Positions 1 to 64,000 of a DNA stretch of 64,000 nt are shown in pieces; positions within the stretch are counted from its first letter, which is position 1, and the number at the start of each line of letters is the position of its first letter. Origin of the DNA: Brasenia schreberi (taxonomy: Eukaryota; Streptophyta; Magnoliopsida; Nymphaeales; Cabombaceae). A program made the translations under genes and the position numbers. The stretch covers positions 23,108,501-23,172,500 of the forward strand of contig JAYKKT010000089.1 in assembly GCA_036023115.1 (NCBI GenBank), written 5' to 3'. The notes under the pieces were generated by a model. It worked only from the letters and a program-made list of their open reading frames with translations. It was not told the origin of the DNA and did not search any database.

Positions 1-335
1 CCTTACTTAGCCATTTTCCCCTAATCCCAACCTAATCACCTAACCCACTTCCCTAATCCTTCCCTAAACCTAGCCTAATTTCCCTAACCTCACCCTAATC
101 CTAGCCTAAACACCTAACCCACCTCACTAAACCTCACCCTAAGCCCAACCCACCTAGCTAAGCCCTAAACCACTAAACCAGCCCACCTAAATCCCTAGCA
201 CACCATATTCCTAAAACCACCTAAGACAAATATCTGGCCCACCTAAAAACCCAGCCCACCATATGCCCTAACCACTACCACCATACCCCTAAACTAGCCC
301 CCCAATACCAGCCCCAATCGACCCTATCAAAACCC

Positions 336-343
336 TATAAAAA
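336..343 (+). promoter_or_regulatory. TATA box of the 1-2338 LTR
   Basis: TATAAAAA sits at the 3' edge of the CCTAA-rich block. It is followed directly by a C-run and a G-run that can pair (CCCCCC, then GGGCAGGTTTTT), the same layout as in the other A-type LTRs. Confidence 0.65.
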
Positions 344-1261
344 CCCCCCCTAGTGGGCAGGTTTTTCAGGCTTCTTTGGGCAGCCGAGCCCCCTCTCCTA
401 TCTCATCCCTTTCCCTCTTCTCTCACCTGCTCCACCTTGGAACCTCGTCCAGCTCCACTCCACGCCACCATCCTCCGGCCAACTCCACTCCACGCCACCT
501 GACTGCACCAACCTGCCACCTTCCTTCCCTTCAACCGCTCCCTTGACACCCGCAGCACCTCATCCTTCATCCAGCCATCCTCCGGTTAGTACTCCATCAC
601 AACACCACCCTCTCTTCACTCCCCCTCCACTCTTAACCACCACCTGCCACCCTTCACCCTTCGGCCAGCCACAACTGACTGCACCACCCACCACCTTATC
701 TCTCCCTTAGACAACCCCTAGCTAAACTCCCTCGGCCTTACCTCTCCCTAAGACCTTACCTCTCCCCAAGACTCCCCCCACACCTTAGTGACACACCCTA
801 GCTCCCCTTACTTTCCCTAAGCACCCCTAACTACCCCAGCCAAGGCAGCATCACCTAGCTTCACTCGGCTAGCGCCAAGGCGCCACCCATACCCTTGCCA
901 TTCGGCCAGCACCTCCCTTTGTCGCGCCCTTCTGAGGAGCTCCCTCTTGCAGCCCAAGGCGACACACCAGCCCAAGCGCAAGCAAGTCACACCCGGACCA
1001 GCTATACGTAAGTGCCTAACTCGGTCCTTGTTTATAGACTTGCTTAAGCTTAATTAAATTTGATACGGGGTTGTAATAACGGAGCATTGTCTCCCCCCGC
1101 TTGTAATAACGTGGTTTGACACACCCACACACACGTGCACTTGAGCCTATCTCGCTCTTAGTTGTACATGATTTTGACACACACATGGGCCTAATCAGCC
1201 CTTAAGATATAGACTTACTTATATAATTTAAGTTGCGTGGGGTTTTGCTTAAGTTGTGTGT

Positions 1262-1600
1262 GTTGTCTTTCAATTCTCACGCTCACACACATTGAGCTTT
1301 CGCTCTTATTTTCAAGACCCTAGTAAGGGTCGTGCTATCATTTCCCTTGGGTGTTTTACTTCATGTCGTGTGCGTAGTACTTCAATTCTACACTCACACA
1401 CATTGAGCTTTCGCTCTTACTCCCAAGACCTTAGTCAAGGCCTATTGCAATTATATTTGGGTTTAATTTCATGTCGTGTGCATAGTACTTCAATTCTACA
1501 CTCACACACATTGAGCTTTCGCTCTTACTCTCAAGACCTTAGTTAAGGCCATATTGCAATTTATATTTGGGTTTCATTTAAGTCGTGTGAGTTGCCTTTT
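1262..1600 (+). repeat. Tandem repeats of about 110 bp in LTR R/U5
   Basis: Three units start their ATTGAG core at about 1291, 1402 and 1510 (spacing about 111 and 108). Each carries CACACACATTGAGCTTTCGC followed by TCTTA, and ends with an AAGACCTTAGT-like segment. Similar arrays occur in the other A-type LTRs. Confidence 0.85.
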
Positions 1601-2128
1601 AATATACACACAACACCCATGCAACACGTTGGCGACCTTCGGGCCCATATATATTATAAGTATTTCCCTTTCGGCTATGTCTTTAAGATTTGAGTTTTAA
1701 GGTTCAGCAGTGTGTGTAGTCTTTACATATATACACGGCACACAGTTGCACAATTGAGCCTTTCCGCTCTTAAGATATAGCCATATTTCCCTTTTGCAAT
1801 TTACATTCAAGTCATTTCCCTTCCGCATTGTCTTTCAATTCGGGTTTTCCCTTTGGAGTTGCGTGAGTTTGCATTGCATATACGCCATATCACGAGTTAG
1901 GACGCATATTGCATCAAAGCAAACCCCACACTCCCGCTCAAAGTCGCCCCACATAGGTCACGTGTTCATAACACACACCTAGTTGGCCCGAAAAGGGATA
2001 AAAAGAAGACATAGGCACGTGCAAATTCACGTGAAATAAAACTTGAAACCATACAAAAACAACCCGAATCGAACACCTCAAACATTTTCCATAGGTTATC
2101 ATGTTTAAAACTCGATTTTCTAAGCGTA

Positions 2129-2248
2129 CAGACTAACCCTTGCACATCGGTGCAAGAAGGTCTGCAATGAAAAGAGCTTACTTGCTCACAATCACCACGT
2201 TAGGAGTCGGATTTCAAAATATCTTTTCGCTAGCTTAAGCAAGCTAGC
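2129..2248 (+). other. Conserved U5 two-stem-loop module, copy in 1-2338 LTR
   Basis: Stem-loop 1 (2129-2164) has an outer stem CAGAC/GTCTG and an inner stem CTTGC/GCAAG around ACATCGGT. Stem-loop 2 (2229-2248) is GCTAGCTT-AAGC-AAGCTAGC, followed by TGGCACGCC. It lies about 90-210 nt before the LTR end. Confidence 0.75.
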
Positions 2249-2338
2249 TGGCACGCCTTTTGCTTAAATAGGACTTAGACATACGAAAAGATTCACTTCA
2301 GGCCTAAGAACCAGAAGCGGGAACTTTCTGCGTCTACA

Positions 2339-5300
2339 GTTGTTCTAGGTTGTCCTATAGAGGGTGGAGGAGTCTAGCTCAGTGGTGGAACCCAGTCAAG
2401 TCATGGTGGAAGTCGAAGGAGCATATATGTCACCAGTTGTATACGATTGGTTGAATCGGTTCCACTTTGGGTGTTGACTATTGTTGTTTTTGTGTTGTCT
2501 ATTATATGCAATCTTTTATTATTGGAGAACACTAAAAGCTGCATGAAACCACAGAAAAAAATTAGCAAAATCAGATTTTCTATCACCAAGAAATTATAAA
2601 TTTTTTGAGCACCTTCTGGCCACATTTGATATGGTAAATTCAACCGGTTGTTAGCCTAATTCCACCCTCTTTTGCTCATGTGGTTCAAGTAGAAACTACC
2701 CCATTAAGGACATGATTAGACATGGTTTGGAGGATGCAAATCAAGGATTGATCGCACGACTGATCATGGAGTTTTCCAAGCCAATGCGAGGCTTGGTTGC
2801 ATGGATTGAGCGCGAGGCTCAATTCACATTTGGTGTGATGGACTTTGACCTATTTGGTTCATTGTGGTCGCAAGATACGAGTCATATGGAGGACTTGGGC
2901 ATGATTGAGAAGTCTACAATTTTTTTTATTAAAGTTGTCTTATAGAATTAAATTTTATTATAGATTTATTTTTCTGAGATAAGAAACTTATTACAGATTT
3001 ATTCATTGGAGGCAAGTCAGATTTATATACAATTATTCACAATGAGGCATGGTATATTTATTCAACATTTATTCATTCATAAGGAAGGCTTGGTGGTAAT
3101 ATAGGGGCTCATGCAACTATGGCTAGTGGGACTATGAGTTCTAGCATGGGCACTAAAGAGCAAGGGTTTGCTGATTGTAATAAAGTGTATGTCGGTGTAC
3201 CTCTTGCAGAAACTGAAGAAGTTTGAGACTCGTGAGGAGATTCACACACTTTGGGAAGCAACTAAGTCAGCACATGTCGGTGTCTCTATGATTAATCAAC
3301 ATGTTGCACCACTTCTTGTTTCTTCTAGTGACATGACTTACATGGTTGCACTAGTATGGGTATTGACATAGGCATTTCTTTGGACCACCATGGTATTGTT
3401 TGTAAGGTTCGGGTATCCAACCAAAGAAGTTTAAAGGATCTTGCGATTGTAAGTAGCTTGAAAACATTTTGTGAGATACAAACTCTTATGTAAAGTTAAA
3501 AGCCATGTTTAGTGTTTCTTTTTAGGTCCAAAAAGCAACAAAGACTCTGTAAGAGTACTAGTTGATTGTGACAAATCATTTCTTTTTAGAATGCAAAACT
3601 TTGATGGAGGACTTGACAATGTTTAGCATTTGAGTCAATAACAACCAGCATCTCTTCTTAGGTGCAGCTGAAAGTCGAGCTTTGTAGGCAATTCTCTCCT
3701 ATGAATTTTAATTAGAGAGTACGGGAGTGCTTATATCAACTGAAGCAAACCAGTGTCATATACAAGTACATGTAGAGTTTAGTTCTATTCTTCTTGACAC
3801 CTAGAACATGAGTAAGGATGACAAAAAATCTTACTTCCATGTGGGTCTTCAGTCTTGGGTGCAGGTTGAACTGAGGCAGCATCATTCAATGGATATGATG
3901 AAGGTTATAACCATTGTGGAGACCTTCGTGGACTTTTGCAACTCAAACAAATTAAGGAAGACCTCTAGGGGTAAGGGAGGTTGCCTAGGTGAGTAGGTAA
4001 AGAGGTACCCAGGTGGTGGATCTTCGAATGGAGATGCTAGTAATCTTGGTGACTAGATGTGAAAAGAGAGTGTTGCTAAGAACTACAAGGGTGGAGATCC
4101 TTCGAGGGGTCCTAATTCTTAACCTACACAGGACAATAAGGGGGTTGGACTTTTGTTACATTTGTAGCATCCTCATGTTATGCATTATTACTTGAAGAGG
4201 CCAAGCTTGCTGCTTTGGTAGCCGAGGAGGAGGCTGATGAGGATCATGCTTGTTACAATGATGAGTTTTAGTGAGCACTTTTATAGCTTGTTTATGTGAT
4301 TCAGGTGGAGTCGAGTTCGAGGAGCAACCTTGTGTTTAGGGAGGCTTATTAGGGATGACATAGGGTGAGGGTTGTAACAGATTCAAGTGCATCTTTGTCT
4401 ATCTTTTTAGCTTTGGTGGCTAGATCTTTGGGGTTGAGGATCTCCTCAATGGACTAGCAAATTCAATTGGTGAATGATGAGTCATGCCATGGCATGGCTA
4501 AGGCATGCTGCATCCGAGTGAGATGTTGGTCGGGCATGCTTGATTTGTTCCTGGTGCATTAGGAAGTGTATTCTCTTATTTTAGGATATGACTTCTTGCT
4601 TGTGGCGAAAACCTTGGGGCAATGCATCTTGTGGAATATTGATGTATGGATGAGAAGCATGCAAGCTTTATTCCAAAGTGTGGTTAAGAGAATACCACTT
4701 TGGGTATATATACTGCCCTTCTTTTTTGTGATGATATGTGGCCAAGTAGAATGTTGGACAAGGGTGGATGAAGTCTCTCTAGGGGATGAGGAGATTGACT
4801 TCTCCGTGGAGTAGACCTACAGTCTGTGCAAGAGATTGGGGGATGGTGGCTGGTGTAGCAACCGATTGGGGAGCTAGGCACAATCAAGAATATTACACTT
4901 AGATCAAGTGCAGCTGTAGGGGAGCTATGGTGCAAGGGGCACACTAGGGGTAGGGCACACCACAAGGTAGGCAATGGGGGCAACACGTGCCAACAAGGTG
5001 GCAACACGTGCCAACAAGGTGGCAACTACACCAGGGGTTTTCAAGGTTGTTGCGACCATGCATCTGTGATGTTTCATGGTGTTGGTAGGTATTTGAGGTG
5101 TTGTAGGCCAAATGGAGCCTAGTGTTCGAGTAGTCATGTGAGGTAGCAGTTGGTGCTTCTAGTGGATGGTGTAAGAGATGTAGTTAGGTGTCCTTGTGTG
5201 TGGACACTTGGAGGATGGATTGAAGGATGAAGAAGTGCAGCTAAAGATAGAGCTCAACTCAGTCGAGAGAGTGATCACCATGGTGGAGTTGACTTGTTAG

Positions 5301-5509
5301 GACCTTGAGAGCAAATCCCCCTTGGCTGCGAGAGGGATTGTTATAGGACCACTTTCGGGAGGTCTAGATGCACATGGCATCTTTAGCACATAAGGTTATC
5401 ACATTGGGGTTGAGCTTTTACACACATTTGAGTAGTTATTTAGGGTATTTTATTATTTATTTTGAAATGTAATAATAAGTCTTAAGTGACCAACATTAGC
5501 TTGTTTGCT
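2339..5509 (+). mobile_element. Decayed Gypsy element, chromovirus-like, limits uncertain
   Basis: Between the LTR ending at 2338 and the minus-strand LTR piece near 5510 lies old plus-strand retroelement sequence. Only gag and protease parts (about 3660-4815) can be recognised. For 2339-3650 I see short broken frames but no confident family match. For 4816-5509 I see no domain, no LTR end and no RT. Other decayed elements may be mixed in. Confidence 0.5.
3660..4815 (+). pseudogene. Broken gag-protease of a chromovirus-like Gypsy element
   Basis: The frame is interrupted by stops and shifts. At about 3700-3960 it reads as the end of a Gypsy capsid: an EFSSILLDT-like stretch, then MSKDDKKSYF, GLQSWVQVELR and ETFVDFCNSNK, the usual GL.pWaq.EL and A..LvD(F/Y) positions. 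At about 4150-4260 a CYIC...C zinc-knuckle-like piece runs into an acidic EEEADEDHACYNDEF stretch. At about 4375-4610 there is a retropepsin: VTDSSASLSFI (normally D-S-G), ARSLGLRISSMD, then ILGYDFLLVAK, matching the family's VLGMDFL motif. The CCHC-type knuckle and protease style differ from the Tat elements in the rest of the window. No RT or integrase follows. Known: this arrangement is typical of plant chromoviruses. Inferred: the lineage. Confidence 0.65.
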
Positions 5510-5959
5510 TCAAGTCATGGATCATTAGGATCCAAGTCTCGTTCATTTGGGTTTGATTGGGTTCATTTGATGTCATTTGGTTTTTCTATTTGGTATGGGT
5601 ATTTGTTTTTTTAATTTCAAATGTTATGTAGTTTTTGTAAAATAGTTACTTTACAAACATTTTGTAGGTAAAGACTATTTTGGTTTCCCAATATCCCATC
5701 TTAGCTTTTCCAATTCTTTATTTCAAGAAAATCATCTGAAACAGTAAAGTTTCGCTTATTTGTTCTTGAGAGGGCAGAGTAGTCATTTTTTTTATAAGGT
5801 TCAAAGTATCCTTATTTTGAGGTTCCTATAGAATTTTGGCATTGAAATGAGATTGTTTTAGGTATCTTTATTGAAAAACCTTAAAAGATCCACAACCACA
5901 ATTTTTCTTGAAAAGGTAGAAATTCTAAAAATCTTTTTGTAAATTTTTGGGTGTTTACA
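5510..5959 (-). mobile_element. Element H, start of its minus-strand 3' LTR (truncated)
   Basis: Read on the minus strand from 5959 it starts TGTAAACACCC. It follows the same U3 start as the LTRs at 22131 and 29828: an A-rich head, a TTTTAAGGTTTTTC segment, an AATTCT(A/T)TAG(G/C)A segment, then GGGAAACCAAA. Homology fades below about 5510, so the rest of this LTR is missing or too decayed to see. Confidence 0.65.
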
Positions 5960-5980
5960 AATGCCTCTCTTTGTCATTAA
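5960..5980 (-). other. Polypurine tract of element H
   Basis: On the minus strand ACAAAGAGAGGCATT runs straight into the LTR start TGTAAACACCC at 5959. It matches the position and sequence of the A/B tract (CCAAAGAGGGGCATC). Confidence 0.6.
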
Positions 5981-7164
5981 TCAAATTTATTTAGTTAATG
6001 ACAAAGAATAACACCCAATTTTTTTTTTCTGAACACTAGAGTTGATTTGAGTTGAGCCACGATTTCATGAACTTTCTCATTCTTTGTTAAGGGATTCACT
6101 TCTTGAACTTGAGCTATCCTAATTCTAGTGGAGAAGAGCACTTCTAGCAAAAGGTGACTTAACATGGATGGTAGCTAACCAATACAATGATCATATATGA
6201 ACAAGGCTATTTATGAATGCACATGGGAATGAGATGCGTGAGATGCAATGGATGCATTATGTGTGTTGGAGACTTCTATAAAATATTTTGGGAGCTTGGC
6301 GAGATTCCATGAAGACTGATTGTCCTAAGTGGGATAGCCTCCATGCTCATTTGTCAGATGCTTTGGGTTTTGTAAAAATCCTTTTGAAATGATACTTTCC
6401 TTTTGTTTTCATCTCAAAAGACTTTCATCTCCTATATTTTCCTTCACTTCGGTCTTAATACTCCGCTACTTTGTAGAGGTTTTTATTATTGGAAAAACTC
6501 AACAACATTTCAAAACTCCATTTTCCACACTACAAGGCCTAATTCTCAAACAAAATGAGATCCAAATTGATAGATTTTATTCCTACTTTAGGATTATAAT
6601 GACAAACTTTTTCCCTTTGTGGGATAAGTTGTAGGAGTATAGGGAGAATTCACACAATCCCTTCTAAAGCGTCTCGTGGTATAAAGAAAATGAGTTTTTG
6701 AGGAAATCCTATTTTAGCTTTGGATTTTCTTTTTCTTTCTTTTGTAGGAAGACTTCTATATTAGAGGTTTATTTTCTTTCCTTTTTTCTTTTTCCTTTTC
6801 TCTTTTTTTCTTTTTTTCTCTTTTGGCTTTTGAGGTATTGGGCGTTTGCCAATTCTTTTGGAGAGAATGAGATGGGAAAATAACTTGTCCCTCTAGATAC
6901 TCGGTCTAATCAAGTATGCCCTATTTCGTAATAGCACATACTATTTGAAAATATTTTACTATTTTGAACTAGGCCCCTATCTTGTAAAACAATAACTTTT
7001 AAAATGTTATTTAACGGTTTTGAAAACACTCTACTTTTCATAGAGCATTAATTCCTAGTTAGGAGGCATATATTAAACTTTGTCCCTTCTTCAAGAAACT
7101 AAACAAGATCTATTTGTAAAATCATTTCAAAAGAATTGGTGGTATATGCTAAACGTAATATCTT

Positions 7165-7490
7165 TTAGATATTGGGCATTTATAGAGTCTACCCAATTTC
7201 TTCCCTTGGCATCAATTACCCAATATGCATTGTTGCCTCTTATGACATAGGGACCTTCCCACTTGGGCTGCCACTTTTCGAGAGGATGGGAGTCCATTGG
7301 TGTATGATTTTCAACACAATATCTCCTACCTTAAAGTGCAGAGTCTTCATGTATTTCTCATAATGTTAGTCTATCTTTTGTTGGTATGCTTGCGCATGAT
7401 TCATGGAAATGAGCCTTTTTTCATCAAGCGAGTCAAGATTGGCAAGTCTAGCTTGTTGTAGAGTCTCTACAGGTGGTTCATGGGATGCAT
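7165..7490 (-). pseudogene. Integrase C-terminal remnant of element H
   Basis: The minus-strand translation matches the last ~100 residues of the intact pol at 37308-40994. It reads an ETLQQARLANLDSLDEKRL-like stretch, an in-frame stop just after AYQQKID, then HYEKYMKTLHFKVGDIVLK. After a frameshift comes EKWQPKWEGPYVIRG, then NAYWVIDAKGRN and NAQYLK. The W..WEGPYVI block is the GPY/F module that closes Gypsy integrases. No DDE core is present upstream; the sequence switches to unrelated non-coding DNA. The piece is dead and belongs to a deleted, probably non-autonomous copy. Confidence 0.8.
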
Positions 7491-9006
7491 GTCATGTAAA
7501 AATGTATTCTCATAGGAGATGATGGAGATTCATGCTTAATGAAATAACTAATGTATTCAAGTCTCCATAAAAGGTACTTAGGGAATGCATGCTACATGCC
7601 CCTAGTTTGGAGAAAATAGATGACATGGGCATTCACACTATGGCCGACCCATGTTGTGGCATATGATGAATGATATTTAGTGAGATGCATGAATGACCTA
7701 TATATGCACTATGTTGTTGGACCGCTTGGTTTTTTATATGACCTAGGAATATGCATGATATGATCTTAGCCTTGTAAACACCCCGAAATCCCACGAATTT
7801 CTCAAACCCATATGGTTTTGTAAAAGCAGCCCCAAAGGGACATTTTGAGTCTGGAAACCCAGGAGCCTTCCAGACAACCCTGTACATATATTTTGAACTC
7901 TGTATTTCGAAAACATACAATATGGCTTTTAAAACCCTTTTAAAAACATGTTTTGAAACCCCGAAGCAGCTTGGCCTAATCCAGACAGGACCAGGAAAGC
8001 CAAGAAGAGCCCGAAACCGGAGCACATGTCGAGCCCGACACAGCAACTCTTGTATCAAATTCACACCCCAAGGATCTCGAACGTCCAAGACCCTGTTATC
8101 ATCAAAACATCATTTGAAGTCATCTCCGTAAGGCGAAAACAGAGGCGGACGATCATGTTGGTGAAGACCCAACGTAGACAGAGCACTGATGCTATCAGGC
8201 CCCGCACAAACCGTTCGTTTCGAATACAGCTCGAAGGAGTCAGAGTTCAGTTTGGATTGGATCTGGACCATATATATCCATATCCCAATCCAAACCCATG
8301 TATGGACTTGGATTTGGATTTGGATTCAAAAATCCAATCCAATATCCATATCCATGGCCCACATCACCTTCTCATAAATGGAGGTGGGGCCCACTTGAAA
8401 TTCACGTGGGATTATGGGCATGAGAGAGAGTGGGGGTGGATAAGATCAAGTGTGGTTGTAATTAAGCTTGACTTGTGTGTCAAGTTTGGGGTTAATCATG
8501 TGGGTTAGCCTAATTGAGTGGGTTTAAGCTTGTAATTAGCCAAAACCTAACCTAGGGCTGCACCAACATGATGTGGTTAAGGTCTATGGGCCATGCAAAG
8601 GGAGCTCCTTCACCTAAACTTAACCCAAAATACCTAATCCTAGCCTTCCACCCTAATCCGCCCCTAATCTGAGCCTAATCACCTAACCTACCTCCCTAAT
8701 CCCGGCCTAATCCCAACCTAATCACCTAACCCACTTCCCTAATCCTTCCCTAAACCTAGGTTAATTTCCCTAAACCTAGCCTAATCCTAGCCTAATCACC
8801 TAACCTAGTTCACTAAACCTCACTCTAGAACCCACCCACCTAACCAAACCCTAAACTCCTAAACCACCCCTAGCCCACAACCTACCCAAACCTCTAGTAT
8901 CTAAAATATCTGGCCCTACCCTTTCCAGCCCACCTTATCATCATACCACCCTACCTAAACCACCTAACCACTACCCCAAACCCAACCCTAACCGACCTAC
9001 CCATCC

Positions 9007-9014
9007 CTATATAA
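9007..9014 (+). promoter_or_regulatory. TATA box of solo LTR M
   Basis: CTATATAA is followed at once by CCCCCCCCC-TT-GGGGGTGGG, a strong inverted repeat at the expected transcription start. It sits directly after the CCTAA-rich block. Confidence 0.65.
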
Positions 9015-10202
9015 CCCCCCCCCTTGGGGGTGGGTTTTCCTATCTAGAACCTCTCTCCCTTCCCATCCTCTCTCACCTTGGTCTAGCCCAACCGAGCCCA
9101 GCCACTTCATCCACGTCCAGCTAGGCCTTCCACCTGCACCACCAGCCGGGTCCTTCACTTTCCAGCCCAGCCGACTCCCATCCTGCTCCACCTGCCCCAC
9201 AGTCAGCCACCACCTGTGCCACTACCTCCCAGCCGAGCACCACCAACACCACCACCACAACCGAGGCCCACATCGCCACCCTTCTTCTCGGCTGAACTCC
9301 TTCCTGCGCATCCCAACCACCCAGCTCCTCTCTTCCATCCACCGCCTCTCTTCAATCACGGTTAGTACCCCATCCTTCATCTCACCTTCTCCACTCCCTC
9401 TCCACTCTCAGCCACCTAACCCCCTACTATATCACCCTAACACCAGCCATTCCACTTGCTGCCACCATTCCCACTCGGCCAGGCCCGTAACCACCCTAAC
9501 TACCTGCCACCCCTTAGACATCTTAGCTCCATTCGGCCACCCTATCCGACTCCCTAAGACCTGCCCATATCACCCCACTACACCCACTACCACCTGACCC
9601 CATCTCCTAGCTAGTTCCCTTCCCTTACACCACTCCTAGCCACCCTAGCAGCCCGCCACCACCAAGCACCCTTAGTCGGCCACTCCACCCGACTGTCACC
9701 TTTTCATTCGGCCAGCCATCCACCAGCCATAACCTTCCCCTAGCTAGTTCCCTTCCCTTAGTGCCATACTCCCCCAACACTACACTCCCCCGAGTGACCT
9801 TACCTAGCCCCTTTAATCCCACACGTCAAGGCGACACCCTTGCTTGAAGCCGGCCACCTTCAAGGCACCCGGCCAGCACCCCTTGTCAATCAACCTCGCG
9901 GAGCTCCCTTTTGCAGCCCAAGGAAAAGGCCAAGCCCACGCTCAAGCAAGGCCTCTACGGACCAGCTACTAGTAAGTGCCTAACTCGGTCTTTAGTTGTA
10001 TACTTGCTTGAGATTCAATTCGATACGAGGTTGTAATAACGGAGCATAGTCTCCCCCCGCTTGTAATAACGTGGCTTGGCACACCCACACACGTGCACTC
10101 TCTTAGTTGTGCACGATTTTGAACACACACGGGCCTAATCAGCCCCTAATACATAAGTATATACATATACTTTCATTTTTGTAGGGTTTTGCTTAAGTTG
10201 GG

Positions 10203-10740
10203 TGTGTTGTTTTTCAATTCAAGCACTCTCACACACATTGAGCCTTCGCTCTTATTTGAAAGACCCAAGTAAGGGCCGACCTATACTATTTGGGTTTCAT
10301 TTCATGTCGTGTGTGTAAGTCTTTCAATTCAAGCACTCTCACACACATTGAGCCTTCGCTCTTATTTGAAAGACCCAAGTAAGGGCCGACCTATACTATT
10401 TGGGTTTCATTTCGTGTCGTGTGTGTAAGTCTTTCAATTCAAGCACTCTCACACACATTGAGCTTTCACTCTTACTCCCAAGACCTTAGTCAAGGCCTAT
10501 TGTAGTTATATTTGGGTTTAATTTCATGTCGTGTGCGTAGTACTTCAATTCAAGCACTCACACACATTGAGCTTTCGCTCTTATTCCCAAGACCTTAGTT
10601 AAGGCCATACTGCAATTTATATTTGGGTTTAATTTCATGTCGTGTGTGTAAGTCTTTCAATTCAAGCACGCACCCACATTGAGCCTTCGCTCTTATTTGC
10701 AAGACCCGAATAAGGGCTCATATACATACTCTATATACAT
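10203..10740 (+). repeat. Tandem repeats of about 110 bp in LTR M
   Basis: TTTCAATTCAAGCAC starts recur at 10212, 10322 and 10432 (period 110), then more divergent units start near 10544 and 10655. Each carries ATTGAGC(C/T)TTC(G/A)CTCTTA. Confidence 0.9.
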
Positions 10741-11092
10741 ATCTCCCTTCGGCATTTATATTTCAAGTCATTTCCCTTCGGTTATTTCCCTTCAGTATTG
10801 TCTTTACATTCGGGTTTTCCCTTTGGAGTAGCATGAGTTTGCATTGCATCTACACCATACCACGAGGTAGGATGCATATTGCATCAAAGTAAGCCCCGCT
10901 CGAATTCGCCCATGTAGTGGAGTGTTCATAACACAAAAACTAGGTGGCCCGAAAAGGGATAAAAGGAAAGACTTAGGCACGTGCAAATCCACGTGATCTA
11001 AAAAAATGCAACCGCATCTAAAAGACCCGAATTAGACACCTCGAACCGCTTCGTAGACTTTCTCTCCCAAAACTTGATTTTTGCAAAGCATA

Positions 11093-11211
11093 CAGACTGA
11101 CCCTTGCGCATCGGTGCAAGAAGGTCTACGATAACAAGAGCTCACTTGCTCACAGTCGCCACGATTAGAAGTCAGTGTTAAATATATCTTCGCTAGCTTA
11201 GGTAAGCTAGC
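11093..11211 (+). other. Conserved U5 two-stem-loop module, copy in LTR M
   Basis: Stem-loop 1 (11093-11128) has outer AGAC/GTCT and inner CTTGC/GCAAG. Stem-loop 2 (11192-11211) is GCTAGCTTA-GG-TAAGCTAGC, followed by TGGTACGCCC. Confidence 0.75.
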
Positions 11212-11312
11212 TGGTACGCCCTGTTTGCATAAATAGGCCTTAGACACACGAGAGGATCTGCTCCGAGCCCTGAAAAGGTGAGAAGCGGGGATTTTCGCGC
11301 ATCTACAAGCCT

Positions 11313-11658
11313 TTTATGCATTTAGGGTTAGGTTTGATTCCTATGTTAACACCTAAGAGGTCACCTTCTAGAGAACTTGAATATTTGCTCAAATCGAGTA
11401 TTTTATTGATTTTGAGAAAGTTCATATAGATTGTCATCACCCAACTCATCCCTAAGGAGATTGACCTTTTTTTGATAAATAGTTTTTGGTTTTTTTTTCT
11501 TTTAAAATTTTTTGTATTTAAGCTTTTCATTTTTTTAGGATTTTGAAGATAACCTGTACACAATATATAGAACTCGGAGTTAGCATCATGTCCAAGGAGC
11601 ATCCAAGGCTCAGGTGCATCAAGGATGTGCACCTAGGGTGTAGAATGGTTGATATTTT
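11313..11658 (-). mobile_element. Element H internal region, continuation after solo LTR M
   Basis: It resumes the sequence broken at 7772 and aligns with element J from about 16624 on (a TTTATGCATTTAGGGTTAGG-like start in H, TTTGATGCATTTTGGGTTAGG-like in J). No coding sequence is recognisable. It ends where a plus-strand LTR head begins at 11659. Confidence 0.6.
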
Positions 11659-12328
11659 TGTAAACACCCAAATATTTTCTCAAAAAATGTGATTTTTTAA
11701 AAATTCTGGCTTTTCAAGAAAAATTGCAGTTATAGGTCTTTTAAGGGTTTTTCAAATAAAGATACCTTAAACGAACTCATTTCTACGTTAAAATTTTCTA
11801 CTAGCCTTAAAATACGGGTACTTTATACCTTTTTTTAAAAAATCCAATTTTGATAAAAAGCCCAAAAAATAATTGCTTTGCCCTTAAGGCCAAATTGGCA
11901 GAAATCTATTGTTTTAAATAATTGTCTTCAAAGAAAGAATGATTTCAAATAATCTTCTTCAAAGAAATAAATGAAAATGAGACATTGGGAACCAAACCCA
12001 AAACTATTTACAAATTAACAATTTTACAAAATTACAAAAACCTTTAAAATTAAAAATCAAATCAAGTCCAAAACAAAGACCTCAAAAACTTGCCCGGTCG
12101 AGGATAGTCCTACTTCGAGACCCTACACCCATCCAAAAAGTTAAAGCGGTCTGAGACCCTACACCTAAGGGTTAAAGAGGTTCAAGACTTTATACTTATC
12201 AAAAGGGTTAAAGTAGTCTGACACCTTACGCCCAATAAAGGGTTAAAGTGGTTGAAATGGTAAAGAACTCACGGAGCGAAAGCAAGTCACCCATTTAAAC
12301 AAACACTAGGATGAGACTCAGTTGTGCT
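11659..12328 (+). mobile_element. LTR L, plus-strand head, cut by element J
   Basis: It starts TGTAAACACCCAAA at 11659 and follows the U3 of the LTRs at 22131 and 29828: an AAACGAACTCATTT segment, GGGAACCAAACCC, then repeated GGTTAAAG(T/A)GGTT units, and a GACTCAGTTGTGCTT end that corresponds to GACCCAGTGCTTTTCC in E. At 12329 it stops where a minus-strand LTR end begins. Its continuation is not found in the window. Confidence 0.7.
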
Positions 12329-12411
12329 TGTAGATGTAAATTTTTATTTCGAAGCTTATGTAGAGACTTGAAATTAAATTCTCAAACTATGTTATGTGCG
12401 CAAGCATGCCA

Positions 12412-12527
12412 GCTAGTTTACTCAAACCAGCAAAGTTGATTTTGACTTCGTGTAGCGATTATGGGTAAGTGAATTTTTTTTGACATAGGCCTTCTTGAAC
12501 CGATAGGGTCAACCTAGATACTTTGAA
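12412..12527 (-). other. Conserved U5 two-stem-loop module, copy in J 3' LTR
   Basis: Stem-loop 2 (12412-12431) reads GCTGGTTT-GAGT-AAACTAGC on the minus strand, paired throughout with one G-U. Stem-loop 1 (about 12485-12527) keeps outer TAGG/CCTA, but its inner 5' arm has lost bases (CCCTATCGG). Confidence 0.6.
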
Positions 12528-13420
12528 AATCGTTCGAGATCCGGTAAGTTTTCAAAACCAAATTTCAAATTCCAAAACTTGATAAAAAACATGATTTTAT
12601 TTCTTAACTCAAAAACATTCATAAATTGTTTTTATTTTTATTTTATATTATGTATATTTCTATAATTAAATCCGAAGATACGCCCTACTCAGATTTTCGA
12701 GCAGACTTGTGCTAGAAAATTAGTAGTTTAGAAAAATGATTGCATAATTATGCTCAAACCTTTGATTTCTAGAAAGTTAGTCTTATTGGAAAGATATATA
12801 TTTCAAACTTCCAATGAGATCATTTTCAATCAAATTGATTCACTGTGTACAAAGATATGAAATAATAACCTAACCTCTATTGCAAGAACTTTTGGTTTTT
12901 CAGAATCTATTCCGATTTCAATAAAACTTCTCCGATTTTATTTGTGTTGTTTCATAAGCCTAAAATTCTTAAAAATTTTATTAAAAGTGTTTCGGTGTGT
13001 GTAGACTAGATGAGCAAAAGTTCGGAATATTTGGAGCAGGGGGTGAAGAGATAAAATTTGTTCATTAGACGTGCAGATTGTAGAAAAAATAGGTTTTTGA
13101 TTTTTATAGGATTCGTGTGTGTTTTCGTCCAAATTAAAATTAATCCATAGCTATTCAAAATAAATAAAATTCTAATTACCATATAATCATAGGGGGATTA
13201 AGAGGTATATAATCTTATATTATGTTATAGAGTAGAAAGGATGAATGAAAAAGAGACAGGGCAATATATGACCTTGATCATCATAATGGAGACATGAGCT
13301 CCTTAATTACAACCCTATTAATATTAATGAAAGAAGAGATAATAATTAGAAAAAATAAGTGAAGAGTGGACCTGTGGTGGAAGGATTGGTCGACAGCTTG
13401 TGGCAGCGAACCTCTCCTTC

Positions 13421-13482
13421 TTCTTTCTATCTTCCTCTCTCTCTCTCTTTCTCTCTTTTTCTCCCTTTCTCTCCCTCTCTTG
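13421..13482 (-). repeat. GA-rich tract downstream of the J TATA box
   Basis: The plus strand is CTCTCTCT-rich, so the transcript strand is GAGA-rich. Equivalent tracts lie downstream of the TATA box in K (19388-19440) and E (27383-27450). Confidence 0.8.
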
Positions 13483-13566
13483 GCCACGAATTTGGTTGAT
13501 GACTGGACGATTTGTGACTTGCTTGATGAAACTTGGATTGATGCTTTGCAACCCCTTTGAGGACCC

Positions 13567-13573
13567 TTTTATA
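13567..13573 (-). promoter_or_regulatory. TATA box of J LTR
   Basis: The minus strand reads CCTATAAAAGGG, matching CCTATAAAAGGG at the same place in element E (24189-24200). Confidence 0.6.
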
Positions 13574-13649
13574 GGCCAAGGGCTGCCTCTTTGCTGCAGC
13601 TCTTGGTAAAGGAAGTTGTCTTATTGAAGGTGGCTAAAATTAGGAAGTG

Positions 13650-13795
13650 AATGCTAGCCCTTTTTGTCAAAAATCTGCTCCATTGGATATGGTAAGTGGA
13701 TGCTAACCCTTCTTGCCAAAAATGTGCTCCCTTTGATATGGTATTATGGTGTTGACCCTTCTTGCCAAAAATCTGCTCCCTTTGATATGGTAAGT
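13650..13795 (-). repeat. Three repeats of about 49 bp in J LTR U3
   Basis: On the plus strand AAAAAT(C/G)TGCTCC recurs near 13669, 13718 and 13767, each followed by a TTGATATGGTA-like segment and a TTGACCCTTCTTGCC-like segment. They lie just upstream of the TATA box. Confidence 0.75.
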
Positions 13796-15068
13796 GAGTA
13801 TTGCTCATTTGATGAAAGCTTGATAAGGTAAGTTACTTAATCATTTGATGTTGAACTAGGGAGGTAAGTATTGATGAAATCGGTCAGCCTTTCATGCCTT
13901 GGTGACTTTTCAAATTACGTATCAAGGTTGCAAAATTGCATATCGAGGTCACCTATGGCAAGTCATATGATTCATTTACGTTGAAATTGGTAAGTTTCCT
14001 CTTGATGACTTGTTAAATCGAACATCACAAACTACCAAATCAAATATCACTTTCCTTTTTCGTAGATGACATCGACTTCCCTTCCTGGATGTTGACCTTT
14101 CGTTCTAGGTGTTGACATTCCTTCTTAAACAAACTTTCCTTTTTTTATGCTGACCTTCCTTTCTAATACCTGAAACTAAAAGTGACAGGTTACCTTGCCC
14201 AATAGTGTCGAAATTGACAGGTGTTTGGTCGTTGCCTTTTTGGTTCATGCCATCTCCTCTTTCTAGGGAATTTGCCTCCTTTCAGTTCAAATTTTATATA
14301 TGGAAGGTTTCAAACACTTTATATAAAAAATATTTTATATTTGAAAATATCAAATTTAATAAAATCTTCAAATATTATTTTTAGAAAGCACGAGGTTTCA
14401 TTCCCAATTTTTGTTTGCAAGGATGACCTACTTTTGCTCCGTGAGTCAGTCTTTAACCACCTTAACCATTTAACCACTTTAAATTGGTGTATGGTATCAA
14501 ACCACTTCAACAGGTGTAAGTATCGAACCACTTTAATGGGTGTAGGGTATCAAACCACTTTAACAACTTTAAAGGGTGTAGGGTATCGAAATACTTTAAC
14601 CCTTGGGTATCAGGTTTTAGAATGAGACTATTCTTGACTGGGTGAATTTCTAAGGTCTGATTTGAATTTAATTTGTTTTGAATATCAAGGGTTTTGGAAT
14701 TTTATAAATTTATAAATTTGCAAAAATTTTTGGGTTTGATTCCCAATATTCTCATTTTCAATTGTTTCTTTGAAAAGAATAGTTTGAAATCATCCTTTCT
14801 TTAAAGGCAATTATTTAAAAAGGCAAAATCCTACCAATTTGGTCTTAAGTGCAAAATAGCCATTTTTTTGTAATTTTGTCCAACTTGGATTTTTTCGAGT
14901 GGGATACAATATACCATCATTTGTGGTTGCTACAAAATTTTGGTATGGAAATGAGTTATTTTAAGGTATTTTTATTTAAAAAGCCCTTAAAAGGCCCAAA
15001 GCTGCCAAAACAACAAAATTTATAAAAGATGAAAATAATTATTTTGAAAAAAATCTTGGGTATTTACT

Positions 15069-15090
15069 GATACCCCTCTTTGGCATTAAT
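15069..15090 (-). other. Polypurine tract of element J
   Basis: On the minus strand CCAAAGAGGGGTATC abuts the LTR start. This is the same as the A/B tract except T for C. Confidence 0.7.
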
Positions 15091-16227
15091 TCAAATTTAT
15101 TTGAATAATGGCAAAGAAGAAAATGCTCATTTGATTCTTTTATCAGATTTATCTTGAGAGTATGAATTTTTCCTTTATTTCATAACATCTATTTCCATGG
15201 ATTTGTTTTTGTGAAGGAGGGTATTTTAGCCAAAAGGGACTTGACAAAAGAACACCTGGTCTTCTTAGGATGATCATGCATGGACGACCGCTTTATAAAT
15301 GCATATGAAATATGAGGTGGATGAAGTGGATGTTTAGAGACCCATACCTGTGATTTGTGAACTTGAGAAGGAACCTATGAAGTAAGATGGTTCCCATATT
15401 GTTTTTGATGTTTTGAGTTTTCAAAACTTCTTTTCAAAAAGGGAAACTCTTTTTGGTTTCTATCAAAAAGAACTTTCAATTTCTTATATTTTCCTTCACT
15501 CGGGTTTCAATGCCCACTAATTAGCAGAGGTTTTGTAGAAGATTTTGAATAACATTTCAAATTTCTATTTTTCACTCAACAAAGTCTAATTTTTAAACAA
15601 AATGAAATCCAAATAAGTAGGTCCTATTCCTACTCTAGGATTTTAATGGTAAACTTTTCTCCATTGAGATGAGTTGTGGGGATTTCAAGAAAGAGTTTCC
15701 ATAGTCACTTCTGAAGCATCCCGTGGTATAAGGTCAGGAAATTTTTGATGAAAAATTACTCTTTTGAGCTTTAGCTTTTCTTTTTATTTTTCTTTTTTTT
15801 CAAAGGGCACCTCTATATTGAAAGTTTTTGTTTTCTCTTTTCTTTTCTTTTTCATTTCGGAAGACCTCTATATTGGAAGTTTTATTTTTCTTCCTTTTCT
15901 TTTGATTTTGCCAATTTTCCTTTTTGGGAGAAATGAAGTGGGGAATACAACTCATCCCTTTAGATACTCAATTCACCCAAGAACATCCTATTTCCTAATA
16001 GCACCTATCAGTTAAAGATATTTTGCTATTTTGAACTAAGCCTCATTTTGTAAGTCAAAGACTTAAAATGTTACTAAATGATTTTGAAAACTCCAGTTTT
16101 CATAAAGCATCAATTCCCTAATTCAAGGTCACATAATCCATTTTTGGTCCTTTTTTTCAAGAAATTCAAAAGAGATCTATTTTTTTAAATCTTTTCAAAA
16201 GAATTTAAAGTAGGCCCTATACATAAG

Positions 16228-16385
16228 ATTTTTTTTTAAATATTGGTCATTTATAGGGCTTGTTAAATTTCTTTCCTCAACATCAATTAAACAATATACA
16301 TTATTTGCACCTCTTACAACATAGAGACCATCCCACTTGGATCGCCACTTACCAAATGGATGTGGGCCTCTTATGGGTGAATGAT
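16228..16385 (-). pseudogene. Integrase C-terminal remnant of element J
   Basis: The minus strand reads RGPHPFGKWRSKWDGLYVVRG, then CLIDVEERNLTSPI and DQYLKKN. This matches the last ~50 residues of the intact integrase at 40830-40991 (RGPHPLGKWRPNWDGPYVVRA ... INIQYLKKYHV). The GPY/F module has become GLY. Upstream it switches to non-coding DNA shared with H (an ACATGTAAAATGTATTC-like junction), about 200 bp closer to the end than in H. Confidence 0.85.
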
Positions 16386-16618
16386 GACATGTAAAATGTA
16401 TTCCATATGATATGGTGGAGATACATGCTTTACGAAATGATGAATGTATTAAGCTTCCATGAAAGGAATGTAATTTACATGCCCATAGTTTGGAGGAGAT
16501 GACATGAGCATTCATACACTATGGCCGACCCCTATTGTGGCATGTGATGAATGATTTTCAATGTGATACATGAATGACATGCACTATCTTGATTTTCAGA
16601 ATTGCATGATATAATCCT

Positions 16619-16623
16619 AGCCT
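16619..16623 (-). other. Unoccupied counterpart of the solo LTR M site
   Basis: J reads ...AATCCTAGCCTTTGATGC... with a single AGCCT. H reads ...ATCTTAGCCT, then LTR M, then AGCCTTTTATGC. This is the pre-insertion sequence in a related copy. Confidence 0.85.
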
Positions 16624-17125
16624 TTGATGCATTTTGGGTTAGGTTCACTCTCTAAATTGACTTCTAGGAAATTCCCTCCTACACAATTTGAAGGCTTTTC
16701 CAAGTCAAGAATTTTATGAAATTCAGGAAGCTCGGAGGCTTGATCATCCTCACGGATGGGGATCTTCCTCCTTTCTTTGATCACTCTCAAGTACTTTAAT
16801 TTCTAGGGAAGCATAATGCATAAGAGAAAGGTTATGCACAAAAGATAATTTGGGTTTGGTCAAAACCAATTTTTGAGTTTGTTCCCGGTTTTGCAAAACA
16901 TAATTTTTAGGATTTTTAACTTTTTCAATTTTTTTTGGATTTTTTCAAATAGATGCTAGAAGGGAAAACGTAAAAGACTTCTTTTTGGAATTTTTCAGAT
17001 TTTTCAAATGTTTTTCTATTCTGAGAGTTTTCAAAAAACAATTGGTTTTTCAAAATATATTTTTTTTTGGATTTTTTATCAATAAAAGGGGTCTTCCATC
17101 AAACCTGCAAAGAAAACACCATGAA

Positions 17126-17502
17126 TTAGACTCCAAACAAGAGGTTTAAGCCATAGGTTTTGATTTTAGCTGGTTCTAGGGTACCCTTGACGCAATTGGT
17201 CTTAGGTGGTGGCTCAGGGGTATGGGTGGATTGTATCTTAAGCCATATTGACCAAAATTTGGTAGAGGTAGGATGAGTTCTAATCTACCTTGGTTTTTAG
17301 CTCATGGGCCTCAATATGGTACATACCCCATATTCAATAACATATTCCAAGGCATTTTAAGTTTTAAAAGGTTTTGATAAAGGGGATGGCCTTGAAATGA
17401 TGTGTTGTCCATGGCATGGTTGTATACTTGAGTTTTATTGGATATGCCCAAGAGTTGTATGGCCTTAGTGGTGGAAGGGTTTGACTCCCTCAAGATGCAC
17501 AT
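17126..17502 (-). pseudogene. Gag-protease C-terminus of element J
   Basis: The minus strand matches the last ~100 residues of the intact ORF at 34324-37194: MDNTSFQGHPLYQNLLKLK, PWNMLLNMGYVPY, then after shifts PEPPPKTNCVKGTLEP and KTYGLNLLFGV-stop (intact copy: APEPVLEETYGLDLLFRV-stop). Only this end is recognisable; the protease core is not seen. Just after the stop a TTTCTTTGCAG|GT sequence mirrors TTCCCTTTGTAG|GT in A and B. Confidence 0.8.
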
Positions 17503-17760
17503 GACCCGAGGAATGGAGGATTTGGGTGAGTTGGGTTCCTTTAGGAGATGGACGACCTTAGTCAGGTGTGGCTTGGGTTCCTCTAGGATACATATGACCT
17601 TAGAGGGTTTGGGATGGAGTTATTCTGGTTCTCTTAGGAGGTGGATGGTCTTGGTAATGGGGGGATGGATCCTAGATGCAAACCAATATGCCCCTTGGGG
17701 TTTGAGATGGATCCTAGGTGCAATCAGATGTGCCCCTAGGGGTGGACGGTTTGAGTTTAT
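17440..17760 (-). repeat. Imperfect short repeats in J internal region
   Basis: Segments such as GGATGGATCCTAGATGCAAA and GATGGATCCTAGGTGCAAT, and GGTTCCT(T/C)TAGGA, recur over about 300 bp. They look like decay of a repetitive linker rather than a domain. Confidence 0.45.
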
Positions 17761-19277
17761 ATAGATGCTAAGGGAGAGCGTATTTGATCCCTTGCACCAA
17801 GGACCGACTATGGATTCCAAGGGAAACCATAGTCGGTCCCCTGGTGGGTTTGTGGATGTTTGGGAAAATTATGGCCTAGGCTTGAGTTCATAATGCAAAC
17901 CTAGGTTCAAAAAGATTTGTTTATATACAGTAGGGTCAGGTGTACTTAGGATGTCGATGCATGCCCTAGGAATAACCATATCTACCAAGTTTTGAATTTT
18001 ATTTTTTTCTTTCTCATTTCGAAATTCCTTTTGTTGGTGCGAAACATTCACCTCACCTTGAAAATTCACATCCTTTAGCACATTTAGTGGGGTTGTGGGT
18101 GCATGAGTGTAATATGAATGATCTACCGATCCTACGCAATAAAGAGGAGAATCGAGTAGAGAGTTTTGAGAGATATGAGTTTCACATATACCTTTTTCAG
18201 ACTTGTCTACCTTTCCATTGTGAGAGCAAGCTTCCTTGCAGGCGTCCTAAGGGTGTTGTAGCTCATGCATGACTTCGAGCTCCCGTTGCTTTTTGAGGTC
18301 TTGGATTTCATCCTCCAAGCTTATGTGTTTGCAGCACTCATTCTCCTTTGTGTATGAAATGGTGCTCATGGGAATGGAACCCATCAGAGCAACCGATTTT
18401 GAAAAATTTAGGGTGACTTGAGAGAAGTGAACCTCATGCCCCACTCCACTTGTGTGCTTAGGGATGTAAATTTTTTCTTCCTCTTTAATTTTATGAATTT
18501 CAAATTTTTTATTTTCAAATGTTTTTTATTTTTGAAAATTTTCTAGATTTTTTTGGTTTTTCAAAATAAATAATTTTTTGGTTTTTCCATGGATAAAGGG
18601 GTGTTTGGATGATTAGCAAGGTTAGATGATTTGATCTTAACACTTTCTTCATCTGCGGCCTCATATCCTTCATCGGTGTAAACACCCTAAATAAATTTTG
18701 AAAACAAAGCACACTCCCAATTTCGAAAAACAGCTTGCTGTAAAACCCCTACTTTAAATTGGAAATTTCACAAAATCTCTAAAATAAAGATTTTAAAGTT
18801 AAATATTTTCAAAGTCAAAGCTGAAGAGATGAAGCCCAGATCAAATCAAAGATTGGAACGAATCAAGACGGGAGCGAGGATCAAGGTGACAGTTGAGTCA
18901 AGCCCGCATCAAACTAGGACCGAGCTCGGGTGAACCAAGTTATGGATCAAGGATTAAAATAAAGGATTAGAGCCCATTCAAAGCCTCAAGTTCGAATGGC
19001 CAAGTCAATCTAGATGGCGGGATAATCCATAGCATGGATCGCACCTAGGCAAGTCAAGTCCTAGCCGATTGCTCTAGCCAAGGTGCACATGGCTCGACCA
19101 AGGATGGATTGGGTGAACCATCACATGGGCTACACCAAAGTCTAAAACCAGCCTATATGAGCTCAAGGGGGACCACTCCCCAGCCCCACATACCCCATAT
19201 GGCCAGCCAAGAGTTGGGTCAAGACTTGGGTTCAAAAATGTCTCATTCAAGCCCAATCCAAGACCCACCAAAAAACC

Positions 19278-19285
19278 TATAAAAA
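19278..19285 (+). promoter_or_regulatory. TATA box of solo LTR K
   Basis: TATAAAAA is followed by GGTACCTTGGGGGAGGGGGG, then a GA-rich tract about 100 bp on. Confidence 0.6.
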
Positions 19286-19387
19286 GGTACCTTGGGGGAG
19301 GGGGGCCTCATTTCCAGCATTGAAGGGATATACAAGCAAGAGGGGAGGACGTGTAGAGAGTGTAGGAAAGAGAGGAAGGGTTGCAAA

Positions 19388-19440
19388 TAGAGAGAGAGAG
19401 TGAGAGAAAAGAGAGAGTGAGAGAGGAGAAGAAGAAGAGG
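19388..19440 (+). repeat. GA-rich tract in LTR K
   Basis: AGAGAGAGAG runs mixed with GAGAAAAGAG, on the transcript strand downstream of the TATA box. Confidence 0.8.
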
Positions 19441-20522
19441 ACGCGTCCCTCTTCAAACCATGCATCCATTAGAGGGCTGGTGATTGTAAGTATTATTCTC
19501 TCTTTTGATTTTAATTCTCTTTTCTAACTATTCAATTTGAGAAGGGGTTGTATTAATGGAGTTAGTCTCCCCCATGTTGTAATAAAGTAGGAGTGCTGTC
19601 ATTTTATTTTCGGTTATGCATATGCCTTCTACTTGTTCGTTTTGATGTCTCTTCTACCTTTCTATATTCTATATATCCTCTATATCTCCTAATCCCCTCT
19701 ATGCTTAAGCTAATATGTATTTACATTCATTTCCCTTCAGTTAATGGCTTAATGTTGTTGTGGATTAACTTTAAATTTGGATGGATGCATGCATACATGT
19801 TCTAAAAAAACAAAACTTTGTTTTCCTACATATGGCATATGTTTATTTTTGTAATTTTCATTTCTAGACTGATGATCTGAATGCTCTGAAATTTAAGATA
19901 CCGAATCTACACATATAATTCCACCTCTGATAAACTTTTCAAGAATTTTAGGGCCGTACAACCACATAATTAGAAGTGTATAAGATCGGGAAAAAATCAA
20001 AACTATTTCTGTACAGTCTGTTTTCCTACAATAGAGGCTAGGTTAAAGTCTCATAACTCTATAGGTAGTAATCCAAATCAAGTGAAGTTTGGTTCATTAG
20101 AAATTTGACACCCATAGGTTTCCAAAAAAACTAAATTCACCAAAATCGGAGTATTGATTACCGAGATACATAATTTTTTGCGAGTCTCTGTATTTCTGTG
20201 ATAGAGCAGTCCCGAGTGTCTGAGCAGATACAATTTCCTGATTTAATTTTGAATCATCATAGCACACAAAAACAGAACAAAAATATTTTTAGAATTTGCA
20301 CATATGTTCCTAATTACTGTAAAATTTTCCTGATTTTTGGAGATTCGAAAGTCATTAAAAAAAATCAGAAAACAAGGTCTGAAAATAGAACCAGTTTCTA
20401 TTTTTCAGAACTTAACAAAAAATTTCTTCAAAAACACCAAGTGCACAAAATTTGGTCTAATCTCTCAAATTTTTTTGAGTGGATTTGAAATCACACCTGC
20501 ACGCATGAAATCCTCAAAGCGC

Positions 20523-20634
20523 TTAGGCTGACTCTTGAGCATCGGTTCAAGAAGGCCTAAAGAAAAAAGATCTCTCTTAGCCACAATCGCCCAAAAGTCG
20601 GATTTGCAAAACTTTGCTAGTTTTGGAAATTAGC
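20523..20634 (+). other. Conserved U5 two-stem-loop module, copy in LTR K
   Basis: Stem-loop 1 (20523-20560) has outer TTAGGC/GCCTAA and inner CTTGA/TCAAG around GCATCGGT. Stem-loop 2 (20616-20634) is GCTAGTTT-TGG-AAATTAGC with one G-U pair, followed by TGGCACGCTC. Confidence 0.75.
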
Positions 20635-20723
20635 TGGCACGCTCGCGCAAGCAAAGTAGATTTGAGAAGTTTACTTTAAGTCTCTACATAGGCTTGGAGT
20701 GAAATTTTTGTATCTATAATCGG

Positions 20724-20976
20724 ATTTTGGCCTCGGTTTGGTTTTCCAAGTATGGCTCTTCTCCCTATATAGCCAAGATGACTTTTCATGTGAACGATGT
20801 GCCTTGGCCTCTAGGGCCTCAATTTCCCTTTCAAGGTGTATTGCTCTCCTCCTCAAAAAGGCAATTTCTTTTTCTCGAGTTTTAGAAGATTTCTTTGTAC
20901 ATTAGGAAAACTGATTTTGAAAGCATGATGAGTCCTTCCTTGACATATTTTTAAAGGAATCATCCAAACTTGACAT
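20724..20976 (-). pseudogene. Gag N-terminus of element J
   Basis: The minus-strand ATG at 20976 opens MSSLDDSFKNMSRKDSSCFQ, comparable to MSSSEGSFEVSSRAS in element E and MSKSNPSEVSSQGS in A. After a shift a charged coiled-coil-like stretch follows (EIAFLRRRAIHLEREIEALE, then AKAHRSHEKSSW), in the place of EIEDLRREFEAKIDALSQEA of A. It is cut by solo LTR K at 20718. Confidence 0.7.
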
Positions 20977-21105
20977 TATTGAATCGTTGGAATTTGAACT
21001 TGAAACAAAGGATTTGAAAAAGAGAGAAGTTTAAGAATCACGATTTGAATATGGAATTGCTTTTGAAAATAAAAACTGAATCAAAACAATTTTCAAAAGG
21101 CTCAC

Positions 21106-21123
21106 GTCTCACCGGGCGTACCA
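21106..21123 (-). other. Primer-binding site of element J
   Basis: The minus strand reads TGGTACGCCCGGTGAGAC. It lies 4 bp inside the 5' LTR end and differs from the A/B site (TGGCACGCCCGGTGGGAC) at two positions. The tRNA partner is not identified. Confidence 0.75.
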
Positions 21124-21127
21124 AATC

Positions 21128-21435
21128 TGTATATGTGAATTTTTATTCCAAAGCCTATGTAGAGACTTGAAATTAAATTCTCAAACTACGTCGTGTGCGC
21201 AAGCATGTCAGCTAGTTTGCTCAAACTAGCAAAGTTTATTTTCTGACTTCATGTAGCGATTATGGGTAAGTGAATTCTTTTCAATGTAAGCCTTCTTGAA
21301 CTGATATTCAAGGGTCAACCTAGATGCTTTGAAAATCATTTGAGATCCGGTAAGTTTTCAAAACCAAATTTCAAATTCCAAAATTTGATAAGAATCATGA
21401 TTTTATTTCTTAACTCAAAAACATTCCAAGTATTG
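21128..21435 (-). mobile_element. Element J, 5' LTR (only the last ~310 bp)
   Basis: On the minus strand it ends ...TTCACATATACA at 21128, directly before the PBS. It aligns with J's own 3' LTR at 12329-12610 up to AACTCAAAAACATTC, then the match stops at about 21435. The rest of the LTR is lost; plastid DNA begins 54 bp further on. Confidence 0.85.
21211..21324 (-). other. Conserved U5 two-stem-loop module, copy in J 5' LTR
   Basis: Stem-loop 2 (21211-21230) reads GCTAGTTT-GAGC-AAACTAGC, a perfect stem. Stem-loop 1 (about 21289-21324) keeps inner CTTGA/TCAAG; the outer stem is eroded. Confidence 0.65.
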
Positions 21436-21489
21436 AGAAATAGAAATTGGTTATGTTTTCATAGACTAGTTTCTGATTTTTTTATATAG
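21436..21489. other. Unassigned filler between J LTR and plastid DNA
   Basis: 54 bp match neither the J 3' LTR nor recognised ycf2 sequence. They could be junction filler from break repair or another small organelle piece. Confidence 0.4.
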
Positions 21490-21870
21490 GATCATTTATC
21501 AAAGAATGACTCTGGTTATCAAATGATTGAACAACCGGGATCCATTTACTTACGAAACTTAGTTGACATTCATAAAAAGTCTCTAATGAATTATGAGTTC
21601 AATAGATCCTGTTTAGCAGAAAGACGGATATTCCTTGCTCATTATCAGACAATTACTTATTCACAAACCCCGTGTGGGGCTAATAGTTCTCATTTCCCAT
21701 CTCATGGAAAACCCTTTTCGCTCCGCTTAGCCCTACCCCCTTCTAGGGGTATTTTAGTGATAGGTTTTATAGGAACTGGACGATCATATTTTGTCAAATA
21801 CCGAGTGACAAACTCCTATGTTCCTTTCATTACGGTATTTCCGAACAAGTTCCTGGATGACAATAAAGGT
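21490..21870 (+). pseudogene. ycf2: Nuclear plastid insert: fragment of ycf2
   Basis: The translation follows chloroplast Ycf2 closely: [20 protein letters not shown], the segment [60 protein letters not shown], then the Walker A region [20 protein letters not shown] and [11 protein letters not shown]. In intact Ycf2 the Walker A reads GSIGTGRSYLVKYLA, so several residues have changed. It covers about 127 codons of a plastid gene of roughly 2,000 codons, is joined at once to ndhB, and lacks any start. It is a dead nuclear copy. Known: ycf2 lies in the plastid inverted repeat and encodes an essential AAA-type protein. Inferred: nuclear location, from the retrotransposons on both sides. Confidence 0.92.
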
Positions 21871-22130
21871 TTTGGTCTACGTACTGGAACTGATAACATT
21901 CGGAATTATGCAGGATTATACACGAAAGATACTTTTTTGGTTCTCTCTTCAGCCCTATGTCTCTTATCCCTAGGGGGGTATTGATTCCTCCATTAGCAGG
22001 TTTTTTCAGAAAATACGTTCCATTAACCCTATCTATTCTAGTGTGGATGGCAAGCAGGCCTATATTTCACGGTTTCAATAGGACTCCTTACGAGCATTGT
22101 TTCTATCTACTATTATATAAAAATAATAAG
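21871..22130 (+). pseudogene. ndhB: Nuclear plastid insert: fragment of ndhB exon 2
   Basis: From [20 protein letters not shown] through [12 protein letters not shown], then after frameshifts LAGFF, WMASRP/WQAGLYF and [11 protein letters not shown], this is the C-terminal part of the plastid NADH-plastoquinone oxidoreductase subunit 2. Small insertions break the frame after LSLGG. It stops at 22130, where the LTR of element E begins. The join to ycf2 falls within AAAGGTTTTGGTC, where both genes can share a few bases. In the usual angiosperm plastid map ycf2 and ndhB face each other across trnL-CAA; here both read on the same strand, so one piece was inverted on joining. Confidence 0.92.
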
Positions 22131-22944
22131 TGTAAACACCCAAAAAATTTTAAATAAAAAACTTTTACCTTTTAGAAAATTGATTATTTTTGGCAGCTTT
22201 AGGTTTTTAAATAAAAATGCATCAAATGAGCTCGTTTTAGTATCAAAATTTTATAGCAGCCTCAAAATGATGGAATATTGCATTACTTCTAGAAAAAATC
22301 GCATTTGTACAAAATTTTATAAAAATGATGATTTTGCCCTTAGGACCAAATCGGTAGAATTTTGCCTTTTCAAGTGATTGCCTTCAAAGAAAGGATGATT
22401 TCAAACAATTCCTTTTATATAAACAAATGAAAAAGGTAACATTGGGAATCAAACCCAAAATGTTTGCAAATTATAAATTTATGAAATTCCAAAACCCTGA
22501 TATTCAAAAATAAATTAAATCAAACCAGATCTCAAAAATTTGCCCGATTGAGAAGGATCTCATTCCAAGACCTGATACCCAGGGTTAAAGTGGTTAAAGT
22601 GGTTAAAGTGATTTGATACTGCACACCCATGAGAAGGGTTAAATAGTCAAGGTGGTTATAGACTGACTCACGGAGCAAAAGTAGGTCACTCTTGCAAACA
22701 AAAACTAGGAATGAAACCCAGTGCTTTTCCAAAGCAATATTTGAAGATTTAATTAAATTTGATGTTTTCAAATATAAAATGTTTTTTTATAAAGTGTTTG
22801 AAACTTGCCATATATAAATTCAGAACGGAAGGAGGTAAATTCCCCAAAAAGAGGAGATGTTATGAACAAAAAAGGGCACGATCGAGCACCTGCCAATTTT
22901 GGCATTGTTGGGCAAGGTAACCTGTCATTTTTAGTTCCAGGTAT

Positions 22945-23080
22945 TACAAAGGAAAGTCGACACTCGAAGAAGGAAAGTGGACAGCCAAAAAGGAAAGCTA
23001 GCGCCAAAGGAAGGAAAGTTGACATTCGGAAGGAAGACCGACGTCCAAGAAGGGAAAGTCATCATGAGCCAAGAGGAAGG
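22945..23080 (+). repeat. Imperfect ~25-bp repeats in E LTR U3
   Basis: GGAAAGTCGACACTCGAAGA, GGAAAGTGGACAGCC, GGAAAGCTAGCGCC and GGAAAGTTGACATTCG follow each other. A related set appears on the minus strand in J (about 14040-14190). Confidence 0.65.
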
Positions 23081-24190
23081 AAAGCAATGTGTCATTTGGC
23101 AAGTTGTGACACTAAATTTGGCAAGTCATCGAGAAGAAACTTACCGATGTTGCCATAAATAAGTCATATGGTTGGGTGTAGGTGGCTTTGGAATATAATT
23201 TGGTAAGTCACCAATCCGTGTCATCTTCAACATAAAAGGAAAGTGACTTTCTATACTTAGCCTAGTCACCAAGTCACTAAAACTGGACATCATGGGTTAC
23301 CAAGATCAATGGGAAGGAAGCAGACCCGTGTGGCTTCAATTATGACAACTTACCATGTTCATTGGGTGGCCATTCACGGCAGGATTAAGCAAAGTCGGCA
23401 GCCCATCAAGATTGGTTTAGCCGGCCCCACACAAGTTTGAAAAAGAGGATCGATCAAACCTAGACAACAACCAAATTCAGTCAGTTGCTATTTAAATATC
23501 AGCTTGATCCAACAAGATTATTCATTGAATTTAAGGCAACAAGGTGGACAGGTCTTGGTATGATTTGGTACTTTCATAAGGCAACGTGGTACACCTAATT
23601 TGGCAACGTTGCCAAGTTCTCGTTGGCTCCAACTGAGTTCGAAAATGTGCAAATGGTTAGGACATGAAGTTCACAGCAAACCCTAGCTTCAATCTTCAAG
23701 ATCAAGCGCACCTTGATCATACTTGATTGTTGTCATGTGGATGGTCCGAATATGGTCACGATCACATCTTGACATCGAGTAGAAGACCACAGAATTCTTA
23801 TCATATGGCTTGCTGAAACTCGCCTCCTACTTGTAACTCCAATTCATCAATCAGCCATGACATGATTAAATCGTATGAATTTCAAGCCCATGCCAAGTAC
23901 CTAGCTAAGACAACACAGTTCAGGTTTGTTTCAAGGCATGGCCCTCTCCACCTAAGGCCCGTTCTATCACCTGGCCAAACCCACTTAGGTGGGCTTGCTC
24001 TTGACCGAACCTACTTACCAAAAGATATCCAAGTGACTGATATGGAAGGCCATACACAGCACAACACCTGCCTAAAACGAAGAGGAGAGAATTTAGAAGG
24101 GTTGGCCATCATTCACTTGCCAAAATGCAGCCGTATCCATTAAGGCAACATGCCTTATGAACATTTGCAACAACTAGGAATTCTTTGGCC

Positions 24191-24198
24191 TATAAAAG
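24191..24198 (+). promoter_or_regulatory. TATA box of element E
   Basis: TATAAAAG in the context TTGGCCTATAAAAGGGGC. It is now separated from its downstream GA tract (27383-27450) by solo LTR F. Confidence 0.65.
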
Positions 24199-24898
24199 GG
24201 GCTTTAAAGATGCTCCAAAGCAGGAATCCGAGTTTGATCAATCCGAGTTTGATGAATCCTGTAAACACCCCAAAATCAAATGATTTTCCAAAACAAACAC
24301 CTGGTTTGTAAAACCATTTCAAAACCAATTTTGAGCTTTCGAAAACCCAGGAGTTCAAAAGCTTTAAACTTTTTATCAAAACCCCTTTCGAAATATAGGT
24401 TTCTTAAACTCGGGTTAAGTCCCAATTTTGCAAGCAGCCAAATCAAACAGGTGGAGCCTGATCGAAAAGCAGGTCCAAAAGCCCAGAATTCAGCCTGGCC
24501 TAATGAAAAAAGGATCAAAAAGCAAAAAGAGAGCCCAGGCCAGAAGCAGACTTCAGCCCTGGAACATGAAATGCAAAGCTAAAGCACCAAACAAAACCAT
24601 CAGAAATCCAAGCCCAAGCTTGAAATTCCAAAAATCATATGAAACGAAGTCTAGAAGGTGAGAAGGAGATCGGACGAAATGGTTGGGGAAAAACTAGACT
24701 AAGACCGAGCACTGATGAAGCTAGGGCCCATAAAAACGCCCGTCTCAAAACGCCAAGAAGGACTAAAGAAATGAAAATTTGGATTGGATCTAGACATAAA
24801 TATCCAGATCTAGACCCAAATAGTGTTTGGATTGGATTTGGATCATAAAAACCAAATCCAAGATCCAAACCCCAAGACCCAAGACCCATCCCCTTGCC

Positions 24899-24906
24899 TA
24901 TAAATA
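24899..24906 (+). promoter_or_regulatory. TATA box of solo LTR F
   Basis: TATAAATA (context GCCTATAAATAGAGG) is a near-perfect plant TATA box. It lies before the CCTAA-rich block, unlike the A-type LTRs where the TATA box lies after it. Confidence 0.75.
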
Positions 24907-26199
24907 GAGGTGAGGGGTGGATGAAAGTTCACGTGAACTTCAAGTGGGAGGCTTGGGAGAGAGAGAGCATAAAGTAAGAGAGAGAATATTGGTGGGCTTG
25001 ACTTGGTCAAGTGGGTTAGCCTTATGGGCTTAGCCAAAGGGGAAATGGGATCAAACCATGTGAGTGGGACCTAACCTAGGGGCTGCACCAACATGAAGAA
25101 TGGCGTGGGCTTGGATCAAGGCATGGGCTACACAAGGTGGACCGGCTCCAAGAGGTAGGTCTCTCAACCTAACCCTAACCTAGCCACTAAACCTAACTCC
25201 AAACTAACCTAGACTTAGCCTACATGCCCCAAACTGACTCCCTTTGATCCCATAGCTAGACCACTCTCACCCAAACCGACCTATCCCTATGTCCCAACCA
25301 ACTCTCCCCATTTGACCTAAACCTACCCACTTAGACTTAGCCCAGCCCCTCACCACCGACATAAACTAAACCTAGCTTAGACCTAGCCCAATCCCTCACC
25401 ACCGACCTAGCCTAAACCCCTTAACCGAGTGCACCTTGCACTCGGTTTTTGCCTAGATCATACCCTTAGTCCCACCGCCTAACCTTCCTCAAACCTACCC
25501 ACTCACCATCCCATAACACCCGGCCTGCACCTTGTGCAGTGCCATAGCCAACACCCGCTGCGCCCCAGCACCCCACCGTGCCACATGCCCCCTGCCATGC
25601 CTTGCGCAACATCCCTGCACCCTACCGACTCCTAGCGCCTGCCGACCTTGACCTCCCCCAGCCACACGCCAGCGCCCGGCTATCACTGTCACGTTGTGCG
25701 CGTCACCTGCCATCTCCTGCGCACCCTGTCGTGTCACCAGCACCCGGCCTACACCCTGTGCAACGCCCTTGCCACAGCCATCCCCTAGCGCCTGCCAAAA
25801 CCGTCCTGCACCCTTTTGCCATGACCTAATCCCATTCCACCTAACTCACCTAAGACCTCACCTGGCTAGGACCACACACATTACACCCTAACCTAAACCT
25901 TGGCCGAATCCAGCCCATCCTAAACCCTCAAGCACTTGGCTACCCCCAAGTAAACCCAAGCCTAAACTCTCACGTCTAGAACCACCTAGGGAGACCTATC
26001 TAGTGGCTGCCAAGGAGGACGAACCCAAGCAACTTGAGAGGAAAAAGTCGACCATGTGTAAGTGTTTGTTTAAGTTCGGTTTTTACCTTACTCATTTAAG
26101 ATTAAATTCAATTCGATATGGGGTTGTAATAATGGAGCGTAGTCTCTCCCTAGAATGTAATATTTGTGCTTGATACACAAGCCACACACGTACACTTGA

Positions 26200-26880
26200 G
26201 CCTTATCGCTCTTAATCGTACTCAAGGGACACCCACGTGCACTTGAGCCTTTCCGCTCTTTATTGCACACGATTGCACACACATTGAGCCTTTCCGCTCT
26301 TAAGCTAAAGTATATATTTCCATTCAGGTATTTACTTTAGTGAAAGCTGTGTGAGTTGCAATTCAATTCGGGTAGTTACATTCAAGTCATGTGAGTTTGT
26401 CATTTAAATTTCACACTTACAATTGAGCCATTCCGCTCTTAAGCTAAAGTATATATTTCCATTTGGATATTTACTTTAGTGAAAGTTTTGTGAGTTGTCA
26501 TTTAAATTTCACACTTACACACACGTGCATTGAGCCTTTCCACTCTTAAGCTAAAGTATATATTTTCATTCGGGTATTTACTTTAGTAAAAGTTGTGTGA
26601 GTTGTCATTTCAATTTCACACGAGAAGCACACAAAAGTACTCGAGCCTTTCCGCTCTCCACTCTCACACACATTGAGTCTTGCCGCTCTTAGGATATAAC
26701 ATATTTATATATTTTCAAGTTGTGTGAGTTTACTTCATGTCGAGTTGCATTTCCCTTTGTGTGGATTTACATTAAGTCGTGTGAGTTGCTTTACATTCCG
26801 GGTATTTACATTAAGCTGTGTGAGTTGCACTTCAATTTCAGGTATTTACATTAAGTTGTGTGAGTTGCCTTTCAATTCAA
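26200..26880 (+). repeat. Tandem repeats of roughly 110-130 bp in LTR F
   Basis: ATTGAGCC(T/A)TTCCGCTCTTA, then AGCTAAAGTATATATTT and TTTACTTTAGT(G/A)AAAG, recur at about 26283, 26415 and 26530, with further partial units to 26880. Confidence 0.85.
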
Positions 26881-27138
26881 GCCTAGCTCACATCATCATC
26901 TAAAAAACCCAAAACTATTTGTGCATCTTTGCATTCGTTAGCTTTTCGAAAGCGTCTTGAATCTACGCACAAACCACGTTGGAAATAGGCCACTTGTGCA
27001 CACATATCAGGCCTAAATAGCTAAAAACTCTCAAGACTTAGGTTCGTCCAAAGTCACAATAAAACTTGTAAACTAGGCATATATCGAGTTTTTCAAACAC
27101 TGATCTTGCAAAGTTTTGTAAAAACGAAGTTTTAAGTG

Positions 27139-27258
27139 TTTAAACTGACCCTTGAGCATCGGTTCAAGAAGGTTTAAATGAAAAGATCCTGCTTTCCTAT
27201 AATTGCCAAAAGAAGTCAGAATATTTTCAAAAATCTTCGCTAGCTTAAGCAAGCTAGC
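27139..27258 (+). other. Conserved U5 two-stem-loop module, copy in LTR F
   Basis: Stem-loop 1 (27139-27178) has outer TTTAAAC/GTTTAAA and inner CTTGA/TCAAG around GCATCGGT. Stem-loop 2 (27239-27258) is GCTAGCTT-AAGC-AAGCTAGC, followed by TGGCATGCC. Confidence 0.8.
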
Positions 27259-27382
27259 TGGCATGCCGTTAGAAATGACGTAGGCACAAAAAGGTTCATT
27301 TCTGGTCTCAAGAACCAGGAGTGAAAATTTTCATGTTTACAAATCCGAGTGGAAGGAATTCTAGCCCAAAAAATCATTCAGC

Positions 27383-27415
27383 AAGAGGGAAAGAAAGAGA
27401 GGGAGAGGAAGAGAG

Positions 27416-27446
<31 letters not shown>

Positions 27447-27450
27447 CAGG
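27383..27450 (+). repeat. GA microsatellite in element E
   Basis: GAAAGAAAGAGAGGGAGAGG passes into a pure GA run of about 24 bp. It sits on the transcript strand downstream of the E TATA box. Confidence 0.85.
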
Positions 27451-28500
27451 AGGAAGGTTTTGCCCACTGCCCACCACCAGTCGCACATCGTCTTCCACCT
27501 TCCACCACAGGTTTATCTTCTCTTACTGATCTCATAATCTTTAAGGACTTGTAATTAAGGAGCCTAAGTCTCCATGAAGATGTATTGATTAAAATTCCCA
27601 AACTATGCCCATTTTTCTTTCATGCGGTCTCCGATACATATTTTCATATTGATTCTTTCAACCCCATTGCTCAACTTATGATCATGAACCTCTTTATTTC
27701 CCCAAGTTCACAGGATTCTTAGGGTTTGGACTGTTGTTTTATAGCTATAGGTCGCTTTAATGAAAGCTAGAACACACACTTTTGTTGAAAATCTAAAATT
27801 TCCAGATTACACTCTGCACAAGTCTGATCACAGATTTATCTATAATTATTTGCTGCTCCAAACAAGTCACGATTTGTCTCATCCAATCTAGACATATACA
27901 CGGACATTGGATAAAATTTTCAAGATTTTAGGCTTTATTAAACATTGTTAATTAAATTTGAAAAATTTACAAAAAACATAATAGGTTCTGGAAAGTTAGA
28001 AACTTCTGTGACATATGTCTGCTATTTCTTGAATATCTCTGTGCATACTGCATCAAATCAAGTGAAAATGATCTCTTTGGAAAGATTACATCCACCTTTC
28101 CAACAAGACCAATTGTATAAAACTTGAAGGTCTGAGTACCAAAATATCGTAATTTTTCTAAACCTTTAATGTTTTGGTACAGATCTGTTATGAGTGCCTC
28201 AATGATGTGTAGTTCTAGATTTAACTATGATGATATGTATTAAAATCCAAAATAAAAATATCTTCTAATTATGTAATGCATGTCTACCTTCTGTAAAATT
28301 TTCAGAATTTTTAAAAACTCAGAAGTATTTTTGAAAAATCAGGGAACAGGTCTCTAAAAAAACAATCAGTTTATGTTTTTCAGAACCTGAAATTTTCAAA
28401 GCCAAGAACTAAATCACGATTTCCTCAAACTTTCAAATTGGGATTTTATTTTTCGAAATTTAATGGATTTCAAATAATTTTCCAAGCGTCTAGGCTTACC

Positions 28501-28603
28501 CTTGAGCATCGGTTCAAGAAGGCTTGTATCGATAAGAGCTCACTTGTTCACAATCGTTTAATGAAGTCAGAAATCGAATCTTTGTTAGTTTGAGTAAACT
28601 AAC
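28501..28603 (+). other. Conserved U5 two-stem-loop module, copy in E
   Basis: The inner stem of loop 1 is CTTGA/TCAAG (28501-28518). Stem-loop 2 (28584-28603) is GTTAGTTT-GAGT-AAACTAAC, fully paired, with two pairs exchanged relative to A; TGGCACGCTC follows. Confidence 0.75.
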
Positions 28604-28689
28604 TGGCACGCTCACACACACAACGTAGTTTCGAGAGTTTCTTTTCAAATCTTTATAGGTTTTGAAATAAAAATTCACGTGTACAGATT

Positions 28690-28707
28690 TGGCATGTCCT
28701 GTGGGAC
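28690..28707 (+). other. Primer-binding site of element E
   Basis: TGGCATGTCCTGTGGGAC, a diverged form of the A/B site, lies four bases after the LTR end. Confidence 0.7.
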
Positions 28708-28787
28708 TTGAGTCTTAGGAATTTGTTTGAATCCGTTATAAGACTAATACGTTTTTTTTGTGATAAGTTCTTGTACACAGGTTAATC

Positions 28788-29245
28788 ATGTCTAGTTCAG
28801 AAGGATCTTTTGAAGTGTCAAGCCGGGCCTCACGCTCTACGAACCAATTTTCAAACAGGTTTTCAAAAGGAATTTGAAAAAGGGACATGCTTGCCTCCCT
28901 AAAAGGGAAATAATGAAGGAGATGGAGGAAAAGATTGTTGCTTTAAGCCAAGAAGCCGAAGCAGTGGAATCTTGCTCCTCTCATGGTAAGAAATCTAGAG
29001 CTCATGGAAAATCCAACCATTTAAGGAAGCCTAAGGTAACTTTCAAATTTGAGGAAGAACCAGAACCCGAGTGCTTTACCATTAGAGACCGAAAAGCTTT
29101 GCAACAACTTTTAAAAGGACAAATGAGAGAAAAGAAATCATACGCACTATCCGATTTTTTACCCTCTCATTACCAAACGGATAGTGACGATAAAATACCG
29201 AGCTTCTACCTGTATGATGGAAATGGAGACCCAAAATACAAATAA
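28788..29245 (+). pseudogene. Gag N-terminal fragment of element E
   Basis: The ATG at 28788 opens MSSSEGSFEVSSRASRSTNQ. A stop (TGA) at about 28875 and a shift follow. The next frame reads MKEMEEKIVALSQEAEAVES, then RDRKALQQLLKGQ, KKSYALSDFLPSHYQTDSDD and YDGNGDPKYK. These line up with residues 1 to about 140 of the intact gag at 34324 (ALSQEAEVGDS, DRKALQQLLKGQ, YALSDFLPMDYETDSDDEI, YDGMGDPRS). It ends just before the capsid domain, where the sequence jumps to LTR-like DNA. Gag N-terminal homology this clear shows E and A are sister families. Confidence 0.85.
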
Positions 29246-29289
29246 AAATTTTCAATAAAACTTCATATCTAGTTCTCACTCAAGTACAA

Positions 29290-29660
29290 TTTTTGGATCC
29301 TCGTAAAGGCGTCGAAAAAATATGAATTCTCACACTGTAAAAAAGAAACAATTCTATTTTTACAGAACTAAATATGGTTTGGTAAAGTGAAATCGATGCC
29401 CTTTTAAAAAGGTAGTTTTGAGTTGAAATTGTTTTGGGAAAACTTCGGATTCTAAAATCACTATTTCTAAACGTCTAGGGTAACTCTTGAGTGTTGGTTT
29501 AAAAAGGCTTATATCGACAAGAACCTACTTTCCCATAATCACCGAATAGTCAGATAAATCTCTTTGTAAGTTTGAGTAAACTTCTTGACACAATCACATA
29601 TGATTCTTGCATGGAAAGTTTTAAGTCCATATGAGACTGAAAAAATTTGTTTATAAAATG
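29290..29660 (+). mobile_element. Decayed LTR tail after E gag
   Basis: It resembles the last part of the E and K LTRs: an AATTCTATTTTTACAGAACTA-like segment, then AACGTCTAGGGTAACTCTTG, AAAAAGGCTTATATCGAC, and GTAAGTTTGAGTAAACTTC, a worn stem-loop 2. This suggests E lost everything from gag to the middle of its 3' LTR. The exact end is unclear; 29661-29827 holds nothing I recognise. Confidence 0.5.
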
Positions 29661-29827
29661 TTACAAAAAGAGAAGTAAAAAAATTGAAATAGAGAATTTA
29701 TCTATGTGAGTCACCCTTGCAGACCTACCTTAGAGAAATCAATGTCATGATAAACTACTGCTATTACATACATACGGGTACTTATGCCTACCTCCTAAGA
29801 TAAAATACAAACTTGACTAGAAGCATG

Positions 29828-30392
29828 TGTAAACACCCAAAATAAAAACTTCAAAATAAAAAAATTTCATCTAATAGAAAATTTGCTTTTCTCGATAGCT
29901 TCGAGCCTTTTAAGGGTTTTTCACATGAAAACACCTAAAACGAACTCATTTTCACATCAAAATTTTCTAGCAACCTCAAAATGATGATATATTGCATCCC
30001 TTTCGAAAAAAATTAAATTTGGACAAAATTTTATAAAAATATCTATTTTGCCCTCAAGAACAAATTGGTAGGATTTTGTCTTTTTAAATGATTGCCTTCA
30101 AAGAAAGGGTGATTTCAAACAATTATTTTTATATAAACAAATGAAAATGAGAATATTGGGAATCAAACCCAAAAATATTTACAAATTTATAAATTTACAA
30201 AATTCCAAAAAACCTTGAAATTCAAAACTATATCAAATTCAAATATGACCTTAGAAATTCGCTCGATCGAGAATAGTCTCATTCTGAGACCTGATACCCA
30301 TGGTTAAAGTGGTTCGATACGGTACATCCATTAAAGTGGTTAAAGTGGTTTGATACCCTATATCCATTGAAGTGGTTAAAGTGGTTCGATAC
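29828..30392 (+). mobile_element. LTR D, plus-strand head (part 1)
   Basis: It starts TGTAAACACCC at 29828 and follows E's U3: an AAACGAACTCATTTTC segment, GGGAATCAAACCC, then GGTTAAAGTGGTT(T/C)GATAC units. It is cut at 30392 by LTR C (TSD GATAC) and resumes at 63066. The left flank (ACTTGACTAGAAGCATG) is not polypurine, so D need not be the 3' LTR of E. Confidence 0.8.
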
Positions 30393-30905
30393 TGTAAACC
30401 ACGAAAATTCTCACTTCTAGCTTTTGAGGCCTGAAATGAACCTTCTCGTGCCTATGTCGCTTTTAAAAAGGGGCATGCCAGCTAGCTTGCTCAAGCTAGC
30501 GAAGTTTTTTGAAATATATGATGTTTTGAAAGGCGATTGTGAGCAAGCGGTATCTTTTCGCTTAAAACCTTCTTGAACCGGTGCTCAAGGGTCAGTTTAA
30601 GCGCTTAGAAAACTTTTGATCTAAACAAATGTATACTTTTGAAAGAAAAGTAAGTGTTTCGATGATTGTATGCCTAAATTGCAGTTTTTATTATGGGGGT
30701 TGACGATTCCAAGTCTTTGAGCTTTTAAGATTTTTAGGCCGGATGTGTGTACTTCAAGTGGCCTAATTTCAGCGAGTTTGAGCATAGATTTAGGGTTTCC
30801 TCTTTGAAAATGTGCGAATGCAAGGATGCACGAATTCTTTTTGGGTTTGATATGACGATGTGAGCTAAGCTCGAATTGAAAGCAACTCATACAACTTAAT
30901 GTAAA
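30393..30905 (-). mobile_element. Solo LTR C (minus strand), 3' end part, TSD GATAC
   Basis: On the minus strand the LTR ends ...TTTTCGTGGTTTACA at 30393. GATAC at 30388-30392 pairs with GATAC at 63061-63065 beyond its other end, proving that the pieces at 30393-30905 and 60287-63060 are one LTR of about 3.29 kb split by element A. It contains the stem-loop module (30481-30602) and the start of the tandem-repeat zone. Confidence 0.93.
30481..30602 (-). other. Conserved U5 two-stem-loop module, copy in LTR C
   Basis: Stem-loop 2 (30481-30500) is GCTAGCTT-GAGC-AAGCTAGC. Stem-loop 1 (about 30560-30602) has outer GCTTAAAC/GTTTTAAGC with one bulge and inner CTTGA/TCAAG around GCACCGGT. Confidence 0.75.
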
Positions 30906-32111
30906 TGTAAACACCCCGAAATCCCACGAATTTCTTAAACGAATCTGGTTTTATACAAGCAGCCCCCAAAGGGCCATTTTGAGTTTGGAAACCCAGGAGC
31001 CTTCCAAACAACCCTGTACATATGTTTTAAACTTTATCTTTCTAAAACATATAATATGGCTTTTGAAAACCCTTTTAAAACACGTTTTGAAACCCCGAAG
31101 TGGCCCGATCAAGACAGGACCAGGAGAGCCAAGAAGAGCCCGGAACCGGAGCACATGTCAAGCCCGGCACAGCAACTCTTGTATCTGATTCACACCCCAG
31201 GATCTCGAACGTCCAAGACCCTGTTCTTACCAAAATAGCATTTGAAGTCATCTCCAGAAGGCAGAAACGGAGGCGGACGACTATGTTGGCGAAGACCCAA
31301 CGCAGACGGAGTACTGATGCTGTCAGGCCCCGCACAAATCGTCCGTCTCGAACCCAGCTCGAAGGAGTCAGAGTTCAGTTTGGATTGGATCTGGACCATA
31401 TATATCCAGATTCCAATCCAAACCCATATGGGGACTTGGATTTGGATTTGGATCCAGAGATCCAATCCAATATCCATATCCATGGCCCACATCACCTTCT
31501 CATAAATGGAGGTGGGGCCCACTTGAAATTCATGTGGGATATTGGGCATGAGAGAGAGTGGGGTTGAAAAATATCAAGAGTGTTGTATTAAGCTTGACTT
31601 GTGTGTCAAGTTTGGGTTAATCATGTGGGTTAGCCTAATTGAGTGGGTTTAAGCTTGTAATTAGCTAAAACCTAACCTAGGGCTGCACTAACATGGGGTG
31701 ATCAAGGTCTATGGGCCATGCTAAGGGAGCTCCTTCACCTAAACCTAGCCTAAACCCCTAATCCACCCCTAATCTGAACCTAATCACCAAACCCACTTCC
31801 CTAATACCGGCCTAATCCCAACCTAATCACCTAACCCACTTCCCTAATCCTTCCCTAAACCTAGATTAATTTCCCTAATCCTAGCCTAAACCTAGCCTAA
31901 TCACCTAACCTAGCTCACTAAACCTCACCCTAAAACCCAACCACCTAACCTAGCCCTAAACCCCTAAACCACCCTTAGCCCACGATTTATCCAAACACCT
32001 AGTTTTAAAATATCTGGCCCAACCCCATCCAGCCCACCTTATCTACATACCACCCTACCTAAACCACCTAACCACTACCCACAGCCCAGCCCTAACCGAC
32101 CTACCCATCCC

Positions 32112-32120
32112 CTATTTAAA
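32112..32120 (+). promoter_or_regulatory. TATA box of element A 5' LTR
   Basis: CTATTTAAA at the 3' edge of the CCTAA block, followed by CCCCCCTCATTGTGGGCGGG, whose C and G runs can pair. This is the presumed promoter of the genomic RNA. Confidence 0.65.
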
Positions 32121-32876
32121 CCCCCCTCATTGTGGGCGGGTTTTCTAAGTGGGAACCACCCTTCGATCCAGCCGGGCCCTCTCCTTCTCCCATCTCTCAT
32201 CCAGCCGTGACCACCCCCCAGCAGCTCCACCAGCCGCCACCTGCTCCGCCACCTTCCCTCTTCCGTCCACCACCACCACCCCTCAGCCGGACGCCATCAT
32301 CTTCCCCCAACCGACAGCCACCTGCCCGCCACTTTCCCACTCCAGCCGCCACTTCTCCCCATTCGGTAAGTACCCCAAACTCCCTCAAAGCCCCTCTCTA
32401 CCACCTCTCCACTCTTAGCCACCCATCTTCCCTTCAGCTCAGCCCCTTTGCCGCCACCACCTAAACCTAGCCGAACCTAGGATAACCCAAGTTGTTGGCC
32501 ACTACTTAGCCACCATCTCCCATTCGGCCAACCCCCCCCCCTAGGTGTCCTATTTGGCCTTCCCACTAGCTCACCTTTTAGGTCCAGTTTCCCTAAGTAC
32601 CCAACTTCCCTAGTGATCCTAATACCCATTTGTTCAGCCACTCTAAACTCCCTACTTGGAGGCGCCACCTACTTGCCACCGGCCCCCTTCGAGGCGTCTA
32701 TCCCGCGCCCCATTTGCAGCCGGCCAGCACCCTTGATCACCTACCTTCGCGGAGCTCCCACTTGCAGCCCAAGGCCAAGCCTACGCTCAAGCAAGACCTC
32801 TACGGACCAGCTACTCGTAAGTGTCTAAACTCGGTCTTTAGTCGTACACTTACTTGAGATTCAATTTGATACGGGG

Positions 32877-32916
32877 TTGTAATAACGGAGCATAGTCTCC
32901 CCCCGCTTGTAATAAC
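32877..32916 (+). other. TTGTAATAA-flanked GGAG/CTCC hairpin
   Basis: TTGTAATAAC, then GGAG-CATAGT-CTCC, then a second TTGTAATAAC. Equivalents lie at 1071-1110, 10031-10070, 19548-19585, 26124-26162, 27549-27573, 44140-44179, 47364-47403, 58772-58811, and on the minus strand at about 13288-13312 and 61103-61141. Candidate polyadenylation or RNA-structure element. Confidence 0.6.
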
Positions 32917-33053
32917 GTGGCTTGGCACAACCACACACGTGCACTCTCTTAGTCGTGCACAATTTTGAACACACACGGGCCTAATCAGCCCCTAATATAT
33001 AAGTGTATATATACTTTCATTTTCGAAGGGTTTTGTTTAAGTTGGGTGCGTTG

Positions 33054-33560
33054 TCTTTCAATTCAAGCACTCTCACACACATTGAGCTTTCGCTCTTATT
33101 TGAAAGACCCAAGTAAGGGCCGACCTATACTATTTGGGTTTCATTTCTTGTCGTGTGAGTAAGTCTTTCAATTCAAACACTCTCACACACATTGAGCTTT
33201 CGCTCTTATTTGAAAGACCCAAGTAAGGGCCGACCTATACTATTTGGGTTTCATTTCTTGTCGTGTGAGTAAGTCTTTCAATTCAAGCACTCTCACACAC
33301 ATTGAGCTTTCGCTCTTATTTGAAAGACCCAAGTAAGGGCCGACCTATACTATTTGGGTTTCATTTCTTGTTGTGTGAGTAAGTCTTTCAATTCAAGCAC
33401 TTTCACACACATTGAGCCTTCGCTCTTACTCCCAAGACCTTAGTCAAGGCCATACTGCAATTTATATTTGGGTTTAATTTCATGTCGTGTGTGTAAGTCT
33501 TTCAATTCAAGCACGCACCCACATTGAGCCTTCACTCTTATTTGCAAGACCCGAGTAAGG
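33054..33560 (+). repeat. 110-bp tandem repeats in A 5' LTR
   Basis: TCTTTCAATTCAA starts at 33054, 33164, 33274 and 33384 (exact period 110), then 33498 (period 114). Each unit carries ATTGAGC(T/C)TTCGCTCTTA. Nearly identical units point to recent homogenisation. Confidence 0.95.
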
Positions 33561-33589
33561 GCTCATATACATAAGATATATACATATCT

Positions 33590-33665
33590 CCCTTCGGTTA
33601 TTTCCCTTCGGTTATTTCCCTTCGGTTATTTCCCTTCGGTTATTTCCCTTCTGTTATTTCCCTTC
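33590..33665 (+). repeat. 14-bp tandem repeats
   Basis: CCCTTCGGTTATTT is repeated about five times, the last copies varied (CCCTTCTGTTATTT, CCCTTCAGTATTGT). The same array occurs in the A 3' LTR and both B LTRs. Confidence 0.9.
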
Positions 33666-33965
33666 AGTATTGTCTTTACATTTCGGGTTTTCCCTTTGGA
33701 GTAGCGTGAGTTTGCATTGCATCTACGCCATACCACGAGGTAGGACGCATATTGCATCGAAGCAAGCCCCGCTCGAATTCGCCCATGTAGTGGAGTGTTC
33801 ATAACACACAAACTAGGCGACCCAAGAAGGGATAAAAGAAAAGACTTAGGCACGTGCAAATCCACGTGATCTAAAACATGCAATCGCATCTTAAAGACCC
33901 GAAATAAGATACCTCGAACCGTTTCGTAGACTTTCTCCCCAAAACTCGATTTTTGCAAAAGCGTA

Positions 33966-34084
33966 CAGACTGACCCTTGCGCATCGGTGCAAGAAGGTCT
34001 GCGACGACAAGAGCTCACTTGCTCACAGTCGCCACGTTTAGAAGTCAGTGTTAAATATATCTTCGCTAGCTTAAGTAAGCTAGC
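33966..34084 (+). other. Conserved U5 two-stem-loop module, element A 5' LTR
   Basis: Stem-loop 1 (33966-34001) has outer CAGAC/GTCTG and inner CTTGC/GCAAG around GCATCGGT. A further GCGAC/GTCGC stem with inner GAGC/GCTC spans 34001-34032. Stem-loop 2 (34065-34084) is GCTAGCTT-AAGT-AAGCTAGC. TGGCACGCCC (34085-34094) follows, identical to the first ten bases of the PBS. Confidence 0.85.
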
Positions 34085-34187
34085 TGGCACGCCCTATTTG
34101 TATACATAGGCCTTAGACGCACGATAAGATCCACTCCAAGCCACAAAAGAGGCGAAGAGGCGGGGATTTTCGCGCGTCTACAGAGAT

Positions 34188-34205
34188 TGGCACGCCCGGT
34201 GGGAC
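34188..34205 (+). other. Primer-binding site of element A
   Basis: TGGCACGCCCGGTGGGAC starts five bases after the LTR end (GAGAT between). Its position and TGG start fit a tRNA-primed minus-strand site. I cannot assign the tRNA. Confidence 0.8.
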
Positions 34206-34323
34206 GTGAGCCTTTTCAAAAATCGAGTTTACTTGTAGAAATCTTGCGAAAATTTTATAAAGGTGTCGTTTTAACTTGTTTTCTTTGCTTTTACTTAGGA
34301 AATTTTGAAAAAGCTTGAAAAGC

Positions 34324-37194
34324 ATGTCAAAATCCAATCCAAGTGAAGTGTCGAGCCAAGGCTCATGCGCATCAAGTTCTCACTCTAGGAGGATTTTCAA
34401 AAACAAAATAAAACTAGATGAAATCGAGGACTTGAGAAGGGAATTTGAGGCCAAAATCGATGCTCTCAGCCAAGAGGCTGAAGTAGGCGATTCATGTTCA
34501 TCAAACGGTGAACAAAGGCCTAAAAAGAAAATTGAAAAACCTCGCAAGCAAAAAGAGGCCTCCGTAATGGAAGGCAACCAATACCACGAGTCCTTCACAC
34601 AAAAGGACCGTAAAGCCCTACAGCAGCTGCTGAAAGGGCAAAATAAAGAGAAAAGAAGCTACGCCCTGTCTGATTTCCTTCCTATGGATTACGAAACAGA
34701 CAGTGACGATGAAATACCGAACTTCCATCGGTATGATGGCATGGGAGACCCTAGGTCTCACTTGCAGCTTTTCTCACGTCGAGCCCATAAGAAGAAAAAG
34801 GACTCGATGAAATGGGTGTATTGGTTCCCCCTATCCCTTAAGGGCACAGCTGCCAAATGGCTGGCTTCCTACGACTTAAGCCAGTTCGCTACTTTTGAAG
34901 AATTAGCGAACTGCTTCATGCAAAGATTTGCACACAACGTGGAAGTCACGCCAACCCTGAATACCTTAAGGGATACAAAGCAAGGCATGAACGAAGACGT
35001 GCATGCCTTCATTATAAGGTGGAGGTCTCTTTTGGGCCAAGTACAAGAGCCTATATCCGAAGGATGCGCAGTAATGCTCATCCTGGATAATTTCAAAAGC
35101 GAGTTAAAAACCCTTCTCTCGCTCCATGAGATTTCAACTTTCCATAAGTTGATCAAAAAGGCCTCCCTTTTCGAAACCAACTTGCGAAAAGGGACATACG
35201 ACCACTTATGGAAAGGAAGTGCCGTTCCCAAAACACGTGTGGACAAACCCATCGCATATGGGCTGCCCACAACGGACAAAGGGGCAAAGCCCCATAAAAT
35301 CGCCAATGTCCGGGTGGATCCAGGCATGGCAGGCACTTCTAAAAATTTTGAAAAAATAGAAAATAAGAGAGAACGCAATTTTTCAAAACCAATTGAAAAA
35401 CGGGAGTACACTCCGCTGGGGCAACCTGTGTCGGAGGTCCTAGACCTCTTACTTGCCCAAGGCATGATCGAACTCCCTGAAATCCCCGAAGGAGTCACGT
35501 CCAAAGGGGGGTATTTAAACCGATTTTGCAAGTATCATCGGCTCAAAGGCCATGATACCAAACGGTGCTTCTCTCTTCTAAATAAAATTGAGAACTTGAT
35601 AGCGGAGGGCCGGCTCCAGGTCACTGCGGAACCCGAGCCACCTCAAGCTATCTTCAAGGAACCCTTTCCCAAACACGCCAGTGGCAGTGGGAAAGGAAAG
35701 GAGGTATGTACCCTCACCATTTCCAAGGAACTAGTGCGAAAGCCCGAACCTGGTCGACCTGCTTGTGCGCCCATCCTTGTATTATACAAGAGGCCCGCCC
35801 AAGTCGTCATTCGGGGACCACCAAAAGTGGAAACCCCGACAAGACCAGTTTTGAAAATCCAAGGTTCTCCTCAGCTCATCCTTAGAGCCAAGTTTAGCGC
35901 GAACCCTAGGCTGGTCGTGGGGGAAGTCACTAGATCCGGGAGGATCTACCAACCCCCGCACCTTCAAGGTGCTCAAAAGGTGGTCAGTGTGCCTGGCCCC
36001 TCAAAAGCATGTATCCCTAGTGGTCTGCCAAAAGCAGATAAGGACAAAATCATCCTAAATCCTTATGATTTCGAAAACCACCTTTCAAAGATTCCTATTC
36101 ACATGTCTATCCTAGAGCTTATCAAAACCTCGCCTAGGCATAGACTTGTCTTAGAGAAAATTCTAGAAAGGGCCAAGGTTGATTCGAACATAAGTCCGGA
36201 ATCCTTGTCTGCCCAAGTGGCTTTATTAGGAGCAAAATCGCCCATCACCTTTTCGGAAGATGATGTAGATAGACCCTACGAAACCCATAACCAGGCCCTG
36301 CATATCGAGGTGGTTCTAAACAACCACTCTCTGGACAAGTGCCTAGTCGATGGTGGAGGAGGGCTCAACATCCTTCCACTTCATGTGGCGTACAAAATCG
36401 GAGTCACCTTGACTTCAGTGAACCCAAGCCCCATCGTTATCACTGGATACGATGGGAATGCGTCTAGGCCTTTAGGATCCATCGAACTCCCAATGGAAAC
36501 GGGAGGGATCGAACACACGGGGGTGTTCCATGTCTTGGACATCCACCCCCATTATAACCTGTTGCTGGGAAGACCCTGGATACACAGTTTGTGCGCTGTG
36601 CCATCCACCTTCCACAAGTGTGTCAAGATCCCTTTTAGGGACCAAGTCGTAGTGATCCTAGGTGAGAGTCACCCACAGCTTCAGGGGATCATAAACTCCC
36701 CTTGTTTATCGAGCTCCCAGGCCCATGAGGCTAACATGGGGCAAATTATGGTTGAGCCACCTCGGCTCGTGTTGAACAACCCTAGGAAGGTTGTATGTGT
36801 GAAGGGGCCGCCCAAAGCAGGCCCCCTCCCGACTCTAATCCTCCTAGGAAAACCCAAGCGTTCCCTATTTCCAAAACCCCTGGACAAAAGGCCATACGAG
36901 CCTAATATGGACGATAGCATGTTCCAGGACCACGACTTGTATCCCATCTTTTCAAAAAACAAAAGGTCGTGGAACATGTTATTGAACATGGGCTACACGC
37001 CCTACAAGAGTCTAGGGGCACAAAACCAGGGTCTCCTAGAGCCCATCCTTCCTAGGGCCAACCCAAGACGATATGGGATCGGCTATACTCCCCGAATACC
37101 GCCGGAGCCACCCCCTGTGACCACCTGGGTCAAGGGTGCCCCGGAGCCTGTCTTAGAAGAAACCTATGGTTTAGACCTCCTGTTCCGAGTCTAA
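34324..37194 (+). CDS. Gag-protease polyprotein of element A
   Basis: 956 aa, intact. I start at the ATG at 34324; the open frame extends three codons further to a TTG. It makes the capsid and the processing protease of the virus-like particle, in the cytoplasm. Residues ~30-60 are charged and coiled-coil-like. The capsid domain lies at ~145-265 (FPLSLKGTAAKWLA, FEELANCFMQRFAHN, FIIRWRSLLGQV). A CKYHRLKGHDTKRC motif at 402-415 replaces the usual CCHC knuckle, as in other Tat-type Gags. The aspartic protease begins LVDGGGGLNILP with catalytic D676 and closes at YNLLLGRPWIHS (G749). A long linker at ~440-620 is proline/lysine-rich. It is followed by a stop, a 113-bp gap and pol in another frame. 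Element B encodes an almost identical protein with about 14 changes. Confidence 0.95.
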   Translation: MSKSNPSEVSSQGSCASSSHSRRIFKNKIKLDEIEDLRREFEAKIDALSQEAEVGDSCSSNGEQRPKKKIEKPRKQKEASVMEGNQYHESFTQKDRKALQQLLKGQNKEKRSYALSDFLPMDYETDSDDEIPNFHRYDGMGDPRSHLQLFSRRAHKKKKDSMKWVYWFPLSLKGTAAKWLASYDLSQFATFEELANCFMQRFAHNVEVTPTLNTLRDTKQGMNEDVHAFIIRWRSLLGQVQEPISEGCAVMLILDNFKSELKTLLSLHEISTFHKLIKKASLFETNLRKGTYDHLWKGSAVPKTRVDKPIAYGLPTTDKGAKPHKIANVRVDPGMAGTSKNFEKIENKRERNFSKPIEKREYTPLGQPVSEVLDLLLAQGMIELPEIPEGVTSKGGYLNRFCKYHRLKGHDTKRCFSLLNKIENLIAEGRLQVTAEPEPPQAIFKEPFPKHASGSGKGKEVCTLTISKELVRKPEPGRPACAPILVLYKRPAQVVIRGPPKVETPTRPVLKIQGSPQLILRAKFSANPRLVVGEVTRSGRIYQPPHLQGAQKVVSVPGPSKACIPSGLPKADKDKIILNPYDFENHLSKIPIHMSILELIKTSPRHRLVLEKILERAKVDSNISPESLSAQVALLGAKSPITFSEDDVDRPYETHNQALHIEVVLNNHSLDKCLVDGGGGLNILPLHVAYKIGVTLTSVNPSPIVITGYDGNASRPLGSIELPMETGGIEHTGVFHVLDIHPHYNLLLGRPWIHSLCAVPSTFHKCVKIPFRDQVVVILGESHPQLQGIINSPCLSSSQAHEANMGQIMVEPPRLVLNNPRKVVCVKGPPKAGPLPTLILLGKPKRSLFPKPLDKRPYEPNMDDSMFQDHDLYPIFSKNKRSWNMLLNMGYTPYKSLGAQNQGLLEPILPRANPRRYGIGYTPRIPPEPPPVTTWVKGAPEPVLEETYGLDLLFRV

Positions 37195-37200
37195 CCCATA

Positions 37201-37217
37201 GTGTTTTCCCTTTGTAG
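37201..37217 (+). other. Splice-acceptor-like site between gag-pro and pol
   Basis: GTGTTTTCCCTTTGTAG precedes GTATGACGGAAGATCCC. A similar GGTGTTTTCTTTGCAG with the following GT-TGA-GGAAGA-CCC is kept in the decayed element J (17104-17120, minus). No matching donor is proven; GTGAGC near the PBS and GGTATGTACC at about 35703 are possibilities. Confidence 0.4.
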
Positions 37218-37307
37218 GTATGACGGAAGATCCCTTTTTCTAAAAATACCAAAAACATTTGAAAACTTAAAATCAAAAAAATCGAAAAACAAGAAAAACC
37301 AAAAACA

Positions 37308-40300
37308 ATGGAAAAACAAAAACTCGAAAAAAGTGTGCTTTGTATAGTTCCCAAAGTTCTTATTTTACAAAAACCCAAAAAAATCGAAAATTTGGAAAAT
37401 ACCAAAAAGATTTTGTACATAGCCGCTCCTGGTAGGACTTTGGCGAAAGAAAAGGATTTCGAAAGAAACGTCGTCTGCATAGCCAGACCAAAAATTTCGA
37501 AATCACTTGAAAATCCAAGTACAAAACCAGGTTATTTTGAAAATCACGCATCAAGTTCCCTCGGGTCTATAGCCCACGAGAATGATCAAAGCCTAGAAGT
37601 GGATCCCCTTGAGGAAGATCCCACTTCTGAGCTCCCAGAATTTCATAGAATTCTCGATTTTGAAAGACCTTCCCAATCAGTAGGAGGAGATTTCATAGAG
37701 GTGAACCTAGGGGATGATTCCAATCCAAAAACCATCAAAATAGGCGCATGCTTGCATAAAACTGAAAAGTTAGCATTCATTGCATTTCTACGAACCTATT
37801 TAGATGTGTTTGCATGGACGTATGAAGACATGCCGGGCATAGATCCCAGCATAGTCGAGCATCGTCTTCCCTTAGGTGTAGGTGTAAAACCAATAAAGCA
37901 GAAGCTTAGGAAAATACACCCGAATGTACACACGCAAGTCAAAGAGGGTTTAGAAGATCTGCTAAAAGCCGGATTTATAAAACCCATTGTGTATTCTGAT
38001 TGGTTGTCAAATATCGTTGTAGTTCGAAAAACCAATGGGAAAATTCGAATATGCATCGATTTCAGAAACCTGAATAAAGCCACTCCAAAGGATAATTATC
38101 CTTTACCAAACATAGATTTGATAGTCGATAGTACTGCAAATCATGAAATGTTTTCATTCATGGATGGTTATTCAGGCTATAATCAAATCAAACTAAGCCC
38201 ACGAGATCAGGGTAAGACCGCCTTCACAACCCCATGGGGCACGTACTGCTATACAGTCATGCCCTTTGGTTTGAAAAATGCCGGCGCAACATACCAACGA
38301 GCCATGAACACGATCTTCCATGATCAAATTCACGAGCTTGTAGAAGTGTATGTAGATGATCTCTTGGCAAAATCCAAAACCCGATGCACCCATATCGAAT
38401 GTTTACAAAAAATTTTCGAAAGGCTTAGGCTTTACAAAGTAAAGCTAAACCCTCAAAAATGTGTGTTCGGGGTAGAATCAGGAAAGCTTCTAGGCTTTAT
38501 GGTGAGCCAAAGGGGAATAGAAGTCGACCCCTCTAAGTGTCGAGCCATCATAGACATGGCTCCACCCTCCAATCTCACCCAAGTCCGTAGCCTCCAAGGC
38601 CGATTACAATCTGTGCGCCGATTCATATCAAATCTGGCAACTAGATGCGAACCCTTCAACAAACTGTTGAGGAAGGGTACGAAATTCTTATGGGATGACG
38701 AATGCCAAAAGTCCTTCGAGAGACTAAAGGCATACTTGGTTAATCCCCCCGTTTTGAATCCTCCAAAACAAGGAAAACCGCTTTTATTATACATCTCCGT
38801 GCATGTAAACGCTTTAGGAGCCCTGTTGGCTCAATACGAGGATGACACCCATAAGGAGTATGCCATCTACTATATTTCAAAAACTCTCTTGGCTTATGAA
38901 CGAAATTATCAAGCCATGGAGAAGACGTGCTTGGCCCTAGTTTGGGCCTGCCAGAGATTCAGACACTACTTCCTAGATCATGAGATCTGGATAGTGTCCA
39001 AGCTTGACCCTATCAAGCACTTGTTCGAAAAACCCATTCTCACGGGTAGATTGGGCAAATGGCAACTCCTTCTAATGGAGTATGATCTAAAATACCATCA
39101 CCAGATCTCCGTTAAGGGGCAAGCCCTAGCAGATTACGTGGCTGACTTCCCCTTGGAGGACGCATATCCCACTCTTGTCGAAATGCCTGATGAAGGCATA
39201 TTGCAAAACCATTTTCAAAACCACATTTTGGCAAATTCTTTCGAAAACCAAGTGTGGAAGATGCACTTCGACGGGGCACGAAACCAACGAGGGGCTGGTG
39301 CCGGGATCATCCTAATCTCCCCTCAAAAGGGCGAGATTCCCATAGCAGTCCGCTTAGATTTTGAATGTTCCAACAACGTAGCTGAGTATGAAGCACTCAT
39401 ACAAGGCTTGAGGATTTCGAAAACTCTAGGGGCATCATGCATCGAGGTCATTGGAGATTCGCTCCTTGTCATAAACCAGGTTTTAAAAATTTGGCAAGTA
39501 CGTAATGAGAAACTACTTCCATATCACGAGTTGGCCACTCGATTGGTCCAATCCTTCCAATCATGTAAGCTCACACACGTAGGAAGAGAGGACAATGGCA
39601 TTGCCGATGCCCTCTCCTCCTTGGGTTCAGCCCTGAAGGTCGATCCCATTTCAGGGACCAGATCTTTGGAAATATGGCATGTGCCCCATCCATCCACACA
39701 CGACTTGGATATTTGCCAAAACAACCCAGAGTCTATTGAAAAACCCTGGTTCTATGACATAAAACATTTTTTAGAAAATGGGGGATTCACCGAGGATGCC
39801 ACATCCAAAGATAGGGCATTCATTCGTAAGATTTCGACCCGATACACCATTCTGGGTGGGGTCTTATACAAAAAGAGTTTTACCGGCATTCTGCTTAGGT
39901 GTATCGACCTAGAGGAGGCTAGGATAGTAATGCATGAATTCCACGATGGAGAATGTGGAGGTCATGTTAATGCCAACATGATGGCAATGAAAATACTTAG
40001 AGGGGGTTATTTTTGGTCCACCCTGAAAAAGGATTGTCACGATCATGTTAGGAAGTGTCATCCATGTCAAGTGCATGGGCACGCCATTCATATCCCTTCA
40101 TCTGCATTGCATTCCGTGGTCAGCCCCTGGCCATTTACCATGTGGGCGTTTGACATTGTAGGCCCCATATTTCCAAAGGCCTCGAATGGGCATCGTTTTA
40201 TTTTAGCAGCCACGGAGTATTTCTCCAAGTGGGTGGAAGCCATTTCCCTAACGAATGTAATGGGGCAACATGTGGTGGCTTTCATCCGGAGGAATATCTT

Positions 40301-40994
40301 GGCTCGATTTGGGGTTCCACGAGACCTTGTGTCTGATAATGGTACCCCATTCAAGAACGAGCGGATGGTTAAGTTGTGCAACACGTATGGCATAACTCAC
40401 CACTTCTCCTCGCCCTACTACCCTCAAGGCAACGGCCAAGCCGAAGCCACAAACAAGACTCTCATTGGTATCATTGAGAAGACCTTAGAGAAGGGTAGGA
40501 GGTGGCATGAGAAGCTGGATGAAGCCTTATGGGCTTATAGGACTTCCATCCGGACTCCCACGAATGCCACACCATTCGAATTGGTCTATGGCACAAACGC
40601 CATTCTTCCCATTCATACCCAACTGCATTCATTCCATACATCCATTGCACTCGACCTCCCCCTAGAGACGCTTCAGCATGCTAGGATGGCCGAGCTAGAT
40701 TTGCTAGATGAGAGGCGACTCCTTGCCATGGATCATGCTCGTGCATACCGGCAGAGGATAGCCCGACATTATAGCAAACACATGAGACCTCGCCACTTTG
40801 AAGTGGGAGATTTAGTCTTAAAAACCATCCACCATCGTGGCCCACACCCCCTAGGCAAGTGGCGCCCCAACTGGGATGGACCCTATGTTGTACGAGCAAC
40901 CACTACGAACAATTCGTATTGGTTGATCGATGTAGAAGGTAGGAATTTAGCAGATCCTATCAATATTCAATACTTAAAGAAGTATCATGTGTAG
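37308..40994 (+). CDS. Pol polyprotein of element A (RT, two RNase H domains, integrase)
   Basis: 1228 aa, intact, ATG at 37308. It copies the RNA to DNA and integrates it. Residues 1-150 are lysine-rich with no domain. RT is at ~190-370 with YVDDL at 348-352. The first RNase H (~460-600) is degenerate: YISVHVNALGALLAQ stands where a catalytic Asp (TDAS) is expected. The second, archaeal-type RNase H (~650-775) has D655, E695, D717 and D767 in place. The integrase has a zinc finger H879/H886/C917/C920, the core D949-D1010-E1046 (exactly DD35E), and the GPY/F module WDGPYVV near the end. There is no chromodomain. The dual RNase H is a known mark of the plant Tat group. Its frame differs from gag-pro, so expression needs splicing, re-initiation or another device. 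Confidence 0.96.
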   Translation: MEKQKLEKSVLCIVPKVLILQKPKKIENLENTKKILYIAAPGRTLAKEKDFERNVVCIARPKISKSLENPSTKPGYFENHASSSLGSIAHENDQSLEVDPLEEDPTSELPEFHRILDFERPSQSVGGDFIEVNLGDDSNPKTIKIGACLHKTEKLAFIAFLRTYLDVFAWTYEDMPGIDPSIVEHRLPLGVGVKPIKQKLRKIHPNVHTQVKEGLEDLLKAGFIKPIVYSDWLSNIVVVRKTNGKIRICIDFRNLNKATPKDNYPLPNIDLIVDSTANHEMFSFMDGYSGYNQIKLSPRDQGKTAFTTPWGTYCYTVMPFGLKNAGATYQRAMNTIFHDQIHELVEVYVDDLLAKSKTRCTHIECLQKIFERLRLYKVKLNPQKCVFGVESGKLLGFMVSQRGIEVDPSKCRAIIDMAPPSNLTQVRSLQGRLQSVRRFISNLATRCEPFNKLLRKGTKFLWDDECQKSFERLKAYLVNPPVLNPPKQGKPLLLYISVHVNALGALLAQYEDDTHKEYAIYYISKTLLAYERNYQAMEKTCLALVWACQRFRHYFLDHEIWIVSKLDPIKHLFEKPILTGRLGKWQLLLMEYDLKYHHQISVKGQALADYVADFPLEDAYPTLVEMPDEGILQNHFQNHILANSFENQVWKMHFDGARNQRGAGAGIILISPQKGEIPIAVRLDFECSNNVAEYEALIQGLRISKTLGASCIEVIGDSLLVINQVLKIWQVRNEKLLPYHELATRLVQSFQSCKLTHVGREDNGIADALSSLGSALKVDPISGTRSLEIWHVPHPSTHDLDICQNNPESIEKPWFYDIKHFLENGGFTEDATSKDRAFIRKISTRYTILGGVLYKKSFTGILLRCIDLEEARIVMHEFHDGECGGHVNANMMAMKILRGGYFWSTLKKDCHDHVRKCHPCQVHGHAIHIPSSALHSVVSPWPFTMWAFDIVGPIFPKASNGHRFILAATEYFSKWVEAISLTNVMGQHVVAFIRRNILARFGVPRDLVSDNGTPFKNERMVKLCNTYGITHHFSSPYYPQGNGQAEATNKTLIGIIEKTLEKGRRWHEKLDEALWAYRTSIRTPTNATPFELVYGTNAILPIHTQLHSFHTSIALDLPLETLQHARMAELDLLDERRLLAMDHARAYRQRIARHYSKHMRPRHFEVGDLVLKTIHHRGPHPLGKWRPNWDGPYVVRATTTNNSYWLIDVEGRNLADPINIQYLKKYHV

Positions 40995-42168
40995 GATCTG
41001 GATTAAATTCCAGTTTTCGAAAATTTGAAAGGGATAGCTGCCCTGAGACATGTGAATAAGGTGCAAAGGCAAACTCGTGTGACCCTAAGTGAGAGAATTC
41101 GCACTTGTGAAAGAGTGGAGTTTTCAAAATCGTGGTTGCATTTCAAAATCCTTCTTCTTACAAAGAAAGGCCTAGTTCAACATAGCAAGATACTTGCAAG
41201 TAGTACGTGCTATTTCTAAATAGGCTGATCTGGAATGGATCGAGTGTAGGCTTGGGATAAGTCCTCCCCTCTTCTCTTCTCCTTCCAAAAGGAAAACAAA
41301 GGCCCAAATCAAAAGGGAATTTCCCATTTAAAGTCTCTTTCCAAAAGAAAGAAACCAGACTTCAAAAAGAAAAATCGATTCTCTTATAAAAAAGAGGGAT
41401 TAAAGAAAAAATACTCCCAAAGGGAGACCCTCTATGGAAAAAAGGAAAAAGAGGCCAAAAAGCTCAAAAAGAGCAGTTTTCCGCCTTCTATGCCTTAAAC
41501 CACGGGACACTTCAGAAGGGACCGTGGTATCTCTTTCCCATCCCTGGCTTATCCCAAGCTAAAGCATGGTTCATTTCGAGGAATCCTAAAGTAAAAATAG
41601 GATTTACTTACTTGAATTTCATCTTGTTTGAGAATTCGACGTTTCGAGTAAGACGTAGGAATTTGAAATGAAGCTTGTTTTCTTATAAAACCTCCGCTAA
41701 ATAAGCGAGTGTTAAGACTCAAACAAGGGCAAGCACGAAGAGCTCGAGATCCTTAGGATCGAGGCTCAAGACAGTTGTCCCTTTTGTAAATAGCTTTTGT
41801 AAATAAGTTTTAAAAACCGAACATCAAACAGCATAGGGTTTTTGCTCACTTGGAGCAGTAGGCCTTGTAAGTCTCTAGAGTTCGACCACACCTGGTCTCT
41901 GGGAGGTCGCCACTCTTGGCACCACACCCATGTCATTTGCATTCCACGCATGGTACTTGCATGAACATGATCCCATTTAGGACCAGGTTCCATAGTAAAA
42001 CCCTTTGGCGTGATATCTCCTCCTACAAAGAGTTTGTAAAATTGAGATTTTTGCTAAAATGGGACGATCCCAAATTCTTCGTGGCTAGATCTAGGGAGAC
42101 ATTAAAAGGGGTGTTTGTCATCTTTGCCCTTATCCAAATCTATTTGGACAAGGCCAAAGAGGGGCATC
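40995..42168 (+). other. 3' non-coding region of element A, with PPT
   Basis: No ORF is supported. It holds a purine-rich stretch (about 41260-41480), a hairpin ACCACGG...CCGTGGT (41499-41528), a segment with AATCCTAAAGTA and CTTGTTTGAGAATTC that is also visible in H and J (minus), and the PPT CCAAAGAGGGGCATC (about 42154-42168) abutting the 3' LTR. Conservation in the deleted relatives suggests cis-acting function. Confidence 0.75.
42154..42168 (+). other. Polypurine tract of element A
   Basis: CCAAAGAGGGGCATC is immediately followed by the LTR start TGTAAACACCCC at 42169. B has the same at about 56750-56764. Confidence 0.8.
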
Positions 42169-43374
42169 TGTAAACACCCCGAAATCCCACGAATTTCTTA
42201 AACGAATCTGGTTTTATACAAGCAGCCCCCAAAGGGCCATTTTGAGTTTGGAAACCCAGGAGCCTTCCAAACAACCCTGTACATATGTTTTAAACTTTAT
42301 CTTTCTAAAACATATAATATGGCTTTTGAAAACCCTTTTAAAACACGTTTTGAAACCCCGAAGTGGCCCGATCAAGACAGGACCAGGAGAGCCAAGAAGA
42401 GCCCAGAACCGGAGCACATGTCAAGCCCGGCACAGCAACTCTTGTATCTGATTCACACCCCAGGATCTCGAACGTCCAAGACCCTGTTCTTACCAAAATA
42501 GCATTTGAAGTCATCTCCAGAAGGCAGAAACGGAGGCGGACGACTATGTTGGCGAAGACCCAACGCAGACGGAGTACTGATGCTGTCAGGCCCCGCACAA
42601 ATCGTCCGTCTCGAACCCAGCTCGAAGGAGTCAGAGTTCAGTTTGGATTGGATCTGGACCATATATATCCAGATTCCAATCCAAACCCATATGGGGACTT
42701 GGATTTGGATTTGGATCCAGAGATCCAATCCAATATCCATATCCATGGCCCACATCACCTTCTCATAAATGGAGGTGGGGCCCACTTGAAATTCACGTGG
42801 GATATTGGGCATGAGAGAGAGTGGGGTTGAAAAATATCAAGAGTGTTGTATTAAGCTTGACTTGTGTGTCAAGTTTGGGTTAATCATGTGGGTTAGCCTA
42901 ATTGAGTGGGTTTAAGCTTGTAATTAGCTAAAACCTAACCTAGGGCTGCACTAACATGGGGTGATCAAGGTCTATGGGCCATGCTAAGGGAGCTCCTTCA
43001 CCTAAACCTAGCCTAAACCCCTAATCCACCCCTAATCTGAACCTAATCACCAAACCCACTTCCCTAATACCGGCCTAATCCCAACCTAATCACCTAACCC
43101 ACTTCCCTAATCCTTCCCTAAACCTAGATTAATTTTCCTAATCCTAGCCTAAACCTAGCCTAATCACCTAACCTAGCTCACTAAACCTCACCCTAAAACC
43201 CAACCACCTAACCTAGCCCTAAACCCTTAAACCACCCTTAGCCCACGATTTATCCAAACACCTAGTTTTAAAATATCTGGCCCAACCCCATCCAGCCCAC
43301 CTTATCTACATACCACCCTACCTAAACCACCTAACCACTACCCACAGCCCAGCCCTAACCGACCTACCCATCCC

Positions 43375-43383
43375 CTATTTAAA
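43375..43383 (+). promoter_or_regulatory. TATA box of element A 3' LTR
   Basis: CTATTTAAA, same context as at 32112. Being in a 3' LTR it could drive read-out transcription into B. Confidence 0.55.
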
Positions 43384-45228
43384 CCCCCCTCATTGTGGGC
43401 GGGTTTTCTAAGTGGGAACCACCCTTCGATCCAGCCGGGCCCTCTCCTTCTCCCATCTCTCATCCAGCCGTGACCACCCCCCAGCAGCTCCACCAGCCGC
43501 CACCTGCTCCGCCACCTTCCCTCTTCCGTCCACCACCACCACCCCTCAGCCGGACGCCATCATCTTCCCCCAACCGACAGCCACCTGCCCGCCACTTTCC
43601 CACTCCAGCCGCCACTTCTCCCCATTCGGTAAGTACCCCAAACTCCCTCAAAGCCCCTCTCTACCACCTCTCCACTCTTAGCCACCCATCTTCCCTTCAG
43701 CTCAGCCCCTTTGCCGCCACCACCTAAACCTAGCCGAACCTAGGATAACCCAAGTTGCTGGCCACTACTTAGCCACCATCTCCCATTCGGCCAACCCCCC
43801 CCCCTAGGTGTCCTATTTGGCCTTCCCACTAGCTCACCTTTTAGGTCCAGTTTCCCTAAGTACCCAACTTCCCTAGTGATCCTAATACCCATTTGTTCAG
43901 CCACTCTAAACTCCCTACTTGGAGGCGCCACCTACTTGCCACCGGCCCCCTTCGAGGCGTCTATCCCGCGCCCCATTTGCAGCCGGCCAGCACCCTTGAT
44001 CACCTACCTTCGCGGAGCTCCCACTTGCAGCCCAAGGCCAAGCCTACGCTCAAGCAAGACCTCTACGGACCAACTACTCGTAAGTGTCTAAACTCGGTCT
44101 TTAGTCGTACACTTGCTTGAGATTCAATTTGATACGGGGTTGTAATAATGGAGCATAGTCTCCCCCCGCTTGTAATAACGTGGCTTGGCACAACCACACA
44201 CGTGCACTCTCTTAGTCGTGCACAATTTTGAACACACACGGGCCTAATCAGCCCCTAATATATAAGTGTATATATACTTTCATTTTCGAAGGGTTTTGTT
44301 TAAGTTGGGTGCGTTGTCTTTCAATTCAAGCACTCTCACACACATTGAGCTTTCGCTCTTATTTGAAAGACCCAAGTAAGGGCCGACCTATACTATTTGG
44401 GTTTCATTTCTTGTCGTGTGAGTAAGTCTTTCAATTCAAACACTCTCACACACATTGAGCTTTCGCTCTTATTTGAAAGACCCAAGTAAGGGCCGACCTA
44501 TACTATTTGGGTTTCATTTCTTGTCGTGTGAGTAAGTCTTTCAATTCAAGCACTCTCACACACATTGAGCTTTCGCTCTTATTTGAAAGACCCAAGTAAG
44601 GGCCGACCTATACTATTTGGGTTTCATTTCTTGTTGTGTGAGTAAGTCTTTCAATTCAAGCACTTTCACACACATTGAGCCTTCGCTCTTACTCCCAAGA
44701 CCTTAGTCAAGGCCATACTGCAATTTATATTTGGGTTTAATTTCATGTCGTGTGTGTAAGTCTTTCAATTCAAGCACGCACCCACATTGAGCCTTCGCTC
44801 TTATTTGCAAGACCCGAGTAAGGGCTCATATACATAAGATATATACATATCTCCCTTCGGTTATTTCCCTTCGGTTATTTCCCTTCGGTTATTTCCCTTC
44901 GGTTATTTCCCTTCTGTTATTTCCCTTCAGTATTGTCTTTACATTTCGGGTTTTCCCTTTGGAGTAGCGTGAGTTTGCATTGCATCTACGCCATACCACG
45001 AGGTAGGACGCATATTGCATCGAAGCAAGCCCCGCTCGAATTCGCCCATGTAGTGGAGTGTTCATAACACACAAACTAGGCGACCCAAGAAGGGATAAAA
45101 GAAAAGACTTAGGCACGTGCAAATCCACGTGATCTAAAACATGCAATCGCATCTTAAAGACCCGAAATAAGATACCTCGAACCGTTTCGTAGACTTTCTC
45201 CCCAAAACTCGATTTTTGCAAAAGCGTA

Positions 45229-45347
45229 CAGACTGACCCTTGCGCATCGGTGCAAGAAGGTCTGCGACGACAAGAGCTCACTTGCTCACAGTCGCCACGT
45301 TTAGAAGTCAGTGTTAAATATATCTTCGCTAGCTTAAGTAAGCTAGC
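45229..45347 (+). other. Conserved U5 two-stem-loop module, element A 3' LTR
   Basis: Identical to the 5' LTR copy: stem-loop 1 at 45229-45264, stem-loop 2 at 45328-45347. Element B lies nine bases beyond stem-loop 2. Confidence 0.85.
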
Positions 45348-46586
45348 TGGCACGCCTGTAAACACCCCGAAATCCCACGAATTTCTTAAACGAATCTGGT
45401 TTTATACAAGCAGCCCCAAAGGGCCATTTTGAGTTTGGAAACCCAGGAGCCTTCCAAACAACCCTGTATATATGTTTTAAACTTTATCTTTCAAAAACAT
45501 ATGATATAGCTTTTGAAAACCCTTTTAAAACATGTTTTGAAACCCCGAAGTGGCTTGGCCCGATCAAGACAAGACCAAGAGAGCCAAGAAGAGCCCGGAA
45601 CCGGAGCACCTGTCGAGCCCGGCGCAACAACTCTTGTATCTGATTCACACCCCAGGATCTCGAACGTCCAAGACCCTGTTCTTATCAAAATAGCATTTGA
45701 AGTCATCTCCCGAAGGCAGAAACGGAGGCGGACGACTATGTTGGCGAAGACCCAACGCAGACGGAGTACTGATGATGTCAGGCCCCGCACAAATCGTCCG
45801 TCTCGAACCCAGCTCGAAGGAGTCAGAGTTCAGTTTGGATTGGATCTGGACCATATATATCCAGATTCCAATCCAAACCCATATGTGGACTTGGATTCAG
45901 ATTTGGATCCAGAGATCCAATCCAATATCCCTATCCATGGCCCACATCACCTTCTCATAAAGGGAGGTGGGGCCCACTTGAAATTCACGTGGGATATTGG
46001 GCATGAGAGAGAGTGGGGGTGAAAAATATCAAGAGTGTTGTATTAAGCTTGACTTGTGTGTCAAGTTTGGGTTAATCATGTGGGTTAGCCTAATTGAGTG
46101 GGTTTAAGCTTGTAATTAGCTAAAACCTAACCTAGGGCTGCACCAACATGGGGTGATCAAGGTCTATGGGCCATGCTAAGGGAGCTCCTTCACCTAAACC
46201 TAACCCAAAATGCCTAAACCTAGCCTAAACCCCTAATCCACCCCTAATCTGAACCTAATCACCTAACCCACTTCCCTAATCCCGGCCTAATCCCAACCTA
46301 ATCACCTAACCCACTCCCCTAATCCTTCCCTAAACCTAGATTAATTCCCCTAATCCTAGCCTAAACCTAGCCTAATCACCTAACCTAGCTCACTAAACCT
46401 CACCCTAAAACCCAACCACCTAACCTAGCCCTAAACCCCTAAACCACCCTTAGCCCACGATTTACCCAAACCCCTAGTTTTAAAATATCTGGCCCAACCC
46501 CATCCAGCCCACCTTATCTACATACTACCCTACCTAAACCACCTAACCACTACCCACAACCCAGCCCTAACCGACCTACCCATCCC

Positions 46587-46595
46587 CTATTTAAA
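46587..46595 (+). promoter_or_regulatory. TATA box of element B 5' LTR
   Basis: CTATTTAAA followed by the C-run/G-run inverted repeat, as in A. Confidence 0.65.
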
Positions 46596-48561
46596 CCCCC
46601 CTCATTGTGGGCGGGTTTTCTAAGTGGAAACCACCTCTCCATCCAGCCGGGCCCTCTCCTTCTCCCATCTTCCATCCAGCCGTGACCACTCCCCAGCAGC
46701 TCCACCTGCTCCACCAGCCGCCACCTGCTCCGCCACCTTCCCTCTTCCGTCCACCACCACTGCCCCCCAGCCGAACGCCACCATCCTTCCCCAACTCCAC
46801 CAGCCGACAGCCACCTGCCCGCCACTCTTCCACTCCATCCGCCACTTCTCCCCATTCGGTAAGTACCCCAAACTCCCTCAAAGCCCCTCTCTACCACCTC
46901 TCCACTCTTAGCCACCCATCTTCCCTTCAGCTCAGCCCCTTGCCGCCACCACCTAAGCCTAGCCGAACCTAGGATAACCCAAGTGGCTGGCCACTACTTA
47001 GCCACCATCTCCCATTCGGCCAACCCCCTAGGTGTCCTCTTTGGCCTTCCCACTAGCTCACCTTTTAGGTCCAGTTTCCCTAAGTACCTAACTTCCCTAG
47101 TGACCCTAAGACCCACTTATTCAGCCACTCTAAACTCCCTACTTGGAGGCGCCACCTACTTGCCACCGGCCACCTTCGAGGCGCCTATCCCGCGCCCCAC
47201 TTGCAGCCGGCCAGCACCCTTGATCACATACCTTCGCGGAGCTCCCGTTTGCAGCCCAAAGCCAAGGCCACGCTCAAGCAAGACCTCTACGGACCAGCTA
47301 CTCGTAAGTGTCTAAACTCGGTCTTTAGTCATACACTTGCTTGAAATTCAATTTGATACGGGGTTGTAATAACGGAGCATAGTCTCCCCCCGCTTGTAAT
47401 AACGTGGCTTGGCACAACCACACACGTGCACTCTCTTAGTCGTGCACAATTTTGAACACACACGGGCCTAATCAGCCCCTAATATATAAGTGTATATATA
47501 CTTTCATTTTCGAAGGGTTTTGTTTAAGTTGGGTGCGTTGTCTTTCAATTCAAGCACTCTCACACACATTGAGCTTTCGCTCTTATTTGAAAGACCCAAG
47601 TAAGGGCCGACCTATACTATTTGGGTTTCATTTCTAGTCGTGTGAGTAAGTCTTTCAATTCAAGCACTCTCACACACATTGAGCTTTCGCTCTTATTTGA
47701 AAGACCCAAGTAAGGGCCGACCTATACTATTTGGGTTTCATTTCTGGTCGTGTGAGTAAGTCTTTCAATTCAAGCACTCTCACACACATTGAGCTTTCGC
47801 TCTTATTTGAAAGACCCAAGTAAGGGCCGACCTATACTATTTGGGTTTCATTTCTTGTCGTGTGAGTAAGTCTTTCAATTCAAGCACTTTCACACACATT
47901 GAGCCTTCGCTCTTACTCCCAAGACCTTAGTAAAGGCCTTATTGCAGTTATATTTGGGTTTCATTTATGTCGTGTGTGTAGTACTTCAATTCAAGCACTC
48001 TCACACACATTGAGCCTTCGCTCTTACTCCCAAGACCTTAGTCAAGGCCATACTGCAATTTATATTTCGGTTTAATTTCATGTCGTGTGTGTAAGTCTTT
48101 CAATTCAAGCACGCACCCACATTGAGCCTTCGCTCTTATTTGCAAGACCCGAGTAAGGGCTCATATACATAAGATATATATATATCTCCCTTCGGTTATT
48201 TCCCTTCGGTTATTTCCCTTCGGTTATTTCCCTTCGGTTATTTCCCTTCCGTTATTTCCCTTCAGTATTGTCTTTACATTTCGGGTTTTCCCTTTGGAGT
48301 AGCGTGAGTTTGCATTGCATCTACGCCATACCACGAGGTAGGACGCATATTGCATCGAAGCAACCCCGCTCGAATTCGCCCATGTAGTGGAGTGTTCATA
48401 ACACACAAACTAGGCGACCCAAAAAGGGATAAAAGAAAAGACTTAGGCACGTGCAAATCCACGTGATCTAAAACATGCAATCGCATCTTAAAGACCCGAA
48501 ATAGACACCTCGAACCGTCTCGTAGACTTTCTCCCCAAAACTCGATTTTTGCAAAAGCGTA

Positions 48562-48680
48562 CAGACTGACCCTTGCGCATCGGTGCAAGAAGGTCTGCGA
48601 CGACAAGAGCTCACTTGCTCACAGTCGCCACGTTTAGAAGTCAGTATTAAAAATATCTTCGCTAGCTTAAGTAAGCTAGC
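48562..48680 (+). other. Conserved U5 two-stem-loop module, element B 5' LTR
   Basis: Stem-loop 1 at 48562-48597 and stem-loop 2 at 48661-48680, with the same stems as in A; TGGCACGCCC follows. Confidence 0.85.
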
Positions 48681-48783
48681 TGGCACGCCCTATTCGTATA
48701 CATAGGCCTTAGACGCACGATAAGATCCACTCCAAGCCACGAAAGAGGCGAAGAGGCGGGGATTTTCGCGCGTCTATAGAGAT

Positions 48784-48801
48784 TGGCACGCCCGGTGGGA
48801 C
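48784..48801 (+). other. Primer-binding site of element B
   Basis: TGGCACGCCCGGTGGGAC, identical to A, five bases after the LTR end. Confidence 0.8.
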
Positions 48802-48921
48802 GTGAGCCTTTTTCAAAAAATCGAGTTTACTTGTAGAAGTCTTGCGAAAATTTTATAAAGGTGTCGTTTTAACTTGTTTTCTTTGCTTTTACTTAGGAAA
48901 TTTTGAAAAAGCTTGAAAAGC

Positions 48922-51792
48922 ATGTCAAAATCCAATCCAAGTGAAGTGTCGAGCCAAGGCTCATGCGCATCAAGTTCTCACTCTAGGAGGATTTTCAAAA
49001 ACAAAATAAAACTAGATGAAATCGAGGACTTGAGAAGGGAATTTGAGGCCAAAATCGATGCTCTCAGCCAAGAGGCTGAAGTAGGCGATTCATGTTCATC
49101 AAACGGTGAACAAAGGCCTAAAAAGAAAATTGAAAAACCTTGCAAGCAAAAAGAGGCCTCCGTAATGGAAGGCAACCAATACCACGAGTCCTTCACACAA
49201 AAGGACCGTAAAGCCCTACAGCAATTGCTAAAAGGGCAAAACAAAGAGAAAAGAAGCTACGCCCTGTCTGATTTCCTTCCTATGGATTACGAAACAGACA
49301 GTGACGATGAAATACCGAACTTCCATCGGTATGATGGCATGGGAGACCCTAGGTCTCACTTGCAGCTTTTCTCACGTCGAGCCCATAAGAAGAAAAAGGA
49401 CTCGATGAAATGGGTGTATTGGTTCCCTCTATCCCTTAAAGGCACAGCTGCCAAATGGCTGGCTTCCTACGACTTAAGCCAGTTTGCTACTTTTGAAGAG
49501 TTAGCGAACTGCTTCATGCAAAGATTTGCACACAACGTGGAAGTCACGCCAACCCTGAATACCTTAAGGGATACAAAGCAAGGCATGAACGAAGACGTGC
49601 ATGCCTTCATTATAAGATGGAGGTCTCTTTTAGGCCAAGTGCGAGAGCCTATATCCGAAGGATGCGCAGTGATGCTCATCCTGGATAATTTCAAAAGCGA
49701 GTTAAAAACCCTTCTCTCGCTCCATGAGATTTCAACTTTCCATAAGTTGATCAAAAAGGCCTCCCTTTTCGAAACCAACTTGCGAAAAGGGACATACGAC
49801 CACTTATGGAAAGGAAGTGCCGTTCCCAAAACACGTGTGGAGAAGCCCATCGCATATGGGCTGCCCACAACAGACAAAGGGGCAAAGCCCCATAAAATCG
49901 CCAATGTCCGGGTGGATCCAGGCATGGCGGGCACTTCTAAAAATTTTGAAAAAATAGAAAATAAGAGAGAACGCAATTTTTCAAAACCAATTGAAAAACG
50001 GGAGTACACTCCGCTGGGGCAACCTGTGTCGGAGGTCCTAGACCTCTTACTTGCCCAAGGCATGATCGAACTCCCTGAAATCCCCGAAGGAGTCACGTCC
50101 AAAGGGGGGTATTTAAACCGATTTTGCAAGTATCATCGGCTCAAAGGCCACGATACCAAACGGTGTTTCTCTCTTCTAAATAAAATTGAGAACTTGATAG
50201 CGGAGGGCCGGCTCCAGGTCACTGCGGAACCTGAGCCACGTCAAGCTATCTTCAAGGAACCCTTTCCCAAACACGCCAGTGGCAGTGGGAAAGGAAAGGA
50301 GGTATGTACCCTCACCATTTCCAAGGAACTAGCGCGAAAGCCCGAACCTGGTCGACCTGCTTGTGCGCCCATCCTTGTATTATACAAGAGGCCCGCCCAA
50401 GTCGTTATTCGGGGACCACCAAAAGTGGAAACCCCGGCAAAGCCAGTTTTTAAAATCCAAGGTTCTCCTCAGCTCATCCTTAGAGCCAAGTCTAGCGCAA
50501 ACCCTAGGCTGGTCGTGGGGGAAGTCACTAGATCCGGGAGGATCTACCAACCCCCGCACCTTCAAGGTGCTCAAAAGGTGGTCAGTGTGCCTGGCCCCTC
50601 AAAAGCATGTATCCCTAGTGGTCTGCCAAAAGCAGATAAGGACAAAATCATCCTAAATCCTTATGATTTCGAAAACCACCTTTCAAAGATTCCTATTCAC
50701 ATGTCTATTCTAGAGCTTATCAAAACCTCGCCTAGGCATAGACTTGTCTTAGAGAAAATTCTAGAAAGGGCCAAGGTTGATTCGAACATAAGTCCGGAAT
50801 CCTTGTCTGCCCAAGTGGCTTTGTTAGGAGCAAAATCGCCCATCACCTTTTCAGAAGATGATGTAGATAGACCCTACGAAACCCATAACCAGGCCCTGCA
50901 TATCGAGGTGGTTCTAAACAACCACTCTCTGGACAGGTGCCTAGTCGATGGTGGAGGAGGGCTCAACATCCTTCCACTTCACGTGGCGTACAAAATCGGA
51001 GTCACCTTGACTTCAGTGAACCCAAGCCCCATCGTTATCACTGGATACGATGGGAATGCGTCTAGGCCTTTAGGATCCATCGAACTCCCAATGGAAACGG
51101 GAGGGATCGAACACACGGGGGTGTTCCATGTCTTGGACATCCACCCCCATTATAACCTGTTGCTGAGAAGACCCTGGATACACAGTTTGTGCGCTGTGCC
51201 ATCCACCTTCCACAAGTGTGTCAAGATCCCTTTTAGGGACCAAGTCGTAGTGATCCTAGGTGAGAGTCACCCACAGCTTCAGGGGATCATAAACTCCCCT
51301 TGTTTATCGAGCTCCCAGGCCCATGAGGCTAACCTGGGGCAAATTATGGTTGAGCCACCTCGGCTCGTGTTGAACAACCCTAGGAAGGTTGTATGTGTGA
51401 AGGGGCCGCCCAAAGCAGGCCCCCTCCCGACTCTAATCCTCCTAGGAAAACCCAAGCGTTCCCTATTTCCAAAACCCCTGGACAAAAGGCCATACGAGCC
51501 TAATATGGACGATAGCATGTTCCAGGACCACGACTTATATCCCATCTTTTCAAAAAACAAAAGGTCATGGAACATGTTATTGAACATGGGCTACACGCCC
51601 TACAAGAGTCTAGGGGCACAAAACCAGGGTCTCCTAGAGCCCATCCTTCCTAGGGCCAACCCAAGCCGATATGGGATCGGCTATACTCCCCGAATACCGC
51701 CGGATCCACCCCCTGTGACCACCTGGGTCAAGGGTGCCCCGGAGCCTGTCTTAGAAGAAACCTATGGTTTAGACCTCCTATTCCGAGTCTAA
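48922..51792 (+). CDS. Gag-protease polyprotein of element B
   Basis: 956 aa, same length and ATG context as A (an upstream TTG extends the frame by three codons). It has the same domains: coiled-coil-like N-terminus, capsid ~145-265, CKYHRLKGHDTKRC at 402-415, protease with LVDGGGGLNILP (D676). The notable change is G749R: the conserved protease block reads YNLLLRRPWIHS where A has LLLGRPW. That glycine is nearly constant in plant retroelement proteases, so B's protease may be weak or inactive even though the frame is open. Other changes (for example Q-to-R in the VREP segment and a TRPVLK to AKPVFK cluster) lie in linkers. Intact by frame; activity uncertain. Confidence 0.95.
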   Translation: MSKSNPSEVSSQGSCASSSHSRRIFKNKIKLDEIEDLRREFEAKIDALSQEAEVGDSCSSNGEQRPKKKIEKPCKQKEASVMEGNQYHESFTQKDRKALQQLLKGQNKEKRSYALSDFLPMDYETDSDDEIPNFHRYDGMGDPRSHLQLFSRRAHKKKKDSMKWVYWFPLSLKGTAAKWLASYDLSQFATFEELANCFMQRFAHNVEVTPTLNTLRDTKQGMNEDVHAFIIRWRSLLGQVREPISEGCAVMLILDNFKSELKTLLSLHEISTFHKLIKKASLFETNLRKGTYDHLWKGSAVPKTRVEKPIAYGLPTTDKGAKPHKIANVRVDPGMAGTSKNFEKIENKRERNFSKPIEKREYTPLGQPVSEVLDLLLAQGMIELPEIPEGVTSKGGYLNRFCKYHRLKGHDTKRCFSLLNKIENLIAEGRLQVTAEPEPRQAIFKEPFPKHASGSGKGKEVCTLTISKELARKPEPGRPACAPILVLYKRPAQVVIRGPPKVETPAKPVFKIQGSPQLILRAKSSANPRLVVGEVTRSGRIYQPPHLQGAQKVVSVPGPSKACIPSGLPKADKDKIILNPYDFENHLSKIPIHMSILELIKTSPRHRLVLEKILERAKVDSNISPESLSAQVALLGAKSPITFSEDDVDRPYETHNQALHIEVVLNNHSLDRCLVDGGGGLNILPLHVAYKIGVTLTSVNPSPIVITGYDGNASRPLGSIELPMETGGIEHTGVFHVLDIHPHYNLLLRRPWIHSLCAVPSTFHKCVKIPFRDQVVVILGESHPQLQGIINSPCLSSSQAHEANLGQIMVEPPRLVLNNPRKVVCVKGPPKAGPLPTLILLGKPKRSLFPKPLDKRPYEPNMDDSMFQDHDLYPIFSKNKRSWNMLLNMGYTPYKSLGAQNQGLLEPILPRANPSRYGIGYTPRIPPDPPPVTTWVKGAPEPVLEETYGLDLLFRV

Positions 51793-51801
51793 CCCATAGT
51801 G

Positions 51802-51815
51802 TTTTCCCTTTGTAG
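51802..51815 (+). other. Splice-acceptor-like site in element B
   Basis: TTTTCCCTTTGTAG before GTATGACGGAAG, identical to A at 37204-37217. Confidence 0.4.
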
Positions 51816-51907
51816 GTATGACGGAAGATCCCTTTTTTTAAAAAAATACCAAAAACATTTGAAAACTTAAAATCAAAAAAAATCGAAAAACAATTAAACC
51901 AAAAACA

Positions 51908-54900
51908 ATGGAAAAACAAAAACTCGAAAAAAATATGTTTTGTATAGTTCCCAAAATTCTTGTTTTACAAAAACCCAAAAAAATCGAAAATTTGGAAAAT
52001 ACCAAAAAGATTTTGTACATAGCCGCTCCTGGTAGGACTTTGGCGAAAGAAAAGGATTTCGAAAGAAACGTCGTCTGCATAGCCAGACCAAAAATTTCGA
52101 AATCACTTGAAAATCCAAGTACAAAACCAGGTTATTTTGAAAATCACGCATCAAGTTCCCTCGGGTCTATAGCCCACGAGAATGATCAAAGCCCAGAAGT
52201 GGATCTCCTTGAGGAAGATCCCACTTCTGAGCTCCCAGAATTTCATAGAATTCTCGATTTTGAAAGACCTTCCCAATCAGTAGGAGGAGATTTCGTAGAG
52301 GTGAACCTAGGGGATGATTCCAATCCCAAAACCATCAAAATAGGCGCATGCTTGCATGAAACTGAAAAGTTAGCATTCATTGCATTTCTACGGACCTATT
52401 TAGATGTGTTTGCATGGACGTATGAAGACATGCCGGGCATAGATCCCAGCATAGTCGAGCATCGTCTTCCCTTAGATGTAGGTGTAAAACCAATAAAGCA
52501 GAAGCTTAGGAAAATACACCCGAATGTACACACGCAAGTCAAAGAGGGTTTAGAAGATCTGCTAAAAGCCGGATTTATAAAACCCATTGCGTATTCTGAT
52601 TGGTTGTCAAATATCGTTGTAGTTCGAAAAACCAATGGGAAAATTCGAATATGCATCGATTTCAGAAACCTGAATAAAGCCACTCCAAAGGATAATTATC
52701 CTTTACCAAACATAGATTTGATAGTCGATAGTACTGCAAATCATGAAATGTTTTCATTCATGGATGGTTATTCAGGCTATAATCAAATCAAACTAAGCCC
52801 ACGAGATCAAGGTAAGACCGCCTTCACAACCCCATGGGGCACGTACTGCTATACAGTCATGCCCTTTGGTTTGAAAAATGCCGGCGCAACATACCAACGA
52901 GCCATGAACACGATCTTCCATGATCAAATTCACGAGCTCGTAGAAGTGTATGTAGATGATCTCTTGGCAAAATCCAAAACCCGGTGCACCCATATCGAAT
53001 GTTTACAAAAAATTTTCGAAAGGCTTAGGCTTTACAAAGTAAAGCTAAACCCTCAAAAATGTGTGTTCGGGGTAGAATCAGGAAAGCTTCTAGGCTTTAT
53101 GGTAAGCCAAAGGGGAATAGAAGTCGACCCCTCTAAGTGTCGAGCCATCATAAACATGGCTCCACCCTCCAATCTCACCCAAGTCCGTAGCCTTCAAGGT
53201 CGATTACAATCTGTGCGCCGATTCATATCGAATCTGGCAACTAGATGCGAACCCTTCAACAAACTGTTGAGGAAGGGTACGAAATTCTTATGGGATGACG
53301 AATGCCAAAAGTCCTTCGAGAGACTAAAGGCATACTTGGTTAATCCCCCCGTTTTGAATCCTCCAAAACAAGGAAAACCGCTTTTATTATACATCTCCGT
53401 GCATGTAAACGCTTTAGGAGCCCTGTTGGCTCAATACGAGGATGACACCCATAAGGAGTATGCCATCTACTATATTTCGAAAACTCTCTTGGCTTATGAA
53501 CGGAATTATCAAGCCATGGAGAAGACGTGCTTGGCCCTAGTCTGGGCCTGCCAGAAATTCAGACACTACTTCCTAGATCATGAGATCTGGATAGTATCCA
53601 AGCTTGATCCAATCAAGCACTTGTTCGAAAAACCCATTCTCACGGGTAGATTGGGCAAATGGCAACTCCTTCTAATGGAGTATGATCTGAAATACCATCA
53701 CCAGATCTCCGTTAAAGGGCAAGCCCTAGCAGATTACGTGACTGACTTCCCCTTGGAGGACGCATATCCCACTCTTGTCGAAATGCCTGATGAAGGCATA
53801 TTGCAAAACCATTGTCAAAACCACATTTTGGCAAATTCTTTCGAAAACCAAGTGTGGAAGATGCACTTCGACGGGGCACGAAACCAACGAGGGGCTGGTG
53901 CCGGGATCATCCTAATCTCCCCTGAAAAGGGCGAGATTCCCATAGCAGTCCGCTTAGATTTCGAATGTTCCAACAACGTAGCTGAGTATGAAGCACTCAT
54001 ACAAGGCTTGAGGATTTCGAAAACTCTAGGGGCATCATGCATCGAGATCTTTGGAGATTCGCTCCTTGTCATAAACCAGGTTTTAAAAATTTGGCAAGTA
54101 CGTAATGAGAAACTACTTCCATATCACGAGTTGGCCACTCGATTGGTCCAATCCTTCCAGTCGTGTAAGCTCACACACGTGGGAAGAGAGGACAATGGCA
54201 TCGCCGATGCCCTCTCTTCCTTGGGTTCAGCCCTGAAGGTCGATCCCATTTCAGGGACCAGATCTTTGGAAATATGGCATGCGCCCCAGCCATCCACACA
54301 CGACTTGGATATTTGCCAAAACAACCCAGAGTCTATTGAAAAACCCTGGTTCTATGACATAAAACAATTTTTAGAAAATGGGGGATTCACCGAGGATGCC
54401 ACATCCAAAGATAGGGCATTCATTCGTAAGATTTCGACCCGATACACCATTCTGGGTGGGGTCTTATACAAAAAGAGTTTTACCGGCATTCTGCTTAGGT
54501 GTATCGACCTAGAGGAGGCTAGGATAGTGATGCACGAGTTCCACGACGGAGAATGTGGAGGTCATGTTAATGCCAACATGATGGCGATGAAAATACTTAG
54601 AGGGGGTTATTTTTGGTCCACCCTGAAAAGGGATTGTCACGATCATGTTAGGAAGTGTCATCCATGTCAAGTGCATGGGTACGCCATTCATATCCCTTCA
54701 TCTGCATTGCATTCCGTGGTCAGCCCCTGGCCATTTACCATGTGGGTGTTTGACATTATAGGCCCCATATTTCCAAAGGCCTCGAATGGGCATCGTTTTA
54801 TTTTAGCAGCCACGGAGTATTTCTCCAAGTGGGTGGAAGCCATTTCCCTAACGAATGTAATGGGGCAACATGTGGTGGCTTTCATCCGGAGGAATATCTT

Positions 54901-55594
54901 GGCTCGATTTGGGGTTCCACGAGACCTTGTGTCTGATAATGGTACCCCATTCAAGAACGAGCGGATGGTTAAGTTGTGCAACACGTATGGCATAACTCAC
55001 CACTTCTCCTCGCCCTACTACCCTCAAGGCAACGGCCAAGCCGAAGCCACAAACAAGACTCTCATTGGTATCATTGAGAAGACCTTAGAGAAGGGTAGGA
55101 GGTGGCATGAGAAGCTGGATGAAGCCTTATGGGCTTATAGGACTTCCATCCGGACTCCCACGAATGCCACACCATTCGAATTGGTCTATGGCACAAACGC
55201 CATTCTTCCCATTCATACCCAACTGCATTCATTCCATACATCCATTGCACTCGACCTCCCCCTAGAGACGCTTCAGCATGCTAGGATGGCCGAACTAGAT
55301 TTGCTAGATGAGAGGCAACTCCTTGCCATGGATCATGCTCGTGCATACCGGCAAAGGATAGCCCGACATTATAGCAAACACATGAGACCTCGCCACTTTG
55401 AAGTGGGGGATCTGGTCTTGAAAACCATCCATCATCGTGGCCCACACCCCCTAGGCAAGTGGCGCCCCAACTGGGATGGACCCTATGTTGTACGAGCAAC
55501 CACTACGAACAATTCGTATTGGTTGATCGATGTAGAAGGTAGGAATTTAGCAGATCCTATCAATATTCAATACTTAAAGAAGTATCATGTATAG
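51908..55594 (+). CDS. Pol polyprotein of element B (RT, two RNase H domains, integrase)
   Basis: 1228 aa, same ATG and length as A. RT has YVDDL at 348-352. The first RNase H lacks its catalytic Asp, as in A. The archaeal-type RNase H keeps the D655/E695/D717/D767 set (here CIEIFGDSLL instead of CIEVIGDSLL). The integrase has the HHCC finger, the DD35E core (D949, D1010, E1046) and the GPY/F tail. I count about two dozen substitutions against A, none at these residues. It starts 115 bp after the gag-pro stop. Catalytic sites look complete; autonomy depends on the gag-pro G749R change. Confidence 0.96.
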   Translation: MEKQKLEKNMFCIVPKILVLQKPKKIENLENTKKILYIAAPGRTLAKEKDFERNVVCIARPKISKSLENPSTKPGYFENHASSSLGSIAHENDQSPEVDLLEEDPTSELPEFHRILDFERPSQSVGGDFVEVNLGDDSNPKTIKIGACLHETEKLAFIAFLRTYLDVFAWTYEDMPGIDPSIVEHRLPLDVGVKPIKQKLRKIHPNVHTQVKEGLEDLLKAGFIKPIAYSDWLSNIVVVRKTNGKIRICIDFRNLNKATPKDNYPLPNIDLIVDSTANHEMFSFMDGYSGYNQIKLSPRDQGKTAFTTPWGTYCYTVMPFGLKNAGATYQRAMNTIFHDQIHELVEVYVDDLLAKSKTRCTHIECLQKIFERLRLYKVKLNPQKCVFGVESGKLLGFMVSQRGIEVDPSKCRAIINMAPPSNLTQVRSLQGRLQSVRRFISNLATRCEPFNKLLRKGTKFLWDDECQKSFERLKAYLVNPPVLNPPKQGKPLLLYISVHVNALGALLAQYEDDTHKEYAIYYISKTLLAYERNYQAMEKTCLALVWACQKFRHYFLDHEIWIVSKLDPIKHLFEKPILTGRLGKWQLLLMEYDLKYHHQISVKGQALADYVTDFPLEDAYPTLVEMPDEGILQNHCQNHILANSFENQVWKMHFDGARNQRGAGAGIILISPEKGEIPIAVRLDFECSNNVAEYEALIQGLRISKTLGASCIEIFGDSLLVINQVLKIWQVRNEKLLPYHELATRLVQSFQSCKLTHVGREDNGIADALSSLGSALKVDPISGTRSLEIWHAPQPSTHDLDICQNNPESIEKPWFYDIKQFLENGGFTEDATSKDRAFIRKISTRYTILGGVLYKKSFTGILLRCIDLEEARIVMHEFHDGECGGHVNANMMAMKILRGGYFWSTLKRDCHDHVRKCHPCQVHGYAIHIPSSALHSVVSPWPFTMWVFDIIGPIFPKASNGHRFILAATEYFSKWVEAISLTNVMGQHVVAFIRRNILARFGVPRDLVSDNGTPFKNERMVKLCNTYGITHHFSSPYYPQGNGQAEATNKTLIGIIEKTLEKGRRWHEKLDEALWAYRTSIRTPTNATPFELVYGTNAILPIHTQLHSFHTSIALDLPLETLQHARMAELDLLDERQLLAMDHARAYRQRIARHYSKHMRPRHFEVGDLVLKTIHHRGPHPLGKWRPNWDGPYVVRATTTNNSYWLIDVEGRNLADPINIQYLKKYHV

Positions 55595-56764
55595 GATCTG
55601 GATTAAATTCCAGTTTTCGAAAATTTTATAGGGATAGCTGCCCTGAGACGTGTGAATAAGGTGCAAAGGCGAACTCGTGTGACCCTAAGTGAGAGAATTC
55701 GCACTTGTGAAATAGTGGAGTTTTCAAAATCGTGGTTGCATTTCAAAATCCTTCTTCTTACAAAGAAAGGCCTAGTTCAACATAGCAAGATACTTGCAAG
55801 TAGTACGTGCTATTTCTAAATAGGCTGATCTGGAATGGATCGAGTGTAAGCTTGGGATAAGTCCTCCCCTCTTCTCTTCTCCTTCCAAAAGGAAAACAAA
55901 GGCCCAAATCAAAAGGGAATTTCCCATTTAGAGTCTCTTTCCAAAAGAAAGAAACCAGACTTGAAAAAGAAAAATCGATTCTCTTATGAAAAAGAGGGAT
56001 TAAAGAAAAAATACTCCCAAAGGGAGACCCTCTATGAAAAAGGAAAAAGAGGCCAAAAAGCTCAAAAAAGAGCAGTTTTCCGCCTTCTATGCCTTAAACC
56101 ACGGGACGCTTCAGAAGGGACCGTGGTATCTCTTTCCCATCCCTGGCTTATCCCAAGCTAAAGCATGGTTCATTTCGAGGAATCCTAAAGTAAAAATAGG
56201 ATTTACTTACTTGAATTTCATCTTGTTTGAGAATTCGACGTTCGAGTAAGGCATAGGAATTTGAAATGAAGCTTGTTTTCTTATAAAACCTTCGCTAGAT
56301 AAGCGAGTGTTAAGACTCAAACAAGGGCAAGCACAAAGAGCTCGAGATCCTTAGGATCGAGGCTCAAGACAGTTGTCCCTTTTGTAAATAGCTTTTGTAA
56401 ATAAGTTTTGAAAACCGAACATCGAACAGCATAGGATTTTGCTCACTTGGAGCAGTAGGCCTTGTAAGTCTCTAGAGTTCGACCACACCTGGTCTCTGGG
56501 AGGTCGCCACTCTTGGCACCACACCCATGTCATTTGCATTCCACGCATGGTACTTGCATGAACATGATCCCATTTAGGACCAGATTCCATAGTATAACCC
56601 TTTGGCGTGATATCTCCTCCTACCAGAGTTTGTAAAATTGAGATTTTTGCTAAAATGGGACGATCCCATGTTCTTCGTGGCTAGATCTAGGGAGACATTA
56701 AAAGGGGTGTTTGTCATCTTTGCCCTTATCCAAATCTATTTGGACAAGGCCAAAGAGGGGCATC
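55595..56764 (+). other. 3' non-coding region of element B, with PPT
   Basis: Collinear with 40995-42168: purine-rich stretch (about 55860-56070), hairpin ACCACGG...CCGTGGT (56098-56127), PPT CCAAAGAGGGGCATC ending at 56764. Short open frames here (for example 55961-56161) follow from base composition. Confidence 0.75.
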
Positions 56765-57994
56765 TGTAAACACCCCGAAATCCCACGAATTTCTTAAACG
56801 AATCTGGTTTTATACAAGCAGCCCCAAAGGGCCATTTTGAGTTTGGAAACCCAGGAGCCTTCCAAACAACCCTGTATATATGTTTTAAACTTTATCTTTC
56901 AAAAACATATGATATAGCTTTTGAAAACCCTTTTAAAACATGTTTTGAAACCCCGAAGTGGCTTGGCCCGATCAAGACAGGACCAGGAGAGCCAAGAAGA
57001 GCCCGGAACCGGAGCACCTGTCGAGCCCGGCGCAACAACTCTTGTATCTGATTCACACCCCAGGATCTCGAACGTCCAAGACCCTGTTCTTATCAAAATA
57101 GCATTTGAAGTCATCTCCGGAAGGCAGAAACGGAGGCGGACGACTATGTTGGCGAAGACCCAACGCAGACGGAGTACTGATGATGTCAGGCCCCGCACAA
57201 ATCGTCCGTCTCGAACCCAGCTCGAAGGAGTCAGAGTTCAGTTTGGATTGGATCTGGACCATATATATCCAGATTCCAATCCAAACCCATATGTGGACAT
57301 GGATTCGGATTTGGATCCAGAGATCCAATCCAATATCCCTATCCATGGCCCACATCACCTTCTCATAAAGGGAGGTGGGGCCCACTTGAAATTCACGTGG
57401 GATATTGGGCATGAGAGAGAGTGGGGGTGAAAAATATCAAGAGTGTTGTATTAAGCTTGACTTGTGTGTCAAGTTTGGGTTAATCATGTGGGTTAGCCTA
57501 ATTGAGTGGGTTTAAGCTTGTAATTAGCTAAAACCTAACCTAGGGCTGCACCAACATGGGGTGATCAAGGTCTATGGGCCATGCTAAGGGAGCTCCTTCA
57601 CCTAAACCTAACCCAAAATGCCTAAACCTAGCCTAAACCCCTAATCCACCCCTAATCTGAACCTAATCACCTAACCCACTTCCCTAATCCCGGCCTAATC
57701 CCAACCTAAGCACCTAACCCACTCCCCTAATCCTTCCCTAAACCTAGATTAATTCCCCTAATCCTAGCCTAAACCTAGCCTAATCACCTAACCTAGCTCA
57801 CTAAACCTCACCCTAAAACCCAACCACCTAACCTAGCCCTAAACCCCTAAACCACCCTTAGCCCACGATTTACCCAAACCCCTAGTTTTAAAATATCTGG
57901 CCCAACCCCATCCAGCCCACCTTATCTACATACTACCCTACCTAAACCACCTAACCACTACCCACAACCCAGCCCTAACCGACCTACCCATCCC

Positions 57995-58003
57995 CTATTT
58001 AAA
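57995..58003 (+). promoter_or_regulatory. TATA box of element B 3' LTR
   Basis: CTATTTAAA, same context as the other A/B copies. It could drive read-out into LTR C. Confidence 0.55.
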
Positions 58004-59970
58004 CCCCCCTCATTGTGGGCGGGTTTTCTAAGTGGAAACCACCTCTCCATCCAGCCGGGCCCTCTCCTTCTCCCATCTTCCATCCAGCCGTGACCACTCC
58101 CCAGCAGCTCCACCTGCTCCACCAGCCGCCACCTGCTCCGCCACCTTCCCTCTTCCGTCCACCACCACTGCCCCCCAGCCGAACGCCACCATCCTTCCCC
58201 AACTCCACCAGCCGACAGCCACCTGCCCGCCACTCTTCCACTCCATCCGCCACTTCTCCCCATTCGGTAAGTACCCCAAACTCCCTCAAAGCCCCTCTCT
58301 ACCACCTCTCCACTCTTAGCCACCCATCTTCCCTTCAGCTCAGCCCCTTGCCGCCACCACCTAAGCCTAGCCGAACCTAGGATAACCCAAGTGGCTGGCC
58401 ACTACTTAGCCACCATCTCCCATTCGGCCAACCCCCTAGGTGTCCTCTTTGGCCTTCCCACTAGCTCACCTTTTAGGTCCAGTTTCCCTAAGTACCTAAC
58501 TTCCCTAGTGACCCTAAGACCCACTTATTTAGCCACTCTAAACTCCCTACTTGGAGGCGCCACCTACTTGCCACCGGCCACCTTCGAGGCGCCTATCCCG
58601 CGCCCCACTTGCAGCCGGCCAGCACCCTTGATCACATACCTTCGCGGAGCTCCCGTTTGCAGCCCAAAGCCAAGGCCACGCTCAAGCAAGACCTCTACGG
58701 ACCAGCTACTCGTAAGTGTCTAAACTCGGTCTTTAGTCATACACTTGCTTGAAATTCAATTTGATACGGGGTTGTAATAACGGAGCATAGTCTCCCCCCG
58801 CTTGTAATAACGTGGCTTGGCACAACCACACACGTGCACTCTCTTAGTCGTGCACAATTTTGAACACACACGGGCCTAATCAGCCCCTAATATATAAGTG
58901 TACATATATATTTCATTTCCGAAGGGTTTTGTTTAAGTTGGGTGCGTTGTCTTTCAATTCAAGCACTCTCACACACATTGAGCTTTCGCTCTTATTTGAA
59001 AGACCCAAGTAAGGGCCGACCTATACTATTTGGGTTTCATTTCTAGTCGTGTGAGTAAGTCTTTCAATTCAAGCACTCTCACACACATTGAGCTTTCGCT
59101 CTTATTTGAAAGACCCAAGTAAGGGCCGACCTATACTATTTGGGTTTCATTTCTGGTCGTGTGAGTAAGTCTTTCAATTCAAGCACTCTCACACACATTG
59201 AGCTTTCGCTCTTATTTGAAAGACCCAAGTAAGGGCCAACCTATACTATTTGGGTTTCATTTCTTGTCGTGTGAGTAAGTCTTTCAATTCAAGCACTTTC
59301 ACACACATTGAGCCTTCGCTCTTACTCCCAAGACCTTAGTAAAGGCCTTATTGCAGTTATATTTGGGTTTCATTTATGTCGTGTGTGTAGTACTTCAATT
59401 CAAGCACTCTCACACACATTGAGCCTTCGCTCTTACTCCCAAGGCCTTAGTCAAGGCCATACTGCAATTTATATTTGGGTTTAATTTCATGTCGTGTGTG
59501 TAAGTCTTTCAATTCAAGCACGCACCCACATTGAGCCTTCGCTCTTATTTGCAAGACCCGAGTAAGGGCTCATATACATAAGATATATATATATCTCCCT
59601 TCGGTTATTTCCCTTCGGTTATTTCCCTTCGGTTATTTCCCTTCGGTTATTTCCCTTCCGTTATTTCCCTTCAGTATTGTCTTTACATTTCGGGTTTTCC
59701 CTTTGGAGTAGCGTGAGTTTGCATTGCATCTACGCCATACCACGAGGTAGGATGCATATTGCATCGAAGCAACCCCGCTCGAATTCGCCCATGTAGTGGA
59801 GTGTTCATAACACACAAACTAGGCGACCCAAAAAGGGATAAAAGAAAAGACTTAGGCACGTGCAAATCCACGTGATCTAAAACATGCAATCGCATCTTAA
59901 AGACCCGAAATAGACACCTCGAACCGTCTCGTAGACTTTCTCCCCAAAACTCGATTTTTGCAAAAGCGTA

Positions 59971-60089
59971 CAGACTGACCCTTGCGCATCGGTGCAAGAA
60001 GGTCTGCGACGACAAGAGCTCACTTGCTCACAGTCGCCATGTTTAGAAGTCAGTATTAAAAATATCTTCGCTAGCTTAAGTAAGCTAGC
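59971..60089 (+). other. Conserved U5 two-stem-loop module, element B 3' LTR
   Basis: Stem-loop 1 59971-60006, stem-loop 2 60070-60089, same stems as A. Confidence 0.85.
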
Positions 60090-60192
60090 TGGCACGCCCT
60101 ATTCGTATACATAGGCCTTAGACGCACGATAAGATCCACTCCAAGCCACGAAAGAGGCGAAGAGGCGGGGATTTTCGCGCGTCTACAACGCC

Positions 60193-60281
60193 CTATTTGT
60201 ATACATAGGCCTTAGACGCACGATAAGATCCACTCCAAGCCACAAAAGAGGCGAAGAGGCGGGGATTTTCGCGCGTCTACA
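60193..60281 (+). repeat. Element A 3' LTR, part 2
   Basis: The last 89 bp of A's LTR, identical to 34094-34182. It follows B and its TSD copy (60188-60192) and is followed by GTAAA, the TSD of A. Confidence 0.97.
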
Positions 60282-60286
60282 GTAAA

Positions 60287-63060
60287 TACCCGAATGGAAG
60301 TGCAACTCACGCAACTTTAAGGGAAATACCCGAACTTGAAAGCAGCTCACATGACTTGAATGTAAATTGCAGAATTTGAAATATACTTATATATTTAAGA
60401 GCGGAAAGGCTCAATGCACGCATGTGTGTAGTGTAAAATTTTAATGACAAATTCACACGACTTGAGTTGAACTTGCCAAAATTGAAATATAAGTATATAG
60501 TAAGAGCGGAAAGGCTCAATTGTGAGTGAGTGCTCTTGGTGTGTAAATGGAAAGACAACTCACACAACTGGAATTGAACCACCCGGAAATGTAAGTGCAT
60601 ACACAACTTGAATGTAAAACTCACGCAGCTTGAAAGTATATAAATACACTATATCTTATGAGCAACAAAGGCCCAAAAGGTGCATGAGAGTGTGGAGCAA
60701 GTGCTCGAGTACTTTTGTGTGTAAGAGAGGAAACTTAAATGACAAACTCACACAACTTTAATGTAAAACCCACGCTGCTGGAAAATATAGAAGTATGCTA
60801 TATCTTATGAGCAACAAAGGCTCAAAAGGTGCGTGAGAGTGTGGAGCAAGTGCTCAAGTACTTCTTGGGTGCGAGTGTGAAATTTAAATGACAAACTCAC
60901 ACGACATGAATGTAACAACCCAAATTGAATTGCAACTCACATGGCTTTCACTAAAGTCTTTAGCTTAAGAGTGAAGGCCCAATGTGTGTGCAATAGTGTG
61001 CAATTAAGAGCGGAAAGTCTCAAGTGCACATGGGTGTCTTGTGTACATTTAAGAGAAATATGGCTCAAGTGTACGTGTGTGCTTCGTGTATCAAGCATCA
61101 ATATTACATTTGACGGGGAGACTACGCTTCATTATTACAACCCCATATCGAATTGAATTAAATCTGAAATGAGTAAAGTAAAAACCGAATTTAAACACTT
61201 ACAAGTGGATGGCTTTTCCTCTCAATCGTGCTTGGGCTTCATCCACCTTGGCAGCCAAGAGATGGGTCTCCCTAGGTGGGCTTTTGACGTGAGTTTGAGC
61301 TTGGGGTAGTCTTGGGTGTTTAGACTTAGGAAGGACTTAGGTTCGGCCAAGAGGGATGTTGGCTAAGGTGTGTCACGGCCTAAGGGGAAAGGCTGCAGCT
61401 GGGAGGTCTTGGCTAAGGTAGGTGGTGTGACAGGTAAGGGTGGCTGGGTGTCGTGAGGTAGGTGCTAGCGTGGGGTACTAGGAAAGGGGTTCGGCTGAGT
61501 GGGGGTAATGGCAGGTAGGCGGGTGTTGTAGGGGGTTCAGCTGGGACGGCAGGCGCTATGGAGTGTCCTACGGCAGGGAGGTGATGGGGGATAGTGCTAG
61601 TCGGTTGGCTGGTGGGGGTGTTGGGAGATAGGTAGGTAAGGTAAGGTGGTTGTGGTGCGGCAAAAGGGGTACAGGGCGCTGGAGTTAGCGCTAGGATGGG
61701 TGCGGTATGGCGCTAGGTGCGCCGGGGGTGTTTGGGTGGTCGGGTGCTAGGGCGTGGGTGCGGTATGATGCTAGGTGCGCTGGGGGTGTTAGGGTGGTCG
61801 GGTGCTAGGGAGTGAGGTGTAGGTGCCGGTCATGACAGGCGGGTGGCGTGGCCGGTGGCTGGTGTAGTGGGGTGCTAAGGTGGTAGGTGGCTGGAGCTAG
61901 GCGGGTGTGGGTGCTAAGTTGGTAGGTTACGACTGGGAAGGTGAGGGAGTCGGGTGTTGTCTAGGGGGACGGTGCTAGGATGGGTTCAAACCGAGTGCAG
62001 CTGCACTCGGTTGGGCTTAGGTTTAGGTGAGTTAGGGGGAAGTTTGGGTCGGTTTAGGTGAGTCGGTTTAGGTGAAAAAGGCTAGGTTTAGGCTAGTTTA
62101 GGGTTAGGTTTAGTACGGTGGGTTAGGTGGTTTAGGCTAGGTTAGGGTGAGGTTGAGAGACCTACCTCTTGGAGCCGGTCCACCATGCCTTGCCCATGAT
62201 TCCACGCCCTTGTGCAGCCCTCCTTCAAGTTGGTGCAGCCCTTTGGTTTGAGCCTAGGTTCATACAAGGCTTGAACCCATGCCCTTGATCAAGCCCACAA
62301 GGCTAGCCCACTTGAAAATATCTAGCACACCAATTTTCTCTCACCTACTTTATGCAAGCTCTCCCCAAGCCTCCTTCGATTTCACGTGAACGTGTGGGCA
62401 CCCCCTCACTTCTATTTATAGGCAAATGAGGTGGGTCTTGGGTATGGATCTTTGATTTGGAATTTGAGATCCAAATCCGATCTAAACACTATTTGGGTCT
62501 GGATCTGGATATTTGGGTTCAGATCCAATCCAAATTTTTGTTTCTTCACTCCTTCTTGGTGTTTCGAGATGAACAGTTTTTGCGGGCCCTAGTTTCATCA
62601 ATGCTCTGTCTTGTGCTTGGTTTTCCCCAACTTTGTCGTCCGAACTCCTCACCTTTCTAAACTTCGTTTCAATTGATTTTTGATCTTTTGGGCTTGGATT
62701 TCTGCTATTTTGGTGGATGTTATTGGCTTGGCATTTGATGCTTCGGGCTTGAAGTTTGCTTCTGGCCTGGGCTTTCCTTTTGCCTTTTGATCCGTGCTTT
62801 TATCAGGCTAGGATGACTTTTGGGCTTTTGAACCTGTTTTTGAGGCTGCTTTTGATTAGGCTCCACCTGTTGGATTTGGGCTTTTACAAAATGGAAACTT
62901 GGCCCGAGTTTGAGAAATTCATGTTTTGAACTGGGTTCAAAACAGAAGTTTAAGGCTTTTGTAACTCCTAGGTTTTTTAAAACTCAGAATCTGGTTTTGA
63001 AATGGATGTTTTAAACGAGGTGTTTGCTTTTGAAAGTCATTTGATTTTGGGGTGTTTACA
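60287..63060 (-). mobile_element. Solo LTR C (minus strand), 5' part
   Basis: On the minus strand it starts TGTAAACACCCC at 63060. Then come ATCCAA-type repeats (about 62440-62540), TATAAATAG (62412-62420), a CCTAA-rich block (about 62000-62160), a C-rich block (about 61400-61980), GGAG/CTCC (about 61103-61141), and tandem repeats with GAGCGGAAAGGCTCAAT (plus strand) from about 61060 to 60282. It continues at 30905 across element A. Same subfamily as solo LTR F. Confidence 0.93.
62412..62420 (-). promoter_or_regulatory. TATA box of LTR C
   Basis: The minus strand reads CCTATAAATAGAAG, as in LTR F, before the CCTAA block. Confidence 0.7.
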
Positions 63061-63065
63061 GATAC

Positions 63066-63453
63066 CCTATACCCACTGAAGTGGTTAAAGTGGTTCGATA
63101 CCCTATACCCACGAAAAGGGTTAAATGGTCAAGGTGGTTATAGACTGACTCACGAAGCAAAAGTAGGTCACCCTTGCAAACAGAAATTGGGAATGAAACC
63201 CAGTGCTTTTCCAAAATAATATTTGAAGATTTCATTAAATTTGATGTTTTTAAATACAAAAATATTTTTATATAAAGTGTTTGAAAGCATACCTGCCATA
63301 TATAAAATTGAGACCGAAAGGAGGCAAATTCCCTAGAATGAGGAGGTGGTATAAACCAAAAAAGCAACAACCAAGCACCTGCCAATTTCGGCATTCTTGG
63401 GCAATGTAACCTGGAAATTTTAGTTTCAGGTATTAAAAAGGAAAGTCGGCACC
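63066..63453 (+). mobile_element. LTR D, continuation (part 2)
   Basis: It resumes the GGTTAAAGTGGTTCGATAC units broken at 30392, then TGACTCACGAAGCAAAAGTA and ATGAAACCCAGTGCTTTTCC as in E (22670-22730), and a GGAAAGTCGGCACC start of the short repeats. It is cut near 63454 by another minus-strand LTR. Confidence 0.8.
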
Positions 63454-64000
63454 ATAAGACACGAAAATCTTCACTCCTAGTTTTGAAGTCGGGAATGAAC
63501 CTTCTCGCGTTTACGTCGCTTTTAAGGGTGTGCCAGCTAGCTTACTCAAACTAGCAAAGATTTTTGGAAATATCTTACTTTTTGGCGACTGTGGACAAGC
63601 GGGATCTTTTCGCTTGAAACCTTCTTGAACTAGTGCTCAAGGGTCGGTTTAAGCGCTTAGAAAACTTTGATTTCAAACAAACATGAACTTTTGAAAGAAA
63701 AGCGAGTATTTCGACGATTGTTTTCCTATATTGCAGTTTTTTTTACGGGGGTTGTACGCTTTTCAAGTCTTTGAGTTTTAGCTATCTTAGGCCGGATGTG
63801 TGTGCTTCAAGTGGCCTAAATTGAGTGAGTTTGAGCATAAATTCGGGGTTTCCTTTTTGAAAAGGCGCAAATGCAAGGATGCACGAATACTCTTCGGGTT
63901 TGATATGATGTGAGCTAGGCTCGAATTGAAAGCAAGTCACACACACAACTTAAAGTAAATACCCGAGTGTAAGTGCAACTCACGCAGCTGAAAGGGAAAT
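63454..64000 (-). mobile_element. LTR G, minus-strand 3' end, runs off the window
   Basis: On the minus strand it ends ...AAGATTTTCGTGTCTTA(T). It closely follows LTR C: the stem-loop module (63536-63654), a GGCCTAAGATAGC-like segment, then the tandem-repeat zone at 63930-64000. The terminal bases are mutated (normally TCTACA). TSD not testable. Confidence 0.8.
63536..63654 (-). other. Conserved U5 two-stem-loop module, copy in LTR G
   Basis: Stem-loop 2 (63536-63555) is GCTAGTTT-GAGT-AAGCTAGC with one U-G pair. Stem-loop 1 (about 63612-63654) has outer GCTTAAAC/GTTTCAAGC with a bulge and inner CTTGA/TCAAG around GCACTAGT. Confidence 0.7.

What the first reader, a model, noticed from the sequence alone, without database searches (positions are those of the whole stretch)
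33966..34001. Covarying stem-loop 1 in U5, shared by all LTR families in the window
Thirteen LTR 3' regions carry a hairpin with invariant parts (GACCCTTG, loop GCATCGG or close, CAAGAAGG) and stems that change in a paired way. Inner stem: CTTGC/GCAAG (1-2338 LTR, M, A, B) versus CTTGA/TCAAG (F, K, E, C, G, J 5'). Outer stem: CAGAC/GTCTG (A), TTTAAAC/GTTTAAA (F), TTAGGC/GCCTAA (K), GCTTAAAC/GTTTTAAGC (C). Paired change with a conserved loop is the signature of a selected RNA structure. It lies about 190 nt before the PBS in the RNA leader, where dimerisation, packaging or translation signals would sit. I know of no described element matching it, but I could not search.
Basis: partly seen in the sequence, partly recalled or inferred. 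Interest (0 to 1): 0.88.

Follow-up and report, generated by a model that had tools for sequence, protein, structure and literature searches.

The report
Covarying RNA hairpin in retrotransposon leaders
A genome that is likely a plant's holds more than 25,000 copies of a short hairpin-forming sequence; in the stretch studied it lies near the ends of the terminal repeats of mobile elements and its two halves have changed together, so the folded RNA is likely needed by the element and is predicted to mark the element's own RNA for packaging and copying.

Summary
Thirteen LTR copies (a model search adds a weak fourteenth) carry the hairpin, SL1: a 7-bp inner stem with a tetraloop, a NACY/AA internal loop and a 6-9 bp outer stem. 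In 10 distinct window rows, changes on both sides of a pair (12 cells) exceed all of 2000 tree-aware simulations under each of two trees. A home-made R-scape-style test on 44 divergent copies from the same genome ranks an SL1 pair first of 12,880; three of 13 SL1 pairs have E<0.05 given the structure. G.U pairs outnumber A.C (28 to 2 cells, SL1 plus SL2), which points to sense-strand RNA rather than a DNA palindrome. The core pattern occurs 25,763 times in the genome against 9 for its reversed control. Rfam has no match. SL1 lies about 1.85 kb after an inferred TATA box and 186 nt before the PBS of Tat-type (Ogre/Retand-like) Ty3/gypsy elements, followed by a second hairpin, a 10-nt repeat of the PBS and a third hairpin beside the PBS. 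Function is inferred: most likely a genomic-RNA packaging signal, less likely support of reverse-transcription start. A new member of a known kind.

The parts
33966..34001 (+). SL1 of element A, 5' LTR: outer stem 33966-33971/33996-34001, internal loop 33972-33975/33994-33995, inner stem 33976-33982/33987-33993, tetraloop 33983-33986
   Evidence: MFE -16.2 kcal/mol, z -3.47, 0 of 200 shuffles as stable
33962..34006 (+). weak lower extension of SL1 (33962-33964 with 34004-34006)
   Evidence: RNAalifold; 80% of cells paired, tree null not clearly exceeded
2121..2174 (+). SL1 copy N
   Evidence: 77.7 bits
11085..11138 (+). SL1 copy M
20516..20569 (+). SL1 copy K
21277..21330 (-). SL1 copy J (weak fold)
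27133..27185 (+). SL1 copy F
28483..28536 (+). SL1 copy E
29468..29521 (+). SL1 copy D (decayed; its best fold is not SL1)
30554..30607 (-). SL1 copy C (solo LTR, split by element A)
   Evidence: TSD GTATC read
45221..45274 (+). SL1, element A 3' LTR
48554..48607 (+). SL1, element B 5' LTR
59963..60016 (+). SL1, element B 3' LTR
63606..63659 (-). SL1 copy G
12476..12524 (-). possible 14th, degenerate SL1 copy
   Evidence: 35.1 bits, E 5.4e-7
34065..34084 (+). SL2: 8-bp stem GCTAGCTT/AAGCTAGC with 4-nt loop
   Evidence: 98.9% of 88 cells paired, 3 of 8 pairs changed on both sides; z -2.25
34085..34094 (+). TGGCACGCCC: repeat of the first 10 nt of the PBS inside the LTR
   Evidence: shared word of 10, reached by 2 of 2000 mononucleotide shuffles; in 86 genome rows exact in 47, within one mismatch in 73
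34114..34180 (+). SL3: hairpin pairing U5 with the LTR terminus, next to the PBS (U5-IR-like position)
   Evidence: -27.5 kcal/mol, z -4.71, 1 of 200 shuffles as stable
34188..34205 (+). primer binding site TGGCACGCCCGGTGGGAC
30906..34182 (+). 5' LTR of element A
45357..48778 (+). 5' LTR of element B; B lies in the 3' LTR of A with the target duplication ACGCC at 45352-45356 and 60188-60192
32112..32124 (+). TATA-like CTATTTAAACCCC; TATA-like variants at the homologous places 335 and 9007
   Evidence: promoter role inferred
32817..32822 (+). candidate splice donor GTAAGT; GTAAG identical in 6 of 6 LTRs aligned
   Evidence: splicing not tested; GTAAGT occurs 63 times in the window (about 31 expected)
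34284..34299 (+). candidate splice acceptor TTTGCTTTTACTTAG|G, 25 nt before the gag ATG (34324)
   Evidence: splicing not tested
34315..37194 (+). gag-pro ORF of element A
   Evidence: Ty3_capsid, Retrotrans_gag, G-patch
37308..40994 (+). RT-RH-second RNase H-integrase ORF of element A

Best explanation
SL1 is a predicted sense-strand RNA hairpin in the likely U5 part of the leader of Tat-type LTR retrotransposons; its stem pairs covary, so selection likely keeps the fold, and it likely works as a recognition site on the genomic RNA that the element's Gag binds to pack that RNA into its particles. Shown: the sequence, its many copies, covariation above a tree-aware null, the G.U excess, and its place 186 nt before the PBS in a tail that holds two further predicted hairpins. 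Inferred: that the stretch is transcribed from the TATA box about 1.85 kb upstream, that it lies in U5, that Gag rather than the reverse transcriptase or a host protein binds it, and that the near-constant internal loop (NACY/AA) with its neighbouring wobble pair, rather than the variable tetraloop, is what is recognised. A conserved GTAAG donor upstream and acceptor-like sites before gag would let splicing remove SL1, SL2, SL3 and the PBS from translated RNA, so that only unspliced RNA would carry the signal; this step is untested.
For: Covariation: 12 cells with changes on both sides against 1.2-1.3 expected, 0 of 2000 tree-aware simulations under each of two trees; inner pair ranks 1 of 12,880 column pairs (E 0.01, that is 1 exceedance in 100 simulations), outer pairs 12-41 and 11-42 have E 0.025 and 0.049 given the structure (44 rows). 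RNA rather than DNA: 28 G.U against 2 A.C cells, in 10 and 2 pairs, SL1 plus SL2 of the window rows; in 86 genome rows, two constant wobble columns left out, 23 to 10 in SL1 and 31 to 7 in SL2; the sense strand folds better in 10 of 11 rows. Two near-constant wobbles: U.G next to the internal loop in 9 of 10 and G.U in the inner stem in 8 of 10 window rows. Position: SL1 precedes SL2 in all 13 window copies aligned, SL2 being decayed in D. Abundance 25,763 to 9. Element type. In Ty1, Ty3 and HIV-1 the sequences for primer annealing, dimerisation and packaging sit in the structured 5' end (PMC11381356, passages); in barley BARE, packaged and translated RNAs are distinct pools (PMC3735527, passages).
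Against: No expression, probing or binding data. Only 3 of 13 SL1 pairs are singly significant; 4 inner pairs cannot vary because the search pattern fixed them. No single SL2 pair is significant. Some measures do not stand out: pairs changed on both sides 35 of 500 and further pair types 437 of 500 column shuffles. In a sliding scan of the leader SL1 is not among the 15 windows with lowest z of 128. Of 10 distinct window rows D does not form SL1, J does so weakly, and M and C prefer a partly different outer pairing. For Ty3, packaging needs both UTRs and POL and is not precisely mapped (passages). The splice sites are sequence matches only, GTAAGT is common in the window, and J shows no clear acceptor. 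In 24 of 145 copies the 5' side was lost or differed, 20 of these among copies fetched by a pattern that favours such changes.
Confidence: 0.42

Rival explanations
1. SL1 is part of the reverse-transcription start complex: with SL2, the PBS-like decamer and SL3 it places or presents the primer tRNA, as U5-IR stems do in retroviruses.
For: Likely U5 position; SL3 pairs the LTR end beside the PBS; TGGCACGCCC repeats the first 10 nt of the PBS between SL2 and SL3 and is kept within one mismatch in 73 of 86 rows. A U5-IR-like structure was required in the self-primed Tf1 (Lin and Levin 1998, title seen in a reference list only; the paper is not held).
Against: SL1 is 186 nt from the PBS, and SL3, not SL1, sits in the U5-IR place. 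A closing helix that would join SL1 and SL2 in one domain found no covariation support.
Confidence: 0.25
2. SL1 acts in RNA processing or translation of the long leader: splicing control, nuclear export, or ribosome passage over about 2 kb of leader.
For: About 2.2 kb from the TATA-like site to the gag ATG; GTAAG donor kept in 6 of 6 LTRs and acceptor-like sites before gag in A and E.
Against: SL1 lies about 1.1 kb after the donor and about 300 nt before the acceptor; no transcript data; no Rfam family matches.
Confidence: 0.18
3. SL1 is a DNA-level inverted repeat (protein-dimer site or cruciform) and the paired changes follow from palindrome symmetry.
For: It is an imperfect inverted repeat in DNA; two CACGTG boxes lie about 100 nt upstream; N2135 folds better on the antisense strand; A.C cells are not absent (17 in 86 rows).
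Against: G.U against A.C asymmetry, near-constant wobble pairs, an asymmetric internal loop, and better sense-strand folding in 10 of 11 rows (in D that fold is not SL1).
Confidence: 0.06
4. The paired changes are inherited differences between a few LTR families with no structural selection.
For: About five lineages in the window by my grouping; pair 23-32 could be one or two events; 3 of 13 pairs significant; tree support partly weak.
Against: Tree-aware nulls: 0 of 2000 under each of two trees and rank 1 of 12,880; inner and outer stems change independently, for example L079 (A-U inner, CAGACT outer), L026 (A-U inner, CAAACT/GGTTTG outer) and L032 (G-C in the inner and C-G in the outer stem, types not in the window).
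Confidence: 0.06

Closest known systems
Packaging and dimerisation hairpins of retroelement leaders (Ty1, Ty3, retroviruses)
   Same: cis-acting hairpins in the 5' end of the genomic RNA
   Different: SL1 is predicted, lies in the likely U5 before the PBS, has a variable non-palindromic tetraloop, and has no binding or packaging data
Retroviral U5-IR stem-loop and the U5-IR-like structure of Tf1
   Same: U5 stem-loop upstream of the PBS (description recalled)
   Different: SL1 is 186 nt away; SL3 has the U5-IR position
Ogre/Retand (Tat clade) Ty3/gypsy retrotransposons
   Same: second RNase H between RT-RH and integrase; two ORFs
   Different: the clade survey does not use the word 'stem-loop' (PMC6317226, passages and term counts)
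BARE (barley copia element) with separate translated and packaged RNA pools
   Same: a model for packaged RNA as a separate, unspliced pool (PMC3735527, passages)
   Different: copia superfamily; pools differ by promoter, cap and poly(A), and the spliced intron there knocks out pol expression rather than removing a leader

Membership tests
Tat clade (Ogre/Retand) LTR retrotransposon (the host element) | second (archaeal-type) RNase H between RH and integrase | tested here: met
   RVT_3 after RT_RNaseH and before rve (five pieces searched apart); Pfam does not name it archaeal
Tat clade (Ogre/Retand) LTR retrotransposon (the host element) | two ORFs, gag-pro and pol, with a gap (reported for Ogre, mean 274 bp) | tested here: met
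   ORFs 34315-37194 and 37308-40994, 113 nt apart; a protease domain was not matched by Pfam in the pieces searched
Tat clade (Ogre/Retand) LTR retrotransposon (the host element) | PBS type and primer tRNA | not tested
   PBS read; the tRNA was not identified
U5-IR stem-loop | stem-loop directly next to the PBS | tested here: not met
   186 nt between SL1 and PBS; SL3 meets it instead
U5-IR stem-loop | needed for reverse-transcription start | not testable with these tools
   needs an assay
Kissing-loop dimerisation hairpin | palindromic apical loop of about 6 nt (recalled) | tested here: not met
   tetraloops AUCG, ACCG, AUCA, ACUA, GUUG; predicted homodimer gains 3.6 kcal/mol for SL1 and 7.4 for SL2 over two monomers
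Packaging signal | binds Gag and directs RNA into particles | not testable with these tools
   inferred from position and conservation only
Hammerhead ribozyme (as in retrozyme LTRs) | Rfam hammerhead match | tested here: not met
   no Rfam match at gathering score in the window, none to E 10 in 33800-34400
Any Rfam 15 family | match at the gathering score | tested here: not met
   0 matches

The most novel reading that the evidence does not exclude
The last 220 nt of the LTR are a modular RNA control domain of Tat retrotransposons: SL1 as Gag recognition site, SL2 with a second, decoy primer site (the first 10 nt of the PBS) for tRNA capture, and SL3 as initiation stem; a leader intron with conserved splice sites would remove the whole domain together with the PBS from translated RNA, so splicing would sort messenger from genome in one of the most abundant element groups of plants.
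Probability: 0.12. Interest if true: 0.78.

Novelty: new member of a known kind. Interest (0 to 1): 0.5.

Why it matters
Tat elements make up large parts of many plant genomes (recalled), yet a 2025 review of the plant LTR-retrotransposon life cycle holds none of the terms 'packaging signal', 'stem-loop' or 'dimeriz' (PMC12786077, term counts and passages). A hairpin with tens of thousands of copies and tested covariation gives a concrete, small RNA on which genomic-RNA recognition in this group can be tried, and a structural marker that could be used to trace such leaders across species.

Tried and rejected
Closing helix AAGCGU/ACGCC joining SL1 and SL2 into one multibranch domain: 74.5% of 55 cells paired but no excess over shuffles (75 of 500 reach it; covariation score 232 of 500); rejected. 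Viral contigs: 2 matches to a loose SL1 pattern, both without the LTR surroundings and apparently in coding DNA by reading; rejected. Hammerhead/retrozyme: no Rfam match. C and G as the two LTRs of one non-autonomous element: rejected, since C is a solo LTR with its own 5-bp duplication GTATC. Compensation for rare pyrimidines at outer column 12: 110 copies genome-wide, about 100 of them listed, none with a purine at column 41 by my reading; several are insertion junctions and the rest look like private mutations, so this test gave no support. G or T at inner column 23: 1,219 copies, nearly all listed ones U.G with G kept, one listed as U-A; the C lies in a CpG, so deamination explains the excess and I do not use it as evidence. 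One search used a pattern with one base missing by my mistake (0 matches); the busy searches had the same fault. The lower stem of SL1 is weak. A search for further families with A at column 23 did not complete. Shared-word paper search for the PBS decamer gave 14 papers, none on a retrotransposon PBS by title and abstract start.

Full report
What is there. At 33966-34001 lies a hairpin with an outer stem of 6 pairs, a 4-by-2 internal loop, an inner stem of 7 pairs and a tetraloop; MFE -16.2 kcal/mol, z -3.47. Thirteen copies were found in the window by a search with up to 7 mismatches, 10 distinct at the hairpin; a covariance model adds a weak 14th. Of 10 distinct rows folded alone, 7 have z of -2.7 or lower, E -2.36, J -1.36 and D -0.02; M and C prefer a partly different outer pairing.

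Covariation in the window. On 10 distinct rows 96.2% of 130 cells pair; 4 of 13 pairs and 12 cells have changes on both sides. Column shuffles reach the cell count in 0 of 500 and the covariation score in 0 of 500, but the number of pairs in 35 of 500 and the number of extra pair types in 437 of 500, so not every measure stands out. With substitutions placed on the tree (2000 simulations under each of two trees), both-side cells reach 12 in none (maximum 9), the covariation score in none, pairs with such changes in 7 and 6, and pairing percentage in 5 and 5. SL2 alone gives 17 and 15 of 2000 for both-side cells; SL1 and SL2 together 0 of 2000 on all four measures under both trees. The lower stem of SL1 is weaker.

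Covariation in the genome. The window lies in a genome of 1,055,133,615 bases. The core pattern has 12,815 and 12,948 matches on the two strands, the reversed control 7 and 2. From 60 loci with flanks, 60 short stretches and the window, the strict pattern with flanks gives 145 copies, 139 distinct over 249 nt since some places were fetched twice; 24 were dropped because the 5' anchor was lost or differed, leaving 121, 94 distinct at the hairpin. Copies brought in by the column-12 pattern were left out of the main test: 90 copies from 74 loci and the window remain, 86 distinct over 184 nt; 4 of the 24 dropped belong to this set. My own imitation of R-scape (G-test with average-product correction against simulated nulls) gave: all 86, inner pair 23-32 rank 1 of 15,051, E 0.033 from 60 simulations; 44 rows under 90% identity, rank 1 of 12,880, E 0.01 from 100 simulations, and outer pairs 12-41 and 11-42 with E 0.025 and 0.049 when only the 21 structural pairs count. 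With all 121 copies (116 distinct, 50 kept) the same inner pair is first, 11-42 has 0.030, 9-44 has 0.046 and 12-41, which is biased there, 0.11. No single SL2 pair reaches 0.05 in either run. The sample is mostly from one contig, and four inner pairs and the CAAGAAGG letters were fixed by the search pattern, so they could not show change.

RNA rather than DNA. SL1 and SL2 of the window rows together hold 176 Watson-Crick, 28 G.U, 2 A.C and 4 other cells; on the opposite strand each G.U would be A.C. In the 86 genome rows, leaving out the two constant wobble columns, SL1 has 23 G.U to 10 A.C and SL2 31 to 7: the excess is smaller there but holds. The sense strand has the lower folding energy in 10 of 11 rows; N is the exception, and in D the fold is not SL1. 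The column next to the internal loop is U.G in 9 of 10 and the sixth inner pair G.U in 8 of 10 window rows.

Surroundings. LTR A spans 30906-34182, with a copy from 42169 cut at 45356 by element B, which is flanked by the 5-bp duplication ACGCC. A TATA-like box at 32112 has TATA-like counterparts at homologous places at 335 and 9007, so SL1 would lie about 1.85 kb into the transcript; this is inferred. Between SL1 and the PBS are SL2 (34065-34084), a 10-nt repeat of the PBS start (34085-34094; 2 of 2000 shuffles) and SL3 (34114-34180; z -4.71), whose 3' arm is next to the LTR end. SL3-like folds that reach the LTR end appear in A, B, K, F, G and J of the 10 stretches folded; in N, M, E and C the best fold differed (C keeps the inner part), although the two arms alone can pair, weakly in E.

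Element type. Five pieces of the two ORFs match Ty3 capsid/gag, G-patch, RVT_1, two kinds of RNase H model and integrase. A second RNase H between RH and integrase is the layout given for Ogre and Retand, found in angiosperms (PMC6317226, passages). The host is therefore likely an angiosperm; it was not identified.

Mechanism. I commit to a genomic-RNA recognition hairpin, most likely for Gag. Reasons: the fold and the internal loop are kept while the tetraloop drifts, it lies in the likely leader of full-length RNA, and it sits apart from the PBS-adjacent stem that would serve reverse transcription. A donor GTAAG conserved in 6 of 6 LTRs whose upstream side diverges, and acceptor-like sites before gag in A and E but not clearly in J, suggest that messenger and genome could be sorted by splicing. 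Everything in this paragraph after the fold is inference.

Literature. Searches (listings) and passages of PMC6317226, PMC3735527, PMC4974528, PMC11381356, PMC12786077 and PMC3485330 showed no description of this hairpin. The library lacks most subscription papers, so this is weak evidence of novelty.

Verdict. A covarying, likely selected RNA structure, new in detail, of a kind known from other retroelements; function inferred, not shown.

Noticed in passing
34085-34094 and 34188-34197: The LTR repeats the first 10 nt of the PBS (TGGCACGCCC) right after SL2; exact in 47 and within one mismatch in 73 of 86 genome rows.
   Followed up: partly
34114-34180: Third hairpin pairing U5 with the LTR terminus; its arms differ widely between families yet can pair, weakly in E and J.
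   Followed up: partly
32817-32822 and 34284-34299: Candidate leader intron: GTAAG donor identical in A, B, M, N, F and C; acceptor-like site just before gag in A and E.
   Followed up: partly
about 32905-33534 and the homologous places in M, A 3' and B: 110-bp tandem repeats in the likely transcribed part of the LTR.
   Followed up: no
about 32870-32920: Block conserved in 6 LTRs with TTGTAATAA and a second TGTAATA motif; it could be the polyadenylation signal and so mark the R/U5 border.
   Followed up: no
33851-33868: Two CACGTG boxes 6 nt apart in the likely leader; windows around them fold stably (z -4.08 and -2.94).
   Followed up: no
about 36973-37086: G-patch domain at the end of the gag-pro ORF.
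   Followed up: no
45352-45357 and 60188-60192: Element B inserted within the PBS-like decamer of element A's 3' LTR (target duplication ACGCC).
   Followed up: no
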